Shown: positions 1 through 44,645 of the stretch, in pieces
Numbering within the stretch: position 1 is the first letter of the stretch
Layout: each line of letters opens with the position of its first letter
Source: Gemmatimonadota bacterium
GTDB lineage: Bacteria > JBHIER01 > G020348925
Direction: 5' to 3'
Assembly (NCBI GenBank): GCA_020348925.1
Contig: CP070758.1
Location: 2,480,974-2,525,618, forward strand
Length of the DNA: 44,645 nucleotides
Made by a program: the position numbers and the translations under genes
The notes under the pieces: model-generated
Told to the model about the DNA's origin: nothing
Database searches by the model: none
What the model saw: only the letters and a program-made list of their open reading frames with translations

Positions 1-117
1 ATTCTTTTTTTCACGTTCTTCTTGTTGCTACAATCATTGAATTTCCTTCACTTATCACCGAATAATAAACTCACGTTTCAAAATCGGATCTTCTTTCCAC
101 GGCATGCCTTGGACCTT

Positions 118-756
118 TCAAAATCCACTCAGGAACCTCTCCGCCTTTCTTTTTGTGGCATTTCTTGAGTTTTTCACAGCCCGCTTAGCAAACGCTAAAA
201 TCGGTTTCTTGTCCTTTAAAAATTCAACGTATTCAGAAAAGGCCTGGATTGTTTGGCCGATATGAATATTGCGGCATTCCTCGTTTCTCTCAATTTTCTC
301 CACTTTCAGAAGTTCGGTAGTGATTTCCTTTCGATACCGGGCTTTGTTCCGCGCTATTTTTCCCAGAGTCTCAATTGAATGACCGGCAGTAATCATCGAT
401 TCGTCGGATAGAAGATCGTACAACTTTGTAAGAAATTTCTTGTTGATTTTGTTCTCACGGTCAACACCAGATAAATTTCCTACCATATCGATTGCTATCC
501 ATTTCAGGATTGTATCTTCGCCTTCAATGAGATTTACTATGTAATTAAACCTCAGGTACAATTTCTGTGGTGCAATTTCACTGATGATTTGTAATGTTTT
601 TCCCGCTGCATTTTTTATCCTCTTGCTGGGAGAGCCCGCCCCCTCAAAGACTTTTTTCAGAACGGCAATATTTTTTATGGCTAATTGAGCCACATCGTCT
701 ACCGCTCTATTTCCCCTTTCTTTGAATTCCTCAAAAATGTCAATATCTTCGTTCAT
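118..756 (-). CDS. HEAT-repeat-like hypothetical protein
   Basis: A 212-residue soluble protein made almost entirely of amphipathic helices about 35-40 residues apart. Examples are the helices around residues 40-60 (KRIKNAAGKTLQIISEI), 80-95 and 120-135 (AGHSIETLGKIARN). This spacing is typical of HEAT/ARM alpha-solenoids, which act as protein-binding scaffolds. There is no signal peptide, membrane segment or catalytic motif. The C-terminal 30 residues are strongly basic. The start is supported by an AGGAGGA ribosome-binding site directly upstream. It stands alone on the minus strand, about 200 bp from the aminotransferase gene. The function is not known; the solenoid assignment is inference from helix pattern only. 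Confidence 0.7.
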   Translation of the reverse strand: MNEDIDIFEEFKERGNRAVDDVAQLAIKNIAVLKKVFEGAGSPSKRIKNAAGKTLQIISEIAPQKLYLRFNYIVNLIEGEDTILKWIAIDMVGNLSGVDRENKINKKFLTKLYDLLSDESMITAGHSIETLGKIARNKARYRKEITTELLKVEKIERNEECRNIHIGQTIQAFSEYVEFLKDKKPILAFAKRAVKNSRNATKRKAERFLSGF

Positions 757-961
757 TTGATCCTCCTACTCCTTGATGAAACAAAAAATGTTCATTTAGA
801 ATTACGAACAACGCATCATCGCCAAAAAAAAGGGGAGCTGAAGATAAATACATTGAGCGAGATGTTCTCGGTTCGATAGTCCATCCGGCGTCCCTTTCCA
901 CGATCTCATGACCATTAAAAGGAATAAGAACGCCATTGTCTCTCAGCTCCGGTTAACTGAA

Positions 962-2149
962 TTACTTTTCTATGGCTTCCTTCATACGCCTCAGACCTTC
1001 CGTAATATTCTCCTTTGAATTGGCATAGGAGAGCCGGATATACTGCTCGGCTTCGCCTTCGTTTCTCACACCGAAACAACTCCTGGCCAGAACAGCGACA
1101 CCAGCATCGTGCAAAAGATAATTTTGCAGCTCCTCGGCATTCTTGAGACCGAGATTCTTGCAGGCTTGCGTGACGTTGGGAAAGACATAGAACGCACCTT
1201 TCGGTATGTGACATTTTACGCCTTCGATGTCATTGAGGCCTGCAACAACGAGATCCCTTCTCTCTTTAAATTCCTTCACCATAGCCTCAGAGGGTTCCTG
1301 TGGTCCGTCAAGCGCCTCGATCGCAGCATATTGGGTAAAGGTAGCGGTACAGGAGTTGGAATTGGTCATAAGTCGAGCGACCCAAGAAGCCATTTCCTTA
1401 TTCATGATGCCGAAACCCACGCGCCAGCCTGTCATGGCATAAGTCTTGGAGTGGCCATCTATGATAATTGTTCGCTCCTTCATCCCCGGCAGGGAAGCAA
1501 TGCTCAAAAACGCATCCTCGTACTGCATACGCGAATAGACTTCATCGGATAAGACCCACAGGTCGTGTTCGATGGCCACGTCGGCCACAGCTTCCAAGTC
1601 CGATTTGGTAAGTACGCCTCCAGTCGGATTCTGAGGCGAGTTGAGAACAATGAACCGTGTATTCGGGGTGACTCTCTTTTTGAGATCTTCGACATCGAAC
1701 CTGAATTCCTTCTCCTCCAATAGCGGTGTGGGGACAGGCTTTGCCCTGACGAAGTTGATAACCGATTCGTAGATGGGAAATCCTGGATTCGGATAGAGCA
1801 CTTCATCACCCAGTTCCACACAGATCAATAATGCGAAAAACATAATAGGCTTGGCTCCGGGAGTGACAACAACTTCGTCCGGTTCAATTTCAAATCCCTT
1901 CGTTCTTGCAATATACCGACAAACGGCTTCCTGCAAAGGGCGGATGCCGGCAGAGGGGCTGTAATGTGTATGATTCTCCTCAATGGCCCTGATCCCGGCC
2001 CGCTTAATATGTTCAGGAGTATCGAAGTCAGGTTCTCCTATGGAAAAACTGATAATATCCTTTCCCTGCGCTTTCAGTTTGTTCACCTCCGCTAAAACAT
2101 CAAAAGCAGTCTCTGTACCCAACCGATTCATTCGTCTCGCGAACTTCAT
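962..2149 (-). CDS. Class I/II PLP-dependent aminotransferase (aspartate aminotransferase-like)
   Basis: A full-length (395 aa) fold-type I aminotransferase. It moves an amino group between an amino acid and a 2-oxoacid in the cytoplasm. Visible family marks are the N-terminal SIGEPDFDTP (residues 36-45), NPTGG with N174, SDEVY with D202 and Y205 that hold the cofactor, Schiff-base lysine K235 in GHSKTYAMTGWR, and the carboxylate-binding arginine R372 in YIRLSYAN. This matches the aspartate/aromatic/alanine AT subgroup; the exact substrate cannot be read from sequence. The start has a strong AAGGAG site four bases before ATG. It resembles the aminotransferase half of the fusion protein at 7011-9371, so the region holds two related enzymes. 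Confidence 0.93.
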   Translation of the reverse strand: MKFARRMNRLGTETAFDVLAEVNKLKAQGKDIISFSIGEPDFDTPEHIKRAGIRAIEENHTHYSPSAGIRPLQEAVCRYIARTKGFEIEPDEVVVTPGAKPIMFFALLICVELGDEVLYPNPGFPIYESVINFVRAKPVPTPLLEEKEFRFDVEDLKKRVTPNTRFIVLNSPQNPTGGVLTKSDLEAVADVAIEHDLWVLSDEVYSRMQYEDAFLSIASLPGMKERTIIIDGHSKTYAMTGWRVGFGIMNKEMASWVARLMTNSNSCTATFTQYAAIEALDGPQEPSEAMVKEFKERRDLVVAGLNDIEGVKCHIPKGAFYVFPNVTQACKNLGLKNAEELQNYLLHDAGVAVLARSCFGVRNEGEAEQYIRLSYANSKENITEGLRRMKEAIEK

Positions 2150-2270
2150 TTTTCACTCCTTTTCAAAGAAAGATCCAAGGATTCATGTGTTCATTCATTG
2201 CTTTGTTTCCGATTCACTCCGTTCTCAAAAACGAATTTATAATAATTGGATATACAGGTTTTCATTATTC

Positions 2271-2750
2271 TTAATACTTTTGAGAAAAATAATCCTTTAG
2301 AATGTTGCTGTGGTCAAAGGCGATTGGTTCAGGAAGGTCTTCGCAGGTGAATATACTGATTTCAGTAGCGTCGTCTTCCGCTTTTGGTGTTCCAGTCGCC
2401 TCCGCTATGAATACGGTTGATATTGAGTGGTGTCGTGGATCACGCCTGGGATTGGAGTACGTATGAAACTGTCTTTTCAAGTTGATCTCGAGGGAGGTTT
2501 CTTCTCTCGCTTCGCGCACGGCTGCCTCTTCAACGGTTTCCCCCACATCAACAAAACCGCCCGGTATAGCCCAACCGTATGGCGGGTTTTTGCGTTTTAT
2601 TAAAACAATCCCGTTTTCGATTTCGATAATGATGTCAACCGTTGGGATGGGATTCTGCCACTCTTCAAACTCTCGTCCGCAGTGTGGGCAGATTTTGTAC
2701 ATTTTGGGCATATGAGCATCAACTTGAAGAATAGTGGCACTCCCTGTCAT
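2271..2750 (-). CDS. Nudix hydrolase with N-terminal CPHCG knuckle
   Basis: A 159-residue Nudix hydrolase, expected to hydrolyse a nucleoside-diphosphate-linked substrate such as ADP-ribose or an oxidised nucleotide using divalent metal. The Nudix box runs from G65 through E71 to R79-E80-x-x-E83-E84. The usual box glycine two residues after the EE pair is serine (S86), a modest departure. Upstream is CPHCGREF (residues 21-28) followed by NPIPTVD, the short cysteine-pair head seen in a common bacterial Nudix subgroup. The start is uncertain: the first ATG lacks a good ribosome-binding site, and initiation at residue 14 ([11 protein letters not shown]) is equally possible. Substrate not assignable. 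Confidence 0.88.
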
Positions 2751-2903
2751 TTCGATCGAAAGAAGTAGGTGGAGAAATTCGGTTTTTTCTTAAACTGATT
2801 CCCCGATTCGGCTGCGCCTCACTCGAAACGACATACGTCTCTTCAAACGACTTTTTCCCTTTGTACTGCTTCATCCTCAACAAACACCACTGAGACGTTA
2901 TTA

Positions 2904-3212
2904 CTACTTCTTTATCTCTCGCCCTAAGGTTTTCTCTACCGATTCGATCTTTCCGGTGATCCGCCCTACAGCATCTTTTCTGTCATCGACAGAAATGTTT
3001 GTAATCACCCTGGTCGAAAACTGGCGCATCTGATGATGGCAGCGTTTGATCAAATCGAATACTTCGTCCCATTCACCTTCCACCACCGTACCCATGGGAT
3101 TCAGGCGATACTCGAGCCCACTTTCGTCGACCATCTTGATGATCTGGCTCACATATTGACTGAGGCCTTCTCCTCTACCTATGGGAAAGACACTGAATTC
3201 GGCCAACATCAT
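2904..3212 (-). CDS. MTH1187-family thiamine-binding protein (DUF77/UPF0045)
   Basis: A 102-residue single-domain protein beginning MLAEFSVFPIG. It has the alternating strand-helix pattern and the NPMGTVVEGEWDEVF segment characteristic of the MTH1187/YkoF-like family. Members are ferredoxin-like homomultimers, and some have been shown to bind thiamine. The role in this organism is unknown; it may buffer or sense thiamine-type metabolites. Two adjacent ATG codons follow a GAGGTAG ribosome-binding site, so the exact start is ambiguous by one residue. No thiamine riboswitch was seen nearby. It lies 61 bp downstream of the PEPCK-like gene on the same strand and could be co-transcribed with it. 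Confidence 0.87.
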   Translation of the reverse strand: MMLAEFSVFPIGRGEGLSQYVSQIIKMVDESGLEYRLNPMGTVVEGEWDEVFDLIKRCHHQMRQFSTRVITNISVDDRKDAVGRITGKIESVEKTLGREIKK

Positions 3213-3273
3213 TCTACCTCAGAAGTTTATTATTGAAAATCGATTTTCTATATTTGTTCCCTCTGAAACGCTA

Positions 3274-5118
3274 TTAAAATCTCCAGCCTCCCGGTCGCGG
3301 TGGTCGGGTTTTCGGCTCCCATGAAAATGAATCCCACGCCGGGACCATTTCGGTTTTCTCCCGCTCCTTCTCCCTGGGCGGTTCTTCCGCGCCCTTCTCT
3401 GAAGGGATGATTGCGAAGGATTTTTCCGCCTCTCTTATAATTTCGGCTTTCAACCCTTCATCTGATATCTCTTCGGTGAATTTTTTCCTCCCCTCCACAA
3501 TATCTCGGAGATAGAAGGCAATTTCTTCTTGACTGTAAAACCGCTTCGGATCGTAATCATCGAGATTCTGTCCGACACAAGAAACAATCTCCTGTGTCCC
3601 TAATCGTCCTTTTTCGTATCTGTTTGTGCCTCGCAAATCTCCTCGTTGGATCTCCGCCATGAGATTGATCGGGACTCGTGTCACTTTACGAACTTGTGTC
3701 TTTCTTTTTATATCGCCATCGATCTCCTCCTTCAATATTTCGCCGACCCCACCCGTGTTGTACTGGTAGAATTTCACCTTGCCGGGATATGTCTCTACAA
3801 GATCCATGATGATTTCATGAAACCGGTTGACCTTCCGAGCTCTCGAACCAATAATAAAAGGATCGGTGCCGACGATCCTCACCGATTCGCCTGCTTTCGC
3901 TGGCTGTGAGGCAAAACTATGACTCGATTCTCCCCACAAATAGGCCAATACCGCTTGCTCCGGAGTGAGCTCCTGGGCAAAAGGCATGATTGTGTTTCTC
4001 CGGGTGACAAAGGCAAAGATAACACCGTCCAGATCATCCAGAGACGGCAGATCGATACACTTCGCTCCGATTCCAACCAGCCGTCTGCCCCTGCGAACTT
4101 TCAACCTGTCCCTGCGAATCACGGCCCGCCCGTTGGCGTTCAAACGCTCGTCGAGAAAATCGGGATTGCCTCTGGCGTCGATCATGACATTTTCCAACAA
4201 GGCTGTCTTGTCGATCAGTGCATAATACATGGCTTCTTGCAAAGCTTTATCGACATCCGTTTTTACGAAGAAGTTCTGCTCGCTGCCGAGGGCAGAGCCG
4301 TCACGTTTTAGAAAGACTATGTCATCTTGAATCACTTCCGTAGTCTCGCCGCGCCTATGATCAAGACCCAATTGATGACACGACCAAGTCGTCTTTCCTG
4401 TGGCTGACAGACCGAAGAGAAAAACCCCGTATTTCTTCAACGTGTCATCCTTCGCATCCCGCACGGTGACCAATTTCGTGCCGGCGTGCAGGCCCAGCAT
4501 GCCGAGATTATCGGCACACCACATCGCCTGTCTCAGAAAACCCTTCTTAATCTCGCCCATGTAATCCGTGCCCAGGGCGATATTGATATTGTGTTCGGGA
4601 AGAACCAGGACCTGCTGTCGGATCATGTGCTCCTCGGGAATGTCGATCATAGTAAATTCAGGTCCGGGTCGTTTCGAGGGCTTTGCCATGGTGTGTCCCC
4701 ACATGTAGGCGAGACGATAATTTTTATGATCGGCTACGGACATGTAGAGATTGCAAATAGGGTTGAATTCATCGTTCTCACCCATCTGCCTTCGGATATG
4801 AATAAAGGGCAAGGTCCGCATGGCATGCAAAACATTATGCAGCTCCTCAGGCGCTTTCTCAATAAGTCCTTTCTGGAGGGATGAAAGTTTCGGCAGTCGG
4901 ATGTGCTCGCTCCCCAAGTAAACGGTCCGTGGCGCCACCCGGGAGGAGACCGAGGACCGCCATCCGTAGGAGCCAAAAACGGTTTTCGTCCCGGTTTTAA
5001 AAGTGGTTCCTTTTAAGGCATTGTGCTTAAAGTGGATAACGCTACGCCCCTCAAGAAGACCCCTCAAGTTCTCACAGAAACGCTCGTATGTAGGCAGGTC
5101 GTATAAATCCTTGATCAT
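3274..5118 (-). CDS. Divergent ATP-type phosphoenolpyruvate carboxykinase
   Basis: A 614-residue protein of the ATP-dependent PEPCK family, which interconverts oxaloacetate plus ATP with PEP, CO2 and ADP at the start of gluconeogenesis. It keeps the block GTDYMGEIKKG (metal/substrate lysine), LGLHAGTK (metal histidine position), the P-loop GLSATGKTT with K242, IQDD as the kinase-2 aspartates, and TALLENVMID. Several classical stretches are altered: the TGRSPKD substrate motif reads GWRSSVSS, and GDDEHGWDD is shortened. It is about 80 residues longer than usual, with an acidic/basic proline-rich C-terminal tail. It may be a true PEPCK or a relative with another substrate. A second relative is fused to an aminotransferase at 7011-9371. 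Confidence 0.82.
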   Translation of the reverse strand: MIKDLYDLPTYERFCENLRGLLEGRSVIHFKHNALKGTTFKTGTKTVFGSYGWRSSVSSRVAPRTVYLGSEHIRLPKLSSLQKGLIEKAPEELHNVLHAMRTLPFIHIRRQMGENDEFNPICNLYMSVADHKNYRLAYMWGHTMAKPSKRPGPEFTMIDIPEEHMIRQQVLVLPEHNINIALGTDYMGEIKKGFLRQAMWCADNLGMLGLHAGTKLVTVRDAKDDTLKKYGVFLFGLSATGKTTWSCHQLGLDHRRGETTEVIQDDIVFLKRDGSALGSEQNFFVKTDVDKALQEAMYYALIDKTALLENVMIDARGNPDFLDERLNANGRAVIRRDRLKVRRGRRLVGIGAKCIDLPSLDDLDGVIFAFVTRRNTIMPFAQELTPEQAVLAYLWGESSHSFASQPAKAGESVRIVGTDPFIIGSRARKVNRFHEIIMDLVETYPGKVKFYQYNTGGVGEILKEEIDGDIKRKTQVRKVTRVPINLMAEIQRGDLRGTNRYEKGRLGTQEIVSCVGQNLDDYDPKRFYSQEEIAFYLRDIVEGRKKFTEEISDEGLKAEIIREAEKSFAIIPSEKGAEEPPREKEREKTEMVPAWDSFSWEPKTRPPRPGGWRF

Positions 5119-5169
5119 TCACTTCGCCCTAACACGATTGACTGTATCTCCAGATTCATTTTGATCCAT

Positions 5170-5198
5170 AATATAGCCCAATTTGTTTCACAAATCAA
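5170..5198 (-). promoter_or_regulatory. Candidate sigma-70-type promoter for the PEPCK-like gene
   Basis: On the minus strand a TTGATT (-35) is followed after exactly 17 bases by TATATT (-10). Transcription would start near 5163, about 45 bases before the PEPCK-like start codon. Pattern match only. Confidence 0.45.
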
Positions 5199-5356
5199 TG
5201 GCATTGTGGTATTTTAAGGAATAGAGACCTGTCAAAATGTCAATCCTGAACCATACATCCATTGAATGATTAGATTCTGGTTTCAGTAAAAGCAAATTTA
5301 TCGGTACACAAATCACCCCTTTCCTTGAAATTGGTCTACCGAAATCGGGAAAATAG

Positions 5357-5385
5357 TTGCATGAGATGTTGTTTTACCGTATATT
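5357..5385 (+). promoter_or_regulatory. Candidate promoter for the flotillin gene
   Basis: TTGCAT (-35), a 17-base spacer and TATATT (-10) lie about 50 bases before the flotillin start codon. Together with the minus-strand promoter at 5170-5198 this accounts for the 316-bp divergent gap 5119-5434. I see no gene or riboswitch in that gap. Confidence 0.45.
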
Positions 5386-5434
5386 TAAGCCCCAAAAAAA
5401 ATATGTTTGAAAGTATAAAATAAGGAGGAAGAAA

Positions 5435-6853
5435 ATGGCTCTCACAAATTTAGTCGTCCTAATCGCCGCCATCATTGTCGTCTTGATCCTTATTATTTTA
5501 GCCTTTGCAAAACAGTACAAAAAAGTCGGGCCGAACGAAGTTCTGATCATTTCCGGAGGTCGAAAACGGACCATCGTTGAACCTGATGGAACGAAGCTAA
5601 AAATCGGTTATCGTATGCACATCGGCGGTGGTACCTTCGTCATGCCCCTCATTGAACGGGCGCAAATTCTCCCCCTGGAAGTTTTAACTGTAACCATTAA
5701 AACACCTGAAGTCCTTACCGCACAAGGAGTACACATCATCGCTGAGGCCGCAGCTCAGGTGAAAGTGGGGAGTGACGAGCATGCCATCCGCATGGCTGCC
5801 GAGCAATTCCTGGCAACAGGCACACAGGGCATCAAAGAAGTCAGCTTCCATATTTTAGAGGGGCGCATGCGAGCCACCATTGGAGCCTCCACTGTCGAGC
5901 AGATTTATAAAAATCGTGAGGAGTTCAATAACAAAGTCATGGAGGAATCATCGGACGACTTTGCTCGAATGGGGCTGACAATCCTATCCTTTGCCCTCAA
6001 AGACATTAGTGATGCCCAGGGATATCTCGAGTCCCTGGGGAAACCGCGCATCGCTCAGGTGAGGGCAGAAGCGGCCGTGGCCGAGGCTGAAGCCAACAAG
6101 GAAGCCACAATCAAGGCCGCTCATGCACGGAAAGAGGGAGACATCGTTAAATTCCAGGCTGAGGCCGATATCGCCGCTGCCAGCCGAGATTACGAAATAA
6201 AGCGAGCCGAGTTCCAGGCGGCCATCAACCAGAAAAAAGCCCAAGCCGATCTGACCTATGAGATCGAACGGCATCGGATGAACCAGCAACTGAAGAAGGA
6301 GGAGTACAGGGTTAGGCTCATCGAAAAGGAAGAGGCCATCAAGGTTGAAGAGCGTGAGAGCCTGAGAAAGGAGCAGGAGCTGGAGGCGACTGTTAAAAAA
6401 GCCGCCGACGCCAAGAAATACCAAATCCAGACTGAATCTGAGGCTGAGAGTTACAAACTGGAACAGGAGGCCAAGGGTCGAGCTGTGGCCAAGAAGCTGG
6501 AAGGGGACGCCGAGGCCGAGGCCATGCGAAAGAAAGCGGAAGCCTGGGCGCAATACAACCAGGCGGCCATCTACGAGATGCTCGTGGAGAAGCTGCCCGA
6601 GCTGGCCCGGGCCGTGTCCGAGCCACTCTCCAAAGTGGATAAGATCGTCATAGTTGGCGGCGGCCAGGACGGCTCCCTGGGTGCTTCGAAAATCAGTGGT
6701 GAGGTGGCCAGAGTTCTGGCTCAATTGCCACCAATTATCGAGACGCTCGGGGGTGTTGATCTCAAGAAACTTGTGGAGAAATTACCGGAACTGAAGACTC
6801 AGAAAAGTCAGGAGGAAAAGGGATCGTCAGGGATCCCTGAGTCAAATACGTGA
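5435..6853 (+). CDS. Flotillin-like SPFH-domain membrane scaffold protein
   Basis: A 472-residue flotillin/YqiK-type protein. One membrane segment (residues about 4-25, rich in Val/Ile/Leu) anchors it. The SPFH/band-7 domain follows at about 30-200, with VGPNEVLIISGG near its start. Residues about 205-370 form a long coiled coil rich in EA/AEA repeats (AAVAEAEANKEA, EGDAEAEAMRKKAEA). Family members oligomerise in the inner membrane and organise membrane microdomains. The C-terminus has a GGVDLKKLVEKLPEL helix and a short polar tail. AGGAGG lies just before the ATG. No NfeD-type partner gene is adjacent. The next gene is the aminotransferase-PEPCK fusion on the same strand, 157 bp downstream; whether they are linked functionally is unknown. 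Confidence 0.93.
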   Translation: MALTNLVVLIAAIIVVLILIILAFAKQYKKVGPNEVLIISGGRKRTIVEPDGTKLKIGYRMHIGGGTFVMPLIERAQILPLEVLTVTIKTPEVLTAQGVHIIAEAAAQVKVGSDEHAIRMAAEQFLATGTQGIKEVSFHILEGRMRATIGASTVEQIYKNREEFNNKVMEESSDDFARMGLTILSFALKDISDAQGYLESLGKPRIAQVRAEAAVAEAEANKEATIKAAHARKEGDIVKFQAEADIAAASRDYEIKRAEFQAAINQKKAQADLTYEIERHRMNQQLKKEEYRVRLIEKEEAIKVEERESLRKEQELEATVKKAADAKKYQIQTESEAESYKLEQEAKGRAVAKKLEGDAEAEAMRKKAEAWAQYNQAAIYEMLVEKLPELARAVSEPLSKVDKIVIVGGGQDGSLGASKISGEVARVLAQLPPIIETLGGVDLKKLVEKLPELKTQKSQEEKGSSGIPESNT

Positions 6854-6868
6854 GATGTATCACCTGTC

Positions 6869-6888
6869 ATGCCTCCGACGGCAGGCAT
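6869..6888. repeat. Small palindrome after flotillin gene
   Basis: ATGCCT and AGGCAT form a perfect 6-bp stem around an 8-base loop, 16 bases past the flotillin stop. No T-run follows, so it is not a convincing intrinsic terminator; it may be a short dispersed repeat. Confidence 0.35.
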
Positions 6889-7010
6889 CTCCAGAAAAAG
6901 CTGAAAATCCTGCCTGCGCCTTGGGTAGTATCTACAGCGAGAGAAACCGGGCCGCTCAGGACGAGGTAGGAATGAGAAGAATGTAACCTTCCCACGAACA
7001 AAGGAACACT

Positions 7011-9371
7011 ATGTTAGCCGACAGAATCCAGCGGATCGGGTTTTCTCCGACCCTGAAAATTTCAGCCAAAGCCAAAGCGATGCGGGCCGAGGGGATAGAC
7101 GTCGTCGATCTCAGCGTCGGCGAGCCGGACTTTCCCACCCCCCAAAACGTGAAGGAGGCAGCCACCCGGGCCATTGCCGAGAATTTCACGAAATATACAG
7201 CCAACGACGGTATGCCAGAGTTGAAGAAGGCTATCATCGAAAAACTCCGAAGAGACAACGGCCTCGAATACGAACCGAATGAGATCATTGTCTCCAGCGG
7301 AGCTAAGAATTGCCTCTACAATCTCGCCGTCGCCCTATTGAACAAGGGAGAGGAAGTCATCATCCCCGCCCCCTATTGGGTCTCCTATCCCCCCATCGTC
7401 AGTTTGGCCAAGGGCAATCCGATTGTTATACAGACAAGGGAGGAGAATGGGTTCCGGCTTACTCCGGATCAACTTAGCGCATCCATTTCACCCAGCACAA
7501 AAGCCATAATGCTCAACAATCCATGCAATCCAACGGGGGCTGCATACACTCGCGAGGAGTTGGAGGAGATGGCCGAAGTCTGTGCCGATGAAGGGTTGAT
7601 TATCATTGCCGATGAGATCTATGAAAAACTGGTCTACGATGGATTCAGTTTCGTGAGCGTCGCTTCCCTGGGCAAGAAAATCAAAGAACGATGTGTTATC
7701 GTAAACGGCGTCTCGAAAGCTTACTCCATGACAGGCTGGCGTATCGGCTACGCGGCAGGACCCAAAGAGCTTATTACCGGCATGGACAAGGTACAGAGCC
7801 ATAACACTTCCAACGCCTGTTCGGTTTCTCAGAAAGCCAGTCTCGAAGCCCTGACCGGTCCTCAGACTGATGTATCCATGATGGTCATGGAGTTTCAGAG
7901 GCGGCGCAACGTCATTCTTCAGAAATTGAACGCCATTCCAGGGATTTCCTGCATGGAACCGCGCGGTGCCTTCTACGTGTTCCCTAACTTTCGAAATTAT
8001 TTCAACAAAGAATATGAGGGCATGCAGATCCGTAATTCGTACGGTATGGCTTACTTCCTTCTGAAGCACGCCCGAGTGGCCGTGGTCCCTGGAGAGGCTT
8101 TCGGAACCGAAGGGTACATCCGGCTCTCCTACGCCACTTCCATGGATCGAATCGAAGAGGGCCTGGATCGGATCATTGAAGCTACTGCGAAACTGGAACC
8201 GACCAGAAAGGCAAAAGTCATCACTCTGAACAACACGGTCACTCTGCGTAAATCCTTTGTCGAGACGGAAGCGACGGTGGGTGCCGAGGTGCGTGATGCC
8301 CTTGTTACCGAGGCCGAAGCTCACTTGACGCATGACAACTATTTCGAATGGAACGTGAACATCTCCGGCGTTGTTGTTCAGTTGCGAACGAATCTCCAGC
8401 ACCTCTATGACTTCTGGATCGAGAACTGGTATCCGGCTCAGCTTGAAGCCGACCTTGAGCCCCATGGCATTATCTACGCCGTAGGCTGGGTACCCGGCCG
8501 CGAACCCAGGGCCTATTACAATTCTGAGTCACGCACCGCCGTCTTCTTCAAATCCGCCTTTTACGGCCAACTGCGAAGTCTGGCCATCGGCATGACCGCG
8601 GATATCTCCGAGCGCCTCTCCGATCTCCACTGCCTCCGCGGTTTCTGTGTCGATTTCGGCGGCAGCGGGCTGATCCTCATCGCTCCGAAAGGAACGGGCA
8701 AATCGGAACACCTGGCCGAGTTCTTGAGAACGAAGGAAGTGAAACTTGTCTCCAACGACGTTGTCTTCGTCCGCTATGTCGGCGGCCAAGCGTTAGCCGA
8801 TACACCCGAACGAAAGTTTTACCAGCGAACGGACTTCACCAAATTCTATCCTGATTTTGCCACACTCTTCGACCGCAGTAAATGTGAGAATGTCATCTTC
8901 AACAGGGACGAGTGCACGAACAGCTCCTGTCCGATACAGGACGACTGTCGTCTCGACCGGGGAAACCCCTTCTGTTATGAGGCCTCGGACAAATCGTACG
9001 CTATGCTCGATCCGTACTGGATCGGCGGTCCGGCGAAACATGCGAAACGAACATCGCTGAAATGGGTATTTCTCCTGACCCGCGATGCCGTCGCACCTCC
9101 GATAGCCAAACTCGGATCGAATGATGCCATTAAAATCCTCGAAGAAGGGCGGTCCGAGACATCGACAGGTGGGATCCGAAACGAACCGTTCTTCAATCCC
9201 CATTTACTCGTCCGAACCTCCGAGCGAATTGACCATCAGAAGCGCTTCTTCGACCGCCTCTTCAAAGTTGCCTCTGTCTACGCCATCAACACAACCGCCC
9301 TATCAGCACGCGACATCCAGACCCGCATGCGCCACATCATCTCCGGTAACGAAGCGGAGGGATTGAGGTAA
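7011..9371 (+). CDS. Fusion: class I aminotransferase + PEPCK/HPr-kinase-like P-loop domain
   Basis: A 786-residue protein in two parts. Residues 1 to about 395 are a complete aminotransferase: SVGEPDFPTP, NNPCNPTG, ADEIY, Schiff-base lysine K236 in GVSKAYSMTGWRIGY, and YIRLSYATS. Residues about 400-786 resemble the catalytic half of the ATP-PEPCK at 3274-5118. They contain a P-loop APKGTGKS (K564, S565), SNDVVFVRY in the kinase-2 position, CENVIFN matching LLENVMID, and KWVFLLTRDAV matching the PEPCK core strand. The PEPCK substrate lysine motif (GEIKKG) is GQLRSL here, so PEPCK chemistry is doubtful. A patch of five cysteines (near residues 625-665) may bind metal. The join is continuous, with no internal start required. 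The C-terminal half could phosphorylate a metabolite or protein, or sense nucleotides. Function unknown. Confidence 0.85.
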   Translation: MLADRIQRIGFSPTLKISAKAKAMRAEGIDVVDLSVGEPDFPTPQNVKEAATRAIAENFTKYTANDGMPELKKAIIEKLRRDNGLEYEPNEIIVSSGAKNCLYNLAVALLNKGEEVIIPAPYWVSYPPIVSLAKGNPIVIQTREENGFRLTPDQLSASISPSTKAIMLNNPCNPTGAAYTREELEEMAEVCADEGLIIIADEIYEKLVYDGFSFVSVASLGKKIKERCVIVNGVSKAYSMTGWRIGYAAGPKELITGMDKVQSHNTSNACSVSQKASLEALTGPQTDVSMMVMEFQRRRNVILQKLNAIPGISCMEPRGAFYVFPNFRNYFNKEYEGMQIRNSYGMAYFLLKHARVAVVPGEAFGTEGYIRLSYATSMDRIEEGLDRIIEATAKLEPTRKAKVITLNNTVTLRKSFVETEATVGAEVRDALVTEAEAHLTHDNYFEWNVNISGVVVQLRTNLQHLYDFWIENWYPAQLEADLEPHGIIYAVGWVPGREPRAYYNSESRTAVFFKSAFYGQLRSLAIGMTADISERLSDLHCLRGFCVDFGGSGLILIAPKGTGKSEHLAEFLRTKEVKLVSNDVVFVRYVGGQALADTPERKFYQRTDFTKFYPDFATLFDRSKCENVIFNRDECTNSSCPIQDDCRLDRGNPFCYEASDKSYAMLDPYWIGGPAKHAKRTSLKWVFLLTRDAVAPPIAKLGSNDAIKILEEGRSETSTGGIRNEPFFNPHLLVRTSERIDHQKRFFDRLFKVASVYAINTTALSARDIQTRMRHIISGNEAEGLR

Positions 9372-9552
9372 CACATCAGGCTCAACTTCATACCTCTTCA
9401 ATAGGCATTGCTTGCGGTTTAGCAAAATTCATAACAAATAACATGTTAGTTGAAGAACAATTCATTCTTGATCGCCCACTATTTGTATGCTGGGCGAAAA
9501 TCTTTAATGGGACATATATCTCACTCGATCTCTCGTTAAAGATACATATACC

Positions 9553-10314
9553 ATGAATACTGAAAAAAAAACAAACATAGTGCTCTCCATGGTAATTGCC
9601 TTTTCTGTAGGAGCTTCATCATCATCCTGTGCCCGATGGCACTTTGATATTGAAACAGGAGTAGTTTTGCCCGGCTATAATGACGTACGTATCCCCAATG
9701 AGACCGGGACCCTCTTTTCATTGACAGAAGAACTTGAGACAGATCCGAAGCCGTTTTTTCGGACAAAAGTAACCTATCCAATAAACGATAGACACTCCCT
9801 AACGATTTTGGCTGCTCCCCTTCGTCTGCATGCCGAAGGTCAGGCAAACAGGCCGGTGAAGTTTGAGGAGGAGGAATTTCCTGCAAATACTTCGCTTACA
9901 GCGAAATACCGTTTTGATTCGTATCGGTTGACCTATCGCTATGATTTCCACAGATCGGAGAACCTGCAATCAGGAATCGGCTTCACGGCAAAGATCCGGG
10001 ACGCTTCAATCAGTTTGGAGGGGGATGATAAGAAAGCCGAAAAGAAAAACACCGGCTTTGTCCCCCTCATCAACTTCAGACTCCATTGGACCTTTGCTAA
10101 GAAACTCAGTCTCGTACTGGACGGTGACGCCCTGGCTGCGCCGCAGGGCCAAGGGAGAGCTGAAGATGTCTTGTTGGCTGTTCAATACAATATGAATAAA
10201 AATATTGATCTCAAATTGGGTTACAGAATTCTTGAAGGGGGTGCAGACGTTGATGAGGTTTACAATTTCACACTGATTCATTATCTTGTATTTGGGGCGG
10301 TTGTTTCGCTTTAA
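9553..10314 (+). CDS. Predicted outer-membrane beta-barrel protein
   Basis: A 253-residue protein with a hydrophobic N-terminal export signal (about residues 8-26, ending near SSSCARWHF), followed by alternating short strands typical of a small barrel: YRFDSYRLTYRYDF, SGIGFTAKIRDASISL, FRLHWTFAKKLSLVLDGDAL, VLLAVQYNMNKNIDLKLGYRI. The last strand ends in VVSL rather than the usual aromatic residue. The nearest pattern is an OmpW/OmpA-like 8-strand barrel or a generic porin-family protein. The cysteine near the cleavage site does not fit a lipobox well. No catalytic motif is seen. The ribosome-binding site is weak. Function unknown; possibly envelope structure or small-molecule passage. Confidence 0.65.
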   Translation: MNTEKKTNIVLSMVIAFSVGASSSSCARWHFDIETGVVLPGYNDVRIPNETGTLFSLTEELETDPKPFFRTKVTYPINDRHSLTILAAPLRLHAEGQANRPVKFEEEEFPANTSLTAKYRFDSYRLTYRYDFHRSENLQSGIGFTAKIRDASISLEGDDKKAEKKNTGFVPLINFRLHWTFAKKLSLVLDGDALAAPQGQGRAEDVLLAVQYNMNKNIDLKLGYRILEGGADVDEVYNFTLIHYLVFGAVVSL

Positions 10315-10401
10315 GAATACAATCAACGATCCAGCTTTCAAGAGCATGGACTCATCTCTTTAAAATTTTATTTCTAAAAATAGTAATAAGGGAGTATACG
10401 A

Positions 10402-11058
10402 ATGAAACCTTATGTCACTTCAAATTCAATTGAGAAAAAGACGCAACATTGGCTCAAAAAAACAAATTCGTTCAACACACATCGGATGGAGCTTGATAGA
10501 GGCAAAACCGCTCTTCTCGTTATCGATATGCAGGACTTTTTCCTGGATCCCGACTCCCCAACGTTCACGTGTGGTGGACCGGCAATTCTTCCAACACTGA
10601 AAAAACTCATTGCTGCTTTTCGTGAAGCAGAGCGTCCGGTGATTTATACGCGGCACGTTCATCATCCCGACCGAATTGACGCCGGTATAATGGGTTGGTG
10701 GTGGGAGGGGATGTGTATTGAAGGTAGCCATGAAAGTGAGATACACAAGGAGATTGCTCCGCTGCCTCATGAGAAAGTGATTACCAAACATCGTTATTCG
10801 AGCTTCTACAACACAGATTTAGAGACAGTCCTCCGGTGTCTAAAGATCGAGGATCTGGTCATCTCCGGAATAATGACAAATTTGTGCTGTGAATCGACAG
10901 CGCGTGATGCTTATTACAGGGATTATAGAGTATTCTTCCTTGCTGACGGCACAGGCAGTATCAATGAAGAGATGCATCTGGCAAGCCTGCTCAACCTTGC
11001 CTTTGGCTTTGCACTTGTGACAACGGCAGAAGAAATCATACAACAGTTGAGGAAATAA
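10402..11058 (+). CDS. Isochorismatase-family cysteine hydrolase
   Basis: A 218-residue cytoplasmic hydrolase with the family's catalytic triad in view: D42 in LLVIDMQDFF, K129 in ITKHRYSSF, and C162 in GIMTNLCCESTARDA. The last motif is near the consensus for the isochorismatase/nicotinamidase superfamily. Family members cleave isochorismate, nicotinamide, N-carbamoyl compounds or related amides; the specific substrate cannot be decided. No enterobactin-type biosynthesis genes are nearby, so a siderophore role is unlikely. AAGGGAG precedes the ATG. The first 25 residues are polar and extend the usual domain. It heads a same-strand run with the membrane protein and two methyltransferases that follow. 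Confidence 0.9.
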   Translation: MKPYVTSNSIEKKTQHWLKKTNSFNTHRMELDRGKTALLVIDMQDFFLDPDSPTFTCGGPAILPTLKKLIAAFREAERPVIYTRHVHHPDRIDAGIMGWWWEGMCIEGSHESEIHKEIAPLPHEKVITKHRYSSFYNTDLETVLRCLKIEDLVISGIMTNLCCESTARDAYYRDYRVFFLADGTGSINEEMHLASLLNLAFGFALVTTAEEIIQQLRK

Positions 11059-11093
11059 AGGTGTGTTTTGAATTATGAAGAGGGGGAGTGGAC

Positions 11094-11471
11094 ATGACAA
11101 GTAATTTGCTGCTGTATGTTGGTTCTGTTATAATTACTTTATGGGGAATAGCCCACATCGCTCCGACGGGATCAATCGTGAAAGGATTTGGGGAAATATC
11201 CATTGACAACAAACGAATCATCACGATGGAATGGGTCGCCGAGGGTTTGACGCTCGTCTTCATAGGTCTTCTCGTACTATTTCTTACTCTTCTGGGAGGT
11301 GCACAAAACTCAGCTTCGCTTATTGTGCATAGGGTATCCGCAGTTATGCTGCTTGTTATGTCAGGATTGAGTCTGCTCACCGGGGCGAGAACATCGATTG
11401 TGCCCATGAAAATTTGTCCATTGGTAAAAATAACAGTCGCAATATTGTTTCTCTTGGGAAGTGTACTATGA
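11094..11471 (+). CDS. Small four-helix membrane protein
   Basis: A 125-residue protein with four hydrophobic segments (about residues 3-22, 46-70, 77-98 and 107-122) and short polar loops. It contains the loop GFGEISIDNKRIITMEW. The ATG at 11094 is preferred over the in-frame GTG at 11088, because the AGGGGGAG site sits seven bases before the ATG. It follows the isochorismatase-like gene by 35 bp and precedes the first methyltransferase by 43 bp. No family with a known function is recognised. Confidence 0.75.
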   Translation: MTSNLLLYVGSVIITLWGIAHIAPTGSIVKGFGEISIDNKRIITMEWVAEGLTLVFIGLLVLFLTLLGGAQNSASLIVHRVSAVMLLVMSGLSLLTGARTSIVPMKICPLVKITVAILFLLGSVL

Positions 11472-11514
11472 CGGTCGACTCCGTCGTGAATCAGTAAAAA
11501 GGGAGAAGATCAAC

Positions 11515-12048
11515 ATGGACAAACCGATGTCAAATCTTTCCTTTCAATTCATGTCGCTTGAATTCAAGATCCGTGATTTTCTTCGCCCTCGAATGACTGT
11601 CTTGAAAGAAGCAGGGATACAACCGGGATTTCATGTGCTCGACTACGGGTGTGGGCCTGGGAGCTATACTGTGCCCGCCGCAACATTGGTGGGAACGACC
11701 GGAAGAATATATGCTCTCGATATCCATCCATTGGCAATTCAGAAGATCCAAAATATCACCTTTAAAAAAAGACTGACGAATGTGGAGACCATTCATTCTG
11801 ATTGCAATACTGGATTGCCGGGTGAGAGCATTAATGTCGTACTCCTGTACGATACGTTTCACGATCTTGCTGACCCGCAAGGCGTACTACGAGAGTTATA
11901 TCGAGTATTGAAATCGGATGGAATTCTCTCGTTTAACGATCACCATATGGAAGAAAATGATACCGTGTCGAAATTAACGCTGAAAGGGCTTTTCACTTTA
12001 TCAAAAAAAGGCAAAAGAACATTCAGCTTCTCGAAAGCGGAAAGATGA
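11515..12048 (+). CDS. Class I SAM-dependent methyltransferase (UbiE-like)
   Basis: A 177-residue methyltransferase. Motif I is VLDYGCGPGSYT, the acidic ribose-binding position is in YALDIHPLA, and motif IV is in VVLLYDTFHDL, followed by VLRELYRVLKSDGILSFND, the usual last core strand. It is on the short side for the family and may lack a substrate cap. The start at 11515 is chosen for its GGGAGAAG site; an upstream in-frame GTG would overlap the preceding gene. Its stop overlaps the next gene's start (ATGA), so the two methyltransferases are probably translationally coupled. Substrate unknown. Confidence 0.88.
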   Translation: MDKPMSNLSFQFMSLEFKIRDFLRPRMTVLKEAGIQPGFHVLDYGCGPGSYTVPAATLVGTTGRIYALDIHPLAIQKIQNITFKKRLTNVETIHSDCNTGLPGESINVVLLYDTFHDLADPQGVLRELYRVLKSDGILSFNDHHMEENDTVSKLTLKGLFTLSKKGKRTFSFSKAER

Positions 12049-12719
12049 GAGGTTACTACTCCGATACACTCTCTGCTCAGCGACTCAAACAGGTTTACGA
12101 AATCGCTCCTCCGCGAGTGCAGCAATATTTAACTGCTGAGGTAGAACACGTTCTTCAATATCTCACACCAGGCGACTGGGTTCTTGAACTGGGCTGCGGT
12201 TATGGACGAATGATTCCGGAACTCTCCAAAAAGACCGGAAAAATCATTGGGATCGACACTTCTCTCTGCAGCTTATTACTCGGAGAGGAATTTTTATCCA
12301 ATATTCAAAATTGTTATTTGACATGCATGAACGCGGTTCAACTTGCATTCCCAAATCATGTTTTCGATATGGTCGTCTGCATCCAGAATGGCATTTCAGC
12401 ATTTCATGTGGACCAAAAAGAGTTGCTCCGAGAGAGCATTCGAGTGACAAAACCTGGTGGAGTCGCCCTCTTCTCAAGCTATTCGGCTAAGTTTTGGGAA
12501 GACCGATTGGACTGGTTTCGGCTTCAATCCGAGGCGGGTCTCGTGGGCGAAATCGACTTCGAAAAAACCGTTAATGGTGAAATCGTCTGCAAAGACGGCT
12601 TCACGGCAACGACGGTAGGCCCTGGCAAATTTCGACTCCTGACCGAAGAACTCGATGCCGACGTGCGGATTTTCGAAGTGGATGAATCGAGTCTTTTTTG
12701 CGAGATAATGCCTCATTAG
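12045..12719 (+). CDS. Class I SAM-dependent methyltransferase
   Basis: A 224-residue methyltransferase with motif I VLELGCGYGRM, an acidic residue after strand 2 (IIGIDTSL), and VTKPGGVALFSSYS near the end of the core. The N-terminal 40 residues form a helical cap with VQQYLTAEVEHVLQYL. It resembles the preceding enzyme only at the fold level. It starts inside the previous gene's stop codon (ATGA), with no independent ribosome-binding site, suggesting coupled translation and perhaps a shared substrate or sequential methylation. The substrate cannot be assigned; small-molecule (arsenite, thiol, quinone-type) and toxin-resistance roles are all possible. Confidence 0.87.
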   Translation: MRGYYSDTLSAQRLKQVYEIAPPRVQQYLTAEVEHVLQYLTPGDWVLELGCGYGRMIPELSKKTGKIIGIDTSLCSLLLGEEFLSNIQNCYLTCMNAVQLAFPNHVFDMVVCIQNGISAFHVDQKELLRESIRVTKPGGVALFSSYSAKFWEDRLDWFRLQSEAGLVGEIDFEKTVNGEIVCKDGFTATTVGPGKFRLLTEELDADVRIFEVDESSLFCEIMPH

Positions 12720-12765
12720 TCCAACTTCTTATTGACAAACATATCGACCTGCAGGCGTTTTGAAA

Positions 12766-13188
12766 ATGGCAACAGACGAGTTCATTAAAGATATCTTTGA
12801 AAAGAATAAGACAATCGCTGTCTACGGAATGTCGACCAATCCTTCGAAACCTGCTCACTACGTTCCTCTCCCCCTGAAATCAAAGGGCTTCTCCATAATT
12901 CCAATAAATCCCAACACAGATACGATTGCAGATTGTAAGTGCTATCCAAACTTAAAGGATGTCGAGGAGAGGATCGACATCCTGGAGATTTTCCGACCCT
13001 CGGATCAGGCACTCGATGCTGTCAGAGAAGCTATTGAAAGAAGAAAGACGAAAGGGGATATTAACGTCATCTGGCTTCAACTTGGCATTCAAAGCGATGA
13101 AGCCCGAAGGCTCTCGGAAGAATCGAATATCACCTTCATTGAAAATAGGTGTATGAAACAAGAGTATCAACGGTTGTTTTCGGATTGA
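12766..13188 (+). CDS. CoA-binding domain protein (YccU/CoA_binding_2 type)
   Basis: A 140-residue Rossmann-fold protein of the CoA_binding_2 family. Visible features are TIAVYGMSTNPSKPAHYV (nucleotide-binding loop), the middle strand GFSIIPINPN, YPNLKDVEERIDILEIFRPS, and the terminal block NVIWLQLGIQSDEA followed by ENRCMKQEYQRL. Homologues bind CoA or related nucleotides; the physiological role is mostly uncharacterised. Translation could start at an in-frame TTG six bases earlier, but ATG at 12766 is the more natural choice. It lies 46 bp after the methyltransferase pair on the same strand. Confidence 0.9.
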   Translation: MATDEFIKDIFEKNKTIAVYGMSTNPSKPAHYVPLPLKSKGFSIIPINPNTDTIADCKCYPNLKDVEERIDILEIFRPSDQALDAVREAIERRKTKGDINVIWLQLGIQSDEARRLSEESNITFIENRCMKQEYQRLFSD

Positions 13189-13292
13189 TCCGGCGAAGAA
13201 AGACCTCCCTTCGGAACACTCCCCATTAGTATTAAAAGAGCATATTGTGGTAAAACACTGAAACATAGCCGTAAAGAAGCACGTCTAATAGT

Positions 13293-13324
13293 TGATATTG
13301 TCAACAAATATATTGACAGTATCA
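13293..13324. promoter_or_regulatory. Inverted-repeat operator upstream of MarR-GNAT gene
   Basis: TGATATTGTCAA and TTGACAGTATCA form 12-bp arms with one mismatch around an 8-base spacer. The second arm contains a perfect TTGACA -35 hexamer. The position, about 55 bp before the MarR-family start, suggests an autoregulatory MarR operator where binding would block RNA polymerase. Seen directly; the regulator assignment is inference. Confidence 0.6.
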
Positions 13325-13377
13325 TATAAATGATCATTTATTTAAAAACAGGTAAATTAGAGACAGAAGAAATTACT

Positions 13378-14307
13378 ATGGTTGAAGACCCCCTCTGCGA
13401 AAGCATCGAGAAAGTACGTAAGTTCAATCGTTTCTACACCAAGCGGATTGGTCTCCTTGAACAAGGTTTACTGAAAACGCGATATCCCCTGACCCAGGCA
13501 CGCATCATCTTCGAACTGGCCCAGCATGAGCAAACCACAGCACGTGACCTCGTCAGTGCACTCAGTATAGATCCCGGATACCTCAGCCGTATCCTGAGTA
13601 TATTTGAGAAAGACGGTCTCATCCAAAAAACACCTTCAAAATCGGACAATCGGCAGCGCGTTCTCAAACTCACTGCCAAGGGAAGAAAATCCTTTCATGT
13701 CCTCAACAACCGATCAAGTCAAGAAGTGAAGGGATTGTTACAAAGCTTATCCGGCGAAGATCAACATCGGCTCATACATGCGATGCGTACTATTACGGAC
13801 GTTCTTGAAACTGAATCGAAGCCTACGATGTCTTATCTCTTGCGCCGTCATAAGCCTGGGGACATCGGGTGGATGGTACATCGTCACGGTGTGCTTTATG
13901 CCGAAGAGTACGGTTTCGACGAGACCTTTGAGGCCTTAGCCGCTGAGATTCTGGCCCGGTTCATCCAGGATCATGACCCGAAGCAAGAGCGCATCTGGAT
14001 CGCGGAGAGTGCCGGGGAGCGTATCGGATCAGTGATGATTGTGGATGGAGGAAATCGGGTGGCCAAACTGCGCTTGCTTTTAGTCGAACCGAAGGTCAGA
14101 GGTCAAGGGATAGGACAGCAGCTCATCAAGGAATGCGTGGATTTTTCAAAGCGGAACGGCTATGGGAAAATCACATTATGGACACAGAGCATTTTAAAGG
14201 AAGCTCGACATTTATATTCGAAGGCCGGCTTCAAACTTGTTGAGGAGAAACCCCACACGAGTTTCGGTCATGATCTTGTTGCGGAAACATGGGAACTCGA
14301 GTTATGA
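13378..14307 (+). CDS. MarR-type HTH regulator fused to GNAT acetyltransferase
   Basis: A 309-residue two-domain protein. Residues about 1-145 form a MarR winged helix: YPLTQARIIFELAQHEQTTARDL, then LSRILSIFEKDGLIQKTPSKSDNR and LTAKGRK, the wing and dimer helix. Residues about 155-309 are a GNAT N-acetyltransferase with the acetyl-CoA loop VRGQGIGQQLI and the terminal LYSKAGFKLVEE. This MarR-GNAT arrangement is a known bifunctional class. The ATG at 13378 is preferred over the upstream in-frame ATG at 13330, because the latter sits inside the likely promoter region. An inverted repeat just upstream suggests autoregulation. The acetylated substrate and target genes are unknown. Confidence 0.88.
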   Translation: MVEDPLCESIEKVRKFNRFYTKRIGLLEQGLLKTRYPLTQARIIFELAQHEQTTARDLVSALSIDPGYLSRILSIFEKDGLIQKTPSKSDNRQRVLKLTAKGRKSFHVLNNRSSQEVKGLLQSLSGEDQHRLIHAMRTITDVLETESKPTMSYLLRRHKPGDIGWMVHRHGVLYAEEYGFDETFEALAAEILARFIQDHDPKQERIWIAESAGERIGSVMIVDGGNRVAKLRLLLVEPKVRGQGIGQQLIKECVDFSKRNGYGKITLWTQSILKEARHLYSKAGFKLVEEKPHTSFGHDLVAETWELEL

Positions 14308-14371
14308 GTTCCCCATCTCCGTTCGAAAGAGCGCTTTAAAATTGAAGCTCCCACAGAAATTGGAGGGACCA

Positions 14372-15514
14372 ATGAAAACTATACTTGCCGTCACCCTCTT
14401 CATATGCTGTGGTGTAAATGTTTTGTTTGCACACAGCGAACTGGCACGTGTTACTTTCCAAGTCATTGCTCCAACTCTGGATGATTCCTCGGTTGTTTAC
14501 ATCACCGGCAATCACGAAAAGCTTGGGAACTGGAATCCCGGAGCGATAAGGCTGAAAAAGATGAGTGCTGATATCTGGAGTTTTTCCTCTCAATTCCCAA
14601 AAGGATTTACCCTTGAATTTAAATTTACAAAGGGAAGCTGGGAGCAGGAGGCGGTTCGTGAAAACGGTGAGATCCCCTCGAACAATTATTTGGATGTGAT
14701 TCAGGACACAACGGTGTCCTTCGTCATAAAAAATTGGAAGGACGAATTCGAATATGAGATTGTGGGACAGATTACTGGAACAGTCGTCTACCATCAGGAC
14801 GTTAAAGGCCATGGATTACAGGCTCGAGACATTATTGTCTGGCTCCCTCCAGGTTACGAGAAGAACGAGACGAAGCGTTATCCTGTGTTCTACATGCATG
14901 ATGGGCAAAATCTTTGTGATCCCCGTACTTCTTTCATACGCTGCGATTGGCAGATTGACGAGGTGGCGGACAGCCTTATCCGCAAAGGAGAAATTGAACC
15001 GATAATCGTTGTGGGTATGTACAATACATCCGACAGAACACCCGAATATTCACCGGGTCCTAAGGGTGATGCTTATATGAAATTTGTTGTGAATGTGGTC
15101 AAACCACTGATCGACAAGACATACAGAACATTGCCTGATCGGGAACACACAGCCGTCGGGGGTTCATCCATGGGAGGAATCGTTTCATTCATGTTGCTGT
15201 GGGAATACAACGATATTTTCTCCAAAGCGGCGTGCATGTCCCCAGCTTTCAAGTTCGACAACGTCGACTATGTCACGACTGTCGAAAAATACAAAGGACC
15301 AAAAAAGGATATGTTGGTCTATATCGATAATGGCGGTCTTGGCCTCGAAGCCCGACTCCAGCCGGGTATCGACGACATGATAAAAATGCTTGAAAAGAAA
15401 GGCTATAAGGAAAATAGAGATTTCTACTGGTTCGTCGATAAGACCGCCGAGCACAATGAGGCCGCCTGGGCCAAACGCATCTGGAAGCCGCTCACATTGT
15501 TCTTTGGGCGTTAA
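14372..15514 (+). CDS. Secreted esterase with N-terminal CBM20-like starch-binding domain
   Basis: A 380-residue exported protein. The signal peptide (residues 1 to about 20, MKTILAVTLFICCGVNVLFA) is followed by a CBM20-like beta-sandwich, about 24-125, with VYITGNHEKLGNWNPG and WSFSSQFPKGFTLEFKFTKG. After it comes an esterase-D/Fes-type alpha/beta hydrolase, about 135-380: IVWLPPGYEKN, VFYMHDGQN, nucleophile serine in GGSSMGG, and a probable catalytic histidine in KTAEHNEAAW. It is expected to remove acyl or similar ester groups from a surface- or polysaccharide-linked substrate in the periplasm or outside the cell. The GGAGG ribosome-binding site fixes the start; the frame extends upstream but overlaps the regulator gene. 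Confidence 0.87.
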   Translation: MKTILAVTLFICCGVNVLFAHSELARVTFQVIAPTLDDSSVVYITGNHEKLGNWNPGAIRLKKMSADIWSFSSQFPKGFTLEFKFTKGSWEQEAVRENGEIPSNNYLDVIQDTTVSFVIKNWKDEFEYEIVGQITGTVVYHQDVKGHGLQARDIIVWLPPGYEKNETKRYPVFYMHDGQNLCDPRTSFIRCDWQIDEVADSLIRKGEIEPIIVVGMYNTSDRTPEYSPGPKGDAYMKFVVNVVKPLIDKTYRTLPDREHTAVGGSSMGGIVSFMLLWEYNDIFSKAACMSPAFKFDNVDYVTTVEKYKGPKKDMLVYIDNGGLGLEARLQPGIDDMIKMLEKKGYKENRDFYWFVDKTAEHNEAAWAKRIWKPLTLFFGR

Positions 15515-16146
15515 TGGGGAATATCAAAACACGTTTCGCTGGTCGAATTCATGCAAATCTTCTCTTGATCTTATATCTACATATTTAAGGATAACCGCGT
15601 CCGAAAATTTATTCTGAGCAGATCCATAAAAAAAACATAAGAGCTCGTAAAGTCTGTACCATAATACGTTTCTTTGACTGAACATTTTACACATCTTGTC
15701 AATAAAGTTCTTGACACCGTAACCATTATTTAATAATATTAGTCCGTAAGGTGATTGGTGCTCACCTGTGGAAGGAACTGAAGAAAAGTGATATGCTCTC
15801 TGAATTGTCACAAACCAGAATCTCTTTGTATTCTTTAAAAATTGTTTCAATCCCAACTATCCCTTTGGTTTTTGACTTCTGCAGCTTTCTTTAAGAAAAA
15901 GGGATCGAGATGAACGGAAATATTAACCCTTCCCTCCAATAACGGCTCCGATGGGCCGGATGACTGGAGTGTCGTTGCTGCAGAATAGAAATACTCAGAG
16001 AATCAAACACCATGAAATGCATAACCTTCACCTGAATATCAGTACAGATCAACGATAGAAATACGCCTCTTTTGAGATAGATGGCTATTAGTCAAGCAGA
16101 AGCTCAGATTGCTAAGCACAAATCACCCTATGAAAGGAGGAGTAAA
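15515..16146. other. 632-bp gap: no convincing gene
   Basis: AT-rich non-coding DNA between the esterase and the sorting-tail protein. It holds a strong promoter match at 15711-15739. Just after that promoter, AGGTGA (15749-15754) and TCACCT (15762-15767) can pair around a 7-base loop. If the promoter drives the downstream gene, the 5' leader is about 400 bases long. I could not identify a riboswitch class or a structured RNA with confidence. Confidence 0.5.
15711..15739 (+). promoter_or_regulatory. Strong sigma-70-type promoter match
   Basis: A perfect TTGACA (-35), a 17-base spacer and TAATAT (-10). It would start transcription near 15746, roughly 400 bases before the sorting-tail protein and the Rhs gene. 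It could equally transcribe a short non-coding RNA. Confidence 0.5.
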
Positions 16147-16779
16147 ATGAAAAAGATCCTTGTCTCTCATTCCTCTTACAGGAAAGGCCTCAGCTGGCTC
16201 GTCGTACTCATGATACTGTTACCTATTTTAACAGCTGTCTCTCGAGAGGAACAAGCCAGTGATACGAATCAAGATGTGGTTACATTTCAACACCGGGCAA
16301 TTTCGGAGCAACAAAAATCCGCATCAGGCGACAGCGGCTACACCATAAGATACGACTACAATGAACAAGGGCGCCTGGTGGGAGTGGACTACGGCGACAG
16401 CACGGTTATTATATATAGTTACGACAACGCAGGAAACCTCCTTTCAAGGGTAATCAAGCGGGGATCTCTCCGCACAGGGGATGTCGAAACAGAAACGCCC
16501 TTGACCTACGAATTGGCCCAAAATTATCCAAATCCTTTTAATCCGATAACAACCATCAGATACCAAATCCCGAAAAAGAGCCACGTGACATTGACAATTT
16601 ACAACATCCTCGGCCAGGAAATCCGAACACTTGTCAACGATCGACAAGATGTTGGCACATACTCAATCGTATGGGATGGACGAGATCAATTCGATCAGGA
16701 TGTGTCCAGCGGGATCTTCTTCTGCAGGATGATTGCTGGTCAATTTGTTCAAACAATGAAAATGATAATACTGAAATAG
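16147..16779 (+). CDS. Secreted protein with one YD repeat and C-terminal NPFNP sorting domain
   Basis: A 210-residue protein. An N-terminal hydrophobic segment (about 15-32) acts as export signal. Residues about 64-102 carry a YD/Rhs-type repeat (YDYNEQGRLVGVDYGD, YSYDNAGNLLSRV). Residues about 121-210 are a FlgD-like/type-A sorting domain: LAQNYPNPFNPITTIRYQIP, ILGQEIRTLVN, GTYSIVWDGRD, SSGIFFCRM. In FCB-group bacteria this tail directs export through the type IX system and is removed or attached at the surface. AAAGGAGG precedes the ATG. It lies 44 bp before the giant Rhs gene, and the shared YD motif suggests a related origin or joint surface function. No enzyme motif is seen. Confidence 0.82.
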   Translation: MKKILVSHSSYRKGLSWLVVLMILLPILTAVSREEQASDTNQDVVTFQHRAISEQQKSASGDSGYTIRYDYNEQGRLVGVDYGDSTVIIYSYDNAGNLLSRVIKRGSLRTGDVETETPLTYELAQNYPNPFNPITTIRYQIPKKSHVTLTIYNILGQEIRTLVNDRQDVGTYSIVWDGRDQFDQDVSSGIFFCRMIAGQFVQTMKMIILK

Positions 16780-16823
16780 CTCATTGAAGCTTTTCTGAAT
16801 CGCCAATCATAAGGAGTTCGAAA

Positions 16824-19800
16824 ATGCTCAGAAAAGAACGTATGGTCATTACTTGCTTTTGTTTCATACTTCTCTTTCAATCCGCTGATGCCTACATCGA
16901 GAAAAGTGGAAACGTTTCAGGAGAGACATGGATCGATACTACCTATTATATTACCGGCAGTATCACTGTGAATGACGATGAAACCCTGACTATCGAGGCG
17001 GGAGCAGTCATCAAATTCAAGCCTGATCTCCGTCTCAAGGTATACGGTACCCTCGTGGCAACCGGTGAAGAGGGAAACGAGATTGTATTTACAGCTTCCA
17101 GTGATACTGATCATGGACAGCCAATCCCTGAAGCCGCTGGAATTCCTTCACCCGGAAGCTGGCAGGGAATTTACTTCGATGGGCTTGATTACCGGGATGG
17201 AACCGGCCAATTGGATTGGTGTATTATCCGTTACGGCGGGCAGGCCGGGTATGATGCCCCCAATGCCAACGCGTTTTTTCGCCTTTCCGGTTCAAGCTAT
17301 TTCAGAGATTGCACATCCGAATACAGTGCCACCTCCGGAATCAAACTATCGCAATGCTCACCTTCGATTGAAAACAACATTTTCTCCAACAATGTCAATC
17401 ACGGCTTGGACGTCGAGGGAGGATCCTCTGTCGTCGACAATAATACGTTCAATAATAATGGAGGCTATGGAGCCTACCTGGATGGTGTTGCCTGTAAAAG
17501 TTATACGCGTAACCAGGGTGTAGACAATGGTATCAATGGCTTTGGCGTGATCGGAACAGTGGAGTCCCATTGTACGTGGTCAATGGGTTCGGGGAGCTTT
17601 CCCTTTGTGCTTCCGGACGAGGTTGAAGTGCAAGAAGGTGGAGAGTTGACGTTTTCTGAAAACGCTATTGTCAAAGGAGATTCTCTTGGACTGCTCACTG
17701 TGAATGGAAAACTAGATGCAACTTTCGTAACGTTTACCTCACTGAAAGATGATGATATCGGTGGAAATAGCGACGGAGACAGAGGAAGTCCATCCTGTGG
17801 TGATTGGTATGGCATTTATGTGACAGGAACGGGTAGATTTGATGGTTGCAACATTAAATATGGCGGGCGACAGGGTGGGTATCAGGTTCCTCTCGCTAAC
17901 GTTCGATTTTCGAATTGTGATTCCAGTTGTTTTCGGAACAGTCAAAGCGGATTCAGTGCCGAACACGGTGCAAGAGTCCATAATTGCTCTCCCGAGATTT
18001 CAGACAGTCGTTTTTATGGTAATCTGGGGCATGGAATATTTGCTCAGGGTAGCAGTTCTGCTCCTGCCATTAGGAACAACGTGTTGGGCGATGATGATGG
18101 TTACTGGTCAGGCAATGGTGGATGGGGAGTATATCTTGATGATGTGATACTCACAAGCTATGCGAACAACAAGGGCGGAGAAAATGGAATAAATGCGATT
18201 GGAGTCAGCGGGACTGTCACAGAGAATTGTGAGTGGGAAATGGGCGTTTCTGGGTCCGTTGACTTTCCATTTGTTATTCTTAAAGAGAATCAGGTCTCGG
18301 TTCCCCTGGGACACACACTCACACTGACTTCAAGAACAATCATCAAGGCCGATTCCTCATCTTCAATACTGGTTGATGGCACGCTCACAGCTGAGGGTGA
18401 TTACCAGCGAGGCACGGTCGTTTTTACTTCCTTTAAGGACGATGAATATGGGGGAGATACCAACAGTGATGGGCCAAGCTCTGGAGAACAGGGAGACTGG
18501 GACGGCATATTTCTGAACGGACAGGGGGATAAACAGGGAATTGGCGAATTCAACACGTGTGTTATCCGGTACGGTGGATACAGGCATGGTTCAGCAGAAG
18601 CCAATATCCGTTTCAATCAATCTGATTCGGGACATATTACAAACAGCTTATGTGAATATAGTGACTATATTGGTGTTGAAGTAATCAGTTGTTCACCCGA
18701 TATTTCCGGCAACGAATTTCTACACAATGCAGATTCGGGATTATATGTGTTCGGCAATCAAGCGAAACCAGTCATCGCCGATAATATTTTCACCGGCAAC
18801 GGATTGGACGCATTTGGACCGGGCGATAGCACATACGCGGTTGTATTGAGCAGTACCATATTAATGAGTTACACCGGGAACACAGGGAGCAGGAATGGTA
18901 TTAACGCATTTGCTATGAATGGTTTGATCGAGGACTCTGTGACTTGGAGTATGCCTGATCAGGATTTTCTCTTTATCATGACCGAGAATATCGATGTAGA
19001 AAAAGAGGGAACACTATCTCTATCGGCCGGGACTATTTTAAAGGCAAAAGATGGTACGGAATTGAACGTTAAGGGTGTTCTTGAAGCAAGGGGCACCGAG
19101 GGTGATCCCGTTTTTATTACATCTATTGGAGACAACATTGGCGGAAATAAGCTGTCAGGTGAACAAGTGATTAACATCGAGCCTGGAGCCTGGGATGGGA
19201 TCTACCTGAACGGTCAGGATGAAAACCTTGGTATCGGAAAGTTCGACTGGTGTATAATCCGATTCGGAGGAAGATCAGGTCAGTATAATCCAATGGCAAA
19301 TATTCGTTTCGACAAATCAGATTCAGGATATTTCAGGCACAGTATTTCGGAGTACAGCAAGTTCAGCGGAATTCGAATCGACAACTGTTCCCCGGTTCTT
19401 GACAGCAGTTCAATGAACTTCAATCTGAAAGACGGACTTATGGCTGTAGGTGACAGTTCCGCACCGATTGTTATCAACTGCAGTTTCAACAAAAACTCCG
19501 AGTATGGTGCAAACATGGATGACATCATCCTCACAGGGTACATCGATAATACTGGCAATGAAAATGGTACGAATGGATTCAGAGTTAAAGGCTGGGTAAA
19601 TGAATCCTGTTCATGGTCAATGGGTTCAGAGACATTTCCGTTTATCATGAAGGACGTTCTCGTCGATGATGAAGCGACATTGACTTTATCGGCTGGGACC
19701 ACTATCATGGCAGAATCAAACGGACGTATGAAAGTATATGGGACACTTGACGTGAATGGAAATTATGGTGAATATGTTATTTTTACATCAGTGAAAGACC

Positions 19801-22800
19801 CGGATTGGGGAGTAGTATTAGGGGATAGCTTGGAAGAACCAGGACCCGGCGACTGGGACGGGATCTACCTATATGGAAAGCATGAAGACAAAGGGATTGG
19901 ATTGTTCGATTACTGTCTCGTTCTTTATGGAGGTGCAATCGGTCATGTCATCGAGGCCAACATCTATTTCAATGAATCTGATTCAGGGTACGTTAACCAT
20001 AGCGATATACATGAAAGTGCCGCGTATGGAGTTAAAGTTGAAGGGTGTTCGCCTACATTTCGAAGAAACTTAATCACTCACAACATAGGCCCCGGTATAT
20101 ATAGCGGGGCAAATAGTAAACCTGATCTCGGCAGGGATGCTGCTGCAAATCAGGGAAAAAACTTAATATCATTCAATGACAATAATGGCTTTGGGGTATA
20201 CAATGCATCGAATAGCACCATAAAAGCATATTGTAATTCGTGGGGATATACAACTGTTGAAGACATCGATACTCATCTTCGAGATAATGAAGAGGGAGGT
20301 GGAGAGATCCTCTTCGATCCCTGGCTGGAGAAATGCCCAAAACGGGAAACGACAAAACAGTCTAATGGAAAAGATGGAAAAGTTAAGGATCCGATCTCAA
20401 CCGCGACAGGTGAGTTGTATAACGAGATGGTCGACCTGTATCTTGGCGGACCACTCCCCCTCTATTTCAGCAGATATTATGCATCACTGCTGACAAGAGA
20501 CGGCAATGTGAACAGTCGGTTTGGCACAAATTGGATGCACAATTTCGACTTGAAGCTTATCCTGGATGGAGATGATGCCTCAGCCGTTTACTATGGAGGG
20601 AAAACCATATCCTTTCAGAAGGATGATTTCAACTGGGAACTGGTGTATTCTGAACCGATTATCTATCAACTTGTAGAATCAGGAAATGAATTTAAGCTAA
20701 TGGATCCGGAGAGATCCCTCATATTTACCTTTAATGAAAATGGCATGTTCGTTCAAGTCGCTGATCGAAACGGAAACGTCCTCGATCTTACCTATAACGA
20801 TGACATGCTCAGCCAGGTATCAGACGGGCGCGGCCGAAGTCTTTCCTTTCTCTACACAGATGACAAGCTGACCCAGGTCCAGGACCAGAGCGGCCGCATG
20901 GTTTCATACTCATACACCGGGAATAATCTGACAGAGTTTACCGATGCCAATGGCTACTCCACCATGTATACCTATACCGAGACGGATGGGTACACGGGGC
21001 TGCTGACATCGACAACACGTTCCGAGGGCAACACACCATACACACAGATCTATGATGAACTGGGACGAGTTCTATCTCAAACAGACAGCAGGTCCAACGC
21101 AACTCGCCTTGCCTACGATTCTCCGGCAGAGGGGATGACAACTATCACAGATCCGCTCCTCAATGCTACTACACATACTCATGAGGACTTCAAGCGACTG
21201 ACCCAGTATCTCGACAACAACAATGAGTCTTGCTACATCACGTACGACGCGAACAACAGACGGACTGGCATAACCGACCGCCTTGGAGACGAGACAACCT
21301 TCACCTATCATGAAGCATCTGGCAAGATAAGTACTACGACCGATGCTGAGGGTAATACCACCTCGTACATCTATTCATCCCAAGCTCAGGGAGACTTTGA
21401 CTTCTACAACCTGACACGAATCGAATACCAGAACGAGACTTCAATCACCATGTCCTACGACGATTCAGGCAACCTGCTCACTCTGACTGACCAGGCAGGA
21501 CAGAACTGGTCCTATTCCTACAACAGTATGGGGCAGATGACCTCCGCTACCAATCCAGCAGGTGGAACAACAAACTATTCCTACAATTCCGACGGGTCAC
21601 TGGCCAGCTACACGGACCATTTCGGCAATACGACCAGCATCGTCTACGACACCTATAAAAGACCCCAGCAGGTGACATACCCCGATGGGACGACACGTCT
21701 ATTCACCTACGATGAGAAAGATAACCTGACATCTGCAACCGACGAGAGAGGTATGAAGACAATCCTGTCCTATGACACCAATGGCAATTTGAAAACCGTT
21801 ACGGATCCTATGAACAATAACCTCTCGTTGGAATATGACGGCAACGACGCAATCATCTCATCGTCCGACAGACTCAACGCCACAACCTATTACTTCTATG
21901 ATGGAAACGAACTGCTGTCCTCCATCACCAATCCGGCAGTTGAAGCCACTGACTTTCTCTATGACAGCCATGGATGGCTCACTTCGGTGACAGATCCGGA
22001 TGGTCATACATCCACTATAGCATATGATGAAGAAGGTGTTGTGACTTCCCTTACCGATGCTCTGTCAAACACCTGGAGCTATATGAGCGACAGGCTGGGA
22101 CGAATAACTCGAATACTAATCCCGGAGGGCAGCTCCCACGATTTCACCTATGACAGCATGGGAAGAGTATCAACCTACACAGATCCCTTGTCCAGAAGTA
22201 CTACCTATACATACGACGATCGGGGATTCATCACAGGGTGGTCTCTACCAGGTAATCTGTCGGCAGATTATGACCGTGACAACCTGGGCAATATCATCAG
22301 CGTGATCGATCCGAATGGAGAGAGCTGGACCCGCGACTACGATGAGATGGGGCGGCTGACTACCGAAACCGACCCCCTGAGCCGCTCAACCATTTATAAT
22401 TATGACAACAGGAGTCGAGTATCGAATATCACCTATCCCGGTGGTTCCCTGGAGATCACTCATGATGAGGCTGGAAACATCGTTCGCAAACTGTACTCGG
22501 ATGGTACAGATATCAGTTTTGCCTACGACGACAATAACCGTCTCTATTCATCAAACGACCTGAGCCTGGAATACGATGCACGGGATGACATAGTGGCCTG
22601 TAATGGTCTGTTGATGATACGAGATCAAGCGGGCCGTATTTCCTCCCTCACCCTGGCTCCCGAAAAAGTCATAACCTATAGCTACAACGGTCGAGGTTTA
22701 GTCATCCAAGTCACCGACTGGCTTGGCGGAACAACAGTCATCGACTATGATGAGGCAGGTCACATCATTTCCATAACCCGTCCCAATGGCATCATCACAA

Positions 22801-23900
22801 CGTATAGTTACGATAATGATGGCAGGCTAATCAGTATTGATGAGGCCAGCTCAGCCAGACTTTCGTCAATTTCTTTGACAAGAAACAGCGCCGGGGACAT
22901 CACATCCGAGACACGAAACGTCCCCCTCATTCCCGATCTTTCTTTGGATACTCAAACGCTATCATATGATGAAGCTTGCCAGGTCACAGAATTTACATAC
23001 GATGAGATGGGACGGTTGACCGAAGACATTCGACGTTCGTACTCCTGGAACCTGGCTTCAAGGCTTGTTTCGTACACAGAAGCTGGAAATACTGTAACCT
23101 TTACCTATGATGGATCAGGATTGCTGCACACGAGAACATCGGAAGATGTCACCAGGGAATACGTCTGGAATTACGCCCTGGGCCTCCCGTCAATCTCCCT
23201 CGTCAAAGAGAATGGCCATGACATTATGTTTTACATCCACCTCCCGGGAGGAAGACTGCTTTACAGTATCGATGCATCGAACGATACGCGCCATTACTAT
23301 CATTTTGATGAAACGGGGACGACGCTTTTTCTCACAGATGAAGCAGGCGCCATCACCGACACCTATGGCATCACGCCGTATGGGGAAACCGTAACGAAAA
23401 CTGGAATCACAGAGAATCCCTTTACCTTTTGCGGGGCTTTTGGTGTGCTTCAGGAAGGCGATACGGGGCTCTATTCCATGAGAGCCCGGTTTTATGATTC
23501 AGGTACAGGGCGATTCATTTCTACCGATGTCATCAATTCGATTCACCCCATAGAGATCAATCCCTATCAGTATGCCATGCAAAATCCCATGGCTCATTCG
23601 GATCCGATGGGTCTACAGACATTTCATTACTCTTTTCTTGATAATTATATACTGCCATTTTTTGTGGATTACTATATAAATATGTCCAGGAAAAAAGTGG
23701 AAGCTCCTATGCAACCGCCAGCATTAAATCCGACATTTGATGCTGCAAAAGATCGTGATCAAAGTGACTTGAAGCCTTCTTCGGACAGGGATGGAGGTTT
23801 TTCCTTTATAAGTTCACGGTACACTCTCAGAGATGAACCAATGTTTTGGGGAGGTATTTGGCCAGAAGTCGGATTTGCCACACCCACTCCTACACCATAG
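16824..23900 (+). CDS. Giant secreted beta-helix/Rhs-repeat protein (polymorphic-toxin-like)
   Basis: A 2358-residue exported protein with a signal peptide (residues about 7-24). Residues about 25-1180 are five tandem right-handed beta-helix modules of about 220 residues. Residues about 1188-1265 match the Rhs entry domain (DPISTATGELYNEMVDLYLGG, FSRYYAS). A long run of YD repeats (such as YDSMGRVSTYTDPLSRSTTYTYD) reaches about residue 2200. The Rhs core follows (YSMRARFYDSGTGRFISTD, NPYQYAMQNPMAHSDPMGL, ending about 2262), then a unique 95-residue tail. Rhs proteins form a shell that carries a C-terminal toxin or effector. Here the tail is cut by an amber codon, and the frame continues 63 codons further. 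AAGGAG precedes the ATG. The tail's activity is not recognisable. Confidence 0.9.
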   Translation: MLRKERMVITCFCFILLFQSADAYIEKSGNVSGETWIDTTYYITGSITVNDDETLTIEAGAVIKFKPDLRLKVYGTLVATGEEGNEIVFTASSDTDHGQPIPEAAGIPSPGSWQGIYFDGLDYRDGTGQLDWCIIRYGGQAGYDAPNANAFFRLSGSSYFRDCTSEYSATSGIKLSQCSPSIENNIFSNNVNHGLDVEGGSSVVDNNTFNNNGGYGAYLDGVACKSYTRNQGVDNGINGFGVIGTVESHCTWSMGSGSFPFVLPDEVEVQEGGELTFSENAIVKGDSLGLLTVNGKLDATFVTFTSLKDDDIGGNSDGDRGSPSCGDWYGIYVTGTGRFDGCNIKYGGRQGGYQVPLANVRFSNCDSSCFRNSQSGFSAEHGARVHNCSPEISDSRFYGNLGHGIFAQGSSSAPAIRNNVLGDDDGYWSGNGGWGVYLDDVILTSYANNKGGENGINAIGVSGTVTENCEWEMGVSGSVDFPFVILKENQVSVPLGHTLTLTSRTIIKADSSSSILVDGTLTAEGDYQRGTVVFTSFKDDEYGGDTNSDGPSSGEQGDWDGIFLNGQGDKQGIGEFNTCVIRYGGYRHGSAEANIRFNQSDSGHITNSLCEYSDYIGVEVISCSPDISGNEFLHNADSGLYVFGNQAKPVIADNIFTGNGLDAFGPGDSTYAVVLSSTILMSYTGNTGSRNGINAFAMNGLIEDSVTWSMPDQDFLFIMTENIDVEKEGTLSLSAGTILKAKDGTELNVKGVLEARGTEGDPVFITSIGDNIGGNKLSGEQVINIEPGAWDGIYLNGQDENLGIGKFDWCIIRFGGRSGQYNPMANIRFDKSDSGYFRHSISEYSKFSGIRIDNCSPVLDSSSMNFNLKDGLMAVGDSSAPIVINCSFNKNSEYGANMDDIILTGYIDNTGNENGTNGFRVKGWVNESCSWSMGSETFPFIMKDVLVDDEATLTLSAGTTIMAESNGRMKVYGTLDVNGNYGEYVIFTSVKDPDWGVVLGDSLEEPGPGDWDGIYLYGKHEDKGIGLFDYCLVLYGGAIGHVIEANIYFNESDSGYVNHSDIHESAAYGVKVEGCSPTFRRNLITHNIGPGIYSGANSKPDLGRDAAANQGKNLISFNDNNGFGVYNASNSTIKAYCNSWGYTTVEDIDTHLRDNEEGGGEILFDPWLEKCPKRETTKQSNGKDGKVKDPISTATGELYNEMVDLYLGGPLPLYFSRYYASLLTRDGNVNSRFGTNWMHNFDLKLILDGDDASAVYYGGKTISFQKDDFNWELVYSEPIIYQLVESGNEFKLMDPERSLIFTFNENGMFVQVADRNGNVLDLTYNDDMLSQVSDGRGRSLSFLYTDDKLTQVQDQSGRMVSYSYTGNNLTEFTDANGYSTMYTYTETDGYTGLLTSTTRSEGNTPYTQIYDELGRVLSQTDSRSNATRLAYDSPAEGMTTITDPLLNATTHTHEDFKRLTQYLDNNNESCYITYDANNRRTGITDRLGDETTFTYHEASGKISTTTDAEGNTTSYIYSSQAQGDFDFYNLTRIEYQNETSITMSYDDSGNLLTLTDQAGQNWSYSYNSMGQMTSATNPAGGTTNYSYNSDGSLASYTDHFGNTTSIVYDTYKRPQQVTYPDGTTRLFTYDEKDNLTSATDERGMKTILSYDTNGNLKTVTDPMNNNLSLEYDGNDAIISSSDRLNATTYYFYDGNELLSSITNPAVEATDFLYDSHGWLTSVTDPDGHTSTIAYDEEGVVTSLTDALSNTWSYMSDRLGRITRILIPEGSSHDFTYDSMGRVSTYTDPLSRSTTYTYDDRGFITGWSLPGNLSADYDRDNLGNIISVIDPNGESWTRDYDEMGRLTTETDPLSRSTIYNYDNRSRVSNITYPGGSLEITHDEAGNIVRKLYSDGTDISFAYDDNNRLYSSNDLSLEYDARDDIVACNGLLMIRDQAGRISSLTLAPEKVITYSYNGRGLVIQVTDWLGGTTVIDYDEAGHIISITRPNGIITTYSYDNDGRLISIDEASSARLSSISLTRNSAGDITSETRNVPLIPDLSLDTQTLSYDEACQVTEFTYDEMGRLTEDIRRSYSWNLASRLVSYTEAGNTVTFTYDGSGLLHTRTSEDVTREYVWNYALGLPSISLVKENGHDIMFYIHLPGGRLLYSIDASNDTRHYYHFDETGTTLFLTDEAGAITDTYGITPYGETVTKTGITENPFTFCGAFGVLQEGDTGLYSMRARFYDSGTGRFISTDVINSIHPIEINPYQYAMQNPMAHSDPMGLQTFHYSFLDNYILPFFVDYYINMSRKKVEAPMQPPALNPTFDAAKDRDQSDLKPSSDRDGGFSFISSRYTLRDEPMFWGGIWPEVGFATPTPTP
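16900..20230 (+). repeat. Five tandem ~220-residue beta-helix modules within the Rhs protein
   Basis: Each unit repeats the same order. It opens with W/M-S-M...FPF (or LFI), then LTLSAGTIIKAD-type strands, VxFTSxKDD, GDWDGIYLNGQ, CIIRYGG, ANIRF, SDSGY, CSPxIxxN, and closes with SYxxNxGxxNGINAF. Units begin near 16920, 17575, 18235, 18950 and 19615. The sequences are diverged, so recent duplication is unlikely. The region resembles pectate-lyase-like right-handed beta-helices. Confidence 0.8.
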
Positions 23901-24092
23901 TTCACATATACTTTCCGTGAAGTTAATGGGATAGATTTTATCAGAAAGCAAATCGATATACTCGAAGAATCCTTCCGCCAACAGAAAGGACCTTCTACCA
24001 CACCACAGCTTCCGGATACTCCAAATGGTGGTAACCGTGAGATACCATTCGATAAATTCATGAAAGACCTGTTCAAAAAAGGACAAAGATGA
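23901..24092 (+). other. In-frame continuation of the Rhs protein beyond an amber stop
   Basis: Directly after the TAG at 23898-23900 the same frame stays open for 63 codons to a TGA. It would encode a polar, lysine- and proline-rich segment containing FREVNGIDFIRKQIDILEES and IPFDKFMKDLFKKGQR. The residue choice looks protein-like and continues the proline-rich TPTPTP linker. No good start codon with a ribosome-binding site exists inside it. It may be a nonsense mutation, a sequencing or assembly error, or rare readthrough. Confidence 0.5.
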
Positions 24093-24168
24093 CCAAGTCA
24101 TGGTGATCCGTGACAAGTAATACCAATCAGAATTTTGATCTAATCATGCATTTCATTTTGGAAGGAAG

Positions 24169-24489
24169 ATGATATTCACTACATCAGAACTAAAAGACCT
24201 CATACTCGCAGAGATCAGCATTCGGCACACCCTGGGTGAGCAGGTTGGGGGAAGCGGACATCTGGGATTCGTCAGTTTGACCAACCTGGAGATCGGGGAA
24301 CCGGTGGAGATCAAATTCAAGGAGAAGCAGGCATTTGAGATCCTGTTCAGTTTTGAGACATACACCGAATCCGAGTTTCACTATGCCACAGACGATGATG
24401 ATTCAGATGATATGTACCGCAGTATCTATCACGCCAAAATTATTGTCGATAAAGAGTTGAAGGTTTTACATTATACTAACCTGCCATAA
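24169..24489 (+). CDS. Small unknown protein next to the Rhs gene (possible immunity protein)
   Basis: A 106-residue acidic soluble protein, MIFTTSELKDLILAEIS at the start, with alternating strands and an aspartate-rich stretch (TDDDDSDDMYRS, near residues 83-94). GGAAGGAAG lies just before the ATG. I recognise no family. Its place directly after the Rhs toxin-like gene, on the same strand, is where immunity proteins usually sit; that is the only argument for such a role. An alternative is an unrelated small regulatory or binding protein. Confidence 0.6.
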   Translation: MIFTTSELKDLILAEISIRHTLGEQVGGSGHLGFVSLTNLEIGEPVEIKFKEKQAFEILFSFETYTESEFHYATDDDDSDDMYRSIYHAKIIVDKELKVLHYTNLP

Positions 24490-24681
24490 TCACCAACTGT
24501 TCCTTTTGAAACCGCATCATTATTACCCTCACATAAGGAACGGATATCTTAACTCCTCTTCGCATTAAGAACTGTAATACTCCCTTCTTCAAAGACAAAT
24601 ATGAACGAATAAGCTCTTCCTCATTTTCTGGTTTTTATACTCAGTCAGGGATCATTATTAGAAAAAAATAAAAAAATCTTC

Positions 24682-24710
24682 TTGACAAATGAAACTTTAC
24701 TGTATATATT
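24682..24710 (+). promoter_or_regulatory. Promoter of the GntR-phosphatase/ABC operon
   Basis: A perfect TTGACA (-35), a 17-base spacer and TATATT (-10), 54 bases before the first start codon of the operon. The -10 lies inside the inverted repeat at 24698-24724. Together with that repeat it is the main content of the 274-bp gap 24490-24763. Confidence 0.7.
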
Positions 24711-24724
24711 GCGTCTATACAGTA
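24698..24724. promoter_or_regulatory. Probable GntR operator: perfect 9-bp inverted repeat
   Basis: TACTGTATA and TATACAGTA are perfect inverted arms with a 9-base spacer. They overlap the -10 and the start of transcription. YtrA-type GntR repressors bind such AT-rich palindromes. A repressor bound here would block the promoter, so one or both GntR-domain proteins of the operon probably autoregulate it. Confidence 0.65.
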
Positions 24725-24763
24725 TGGACGATATAGTCAGAACGCTGTGTCCGGGAGGTAAAC

Positions 24764-25852
24764 ATGTTGCTGCGATTGACAGAATTATCACAAGAACCTT
24801 TATATAAGCAACTTATAGCCCAACTTTCTGAGCGAATTTCAAATGGAGAGCTTTCGATAGGGGCAGTATTACCAACTATCGGGAAAATGGCCCGGAAACA
24901 TCATGTCAACATGAATACAGTCAGACGGGCATACAATGAGTTGGAAAAGGTCGGTTTCATCCAACGTAAGGGCGAAGACAGTGCCGTTGTGACCTTTTCT
25001 CCTCCCCGGCTGGGACGAATTTCTGCAGGACATAAATCCATCACCCTTCATTCCCTCACTGGTACGACCACCCCTCTCTTTTCCGAACCTATGGAAAAAC
25101 GCGAATTGAACGACCAGCTGGTTAAAGTCCACCAGATTCAGACAAACCTGTTGCCCAAGAAATTACCTGAAAATGAATTGCTCTCCGTTGTGGCGCATTG
25201 CCATCCCTCTTACATCGTGGGGGGTGATTTCTATGACTGCATTCAGATCGACGAATACCGTTTCGGCTTCGCCATCGCCGACGCTTGCGGCAACGGACTG
25301 CCGGCCGCAATGCTTATCTCACAAATCCAGGCCATGCTCAAGAGCGAGCTCAATAATGGAAACCGAATCAGACGGATTCTGGAGAACATGAACCGACAGG
25401 TCTTTCAAAACTCCCCGGAAGACAGATTCGTCACCTTCTTTTTCGGAGTGCTCGATACATCCACCGGTCACTTCAGGTACGTCAATGCCGGCCACAATTA
25501 CCCAATTCTCATGCGAGGCCATGGCAATCCAGAAAGGTTGGAAGTTGGCGGTCTGGCTTTGGGCATGTTTTCTGATACGACCTTTGAAATCGGGCAGGTG
25601 GTTCTCACAGATGGAGATATTCTTCTGTTCTTTACAGATGGACTGACAGAAATAAGGAACGATTTACACCAGGAGTACGGAGAACAAAGACTGCTGTATA
25701 TTCTCGATCGTTGCCGGCATAGAAACATAGAAAACATTTTGAGCGATGTGTTAAAAGATGTAAGAACCTTTGCCGGAACGGAATCCTGGCAGGACGATTG
25801 CACCGTTATGCTTGTCAGGATCGGCAGGAGATTCTCTCATAGATCTGAATAG
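24764..25852 (+). CDS. GntR DNA-binding domain fused to a PP2C/SpoIIE-type phosphatase
   Basis: A 362-residue fusion. Residues 1 to about 75 are a YtrA-type GntR winged helix (EPLYKQLIAQLSERISNGEL, VNMNTVRRAYNELEKVGFI). Residues about 115-355 are a PP2C-family phosphatase of the SpoIIE/RsbU kind: VGGDFYD (D155), IADACGNG (171-178), NAGHNYPIL, FTDGLTEIRN (D292) and QDDCTVMLV (D344, D345), which supply the metal-binding acidic residues. RsbU-type enzymes dephosphorylate anti-anti-sigma proteins. Here the enzyme sits on a DNA-binding head, so it might dephosphorylate a partner near the promoter or have its DNA binding tuned by the phosphatase domain. GGGAGG precedes the ATG. It is the first gene of the ABC operon. 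No anti-sigma or STAS partner is in the window. Confidence 0.9.
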   Translation: MLLRLTELSQEPLYKQLIAQLSERISNGELSIGAVLPTIGKMARKHHVNMNTVRRAYNELEKVGFIQRKGEDSAVVTFSPPRLGRISAGHKSITLHSLTGTTTPLFSEPMEKRELNDQLVKVHQIQTNLLPKKLPENELLSVVAHCHPSYIVGGDFYDCIQIDEYRFGFAIADACGNGLPAAMLISQIQAMLKSELNNGNRIRRILENMNRQVFQNSPEDRFVTFFFGVLDTSTGHFRYVNAGHNYPILMRGHGNPERLEVGGLALGMFSDTTFEIGQVVLTDGDILLFFTDGLTEIRNDLHQEYGEQRLLYILDRCRHRNIENILSDVLKDVRTFAGTESWQDDCTVMLVRIGRRFSHRSE

Positions 25853-25859
25853 GAGCACG

Positions 25860-26237
25860 ATGCTTTTAAACCTGACCGATCTTTCCGACGAGCCGCTTCA
25901 AAGCCAGCTGGCAAGGCAAATACGGGCAAAAATTTTGGCGGGGGAATTATCCGCCACGGCTCCCTTGCCTTCAATTCGAGCCCTGGCACGAGAGCAGAAG
26001 GTGAGTGTCATCACCGTTCAACGGGCTTACGAACATCTCATGCGGGAGAACCTGATTCATTCCAGACGAGGAAAGGGCTTCTTTGTATCAGAAGTGCCTC
26101 GCACCCAAAAAAAGGATATGGCTGTAGATCGGCTTAAGGATCATCTTGAGCGCCCTGTGCGCGATGCGATTTCGGAGGGACTGACGGTGAAGGAAATTAA
26201 AGCAGCACTGGGGGAGATTATTTCAAAGATCGGTTGA
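25860..26237 (+). CDS. YtrA-type GntR transcriptional regulator
   Basis: A 125-residue GntR regulator of the short YtrA subgroup. The winged helix (residues about 1-75; LPSIRALAREQKVSVITVQRAYEHL) is followed by a short helical tail for dimerisation (DAISEGLTVKEIKAALGEIISKI). Its first 30 residues (MLLNLTDLSDEPLQSQL) closely parallel those of the preceding GntR-phosphatase, so the two heads are probably paralogues. AGGAG lies before the ATG at 25860; an upstream in-frame ATG would overlap the previous gene. In the well-known Bacillus ytr arrangement such a repressor controls a neighbouring ABC exporter, as expected here. Confidence 0.92.
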   Translation: MLLNLTDLSDEPLQSQLARQIRAKILAGELSATAPLPSIRALAREQKVSVITVQRAYEHLMRENLIHSRRGKGFFVSEVPRTQKKDMAVDRLKDHLERPVRDAISEGLTVKEIKAALGEIISKIG

Positions 26238-26333
26238 AAAGCCTAAGCCTTAGCTTAATCCGACAAAGGAGCCAGGAATTCGGCATTAAAGAAAAACTCA
26301 AACGAAACACATAAGATCCAAAGGAGAAGTACG

Positions 26334-27218
26334 ATGGAAAAAGCATTTCACTTCAAAAACGTAGTTAAGAGATATCCTGAATTTCAGCTCGGGCCGCTCA
26401 GCCTGGAGTTGGAACCAGGGGTTGTCCTCGGTTACATCGGGCCGAATGGATCGGGGAAGACAACGACGATGCATTGTCTCACAGGTCTGGTCAAGGCGGA
26501 TCAAGGCGAAATGTATGTCTTCGAGCGCAGGAACGATCCGAACAAACCCGCATGGAAACTCGATATTGGATACGTCGGGGACGTCCATGTATTCTACGAG
26601 CGTTGGTCCGGTGAGAAAAATTTGCGGTTCCTCTCCCAGTTCTACCCGAACTGGTCCCATGAGCGAGCTCAGGAACTGGCCCGGCGTTTCAATCTCCCTT
26701 TAAACAAAAGAGCCAAGGATTTATCCAGTGGGAATCGTGTCAAATTATCCCTCATCTCGGCTCTGGCTCATTCTCCGAGATTATTACTTCTCGATGAGCC
26801 GACCTCGGGGATTGATCCGGTCGTTCGAACAGAAGTACTGGATGTTCTCTTCGAAGTTTTGGAGGATGGAGACAGGGCCATCTTCTACTCCACACATATT
26901 TTGTCAGATATCAGTCGTCTCGCCGACGAATTGGCCTTTCTGGATAACGGTCAAGTTATGCAGAGATCCGCAAAGGACGACCTGACCGACACCTGGCGAA
27001 AAATTTCCTTTCGCCTGGATAAAGAGTTGGTTCCTTTGGAGGCAATGGTAGATCGAAAACAGGAAGGTAATGACTATCAGGTCATCAGCTCGAACTTTGA
27101 AGCCACCGTGCAACATCTCCGTGAGCTTGGTGCTGAAAACATCCGCGAAAACCGCATGACGATCGACGAGATTGCCGTCCAGATATTGAAGGGTGGAATT
27201 CATGTGGCGAGTTCTTAG
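26334..27218 (+). CDS. ABC transporter ATP-binding protein
   Basis: A 294-residue ATPase of the ABC-2 exporter type. Walker A is GPNGSGKTTT (near residues 42-51), the Q-loop region is YVGDVHVFYERWSGEKNL, the signature is LSSGNRVKLSL, Walker B is LLLLDEPTSGID, and the switch histidine is in STHILSDI. The last glutamine/glutamate of the signature is asparagine (SSGN). About 80 C-terminal residues form an accessory domain. AAAGGAG precedes the ATG. Its end overlaps the first permease start. It is the only ATPase in the operon, so it probably pairs with all the small permeases. Closest known arrangement: Ytr/Bcr-like exporters. Confidence 0.93.
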   Translation: MEKAFHFKNVVKRYPEFQLGPLSLELEPGVVLGYIGPNGSGKTTTMHCLTGLVKADQGEMYVFERRNDPNKPAWKLDIGYVGDVHVFYERWSGEKNLRFLSQFYPNWSHERAQELARRFNLPLNKRAKDLSSGNRVKLSLISALAHSPRLLLLDEPTSGIDPVVRTEVLDVLFEVLEDGDRAIFYSTHILSDISRLADELAFLDNGQVMQRSAKDDLTDTWRKISFRLDKELVPLEAMVDRKQEGNDYQVISSNFEATVQHLRELGAENIRENRMTIDEIAVQILKGGIHVASS

Positions 27219-27909
27219 TGCCGAATTACAGTATAACAGGTATGTTGCGATTTACATACTGACACTCTCTGTCTTGAGTTTCATCAGCGTGCATTTCTAC
27301 ACACCCATATTCGGAAGGCCAATGACGTACACGAATGCAGGCATCATCTCGTCCGGTCATATGTTCTTCTTTTTTGTCGGTACGATTCTTGTCTCAGCCT
27401 GGTGGAAAGAGCGCACCTATCGCAGTCATGTCTTGCTCCCTCTCGGAGCATGGAAAATTGGAGCAGTGCGATTCGGGATGTATCTGATTTATTGGATTTC
27501 ACTCCTCTGTATCTATTTCATCTGGAGTCGTATTTCTCAGCATTTCACTATTGACGCCAAGATGATTTCCGTCCTGTGCACACAAACAGGCTTTATATTG
27601 ATTGTTTTCTCACTTATTTTCTTTTGGAGCGATCTCCGTGAATCGACAATTAAGAATCGAACAATTCTCAGGATGCCGGGAAAGAAAGTATTTGGCTTAG
27701 CAACCTTGGTCACTATCATGCTCATTTCATTTATCAGTATGGCCGGGACCGTTCACACGTACCAAAGAAAATGCACAAGCCAGTTTGACCGTTTTTTGTG
27801 CTGGGTGTACCAATCTGAAACTGGACCGGTTTTTTTCATCGCACTGGGTCTCTGTTTCGCCATGCTCACAATTATGACTTTCGGACGTCGAAGATCATAC
27901 TTTGATTGA
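27202..27909 (+). CDS. ABC-2 type small permease 1
   Basis: A 235-residue inner-membrane protein with about six hydrophobic segments. It opens MWRVLSAELQYNRY and ends GRRRSYFD, and carries a loop KERTYRSHVLLPLG after the second membrane span. These three marks recur in the four later permeases of the operon, which makes the set one paralogous family. The ATG at 27202 is chosen over a GTG nine bases upstream because the MWR start is shared by the family and AAGGG lies before it. It overlaps the ATPase gene by 17 bases. Transported substrate unknown. Confidence 0.87.
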   Translation: MWRVLSAELQYNRYVAIYILTLSVLSFISVHFYTPIFGRPMTYTNAGIISSGHMFFFFVGTILVSAWWKERTYRSHVLLPLGAWKIGAVRFGMYLIYWISLLCIYFIWSRISQHFTIDAKMISVLCTQTGFILIVFSLIFFWSDLRESTIKNRTILRMPGKKVFGLATLVTIMLISFISMAGTVHTYQRKCTSQFDRFLCWVYQSETGPVFFIALGLCFAMLTIMTFGRRRSYFD

Positions 27910-27931
27910 CTATGATAAAGGAGTCAACACC

Positions 27932-28594
27932 ATGGAAGAATCATTGAAATTCAATATGTGGCACGTTTTAAAAGCGGATCTCCAATATCACAGGCTGGTC
28001 ATCGGAACCGTTTATACCATCGGCATTATGATGCTTATTGGAGACCTCGCTTTAAACATATTCGACATATATATGATCTTGGGAATCACAACGCTGTCCT
28101 TTTACGCCGGGATGTGGATCATTGGAGCAACGGACAACAAAGAAAAACGAGACCGACATCAAACGGCTCTTCCGAACTCAATCGAAAGACAAAGCACCGT
28201 GCGCCTCATGTTTTGTGTTCTTTTTCAGACAGGTTTACTGATTATGTGGCTTCTCCTCCTTCTTCTCAAATACGCTGGTGATGCCAATCGACTTGTCTGG
28301 GATATCTTCTCCATAAATGCCCTCAATCTCATCATTATAATGCTTTTCGTTATCTATGCTGATTTAGGTGAAGTGGGAAAAAAATTGTATCGATATCTTT
28401 TTTTAGGGTCGGTTTTACTCATTCTATTCTTTCTCATCTATCTCAGTATTATCGATACTCTCCAATATCCTCTTTCTTTTGGACCTGAGATCAGAAAAAC
28501 CCCAGTGGAGACAGCGGTGTATAATATCGTCTGTATCGTTTTAATTTATTTCGATCATATAATCTTCTTAAAGCGCAGATCGTATCTTGATTAG
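27932..28594 (+). CDS. ABC-2 type small permease 2
   Basis: A 220-residue six-span membrane protein of the same family as its neighbours: MWHVLKADLQYHRLV at residues 9-23, the loop NKEKRDRHQTALPNS, and the ending KRRSYLD. AAAGGAG sits eight bases before the ATG at 27932. Its first eight residues (MEESLKFN) are an extension absent from the other four. No ATP-binding or enzyme motif. It most likely forms part of the membrane channel with the ATPase at 26334-27218. Confidence 0.87.
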   Translation: MEESLKFNMWHVLKADLQYHRLVIGTVYTIGIMMLIGDLALNIFDIYMILGITTLSFYAGMWIIGATDNKEKRDRHQTALPNSIERQSTVRLMFCVLFQTGLLIMWLLLLLLKYAGDANRLVWDIFSINALNLIIIMLFVIYADLGEVGKKLYRYLFLGSVLLILFFLIYLSIIDTLQYPLSFGPEIRKTPVETAVYNIVCIVLIYFDHIIFLKRRSYLD

Positions 28595-28606
28595 GAATTT
28601 ATCACT

Positions 28607-29290
28607 ATGTGGAAACTCTTCTGGACAGAATTGAAATATAACAGGCTCTTGATATCTATTGCCTACATATTCTGCCTGATCTGTTTTGTCACAATATGGT
28701 TTGGTGTACGATACGAACATAATCGCGTGCCGTTATTCATGCTTATAATTCTTGTCACAACGTTTATGATTCATTTTACAGTTGAAGGGAGTCGAACAAA
28801 AGAGAACAGAAACAGAATGCAAGTGGTACTACCAATTCCAAGTACTATCATTTATGTCAGTCGTTTTTCTCTATCTATTGTCTTATGGATAAATATCGGA
28901 CTGTTGTTAGTGATTAGTCAGCGTATCGTGCAATCTCTTTTCAATAGTTCCCTAATGATACCCACTGCCAATCAGCTCCTTTCTGTGAATGGATTGGTCT
29001 TAATCATAACTGTCGCTTATCTTCTCAACTCGGATAAAAATACAGTTTTTTCGCGCGGTTCCCTCAGAGTCATGACTTTTATTGTTTGGTTGGGTTTTTA
29101 CGTGGCTGCACTGGGACCTTTCTTTATTCTCACAGATTTTTTAGGTGCGTTCGGGCAACACACCCCTCTCCAAGCAACATTAATGAATGTAATATCATCG
29201 ACATCAGGGAGTCTTACCCTCAATCTGTTAGGTTTGTCCCTCGTCCTCATGAGTATAATTATTTTTATCAGGAGGAGATCATTTGTCTAA
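28607..29290 (+). CDS. ABC-2 type small permease 3
   Basis: A 227-residue six-span membrane protein beginning MWKLFWTELKYNRLLI, with the loop SRTKENRNRMQVVLPIP and the ending IRRRSFV. The codons for the terminal arginines also contain the AGGAGG ribosome-binding site of the next gene, whose start overlaps this stop by eight bases. Its own ribosome-binding site (AGGA) is distant, so translation may depend on coupling with the preceding permease, which ends 12 bp upstream. Confidence 0.87.
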   Translation: MWKLFWTELKYNRLLISIAYIFCLICFVTIWFGVRYEHNRVPLFMLIILVTTFMIHFTVEGSRTKENRNRMQVVLPIPSTIIYVSRFSLSIVLWINIGLLLVISQRIVQSLFNSSLMIPTANQLLSVNGLVLIITVAYLLNSDKNTVFSRGSLRVMTFIVWLGFYVAALGPFFILTDFLGAFGQHTPLQATLMNVISSTSGSLTLNLLGLSLVLMSIIIFIRRRSFV

Positions 29291-31574
29291 ATATATCGAT
29301 GTTAAAAATATTACTCGGATTTTAAACCTGTTCATTGTCTCAGTCTTATTGGGATGTGGGAACCAGCAAAAGCATTCAGAAAAGGTTACAATTGAATTCC
29401 GACTCGCCGAAACGACCCCGGTTGAAGGTTTGTCCGAAATGATTATTCAAAGCTCCGGGGAGAGGTTTTTTCTCCACCAAGAGGTATTACTGTCGAACAG
29501 CGATATAGCATCGGCTTCCGTTAAAATGCACAACAATCGATCTGCTGTTGAATTGATCTTGACTGATACAGGGCGAGACAAACTGGCCGAAGTAACACAG
29601 GAAAACATCAATAACCGCATGGGAATGCTTATAGACGGAAAACTGGTGTCAGCTCCCCTCATTCAGGCTCCGATACGCGTGGGCAAGGCAATCATCGACG
29701 GAGGATTTTCTGAAAACGAGGCGCTTCGTATTGTACGTTACATTGAAAGTGGACGAAAGATCGCAGGAAGGATACCACGATTTCACTTGAAAGACGCAAA
29801 AGGATTTATGCACTCATACATGGCGGCCCTCAGGACCGGAGACAAATCCGAGATCTCCTCCTTCTGGAGTAAAATATCGTTGAACAGGGAAGGTTTTGGT
29901 TACATGCATCTGTGGATCGGTGCGTGTCTACCGATTTCCGAATGGACAACCTTTTTCGAAGAGAACGACTATACCTATCACATAAACTCCGTCAGCACCG
30001 AGAAGGATCATTACATAATTCATTTCGACTGGATTGAGGGAGATACATCTAACGGAAAAAATGAATCCGAGACGCACCCCATGCGGTATTATATCGTTTG
30101 GGAGGATGAAGAATGGGTTTTGATAAATCCCATCGACATCCTAACGAGGGACTGGTCCATATACGAGAGCGAGTATTTCATTTTTCATTATCCAGCACAG
30201 ATCAACATCGAAGACCATTTTTCAGAACTTCATTTCATGGATCGAGGATACGAAAAATTAATTGAATCGCTACACATATCCCCTGCAGAAAAAATAGAGT
30301 ATTATAAAGCCCGAACACCTCGAAAATGCGGAGATCTCGTCTGCTTTCCACCTGCCAATGGATATTGTGCACGCGGTCTCCCTTTTCGTCCGAATGCACC
30401 TCAGTGGTTTCACATTGTCATCTCAACATCCTTTATTAATCTTCATGAAGTGACTCACTTGCTTGTTCCTGACGCCGATCTCTACAGCATCAACGCTGCA
30501 TTTGATGAGGGAATCGCTGTCGCTTTTGGAGGTACGACCTTTCAAACAGCCGAATACGCGCTCATTCGCACAAGAAATGCGATCGGTCAATCTGACTATG
30601 TACCCCTTGAAACCTTTCTTACAGATGAAGCTCATTTTTGGAAATACTCGTTTATAACCTACCAGGAAGCGGGGGCATTCGTAAGATTTCTGATCGACCG
30701 ATTTGGAATTGAAAAGTTAAAAAAACTCTGTAACGATCCTGAAGTCGGTCAAGAATTAGCCGGTACGATTCAGAAAATCTATGGCTTTTCAATCAAGAAA
30801 TTGGAACAACAATTTAAAGAATATCTGAGCGAGATCGATGTACCAGAAGTTGAATATTCCGCACCTGATAATGCAACGTTAGTCTTCTCCATGACCGATC
30901 CAGAGAACGATGACAACGGAGACGGTGACTATGAGTACCCAGCAGACAAACGGTTTGAGAAGGGAGTCTTTGATCTGAGAGAATTCAGCGTGCTCACGGA
31001 TACCAGTCGCGTCTATTTCAGATTAAGATTTCAAAATATGATTGGACCTGTAAACTATGATGATATAGAAGAGAAGTTCTTACCTGGCACTGTTATCGCG
31101 ATCTGTAAGAAGAGGGGTGCTGGAAGACACGTCCAGAAGTATTTTGATGGCGTCCGATTTGAACAGGATAGGGGTTATGACATAAAACTCACTGTCGGAT
31201 TCGGAATCACAGCCTCCAACAATTTTGGGAAAGTATACTATACGACCGGAGACAACTTCAGCGACCTCTCAAATATCGAAAACAATACAATCTCATTTTC
31301 AATCCCAATTGATTTTATCGGAAAACCTCATAAGAATTGGGGGTATTTTGTGGGAGTCGGACTGATGGGCGATCGCACGATGCATTTTACCGGAGGTCCC
31401 ATGCCTGTGTATAAGGACCACAGGCTTTTCATTCGTGGCGGAAATCACGAGTTCGGCAATCCGGCTTTCATCGACATTCTTCTTCCTGAAGAAAGAAACC
31501 AGAAAAAGATGCTCTCCGACTATGACCCAGGAGAAGGGAAACTGGCCGTAGTCCCCATAATCACACAAAGATGA
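29283..31574 (+). CDS. Lipoprotein with SecD-P1-like, HExxH metallopeptidase and glucodextranase-C-like domains
   Basis: A 763-residue lipoprotein. The lipobox is LLGC (C25). Residues about 34-160 resemble the P1 head of SecD: LTDTGRDKLAEVTQENINN, GMLIDGKLVSAPLIQAPI, IDGGFSENEALRI. Residues about 295-510 form a peptidase-MA-like domain with zinc motif HEVTH (H388, E389, H392) and a probable third ligand, E409, in DEGIAVAFGG. Residues about 525-763 resemble the glucodextranase C-terminal/DOMON sandwich (DPENDDNGDGDYEYP, FDLREFSV). The TTG start at 29283 is chosen for an AGGAGG seven bases upstream and overlaps the previous stop. Its place between permeases suggests a cell-envelope partner of the transporter, perhaps processing its substrate. 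Localised by inference to the periplasmic face. Confidence 0.87.
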   Translation: MSKYIDVKNITRILNLFIVSVLLGCGNQQKHSEKVTIEFRLAETTPVEGLSEMIIQSSGERFFLHQEVLLSNSDIASASVKMHNNRSAVELILTDTGRDKLAEVTQENINNRMGMLIDGKLVSAPLIQAPIRVGKAIIDGGFSENEALRIVRYIESGRKIAGRIPRFHLKDAKGFMHSYMAALRTGDKSEISSFWSKISLNREGFGYMHLWIGACLPISEWTTFFEENDYTYHINSVSTEKDHYIIHFDWIEGDTSNGKNESETHPMRYYIVWEDEEWVLINPIDILTRDWSIYESEYFIFHYPAQINIEDHFSELHFMDRGYEKLIESLHISPAEKIEYYKARTPRKCGDLVCFPPANGYCARGLPFRPNAPQWFHIVISTSFINLHEVTHLLVPDADLYSINAAFDEGIAVAFGGTTFQTAEYALIRTRNAIGQSDYVPLETFLTDEAHFWKYSFITYQEAGAFVRFLIDRFGIEKLKKLCNDPEVGQELAGTIQKIYGFSIKKLEQQFKEYLSEIDVPEVEYSAPDNATLVFSMTDPENDDNGDGDYEYPADKRFEKGVFDLREFSVLTDTSRVYFRLRFQNMIGPVNYDDIEEKFLPGTVIAICKKRGAGRHVQKYFDGVRFEQDRGYDIKLTVGFGITASNNFGKVYYTTGDNFSDLSNIENNTISFSIPIDFIGKPHKNWGYFVGVGLMGDRTMHFTGGPMPVYKDHRLFIRGGNHEFGNPAFIDILLPEERNQKKMLSDYDPGEGKLAVVPIITQR

Positions 31575-31601
31575 GTACTACTCCGCTCAAAGGAAACCGT
31601 C

Positions 31602-32246
31602 ATGTGGAAGCTGATTCGATCTGAGTTGCTGTATTACAAAACACTGTTAACCATTCTCTACGCCTTCGTGGTACCATTTTTCATATTCAATATCTTCAGG
31701 CAAGGTTTCGAATAACATCTGGCCCGGGCAATGTGGATTACGGTCCCCAACATTGCTATTGCTTTGAAAAGCGAATACAAGAAATCGAAGAAGAATCCGC
31801 TCTATGCGAGGTTACCGATACCAACACTCCATGTCGGAATCTCAAAACTTGCAATTTGGGTGCCGTACTGGTTGAGTCTCGTTTTTCTATTCACAATCAG
31901 TAGTCTCTTAAACAATCACAGCAGAATAGAACAGTATTTTCCCTGGATTATTCTGACTCTAGCGAGTTCGATGATTATCATAGGGGCATTTTCCAGCACT
32001 GTACTGGACCTGCGTTACTGTTTGAGAGGGATAGTTATGGATCAGACTTTGGCAGCGTGTATCATACTTATCCCATGGATCTTGGCATTACTCTACCTGT
32101 TTATGAGCATTTCCGGCCCCGTCGGTCCGTATTTGGCGAGAACCTTTTTCTCTCCAGGAGTCTCGATTTCAATGACGTCCGTTGCAACCATTTTGCTCGT
32201 CCTGAGTATCATTGTTTTTAATCAACGCAGATCTTTCCTGGAGTAA
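31602..32246 (+). pseudogene. ABC-2 type small permease 4, interrupted by an in-frame ochre stop
   Basis: The gene starts MWKLIRSELLYYKT at 31602, after AAAGGAAA, as its paralogues do. It reaches a TAA at 31713-31715 after 37 codons, then continues in the same frame without shift to 32246. The downstream part includes the family loop (KKSKKNPLYARLPIP) and the ending NQRRSFLE. Without the stop it would be 214 residues. The downstream ATG at 31731 has no clear ribosome-binding site and would lack the first membrane span. Either the gene is recently inactivated or the base is a sequencing error. Readthrough is possible but unsupported. Confidence 0.8.
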
Positions 32247-32251
32247 TGGCA

Positions 32252-32953
32252 ATGTGGAAATTGATAAAGGGGGAATTTTTTTACAATAAGAACATGCTTT
32301 TAGTCTGTTATACTATTTTTATCGCTTTACTGATTACATTCGTCTACTTCCCCGGCAGAAACTTGGAACAGCCACCCGCTGCCAAATGGTTAATTGCTGC
32401 TATTTGGCAAATCTTTATTGTTTCAATTGTTGTGTGGGCTTTTTATGCTTCGGGGAGTGTCAAGAATAGACGAGCCAGGTTTCAAACAATGCTGCCTGTC
32501 TCGATCTTGCAGGTTTCGTTGATACGCTTTGTGTTGCCTCTTTTCTTCTGGTCGAGCGGAGTTTGCCTCTTTTGGATCATGCACCTTCTGGGCAGCACAT
32601 CGAAAAGTGTCATCGATGTCTTCTGGACCATGTTATGTTTGATGGGCGTGTTCCTCATTATTGTATCTCTACGTTACATTGCCATAGACTTAAAAACCTC
32701 ACTCATAGCTAAGAACGTAAAATGGTTCGTCCGCAATATGGCCGGCGGTATTCTCTTAGGTATCATATTCATCGTCTATTTTTTCACAATCTATACGTAT
32801 TACTCCATCAGACCGTTTCATGCATTACGGCAATATTCACCGTCGTTCCTGCTTACACCTTCGGTGGCGGTTTTGTGGACCGTAATTGGCGTAATGCTCA
32901 CTTTCGCCAGTATTGTCGTCTTTTCCTGCAGACAGTCATATGTTGAGTCCTGA
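32252..32953 (+). CDS. ABC-2 type small permease 5
   Basis: A 233-residue six-span membrane protein: MWKLIKGEFFYNKN start, loop GSVKNRRARFQTMLPVS, ending CRQSYVES (a variant of the RRxS ending of its paralogues). The ATG at 32252 is chosen over the ATG at 32246 because GGAG lies eight bases before it and the MWK start matches the family. It is the last gene of the operon. A weak hairpin at 33021-33049 may terminate transcription. Confidence 0.87.
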   Translation: MWKLIKGEFFYNKNMLLVCYTIFIALLITFVYFPGRNLEQPPAAKWLIAAIWQIFIVSIVVWAFYASGSVKNRRARFQTMLPVSILQVSLIRFVLPLFFWSSGVCLFWIMHLLGSTSKSVIDVFWTMLCLMGVFLIIVSLRYIAIDLKTSLIAKNVKWFVRNMAGGILLGIIFIVYFFTIYTYYSIRPFHALRQYSPSFLLTPSVAVLWTVIGVMLTFASIVVFSCRQSYVES

Positions 32954-33020
32954 TCAGCATCGTGGATCGGTTCATCGGACAACCTAAATTTGAGCTCTCA
33001 GAGGACAAGTTGTCTCATCA

Positions 33021-33049
33021 TAGAATATGGAATCGTTGCTTCTATTCTA
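33021..33049. terminator. Possible terminator between converging operons
   Basis: TAGAATA and TATTCTA form a 7-bp stem around a 15-base loop, followed by a T-rich stretch on the plus strand. AT-only pairing makes it weak. Upstream, 32954-33020 holds only a short GACAA-G-TTGTC palindrome. Confidence 0.3.
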
Positions 33050-33541
33050 TTTCTCATTTTTACTATCCCTAAGCTCAAATCGATAAGGAACGGATACGTA
33101 ACACGGCACGGCCTTGTCGCTGACCTTTCCCGGCTTAAACAAAATTTTAGTAGCAGCCTGCATGGCCGCCTCATCAAGTGGGCGATGGCGAGAAGACTCC
33201 ATAACGCGAACCTCCTTGACCCGGCCTTCTTCATCGACGAGAAGTCGAAGAATCGTCGTCCCCTGTATACCGGCCTTCTCCATCGACTCAGGATATTTGG
33301 GTTGTGGGTAATCGATGATCTGAGGCATCGTATCACATTCGAAGAATCCCTCGAATCCACTCTCAGTTTGAGTCTCATCGTTAAAAAGTTGACTCGCAAT
33401 TGCTTCTCCGCCCGGAAACTCTCTCGATGACAGAGTCTCACTGCCGAGCTTCATAATGTGAAAATAGATGAGGAGATTAAGACCTAAAACAAGAACCATT
33501 ATCCCGAGGATAACTGAAAGCAGTTTTTCGGACTTATTCAT
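33047..33541 (-). CDS. TonB C-terminal-domain protein with membrane anchor
   Basis: A 164-residue protein. Residues about 8-28 form a membrane anchor (LLSVILGIMVLVLGLNLLIYF). A linker follows, then a TonB C-terminal domain (about 75-160): PQPKYPESMEKAGIQGTTILRLLVDEEGRV, SSRHRPLDEAAMQAATKILFKPG, VSVPYRFEL. It may couple inner-membrane energy to an outer-membrane receptor or act as a sensor in the sigma system. The ATG at 33541 overlaps the end of the anti-sigma gene by eight bases, so it is co-translated. No ExbB/ExbD or TonB-dependent receptor is in the window, which favours a role linked to the sigma/anti-sigma pair. Confidence 0.85.
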   Translation of the reverse strand: MNKSEKLLSVILGIMVLVLGLNLLIYFHIMKLGSETLSSREFPGGEAIASQLFNDETQTESGFEGFFECDTMPQIIDYPQPKYPESMEKAGIQGTTILRLLVDEEGRVKEVRVMESSRHRPLDEAAMQAATKILFKPGKVSDKAVPCYVSVPYRFELRDSKNEK

Positions 33542-34124
33542 TTCCTGGCCCCCTTTTTTTGTTAAAGATGGATTGTACTTCAATTGCCGGTAACTGCGAA
33601 TAACACCCTGGTAAAAGATCTACTCTCGACGGTCTCTTCAACTCAACTAAGAACGCCCTCATATTCTTCAATCCGTACACGCTTGGCTCTAAGAGTTTAA
33701 GCGTTTCCTTTTCAAAAGTGCAACCGAGCGTAGGTGATACTAATTTGAAACATGGCGTTTCTGATGAGATGGACCGTTTCCAAGGCACACGTCCAAAGAA
33801 AGTCAAAAGAAGTAGAAAAACAACAGCTGCACAGGAGTATATCATTGCCCTTCTGACGAAAAGCGGTCCGATGAGCTGATTGTCAGATCGCAACGTCTGA
33901 ATCTCATTCCGTACCCTCGCCCACATCTCTTCGATCTTGATTTCAGCATTCTCATCCTGGGGAACAACCTTGTGAAGCAGCTTTACAGCTTCACTCTCTT
34001 CCGATTGAAAAGCTGAACACTGGGGGCAGTGCCGTAAATGCTTCACCACTCTTGTGGCTTGATTCGGCTTCAGTTCGTTCTTCAGGTAATCTTCCATGAG
34101 GAGTTGGGCTTTCGTGCACCTCAT
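33534..34124 (-). CDS. Membrane-anchored anti-sigma factor with zinc-finger head
   Basis: A 196-residue protein. The N-terminal head has C3 and the HLRHCPQC motif (H29, C33, C36), the zinc-binding anti-sigma fold that holds ECF sigma factors. One membrane span lies near residues 91-112 (AMIYSCAAVVFLLLLTFFG), and the outer part is about 85 residues with no known domain. It overlaps the sigma gene by four bases (ATGA) and the TonB-domain gene by eight, so the three form one translation-coupled unit. A signal outside the membrane would release the sigma factor. Confidence 0.88.
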   Translation of the reverse strand: MRCTKAQLLMEDYLKNELKPNQATRVVKHLRHCPQCSAFQSEESEAVKLLHKVVPQDENAEIKIEEMWARVRNEIQTLRSDNQLIGPLFVRRAMIYSCAAVVFLLLLTFFGRVPWKRSISSETPCFKLVSPTLGCTFEKETLKLLEPSVYGLKNMRAFLVELKRPSRVDLLPGCYSQLPAIEVQSIFNKKRGPGNE

Positions 34125-34657
34125 GCCTCATCCCCCTTTCGCAGTATTTCCCTCAATCTTTGCCTCGCCTGATACAGGAGTACACGAATCGTACCCTCCG
34201 TCGTCCCCATGATTTTTCCCGTTTCACGGCAGGAAAACCCTTCCGAATAGCGAAGTATACAAGCGGTTCTCAAACGCTCCGGTAAATTCTCTATCAGGGA
34301 TTTTACGATTTGAACCTCCTCATCTCTCCCGGCGGTTTTATCCGGAAAACTGTCAATCTCGACCTCTTCGTGAGATTCGATCTCACGTTTTCTTCTATCA
34401 TATCGATCCCTCGCCTCATTCGTTACGATTCTATAAATCCAGACATCGAATCGCTCCGGATATCTCAATGACGAAAGAGATCGATACGCCTTCAACATCG
34501 CCTCCTGAACAATATCCTCGGCGTCCTCCTGATTACCAATGAGTCGAAGGGCATAACTCGTCAGAGGTCGACAGTAGGCATAGAACAAATCTCTAAAGGC
34601 CGCAATATCTCCCTTCTGAGCCTCTCGCACCTTCTTTGTGCGCTCACTTCGTTCCAC
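34121..34657 (-). CDS. ECF RNA polymerase sigma factor
   Basis: A 178-residue ECF (group 4) sigma factor. Region 2 spans about residues 20-90 (FRDLFYAYCRPLTSYALRLI, EDAEDIVQEAMLKAYRSL, FDVWIYRIVTNEARDRYDRR); region 4 spans about 118-172 (LIENLPERLRTACILRYSEG, ETGKIMGTTEGTIRVLLYQ). The start codon is GTG, with AGGAA eight bases upstream. It sits before its anti-sigma factor, overlapping by four bases. A 9-bp inverted repeat at 34699-34730 lies in the upstream gap. Regulon unknown. Confidence 0.93.
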   Translation of the reverse strand: MERSERTKKVREAQKGDIAAFRDLFYAYCRPLTSYALRLIGNQEDAEDIVQEAMLKAYRSLSSLRYPERFDVWIYRIVTNEARDRYDRRKREIESHEEVEIDSFPDKTAGRDEEVQIVKSLIENLPERLRTACILRYSEGFSCRETGKIMGTTEGTIRVLLYQARQRLREILRKGDEA

Positions 34658-34698
34658 ATGTATTCCTATGTATATAGACGGTGATTATTCGTTAATTG

Positions 34699-34730
34699 TT
34701 AACAAGACCTTAGAAAGGAATTCTTGTTAA
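34699..34730. promoter_or_regulatory. Long inverted repeat upstream of the sigma factor gene
   Basis: TTAACAAGA and TCTTGTTAA form perfect 9-bp arms; inside them CCTT and AAGG extend the stem after a 3-base bulge, with an AGA loop. It may be an operator for the sigma operon or a leader hairpin. There is no T-run for a clear terminator of the upstream gene. Confidence 0.5.
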
Positions 34731-34783
34731 AAATGGGTTGTGCCTTTAAAGAGAAAACCAATAATACTATGAAATACAAGAAA

Positions 34784-35386
34784 TTACCGCAGTCTATATT
34801 TTCCTCTCGAATATCCCTCTGGAGTAAAAATGTAGATGGGCTTCTTCTTTCGTGAGAGGTACCGCCGTACCTGAATCGACTGTTCTCGATAGACCTGGCG
34901 CTCAGCGGAATCCCTCTCAAAAATGTAAGTCCACATTTTGGTTTGATCCGAAATGAATTTTTTGGAGACGAGTTTCGGCTTGTCAACGAGAGGGCACTTG
35001 TTTCCCAGACGATAGCTGTAGACCATCCCGAGGAACTTTCCCTCCAGATCGAGGTACGGTTCAAACGGGAAAATGCGGCAACTGACTGACCGGTATTTCC
35101 GGTCACACCCTTTATGGCCTAAACACTGCCCGAAGACCGTATTCTTATCCGTTTCTTCAATAATATTTTTCTCATGTTTTGTTTTCGGCTTGAAGCGCAC
35201 CCACAGATCCGTATGTTTCAACAGATAGGAGAATTCCCACTTGTACATGACCGGGATGAGCCATCCCGTATCGCAACAGTATGGAATTCCGCCGTTCTCA
35301 GGTGCACAGAGTTTTCCGCAGTCAAACCGTACAGGTGTTGATTCGTAATTTCGATAGATATATTCAAAATCTTTTTCTCTAAGCAT
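34784..35386 (-). CDS. YkgJ/CxxCxxCC-like cysteine-rich protein
   Basis: A 200-residue soluble protein with spaced cysteines resembling the YkgJ metal-chelating domain. It has DCGKLC with a later CCDTG, then CLGHKGCDRKYRSVSCRIFPFEP, close to the family's C-x-x-R-P-x-x-C-R-x-F-P block, and NKCPL. The C-terminus is basic (SRKKKPIYIF). Family members are thought to bind zinc or iron; no reaction is established. The start at 35386 (MLREKDFEYIY) has AGGG at proper distance; a longer in-frame start 13 residues upstream is less likely. It stands alone before the sigma operon. Confidence 0.75.
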   Translation of the reverse strand: MLREKDFEYIYRNYESTPVRFDCGKLCAPENGGIPYCCDTGWLIPVMYKWEFSYLLKHTDLWVRFKPKTKHEKNIIEETDKNTVFGQCLGHKGCDRKYRSVSCRIFPFEPYLDLEGKFLGMVYSYRLGNKCPLVDKPKLVSKKFISDQTKMWTYIFERDSAERQVYREQSIQVRRYLSRKKKPIYIFTPEGYSRGKYRLR

Positions 35387-35622
35387 GATCGGTTTCCCTG
35401 CAAAACAATTCAGATAAAAGTACACTACCGCCTCTGCGGCGATAGATCGTTGCGCTCCGGAATTCTAAGGTTGTACGTTGAATGAATCTACCAGTTCTCC
35501 CGCGGAGTAATGATTTATCATTTCTCCTTATTCAAAAAAAGTACGTCGAACGTTGAACTCGATATCCGATAGCAGGTTCAATTTGTCTCTCTTCTTTTCG
35601 GATTGCGTCAAAAAACCGTGCC

Positions 35623-36675
35623 TCAGCTCACAACGATTTTCCCAGCAGGATTCTCTGCCACCTCCCCGACAATTGCCGCATCCGCAACGCCGGCTTGATG
35701 CATACGCTCTAAGAGCCTTTTCGATCTCCCCTCCTCCACAGAGATCAGAAGTCCTCCCGAAGTCTGTGCATCGTAAAAGACGGACCGCAATTCCTCCGGG
35801 GCAGAAGATTCCCAGACAACACACTTCGAGTAAAACTCCCGATTTGACAGTGATCCTCCAGGAAGGACACCCTGCTGGGCTAGATCCACTGCTCCCGGAA
35901 AAACCGGAACCTTTGTTGCGGAGAGAAGGAATCCCGCCCGGCTATTTTGCACCATCTCGCTGGCGTGGCCCAGCAAGCCGAATCCAGTGATATCGGTACA
36001 GGCATGGACGCCAACATGAACCATCGCCTCAGCCGCCTTGTTGTTCAAAGCAGCCATTGATTGCGTCAGCCGATCCGCCAGCGAAGCTTCTACCACGCCC
36101 GCTTTGATGCCCGTCGTAACGATTCCGATCCCCACAGGTTTCGTCAGGATGAGAACATCGCCTGGCCGCGCACCAGCATTCGCAATTATCCGATCCGGAT
36201 GGACCGTTCCGGTGACGGCAAGCCCATACTTCATTTCCCGATCGTCCACAGTATGGCCGCCCATAAGAGCGACGCCGGCTTCTTTCATTTTTTCGATACC
36301 GCCCTTGAGCATCTGGGTCAAAACATCCAACTCCAAAATACCGACGGGAAAGCCCACAATATTCAGCGCAGTGATCGGTGTTCCACCCATGGCGTAGACA
36401 TCACTCAGGGAATTGGCCGCTGCAATTTGACCGAACACATACGGATCGTCCACCACGGGGGTGATAAAGTCCACTGTTTGGATTACGGCAACGTCATCCG
36501 TCAAACGATAAATCCCGGCATCGTCGATTGTCTCCGGTCCGATAATGAGACGCTCATTCTCAATTTTGGGCAACTGACGCACAACGTGCATCAGATCCTG
36601 AGGATTCAGTTTCGACGCTCACCCCGCGCAGCGGACCTGCTGGGTCAGGCGCTTCTCAATCTCACTTTTTGTCAT
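35623..36675 (-). CDS. selD: Selenophosphate synthase (selenide, water dikinase), itself a selenoprotein
   Basis: A 350-residue enzyme that makes selenophosphate from selenide and ATP, the selenium donor for Sec-tRNA. The reading frame passes through a UGA at 36619-36621, codon 19. The context is C-A-G-U-A-S-K-L; the family's catalytic Cys/Sec is three residues before the essential lysine, which fits U19 and K22. Upstream of the UGA the start is ATG at 36675 (MTKSEIEKRLTQQ) with GAGGT at proper distance. Later marks include RLTDDVAVIQTVDFITPVVDDPY, GGTPITALNIVGFP, LMGGHTVDDREMKYGL, TDITGFGLLGHA and DAQTSGGLL. A standard gene call would begin at 36591 and lose the catalytic N-terminus. Linked to selA and selB upstream. 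Confidence 0.93.
36595..36605 (-). promoter_or_regulatory. Possible SECIS hairpin in selD
   Basis: On the minus strand, ATCC-TCA-GGAT can form a short stem-loop about 13 bases after the UGA codon, in the distance range of bacterial SECIS elements. The stem is short and an alternative TCAG-GAT-CTGA fold overlaps it. Positional support only; a folding program should decide. Confidence 0.3.
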
Positions 36676-36770
36676 TGCTATTGACCTCATACCTTGTAGA
36701 ATTATTAATGCCTTAAAATCGAAATGTTGAAAAGTTACTAAGTAAAAAAGATCTTGCAATTTCATCCATA

Positions 36771-37145
36771 CTATTCAATTTTCTTTCTGAGATGTGATGC
36801 TAAGGATGCAATTCCTGCTGACAACTGTTTCACTTTTTCACGACGCTCCAAAGCTATATGTCTCGTTACATACTTTAAATCTTCCGCGGGATAGTACATA
36901 CTTCTAACTTCGCCGCAAGATCCTTTCGAAATGTCTAAAAACCTGGCAAATTCATTGTTCGAATTTCGTTCGAATCCCTCGGCAATATTGTTCATGATGG
37001 AGATACCTGCTTTTTGAATCTGGCTCTTAAATCCAAAATCCTGGCAACCGGTTCTACCTCTTCCAAAGTCTGCGTATATGTCCTTAACAAGTATCCTGGC
37101 TTGTTGCCATATCCATAAATCCTCAAACGTTTTCACCTTTTCCAT
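36771..37145 (-). CDS. Four-helix-bundle protein (23S rRNA intervening-sequence-type)
   Basis: A 124-residue protein of the four-helix-bundle family first seen in 23S rRNA intervening sequences. It has FEDLWIWQQARILVKDIY, GFKSQIQKAGISIMNNIAEGFERNSNNEFARFLDIS and GSCGEVRSMYYPAEDL. The IAEGFER and GSxxExR blocks are typical of the family. Homologues are scattered through many genomes as standalone genes, and their role is unknown. GGTGGGG lies before the ATG. It splits the selenium operon, between selB and selD, and is preceded by a purine-rich degenerate repeat. This suggests insertion of a mobile unit. Confidence 0.92.
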   Translation of the reverse strand: MEKVKTFEDLWIWQQARILVKDIYADFGRGRTGCQDFGFKSQIQKAGISIMNNIAEGFERNSNNEFARFLDISKGSCGEVRSMYYPAEDLKYVTRHIALERREKVKQLSAGIASLASHLRKKIE

Positions 37146-37164
37146 TTTATCCCCACCTACCTTT

Positions 37165-37262
37165 TCTTGAAAATTTTCCCACTCTTCCTCTTTTTGACTT
37201 TTCTACTCTTTAACTCATCCTCCTTTTGTACTTTTCCACTTGTCAACTTTGTAACTTTGCAG
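37165..37262 (-). repeat. Purine-rich degenerate short tandem repeat upstream of the four-helix-bundle gene
   Basis: On the minus strand a run of variants of AAAGT-type units (AAAGTTAC, AAAGTTGAC, AAGTGG, AAAAGTAC, AAAGAGTAG, AAAAGTC, AAGAGTGG), each about 7-10 bases, fills the gap between selB and the four-helix-bundle gene. Copies are imperfect. Possibly part of the mobile unit. Confidence 0.5.
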
Positions 37263-39188
37263 TTATACTATCCTCGCCTCCTCGTCCAACAAGACCCTCT
37301 CGTCTTCAACCCGCCGTGTCAGTCTGATTCTGTCAAAATACTCAAGAATAGCCAGCGAATATTTTCTGCTCGTATGAAACCGATCCCGAAACTGGGCAAC
37401 GGTAATACTCTCTTGTTGTTGAATGGATTTTTTCACAAAATCCATCGCCTCTTCCAGGGCCTTGCGGTGAAAAATGACATTCCCCGTGGTTCGAATCAGA
37501 GTTCCCTCTTCCACGAGAAGGTTGAGCATCCCTTTCAGCTCAGGCCTCGGGCCGAGTTTTTTCTCGATCTCATCAAACGCCGGTGGCTCGAAAAATTTGT
37601 CGAGATGAATCTTCTCAAGTTTATCCTTTACATGCTGTTGCTCGGACGTCAGGAACGTCTCTCTGCCTATGGGAAAAACTTTTCCCTCCTGAACAACAAA
37701 CTCCTTTTGGGTTTCCAACTCCTTCACGAGTTGATCGAAGAGAAAAGGATCACCACCCAGGCGGAGCCTGGAGCGTACCTCTTCCTTGGGCATGCCCTTC
37801 TTATAAGGATTGATTTCGAAATACTCCTTCACAACAGATGTAAACTCATTCAGGAATTGATTGAAGCTCTCAACTCCAATTAAAATTTCCCTTTTTTCCT
37901 TTACCAGTCTCTTGATCTGATCTCCCTCCTCGAGTTTTTTTATCACTTCCCGAAGTTGCTCTCCATCCACATTGAGATAACGTTTCAGGTCATCGACAGG
38001 AAAAGGTTTCTTCTGTCGTTGGAGCAAACGATGTACGATATTTTCAAGCCGGCCGGTCTCCATGATCTCGAGGAATGATACAACCTCTTTTGCTTCTTTG
38101 CGTCTGAACCTTTGGGGCCTGATGTCAATTACCTGCCCCCCTCCTATTGTTCCCAGTGGAAGGGGCTTACGAAGAATGAATTGATCGCTCTTTAAGGCAA
38201 CGACGGGCTCTTCCAGTTTTATTCGTGCCATTGCCGAGTCGCCGGGTTGTACTTCCTTCCGATCAAAAAGGATCACTTGAGCCGGAACCTGAGTCGTACC
38301 CAGGTGAAACTGAACATGAGTGCGGTCCTCCAGGGATCGTTTTGTACTTTCCAAAAGGACCAGTCTGGTATCCAGTATCTCCGTTCGCTCGAAAACATCG
38401 GGTGTTGCTAAAACATTACCCCGCCGCAATTGCGATTTCTCCAAGTCCGGCAAGTTGAGGGCCGTGCGCTGACCTGCGTAAGCATGTTCCACCTTTTGGT
38501 TATGGACTTGAACGCCCCGGACACGAGTACTGTATTTCGAAGGGAGTACTTCCAACGTCTCACCAACACCAACCGAACCTGAGAAAACAGTCCCGGTAAC
38601 AACGGTCCCAAAACCCTTCATTGTAAATACCCGATCGATGGGCAGCCTGAAAGAACCTCGCTCACTCTTGGCCTCAATATCCTGAACGGCCGCCTCGATG
38701 GCCGTCTTCAGCTTCTCGATCCCATCACCTGTGGTCGAAGACACCCTCAAAATCGGAACCCCCTCGAGGAAAGTCCCAGCGACCGTCTCCTTGATGTCCT
38801 CTTCGACGAATTCGATCTGTTCCTCATCGGTCAGATCGGTCTTCGTAATAACGGCCAACCCCTTCTCCACCTGAAGGAGTCGCAGAATATCGAGATGCTC
38901 TCTCGTTTGGGGCATAACACCCTCGTCCGCAGCCACGACCAACAGAACGAGATCCATGCCCACGGCACCGGCCAACATATTTTTGACAAACCGCTCGTGC
39001 CCGGGGACGTCGACAATCCCCGCCCGCTGACCGCCAGGCAGATCGAAATAGGCGAAACCGAGATCAATGGACAGGCCCCGCTCCTTCTCCTCCTTCAGGC
39101 GGTCCGTCTCGATTCCGGTTAAGGCCAGAATGAGGGCCGTCTTGCCGTGGTCGATGTGGCCGGCCGTCCCGATGATGATGTGTCTCAT
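37263..39188 (-). CDS. selB: Selenocysteine-specific elongation factor
   Basis: A 641-residue translation GTPase that carries Sec-tRNA to the ribosome at UGA codons. The GTP-binding motifs are AGHIDHGKT (G1), DVPGHERF (G3) and TKTD (G4). EF-Tu-like domains 2 and 3 follow ([17 protein letters not shown]). Then comes the C-terminal region of winged helices that binds the SECIS hairpin, ending [16 protein letters not shown]. It starts three bases after the selA stop with no strong ribosome-binding site of its own, so it is probably coupled to selA. Length is normal for the family. Confidence 0.97.
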
Positions 39189-39191
39189 ATC

Positions 39192-40607
39192 TTAATCGTA
39201 ATTGAGATTCAGAAGAGCTTCCCGAACCTCATCCTCTTCATGCTTCCGAATCGTTCTGACATCAAGGAAAATCGTATCCTGTTGGATTCTTCCGAGTATT
39301 GGCAGGGGGCAGTCCCGAAGTCGCGCCGCCAGTTCATCGGGCGAGATGTGAACAGGCTTCAACGCGATCAGTTTCGTGGGCAGGCTCTCCATTGGCAGGG
39401 AGCCCCCGCCCACCCGGGACAGGCCGCTCTCGATTGAAATTTCGACCCTGTCCCTGAGCTTCGCTGAGAGACCCTTCACAATTTTCGAAGCTGCCTCTTC
39501 GATCTCCTCGATGGTTCTGGTCAAAAGCCACACGATTGGGAGCTTAGTCGACAGGTCCGGCTCGGTCAGATAGATCTGAAGTGTCGCTTCAAGAGCAGCC
39601 ATCGTACATTTATCGATTCGCAAAGCCCGCTTCAAGGGATTCCCCTTGATCTTCTCGAGACAGTCCTTTTTCCCGACAATAATGCCCGCCTGAGGACCGC
39701 CGAGCAACTTATCCCCGCTGAACGTGATGAGATCAACGCCATGCCCCACAGATTCCTGGACCATCGGCTCCTTTTCCAGCCCATACTCGGAGAGATCAAC
39801 GAGGGCGCCACTTCCAAGATCGTAGACGACAGGGAGACCGTGCCGGGCGCCAAGCTCCACGAGATCTTCGATCGGGACATCGGTCGTAAAGCCCACGACG
39901 ATGAAGTTGCTGGGATGACAGCACAACAGAGCCCCGGTATTCTTTGTCATCGCCTTTTCGTAATCCGCCAGGTAGGTGCGATTCGTTGTCCCCACCTCCA
40001 CCAACCTCGCCCCACTCTTCGTCACGACGTCCGGCAGACGGAAGGACCCGCCGATCTCCACAAGTTGCCCTCTGGATATGATAACGTCTTTCCCCTCGGC
40101 CATCGTATTCAGGCAGAGCATCACGGCCGCGGCGTTGTTGTTGACGACCGTCGCCGCTTCCGCTCCGGTGATCCGACACAGGAGCTCCTCAACGTGGACA
40201 TCGCGATGGCCGCGCTTCCCGTTGTCCAATTCCAGTTCGAGATTGCATGGCGCTTCAGCCACCCGCATCATGGCCTCAATCGCGTCATCGGCCAAGAGAG
40301 ACCGGCCGATGTTGGTATGGAGGAGAATACCGGTGGCGTTGATCAAGCGCCTCAGACTCGGCTCACGTTTCCTTCGAATGAGCTCTTCAACACTGCGAAG
40401 AATTCCCTCAGGTGATAAATCAAGAGTATCACCTTTTTCGCCTCCCCTTCTCAGTGTCTCCCGAATTCCCTCAAGACGTTCGCGAATGGTGTTCGTGACA
40501 AAGGTTCGAGCGTACTTTTCGAGCAGACTTTTTGCATCCGGATGCTCGAGAAGGGAATCGACGGCCGGGATCTGAGAGAAGAGCGATGTATCTTTTTTGC
40601 GTTCCAT
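39192..40607 (-). CDS. selA: L-seryl-tRNA(Sec) selenium transferase
   Basis: A 471-residue PLP enzyme that converts Ser-tRNA(Sec) to Sec-tRNA(Sec). It has [15 protein letters not shown] near the start, as in E. coli SelA, then [40 protein letters not shown], and PLP lysine K300 in [20 protein letters not shown]. The start at 40607 (MERKKDTS) aligns with known SelA; a GTG 51 bases upstream is in frame but adds unneeded residues. A candidate promoter lies at 40677-40705. It is the first gene of selA-selB-(four-helix)-selD. The selC tRNA gene was not found in the window. Confidence 0.97.
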
Positions 40608-40676
40608 TGAATGCTCATTTCTTTGGACTTTGAAATCCGCAATTTCCAACCTATACACTTAGGCCCAAGGCTTGTT

Positions 40677-40705
40677 AATATAGCCCTGATGGTTATATAC
40701 AGCAA
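40677..40705 (-). promoter_or_regulatory. Candidate promoter of the selenium operon
   Basis: On the minus strand TTGCTG (-35), a 17-base spacer and TATATT (-10), placing transcription start near 40670 and giving a leader of about 60 bases to the selA start. No gene lies in the gap 40608-40835. Confidence 0.45.
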
Positions 40706-40835
40706 TAGTTTTTTAATATATGCGCAGCTGGTAAGCCTGGCATTTTGGCTTGGGTTGATCAAGGATCAGTTAAAAAGAAATTCTGACGTTGAAAGCAAAT
40801 CACTCTTCTATTCAGTGGTATTTAGTATCGATCAA

Positions 40836-42038
40836 TTACTTCCTCCCAAATCTCGTCAAGGTTCGCTCGTACGGCTCGAAGAGCATGTCGTACATATCCA
40901 TGGCGTACCGGTCCGTCATGCCTGCTATGTAATCACACACGATCCGATAAATATTTTCTGTCTTTGATCTCTCCTGCAACTCTTCGGGAAGAAGCTCCGC
41001 ATGCTCCGCAAACGTATTAAACAGTTCCCGTAAAATCTTTCTGGCCTTGTGCAACATCATCAATACAACCGAGTGGCTGAAGACCGTTTTCTTGATATAC
41101 TCGGAGAGTCTGTTCAAATCCGCATACGTATTCTCCGAAAAAGCTACGACCGGTGTCGATAAACTGCGAACCTTCGCCGGCGAATCGATGCCATACTTGT
41201 CGATATTCTCCGGCGCCTGGACCAACACATCCTTGGACAGACCCTCGATCAGATTTCTCACCGCCCTTCTATATCGCAACCTCGAACTTTCAGTTTTCTG
41301 GAGCTTTCGATTCGCTCTCAAATCCTGACCGGCTGCCTCGTAGGCTTGACGCCATAATTGCGAGTCGCTCTCTTTTTCCAAACCTTCCTCAGTAATGAAG
41401 CCCAGGGTCAGGGCGTCATCCAAGTCATGGGTCGAATAGGCGATCTCATCGGCGACATTGACGATCTGGGTCTCGATACCGGGCTGGCTTTCAGGGAATT
41501 CGTCCAATCTCAGGGCTTCATCGTATCGCGTCTCGTGCCGGGCCAGGCCCTCTCTCGTTTCCCAGGAGAGGTTTAACCCGGGGAAATCCGGATACCGGAG
41601 TTCCGTCGCATCGACGATTCTCAGGCTTTGCAGATTGTGGTCGAAGCCGCCCTTATCCTTCATGAGCGTCTGTAGCTCCTCTTCACCGGCGTGACCGAAG
41701 GGCGGATGGCCGATGTCGTGAGCCAGGGCGATGGCCTCCACCAGATCCTCATTCGCACCCAGACTCCTCGCCAGAATACGGGAGATCTGCATCACCTCCA
41801 GCGTGTGGGTCAGGCGGGTCCGATAGAAATCGGCCTCATGAATGACGAAGACCTGAGTCTTGTACTGCAAAGCCCGAAAAGCCGCCGAATGGATAATGCG
41901 ATCCCGGTCCCGCTGAAAACTGACACGATATTCGTGTGGAGGTTCCTCATGTTTCCTCCCTCTGCTCTCCCTGCTCTTTGTGGCGTAGGGAGCCAGCCGC
42001 CTCTCCTCTTCCTCCTCAATTCTATTTCTGACGCTCAT
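40836..42038 (-). CDS. dGTP triphosphohydrolase-like HD-domain protein
   Basis: A 400-residue HD-superfamily phosphohydrolase of the dGTPase group, which cleaves dNTPs to deoxynucleoside and triphosphate and so helps to control dNTP pools. Metal-binding residues are H78 (RTRLTHTLEV), H107-D108 (ALAHDIGHPPFGHAGEE) and the aspartate in VADEIAYSTHDLDDAL. The early block YRVSFQRDRDRIIHSAAFRALQYKTQVF is typical of the family. The start at 42038 (MSVRNR) is preferred because GAGGAG lies just before it; an ATG 21 bases upstream is also in frame without a ribosome-binding site. Confidence 0.93.
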   Translation of the reverse strand: MSVRNRIEEEEERRLAPYATKSRESRGRKHEEPPHEYRVSFQRDRDRIIHSAAFRALQYKTQVFVIHEADFYRTRLTHTLEVMQISRILARSLGANEDLVEAIALAHDIGHPPFGHAGEEELQTLMKDKGGFDHNLQSLRIVDATELRYPDFPGLNLSWETREGLARHETRYDEALRLDEFPESQPGIETQIVNVADEIAYSTHDLDDALTLGFITEEGLEKESDSQLWRQAYEAAGQDLRANRKLQKTESSRLRYRRAVRNLIEGLSKDVLVQAPENIDKYGIDSPAKVRSLSTPVVAFSENTYADLNRLSEYIKKTVFSHSVVLMMLHKARKILRELFNTFAEHAELLPEELQERSKTENIYRIVCDYIAGMTDRYAMDMYDMLFEPYERTLTRFGRK

Positions 42039-42152
42039 TTTCTCCTCTTCGCATTTCATCGAGCCGATACAACAGGTGCTCTCGGTAAAAAAGGATCATC
42101 GGTCTAACGTCTGAAATTGTTTTTGTGGCCCCATAAAGATAATGCTCGCGAT

Positions 42153-42371
42153 TTATCGAAAGATCGTCCACATCACAATCAGCCGATCCGACAATGCCCC
42201 ACAGCGGATCATTGTGGGTGAAGATGTGCTCTCCCCGCCTCTACGTAAATACTCGTCAACAGCTTCACACACACTTTCGGACAATGTCATTTTTGTTTCC
42301 CGGCCCTTATGTTTCAGGAAATGATGCTGCCATCTACTCACGTATATCCCAATTCTCACGAGATCGTTCAC
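42153..42371 (-). CDS. Doubtful small ORF (72 codons) between dGTPase-like and amidase genes
   Basis: A GTG-initiated frame beginning MNDLVRIGIYVSRWQHH (GTG read as Met), with AAGGG-type bases close before it and the promoter match at 42403-42431 just upstream. The middle, MTLSESVCEAVDEYLRRGG, looks mildly protein-like (a DNA-binding ribbon or antitoxin cannot be excluded). No family is recognised. The 400-bp gap 42060-42459 otherwise holds nothing I can name. Likely chance, kept because of the promoter context. Confidence 0.25.
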   Translation of the reverse strand: MNDLVRIGIYVSRWQHHFLKHKGRETKMTLSESVCEAVDEYLRRGGESTSSPTMIRCGALSDRLIVMWTIFR

Positions 42372-42402
42372 CCTTCGATCTTTCCTTGTGTTTGACCTCC
42401 AC

Positions 42403-42431
42403 ACATTACATGATTTACGCCGCCATGTCAA
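42403..42431 (-). promoter_or_regulatory. Candidate promoter in the gap before the dGTPase-like gene
   Basis: Minus strand: perfect TTGACA (-35), 17-base spacer, TAATGT (-10). It would transcribe towards the dGTPase-like gene, with a leader of about 360 bases or the small doubtful ORF in between. Confidence 0.5.
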
Positions 42432-42459
42432 GTGCTTTTTTGGGTATATTTTGAGAAAA

Positions 42460-43248
42460 CTACGACAGCTCGTACAGATCCGTCCGCCGTTCCTGAAAGA
42501 TCTTGTTGATACCGACGGTTTTATCCCTTGCCTCCATCGGATCAATTTCGACGACTTGCGTTCCCTCTTCATCTTCACTGGCAAGAGCGAGGACATTGCC
42601 CTTTGGATCGACGATTTGGCTCAGACCTGTGAATTCGAGTCTTTCGCCCCCCCGCTCTTCAACGCCGACCCGGTTGCAGGTCAGCGAGAAGACCCCGTTT
42701 TCCAGGGAGCGCGTGATCATGGCTTTCTGGCAGAACGGCAGCATGAGATTTGAAGGATGACAAATGATGTCCGCTCCCTTCAGGGCCAGGGTTCGCGCTG
42801 CTTCAGGAAAAATCCAGTCGAAACAGATCATCATCCCTATTCTGGCCAAGCCGATATCATGCACGTTGAAACCGGTGTCTCCTTTCTCAAACCATTTTAC
42901 CTCATCTTTGAAAAGATGGGCTTTTCGATAGAGGCCGACAAATCCTTCCGGCCCGAGGAGGACCGCCGAATTATAGCGAGCACCCTCCGCCTTTTCGGCA
43001 AGTCCGGCTACGATGAACGTGTCTGTATCCTTAGCGACATGTAGAAGACTTTGCGTCGTATAACCGGAGGGGACATCTTCCGAGATGTTCTCCACTTCCT
43101 CTGCGGACGTAAACAGATACCCGGAGTTAAATAATTCGGGCAAGACGATGAGGTCAGCGTCAATGTCTCTGATGATACCAACAGCTTTTTCAACATTCTT
43201 CTCTTTTTTCCCAAATTCGGGATGGAACTGGATAAAACCTATTTTCAT
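42460..43248 (-). CDS. Nitrilase-superfamily carbon-nitrogen hydrolase
   Basis: A 262-residue cytoplasmic amidase-type enzyme with the complete catalytic set: E38 in VLPELFNSGY, K109 in LYRKAHLF, and C142 in MMICFDWIFPEAAR. The N-terminal KIGFIQFHPEFGKKEKN and the final helix are usual for omega-amidase, N-carbamoylputrescine amidase and related groups. The specific substrate is not clear; polyamine or amide salvage are candidates. AGGAG precedes the ATG. It is separated from uvrA by a palindrome cluster and from the dGTPase-like gene by 400 bp. Confidence 0.93.
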   Translation of the reverse strand: MKIGFIQFHPEFGKKEKNVEKAVGIIRDIDADLIVLPELFNSGYLFTSAEEVENISEDVPSGYTTQSLLHVAKDTDTFIVAGLAEKAEGARYNSAVLLGPEGFVGLYRKAHLFKDEVKWFEKGDTGFNVHDIGLARIGMMICFDWIFPEAARTLALKGADIICHPSNLMLPFCQKAMITRSLENGVFSLTCNRVGVEERGGERLEFTGLSQIVDPKGNVLALASEDEEGTQVVEIDPMEARDKTVGINKIFQERRTDLYELS

Positions 43249-43334
43249 TTTTTCTCCTGATGGGAACGTTCTCTTGCTCCCAAAGATTGCTTCGAATCGA
43301 ATGCGGCGGACATCTTTTTCACAACCCCCTGAAT

Positions 43335-43457
43335 CCCCTTTTCATAAGGGGGACCTCTCGTATGTCCCCCCTATCAAGGGGGGACTATAGGGGGGTGTCA
43401 TCCCACGCTCCCAAACTCCAGCTTGGGAGCGCTTACTGGTTTGGAAACTCAGTTTCC
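43335..43457. repeat. Cluster of palindromes (possible dispersed extragenic repeat)
   Basis: Four hairpins lie in a row: CCCCTT/AAGGGG (43335-43351), GTCCCCCC/GGGGGGAC with a 6-base loop (43364-43385), GCTCCCAA/TTGGGAGC with an 8-base loop (43407-43430), and GGAAAC/GTTTCC with a 3-base loop (43443-43457). The stems are perfect. The arrangement resembles REP/BIME-like intergenic repeats. It fills most of the 258-bp gap between uvrA and the amidase gene. Without the rest of the genome, copy number is unknown. Confidence 0.75.
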
Positions 43458-43506
43458 CATTCCGACGAACGTTAAAGCTGACCAACGGACCAAACCGACA
43501 AACGGT

Positions 43507-44645
43507 CTAAATCGACAAAACCTTCTTCAAAAACCTTCCAGTATAAGATCCTTTTACTTTGGCGATCTCCTCAGGCGTGCCAGAGGCAACAAGCAAACCA
43601 CCGCGTTCTCCACCCTCCGGGCCTAAATCAATGATCCAGTCGGCGGTCTTGATCACATCCAGATTGTGCTCGATCATGAGGACCGTGTTGCCCCGATCCA
43701 CCAGTTTATTCAGTACCGCCAACAGTTTCTTCATATCGTCGAAGTGAAGCCCGGTGGTGGGCTCATCAAGGATATAGAGGGTATTGGTCTCCTTCTTCTT
43801 GGCCAGTTCTCTGGCAATCTTCACCCTCTGCGCCTCCCCGCCTGAGAGCGTCGTAGCCGGCTGGCCGAGCCTGACGTATCCCAATCCGACATTCTGGAGT
43901 ACCCACAATTTTTGTCCAACCTTTGGATAATTGGAGAAAAAAATGATGGCCTCGTCGACGGTCATTTCCAGAACTTCGCTAATATTCCTGCCTTTGTATC
44001 GAACCTCCAGAGTCTCCCGGTTGTAACGCTTTCCACCGCATCGATCGCAGCTGACGAAGATATCGGCCATGAAATGCATCTCCACTTTCACGGCACCGTC
44101 ACCCTGGCACGCTTCGCACCGGCCGCCGGCCACATTGAAAGAGAAACGGCCTGGTTTGTATCCGCGAATCCGAGCCTCATGGGTCTTGGCGAAGATCTCC
44201 CGTATGGGATCGAAGGCCTTAATATACGTCACCGGATTGGATCGAGGCGTACGACCGAGGGGCGACTGATCCACCAGCACGACATCACCAATTCCATCCA
44301 GACCTTCGAGACCGTCATGCTCACCGACATGAACGGCCGTCGCGCCGAAGGTCCTGTGCATTGCATTATAGAGAATATCGTGGACCAGCGTACTCTTCCC
44401 CGATCCCGAAATGCCGGTCACGCAGACCATCACCCCTAACGGGATCTCGATATCGATGTTCTTCAAATTGTGTTCCCTCGCCCCCCGGACGATGAGCTTT
44501 CGGGATCCCACCGGGCGCCGCTCCTTTGGCAGGGGGATGATCTCTTTCCCGCTCAAATACTCACCGGTTAATGAGCCCGAGCCGTTCAGCAGGTTTTCAA
44601 AGGGTCCGGCGAAGACAATCCGACCGCCCCGCTCACCCGCCCCCG
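43507..44645 (-). CDS. uvrA: UvrA excinuclease subunit, C-terminal part (runs off right edge)
   Basis: The 3' part (about 379 codons) of the nucleotide-excision-repair damage sensor UvrA. The second ABC half shows [17 protein letters not shown] (Walker A), the zinc module [17 protein letters not shown] with [30 protein letters not shown] (signature) and [15 protein letters not shown] (Walker B). The frame is open through 44645, with in-frame [19 protein letters not shown] and SLTGEYLSG as in UvrA. A TTG at 44556 is therefore not the start; the gene continues outside the window. The C-terminus ends with [15 protein letters not shown], normal for the family. Confidence 0.97.

Follow-up and report, generated by a model that had tools for sequence, protein, structure and literature searches.

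A predicted YtrA-type repressor-controlled operon with one ABC ATPase and several permeases in a Gemmatimonadota bacterium

Results

Gene content and setting

The operon was analysed in a stretch of 44,645 nucleotides (the window) from a Gemmatimonadota genome that consists of one contig of 5.04 Mb. Read 5' to 3', it comprises a promoter with an operator, a gene for a GntR-SpoIIE fusion protein, a GntR gene, an ABC ATPase gene, the permease genes P1, P2 and P3, a lipoprotein gene and the permease genes P4 and P5. As the ATPase gene and P1, P3 and the lipoprotein gene, and P4 and P5 overlap or abut, the layout is consistent with a single transcript. The genes listed in a first-pass annotation of this DNA were all found, but the GntR-SpoIIE/PP2C fusion (24764-25852) and the second GntR gene (25860-26237) at the start of the interval had been omitted. 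Just 5' of the operon ends the gene of a 2358-aa RHS/YD-repeat protein whose N-terminal part is a beta-helix (16824-23900, plus strand). Convergent with the operon are genes for an ECF sigma factor, a zinc-finger anti-sigma-like protein and a TonB_C protein (33047-34657, minus strand), and further on lie selenocysteine genes (35623-40658, minus strand), namely AIRS/SelD-like, SelB (37263-39188) and SelA (39192-40658). The genomes used for comparison are all related to the source at the level of the domain only, with no close relative among them.

Promoter and operator

A sigma-70-type promoter, TTGACA-N17-TATATT, lies at 24682-24710 on the plus strand; with 11 of 12 bases it is near-perfect and the best promoter match in the 9.7 kb scanned. 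The predicted operator TACTGTATATATTGCGTCTATACAGTA (24698-24724) has its core, ACTGTA-N13-TACAGT at 24699-24723, over the -10 box, and the half sites of this core form a perfect repeat. With up to three mismatches allowed, the core is present as a single copy in the 5.04 Mb genome, and no second copy was detected elsewhere in it. In the relatives an operator was called when at least 10 of the 12 half-site bases were matched upstream of the first gene. On this basis all 12 loci of the first test set carried the site (expected by shuffling, 0.33), as did the later loci L101, L102, L111, L112, L113, L114 and L116, which brings the total to 19 of the 19 loci that have a GntR gene and upstream sequence, the window counted in. 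For L113 the ORF picker gave no separate GntR frame, since the longer ORF chosen for the ATPase encloses it. No site was found in L117, which shows no GntR gene either.

The YtrA repressor of B. subtilis binds AGTGTA-N13-TACACT (PMC8060467), and the operator described here is of equal length and has the same 6-13-6 spacing, with one base changed per half. Repressors of the YtrA subfamily typically have, at their own promoters, long palindromic operators whose half sites lie far apart (PMC6746942), and the sequence shows such an element here. Two relatives (L074 9290-9397 and L075 9274-9396) have a tiny single-span membrane ORF of 28-40 codons, depending on the start chosen, between operator and GntR gene. 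This is where Bacillus has YtrG, which precedes YtrA (PMC12772383).

GntR repressor and GntR-phosphatase fusion

The GntR gene at 25860-26237 (plus strand) encodes a predicted repressor of about 125 aa with the GntR domain at residues 15-77 (Pfam GntR 7.6e-16). Members of the YtrA subfamily combine a GntR HTH with a short C-terminal domain of about 50 aa (PMC6746942), and the protein fits this size. PmtR was among its top NCBIfam matches, over the full length. In nearly all relative loci with upstream sequence the GntR gene adjoins the ATPase gene. Taken together, the layout, position and conservation of the operator make control by a YtrA-type repressor a well-supported prediction.

The first gene of the operon (24764-25852, plus strand) encodes a 362-aa protein in which a GntR HTH is fused to a SpoIIE-type PP2C phosphatase (Pfam SpoIIE 1.9e-47, GntR 1.7e-12). 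By alignment its HTH is paralogous to that of the neighbouring GntR protein. The catalytic and metal-binding Asp motifs GGDFYD, DACG, FTDG and DD, which place the protein in the SpoIIE/PP2C family, occur in the window protein and, slightly altered, in six relatives, and they are intact in all seven sequences aligned. The fusion gene was found in 11 loci (the window, L076, L077, L080, L081, L082, L084, L100, L101, L115 and L116), the copies of L100 and L115 running off the contig end, and it is the first gene in about half of the loci. The L080 protein may additionally carry a GAF domain. L078 seems to retain, between operator and GntR gene (9250-9402), the first and last codons of a GntR-SpoIIE gene that has otherwise been deleted. 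No paper on a GntR-PP2C fusion was found in the open-access literature searched.

ATPase and transporter class

The single ATPase (26334-27218, plus strand; 294 aa; Pfam ABC_tran 1.4e-22) has PmtA as its nearest NCBIfam model (4.5e-59) and ABCA, Rv1218c and NosF as its nearest solved structures. Orthologues that are 54-79% identical occur in KSB1, Aminicenantes/Acidobacteriota and other MAGs. The closeness to PmtA, the PmtR match and the shared gene order, GntR first and then the ABC genes, could be taken to mean that the operon is a remote homologue of PmtRABCD and encodes a Pmt-like peptide exporter. We consider this quite unlikely, as the scores are below the equivalog cutoffs (PmtA 200 against 350 bits, PmtC 81 against 375, PmtR 71 against 200), so that the proteins do not classify as PmtABCD, and a single ATPase stands in place of the pair PmtA and PmtC; the operator layout, moreover, is that of YtrA. 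Assignment to YtrBCDEF, which would call for YtrB and YtrE, YtrC/YtrD and YtrF, does not hold either, since no second ATPase or YtrF-like gene was found in the operon. The YtrA-subfamily GntR protein, the -10 box covered by an operator of YtrA layout, and the PmtA/YtrB-type ATPase nevertheless bear out, at the level of sequence, the earlier description of the locus as Ytr-like.

An AlphaFold model of P3, built with 35 relatives in the alignment, reached a pLDDT of 90.9 and a pTM of 0.85. Its best matching PDB folds were CcmB and NosY, with Foldseek probabilities of 0.93-1.00 and TM-scores of 0.46-0.60 for the top matches; the fold was judged on these two values because all E-values were above 0.03. 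Searching PDB by permease sequence gave no match, and Pfam ABC2_membrane_5 was matched by 8 of 35 permeases (best 1.4e-7). The modelled permease fold and the class of the ATPase together point to a type-V (ABC-2) transporter.

Five permease genes, one of them interrupted

The permeases are encoded on the plus strand at 27202-27909 (P1), 27956-28594 (P2), 28607-29290 (P3), 31602-32246 (P4) and 32252-32953 (P5, with an alternative ATG at 32246 that overlaps the stop of P4). The first-pass annotation had counted five paralogous permeases and one ATPase; one ATPase and five permease frames are indeed present, but only four of the frames are intact, codon 38 of P4 being the stop TAA (31713-31715). 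The shared motifs it described (MW at the start, E/D-L-x-Y, a basic loop with LP at its end, and RRS(Y/F) as the tail) are real, except that the tail of P5 reads CRQSY. Across 35 permeases the Y, L-P and R residues of these motifs are almost invariant. A profile made of P1, P2, P3 and P5 recovered the held-out P4 with an E-value of 2.5e-15 and, in its own genome, P5 with 3.8e-92 (P5 itself being in the profile), and with the same profile no permeases beyond P1-P5 were found in the whole genome.

The ATG-initiated ORF of P4, starting at 31731, is without the first membrane span. The broken gene could be a sign that the whole operon is out of use and decaying, an explanation that we regard as very improbable: the other frames are all open, catalytic motifs are intact, operator and promoter are well preserved, and the rest of P4 holds no other stop, so that the TAA is either a recent event or an assembly error. 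As P4 is broken here, not every permease subtype seems to be needed, a point against the reading favoured below. Selenocysteine at this position, considered in view of the selA and selB genes in the window, was ruled out because the codon is TAA and not TGA.

Relatives and permease history

More than 20 relative loci have the same ATPase with one to five such permeases. One permease was found in L061, L079, L080, L111, L112, L113 and L115, two in L069, L070, L085, L114, L116, L076 and L101 (in L076 and L101 the contig ends nearby), three in L074, L077, L078 and L100, four in L075, L084 and L102, and five in L081. The matches were weak for the second permease of L085, L076, L114 and L116, and also for L117. 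The first-pass claim that one ATPase serves several permeases thus extends to the family, and several permeases per ATPase appear, with the support of these sequences, to be a conserved design.

A tree was made of 38 permeases, with P4 entered as a read-through carrying X at the stop. P1 grouped with L081_4, L074_2 and L075_2 (support 100/99), P3 with L081_5, L074_3, L075_3 and L078_3 (97/95; P3 is 42% identical to L081_5), and P4 with L075_4 and L079_1 (98/91). P2 was nearest to L081_1 with weak support (91/53), and P5 had no resolved place in the tree. The end branches are long, so the deeper joins are not to be trusted. A P1-type gene precedes a P3-type gene in the window, L074, L075 and L081. 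The AU test rejected trees in which all five window permeases were forced together (p-AU 1.6e-33), and likewise those that joined the L081 permeases into one clade (p-AU 6e-6).

It had been proposed that relatives with only two permeases and no peptidase would make this an ordinary, locally expanded ytr locus. In the form considered here, one permease would have been duplicated recently in place and a peptidase gene inserted by chance. Relatives that have no more than two permeases and lack the peptidase do exist, and a paralogue of the peptidase stands alone elsewhere in the genome. Yet local expansion of an ordinary locus fails as an explanation of the permeases: tree and AU test rule out recent tandem duplication, orthologues of P1, P3 and P4 occur outside the phylum (KSB1 or Aminicenantes), and the pairwise identity among the window permeases is 18-27%, so their duplications are old. 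The permease half of this explanation is therefore refuted while the peptidase half is untouched, and as a whole we hold it to be decidedly unlikely. The permeases are better described, as the sequences support, as ancient subtypes that recur across phyla and are served by one ATPase.

Lipoprotein and accessory genes

The lipoprotein gene (29283-31574, plus strand) has a TTG start codon with AGGAGG ahead of it, within the last part of P3. An HExxH lipoprotein within the permease run and coupled to permease 3 had been noted before, and the lipobox LLGC, the motif HEVTH...DEG and an 8-nt overlap with P3 agree with this; the annotation did not mention the SecDF P1 head and the Glucodextran_C domain that flank a gluzincin-like Peptidase_MA_2 domain in Pfam. 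HExxH with a downstream Glu is as expected of a gluzincin, and Peptidase_MA_2 scored 33.5 bits against a cutoff of 32.4. The stand-alone paralogue in the source genome (L035 1961-3853, minus strand) has 630 aa, is 42% identical, lies near EF-G, rpsL and rpoBC, and has HEVAH...AEG and no SecD head.

None of the more than 20 relative loci, which share the ATPase and permeases, has the window peptidase; whole genomes of twelve relatives gave domain fragments only, and a query with the lipoprotein against 85,000 species gave no match. These relatives thus show no conserved peptidase partner of the transporter, and the lipoprotein is best read, from these comparisons, as a genome-specific accessory. 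Other exported hydrolases follow the permeases in some relatives, of family S15 in L074 and L075, S41 in L100 and the beta-lactamase family in L113. Elsewhere the permeases are followed by GSDH, by acyltransferase 3 or by none of these. Genes for a NatA/NatB-like ABC exporter follow the permease run in L077, L078 and L102, and a NatB-like permease alone does so in L084. The theme of the accessory genes is envelope-related, although mixed, and a link between the transporter and peptidases is no more than a lead.

The first-pass annotation had suggested that the set may act as an exporter plus envelope enzyme, for instance in defence against antibiotic peptides. In the form considered here, peptides would be exported or extruded by the ABC part and cut outside by the lipoprotein, for processing or defence. 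The apparent translational coupling to P3, the closeness of the ATPase to the peptide exporter PmtA and the hydrolases in the four relatives speak for such a set. Most relatives, however, do without a peptidase, the accessory genes are of several kinds (acyltransferase, GSDH, NatAB-like ABC, none) and the paralogue stands alone, so a special set defined by the peptidase is not supported and the explanation appears unlikely.

Discussion

The locus is probably a YtrA-type repressor-controlled, multi-permease type-V (ABC-2) transporter operon for envelope homeostasis, with a GntR-phosphatase in about half of the loci of its family. It resembles B. subtilis ytrGABCDEF in the promoter-proximal YtrA-subfamily repressor, the 6-13-6 operator and the ABC-2 type transporter, but differs in having one ATPase with one to five shorter permeases and a GntR-PP2C fusion, and no YtrE or YtrF. 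YtrC and YtrD are longer than the permeases of the window; this and the score of the ATPase below the PmtA cutoff speak against the reading. Stress on the lipid II cycle is routinely monitored with ytr operons as reporters. YtrBCDEF consists of two ATPases and two permeases together with YtrF, and in B. subtilis a role of ytr in antibiotic defence or survival could not be confirmed, homeostasis of the lipid II cycle being favoured (PMC12772383).

In S. aureus PmtR-PmtABCD a GntR repressor likewise precedes the ABC genes, and the system provides the closest NCBIfam model for the ATPase, but the match remains below the equivalog cutoffs and Pmt is without a phosphatase. Pmt has two ATPases and two permeases. 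The type-V transporters NosFY and CcmAB are similar in the (modelled) permease fold and the ATPase class, whereas their regulation and partners are unrelated; they have a single permease type, used as a homodimer. In gene make-up the locus can also be likened to lantibiotic immunity LanFEG, in which one ATPase is shared by two small paralogous permeases, under two-component control and with no GntR protein known.

By analogy with Bacillus ytr, from which we infer the physiological role, the GntR protein would hold the operon off until a signal from the envelope, for which lipid-linked wall precursors are candidates, relieves repression. Each ATPase dimer may then engage a pair of permeases, on the model of YtrB2CD, and one motor would drive several transporters or extractors that differ in their membrane parts. 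The GntR-PP2C protein might compete for or share the operator and so couple operon activity to a phospho-switch on serine/threonine, and the lipoprotein, presumably co-expressed, could act on a protein or peptide outside the inner membrane. A more far-reaching and rather doubtful possibility is a combinatorial family, in which non-interchangeable ancient permeases would form alternative pairs on one ATPase under a YtrA-layout operator and a PP2C-fused factor, and envelope hydrolases of unrelated families (MA, S15, S41, beta-lactamase type) would be recruited per lineage.

A cross-phylum relative of ytr that has the same operator layout, one ATPase and varying old permeases offers a natural experiment on permease pairing, and the loci with one permease allow the sufficiency of a single-permease form to be asked. 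The GntR-PP2C fusion, in turn, would link a DNA-binding repressor directly to phosphoprotein switching.
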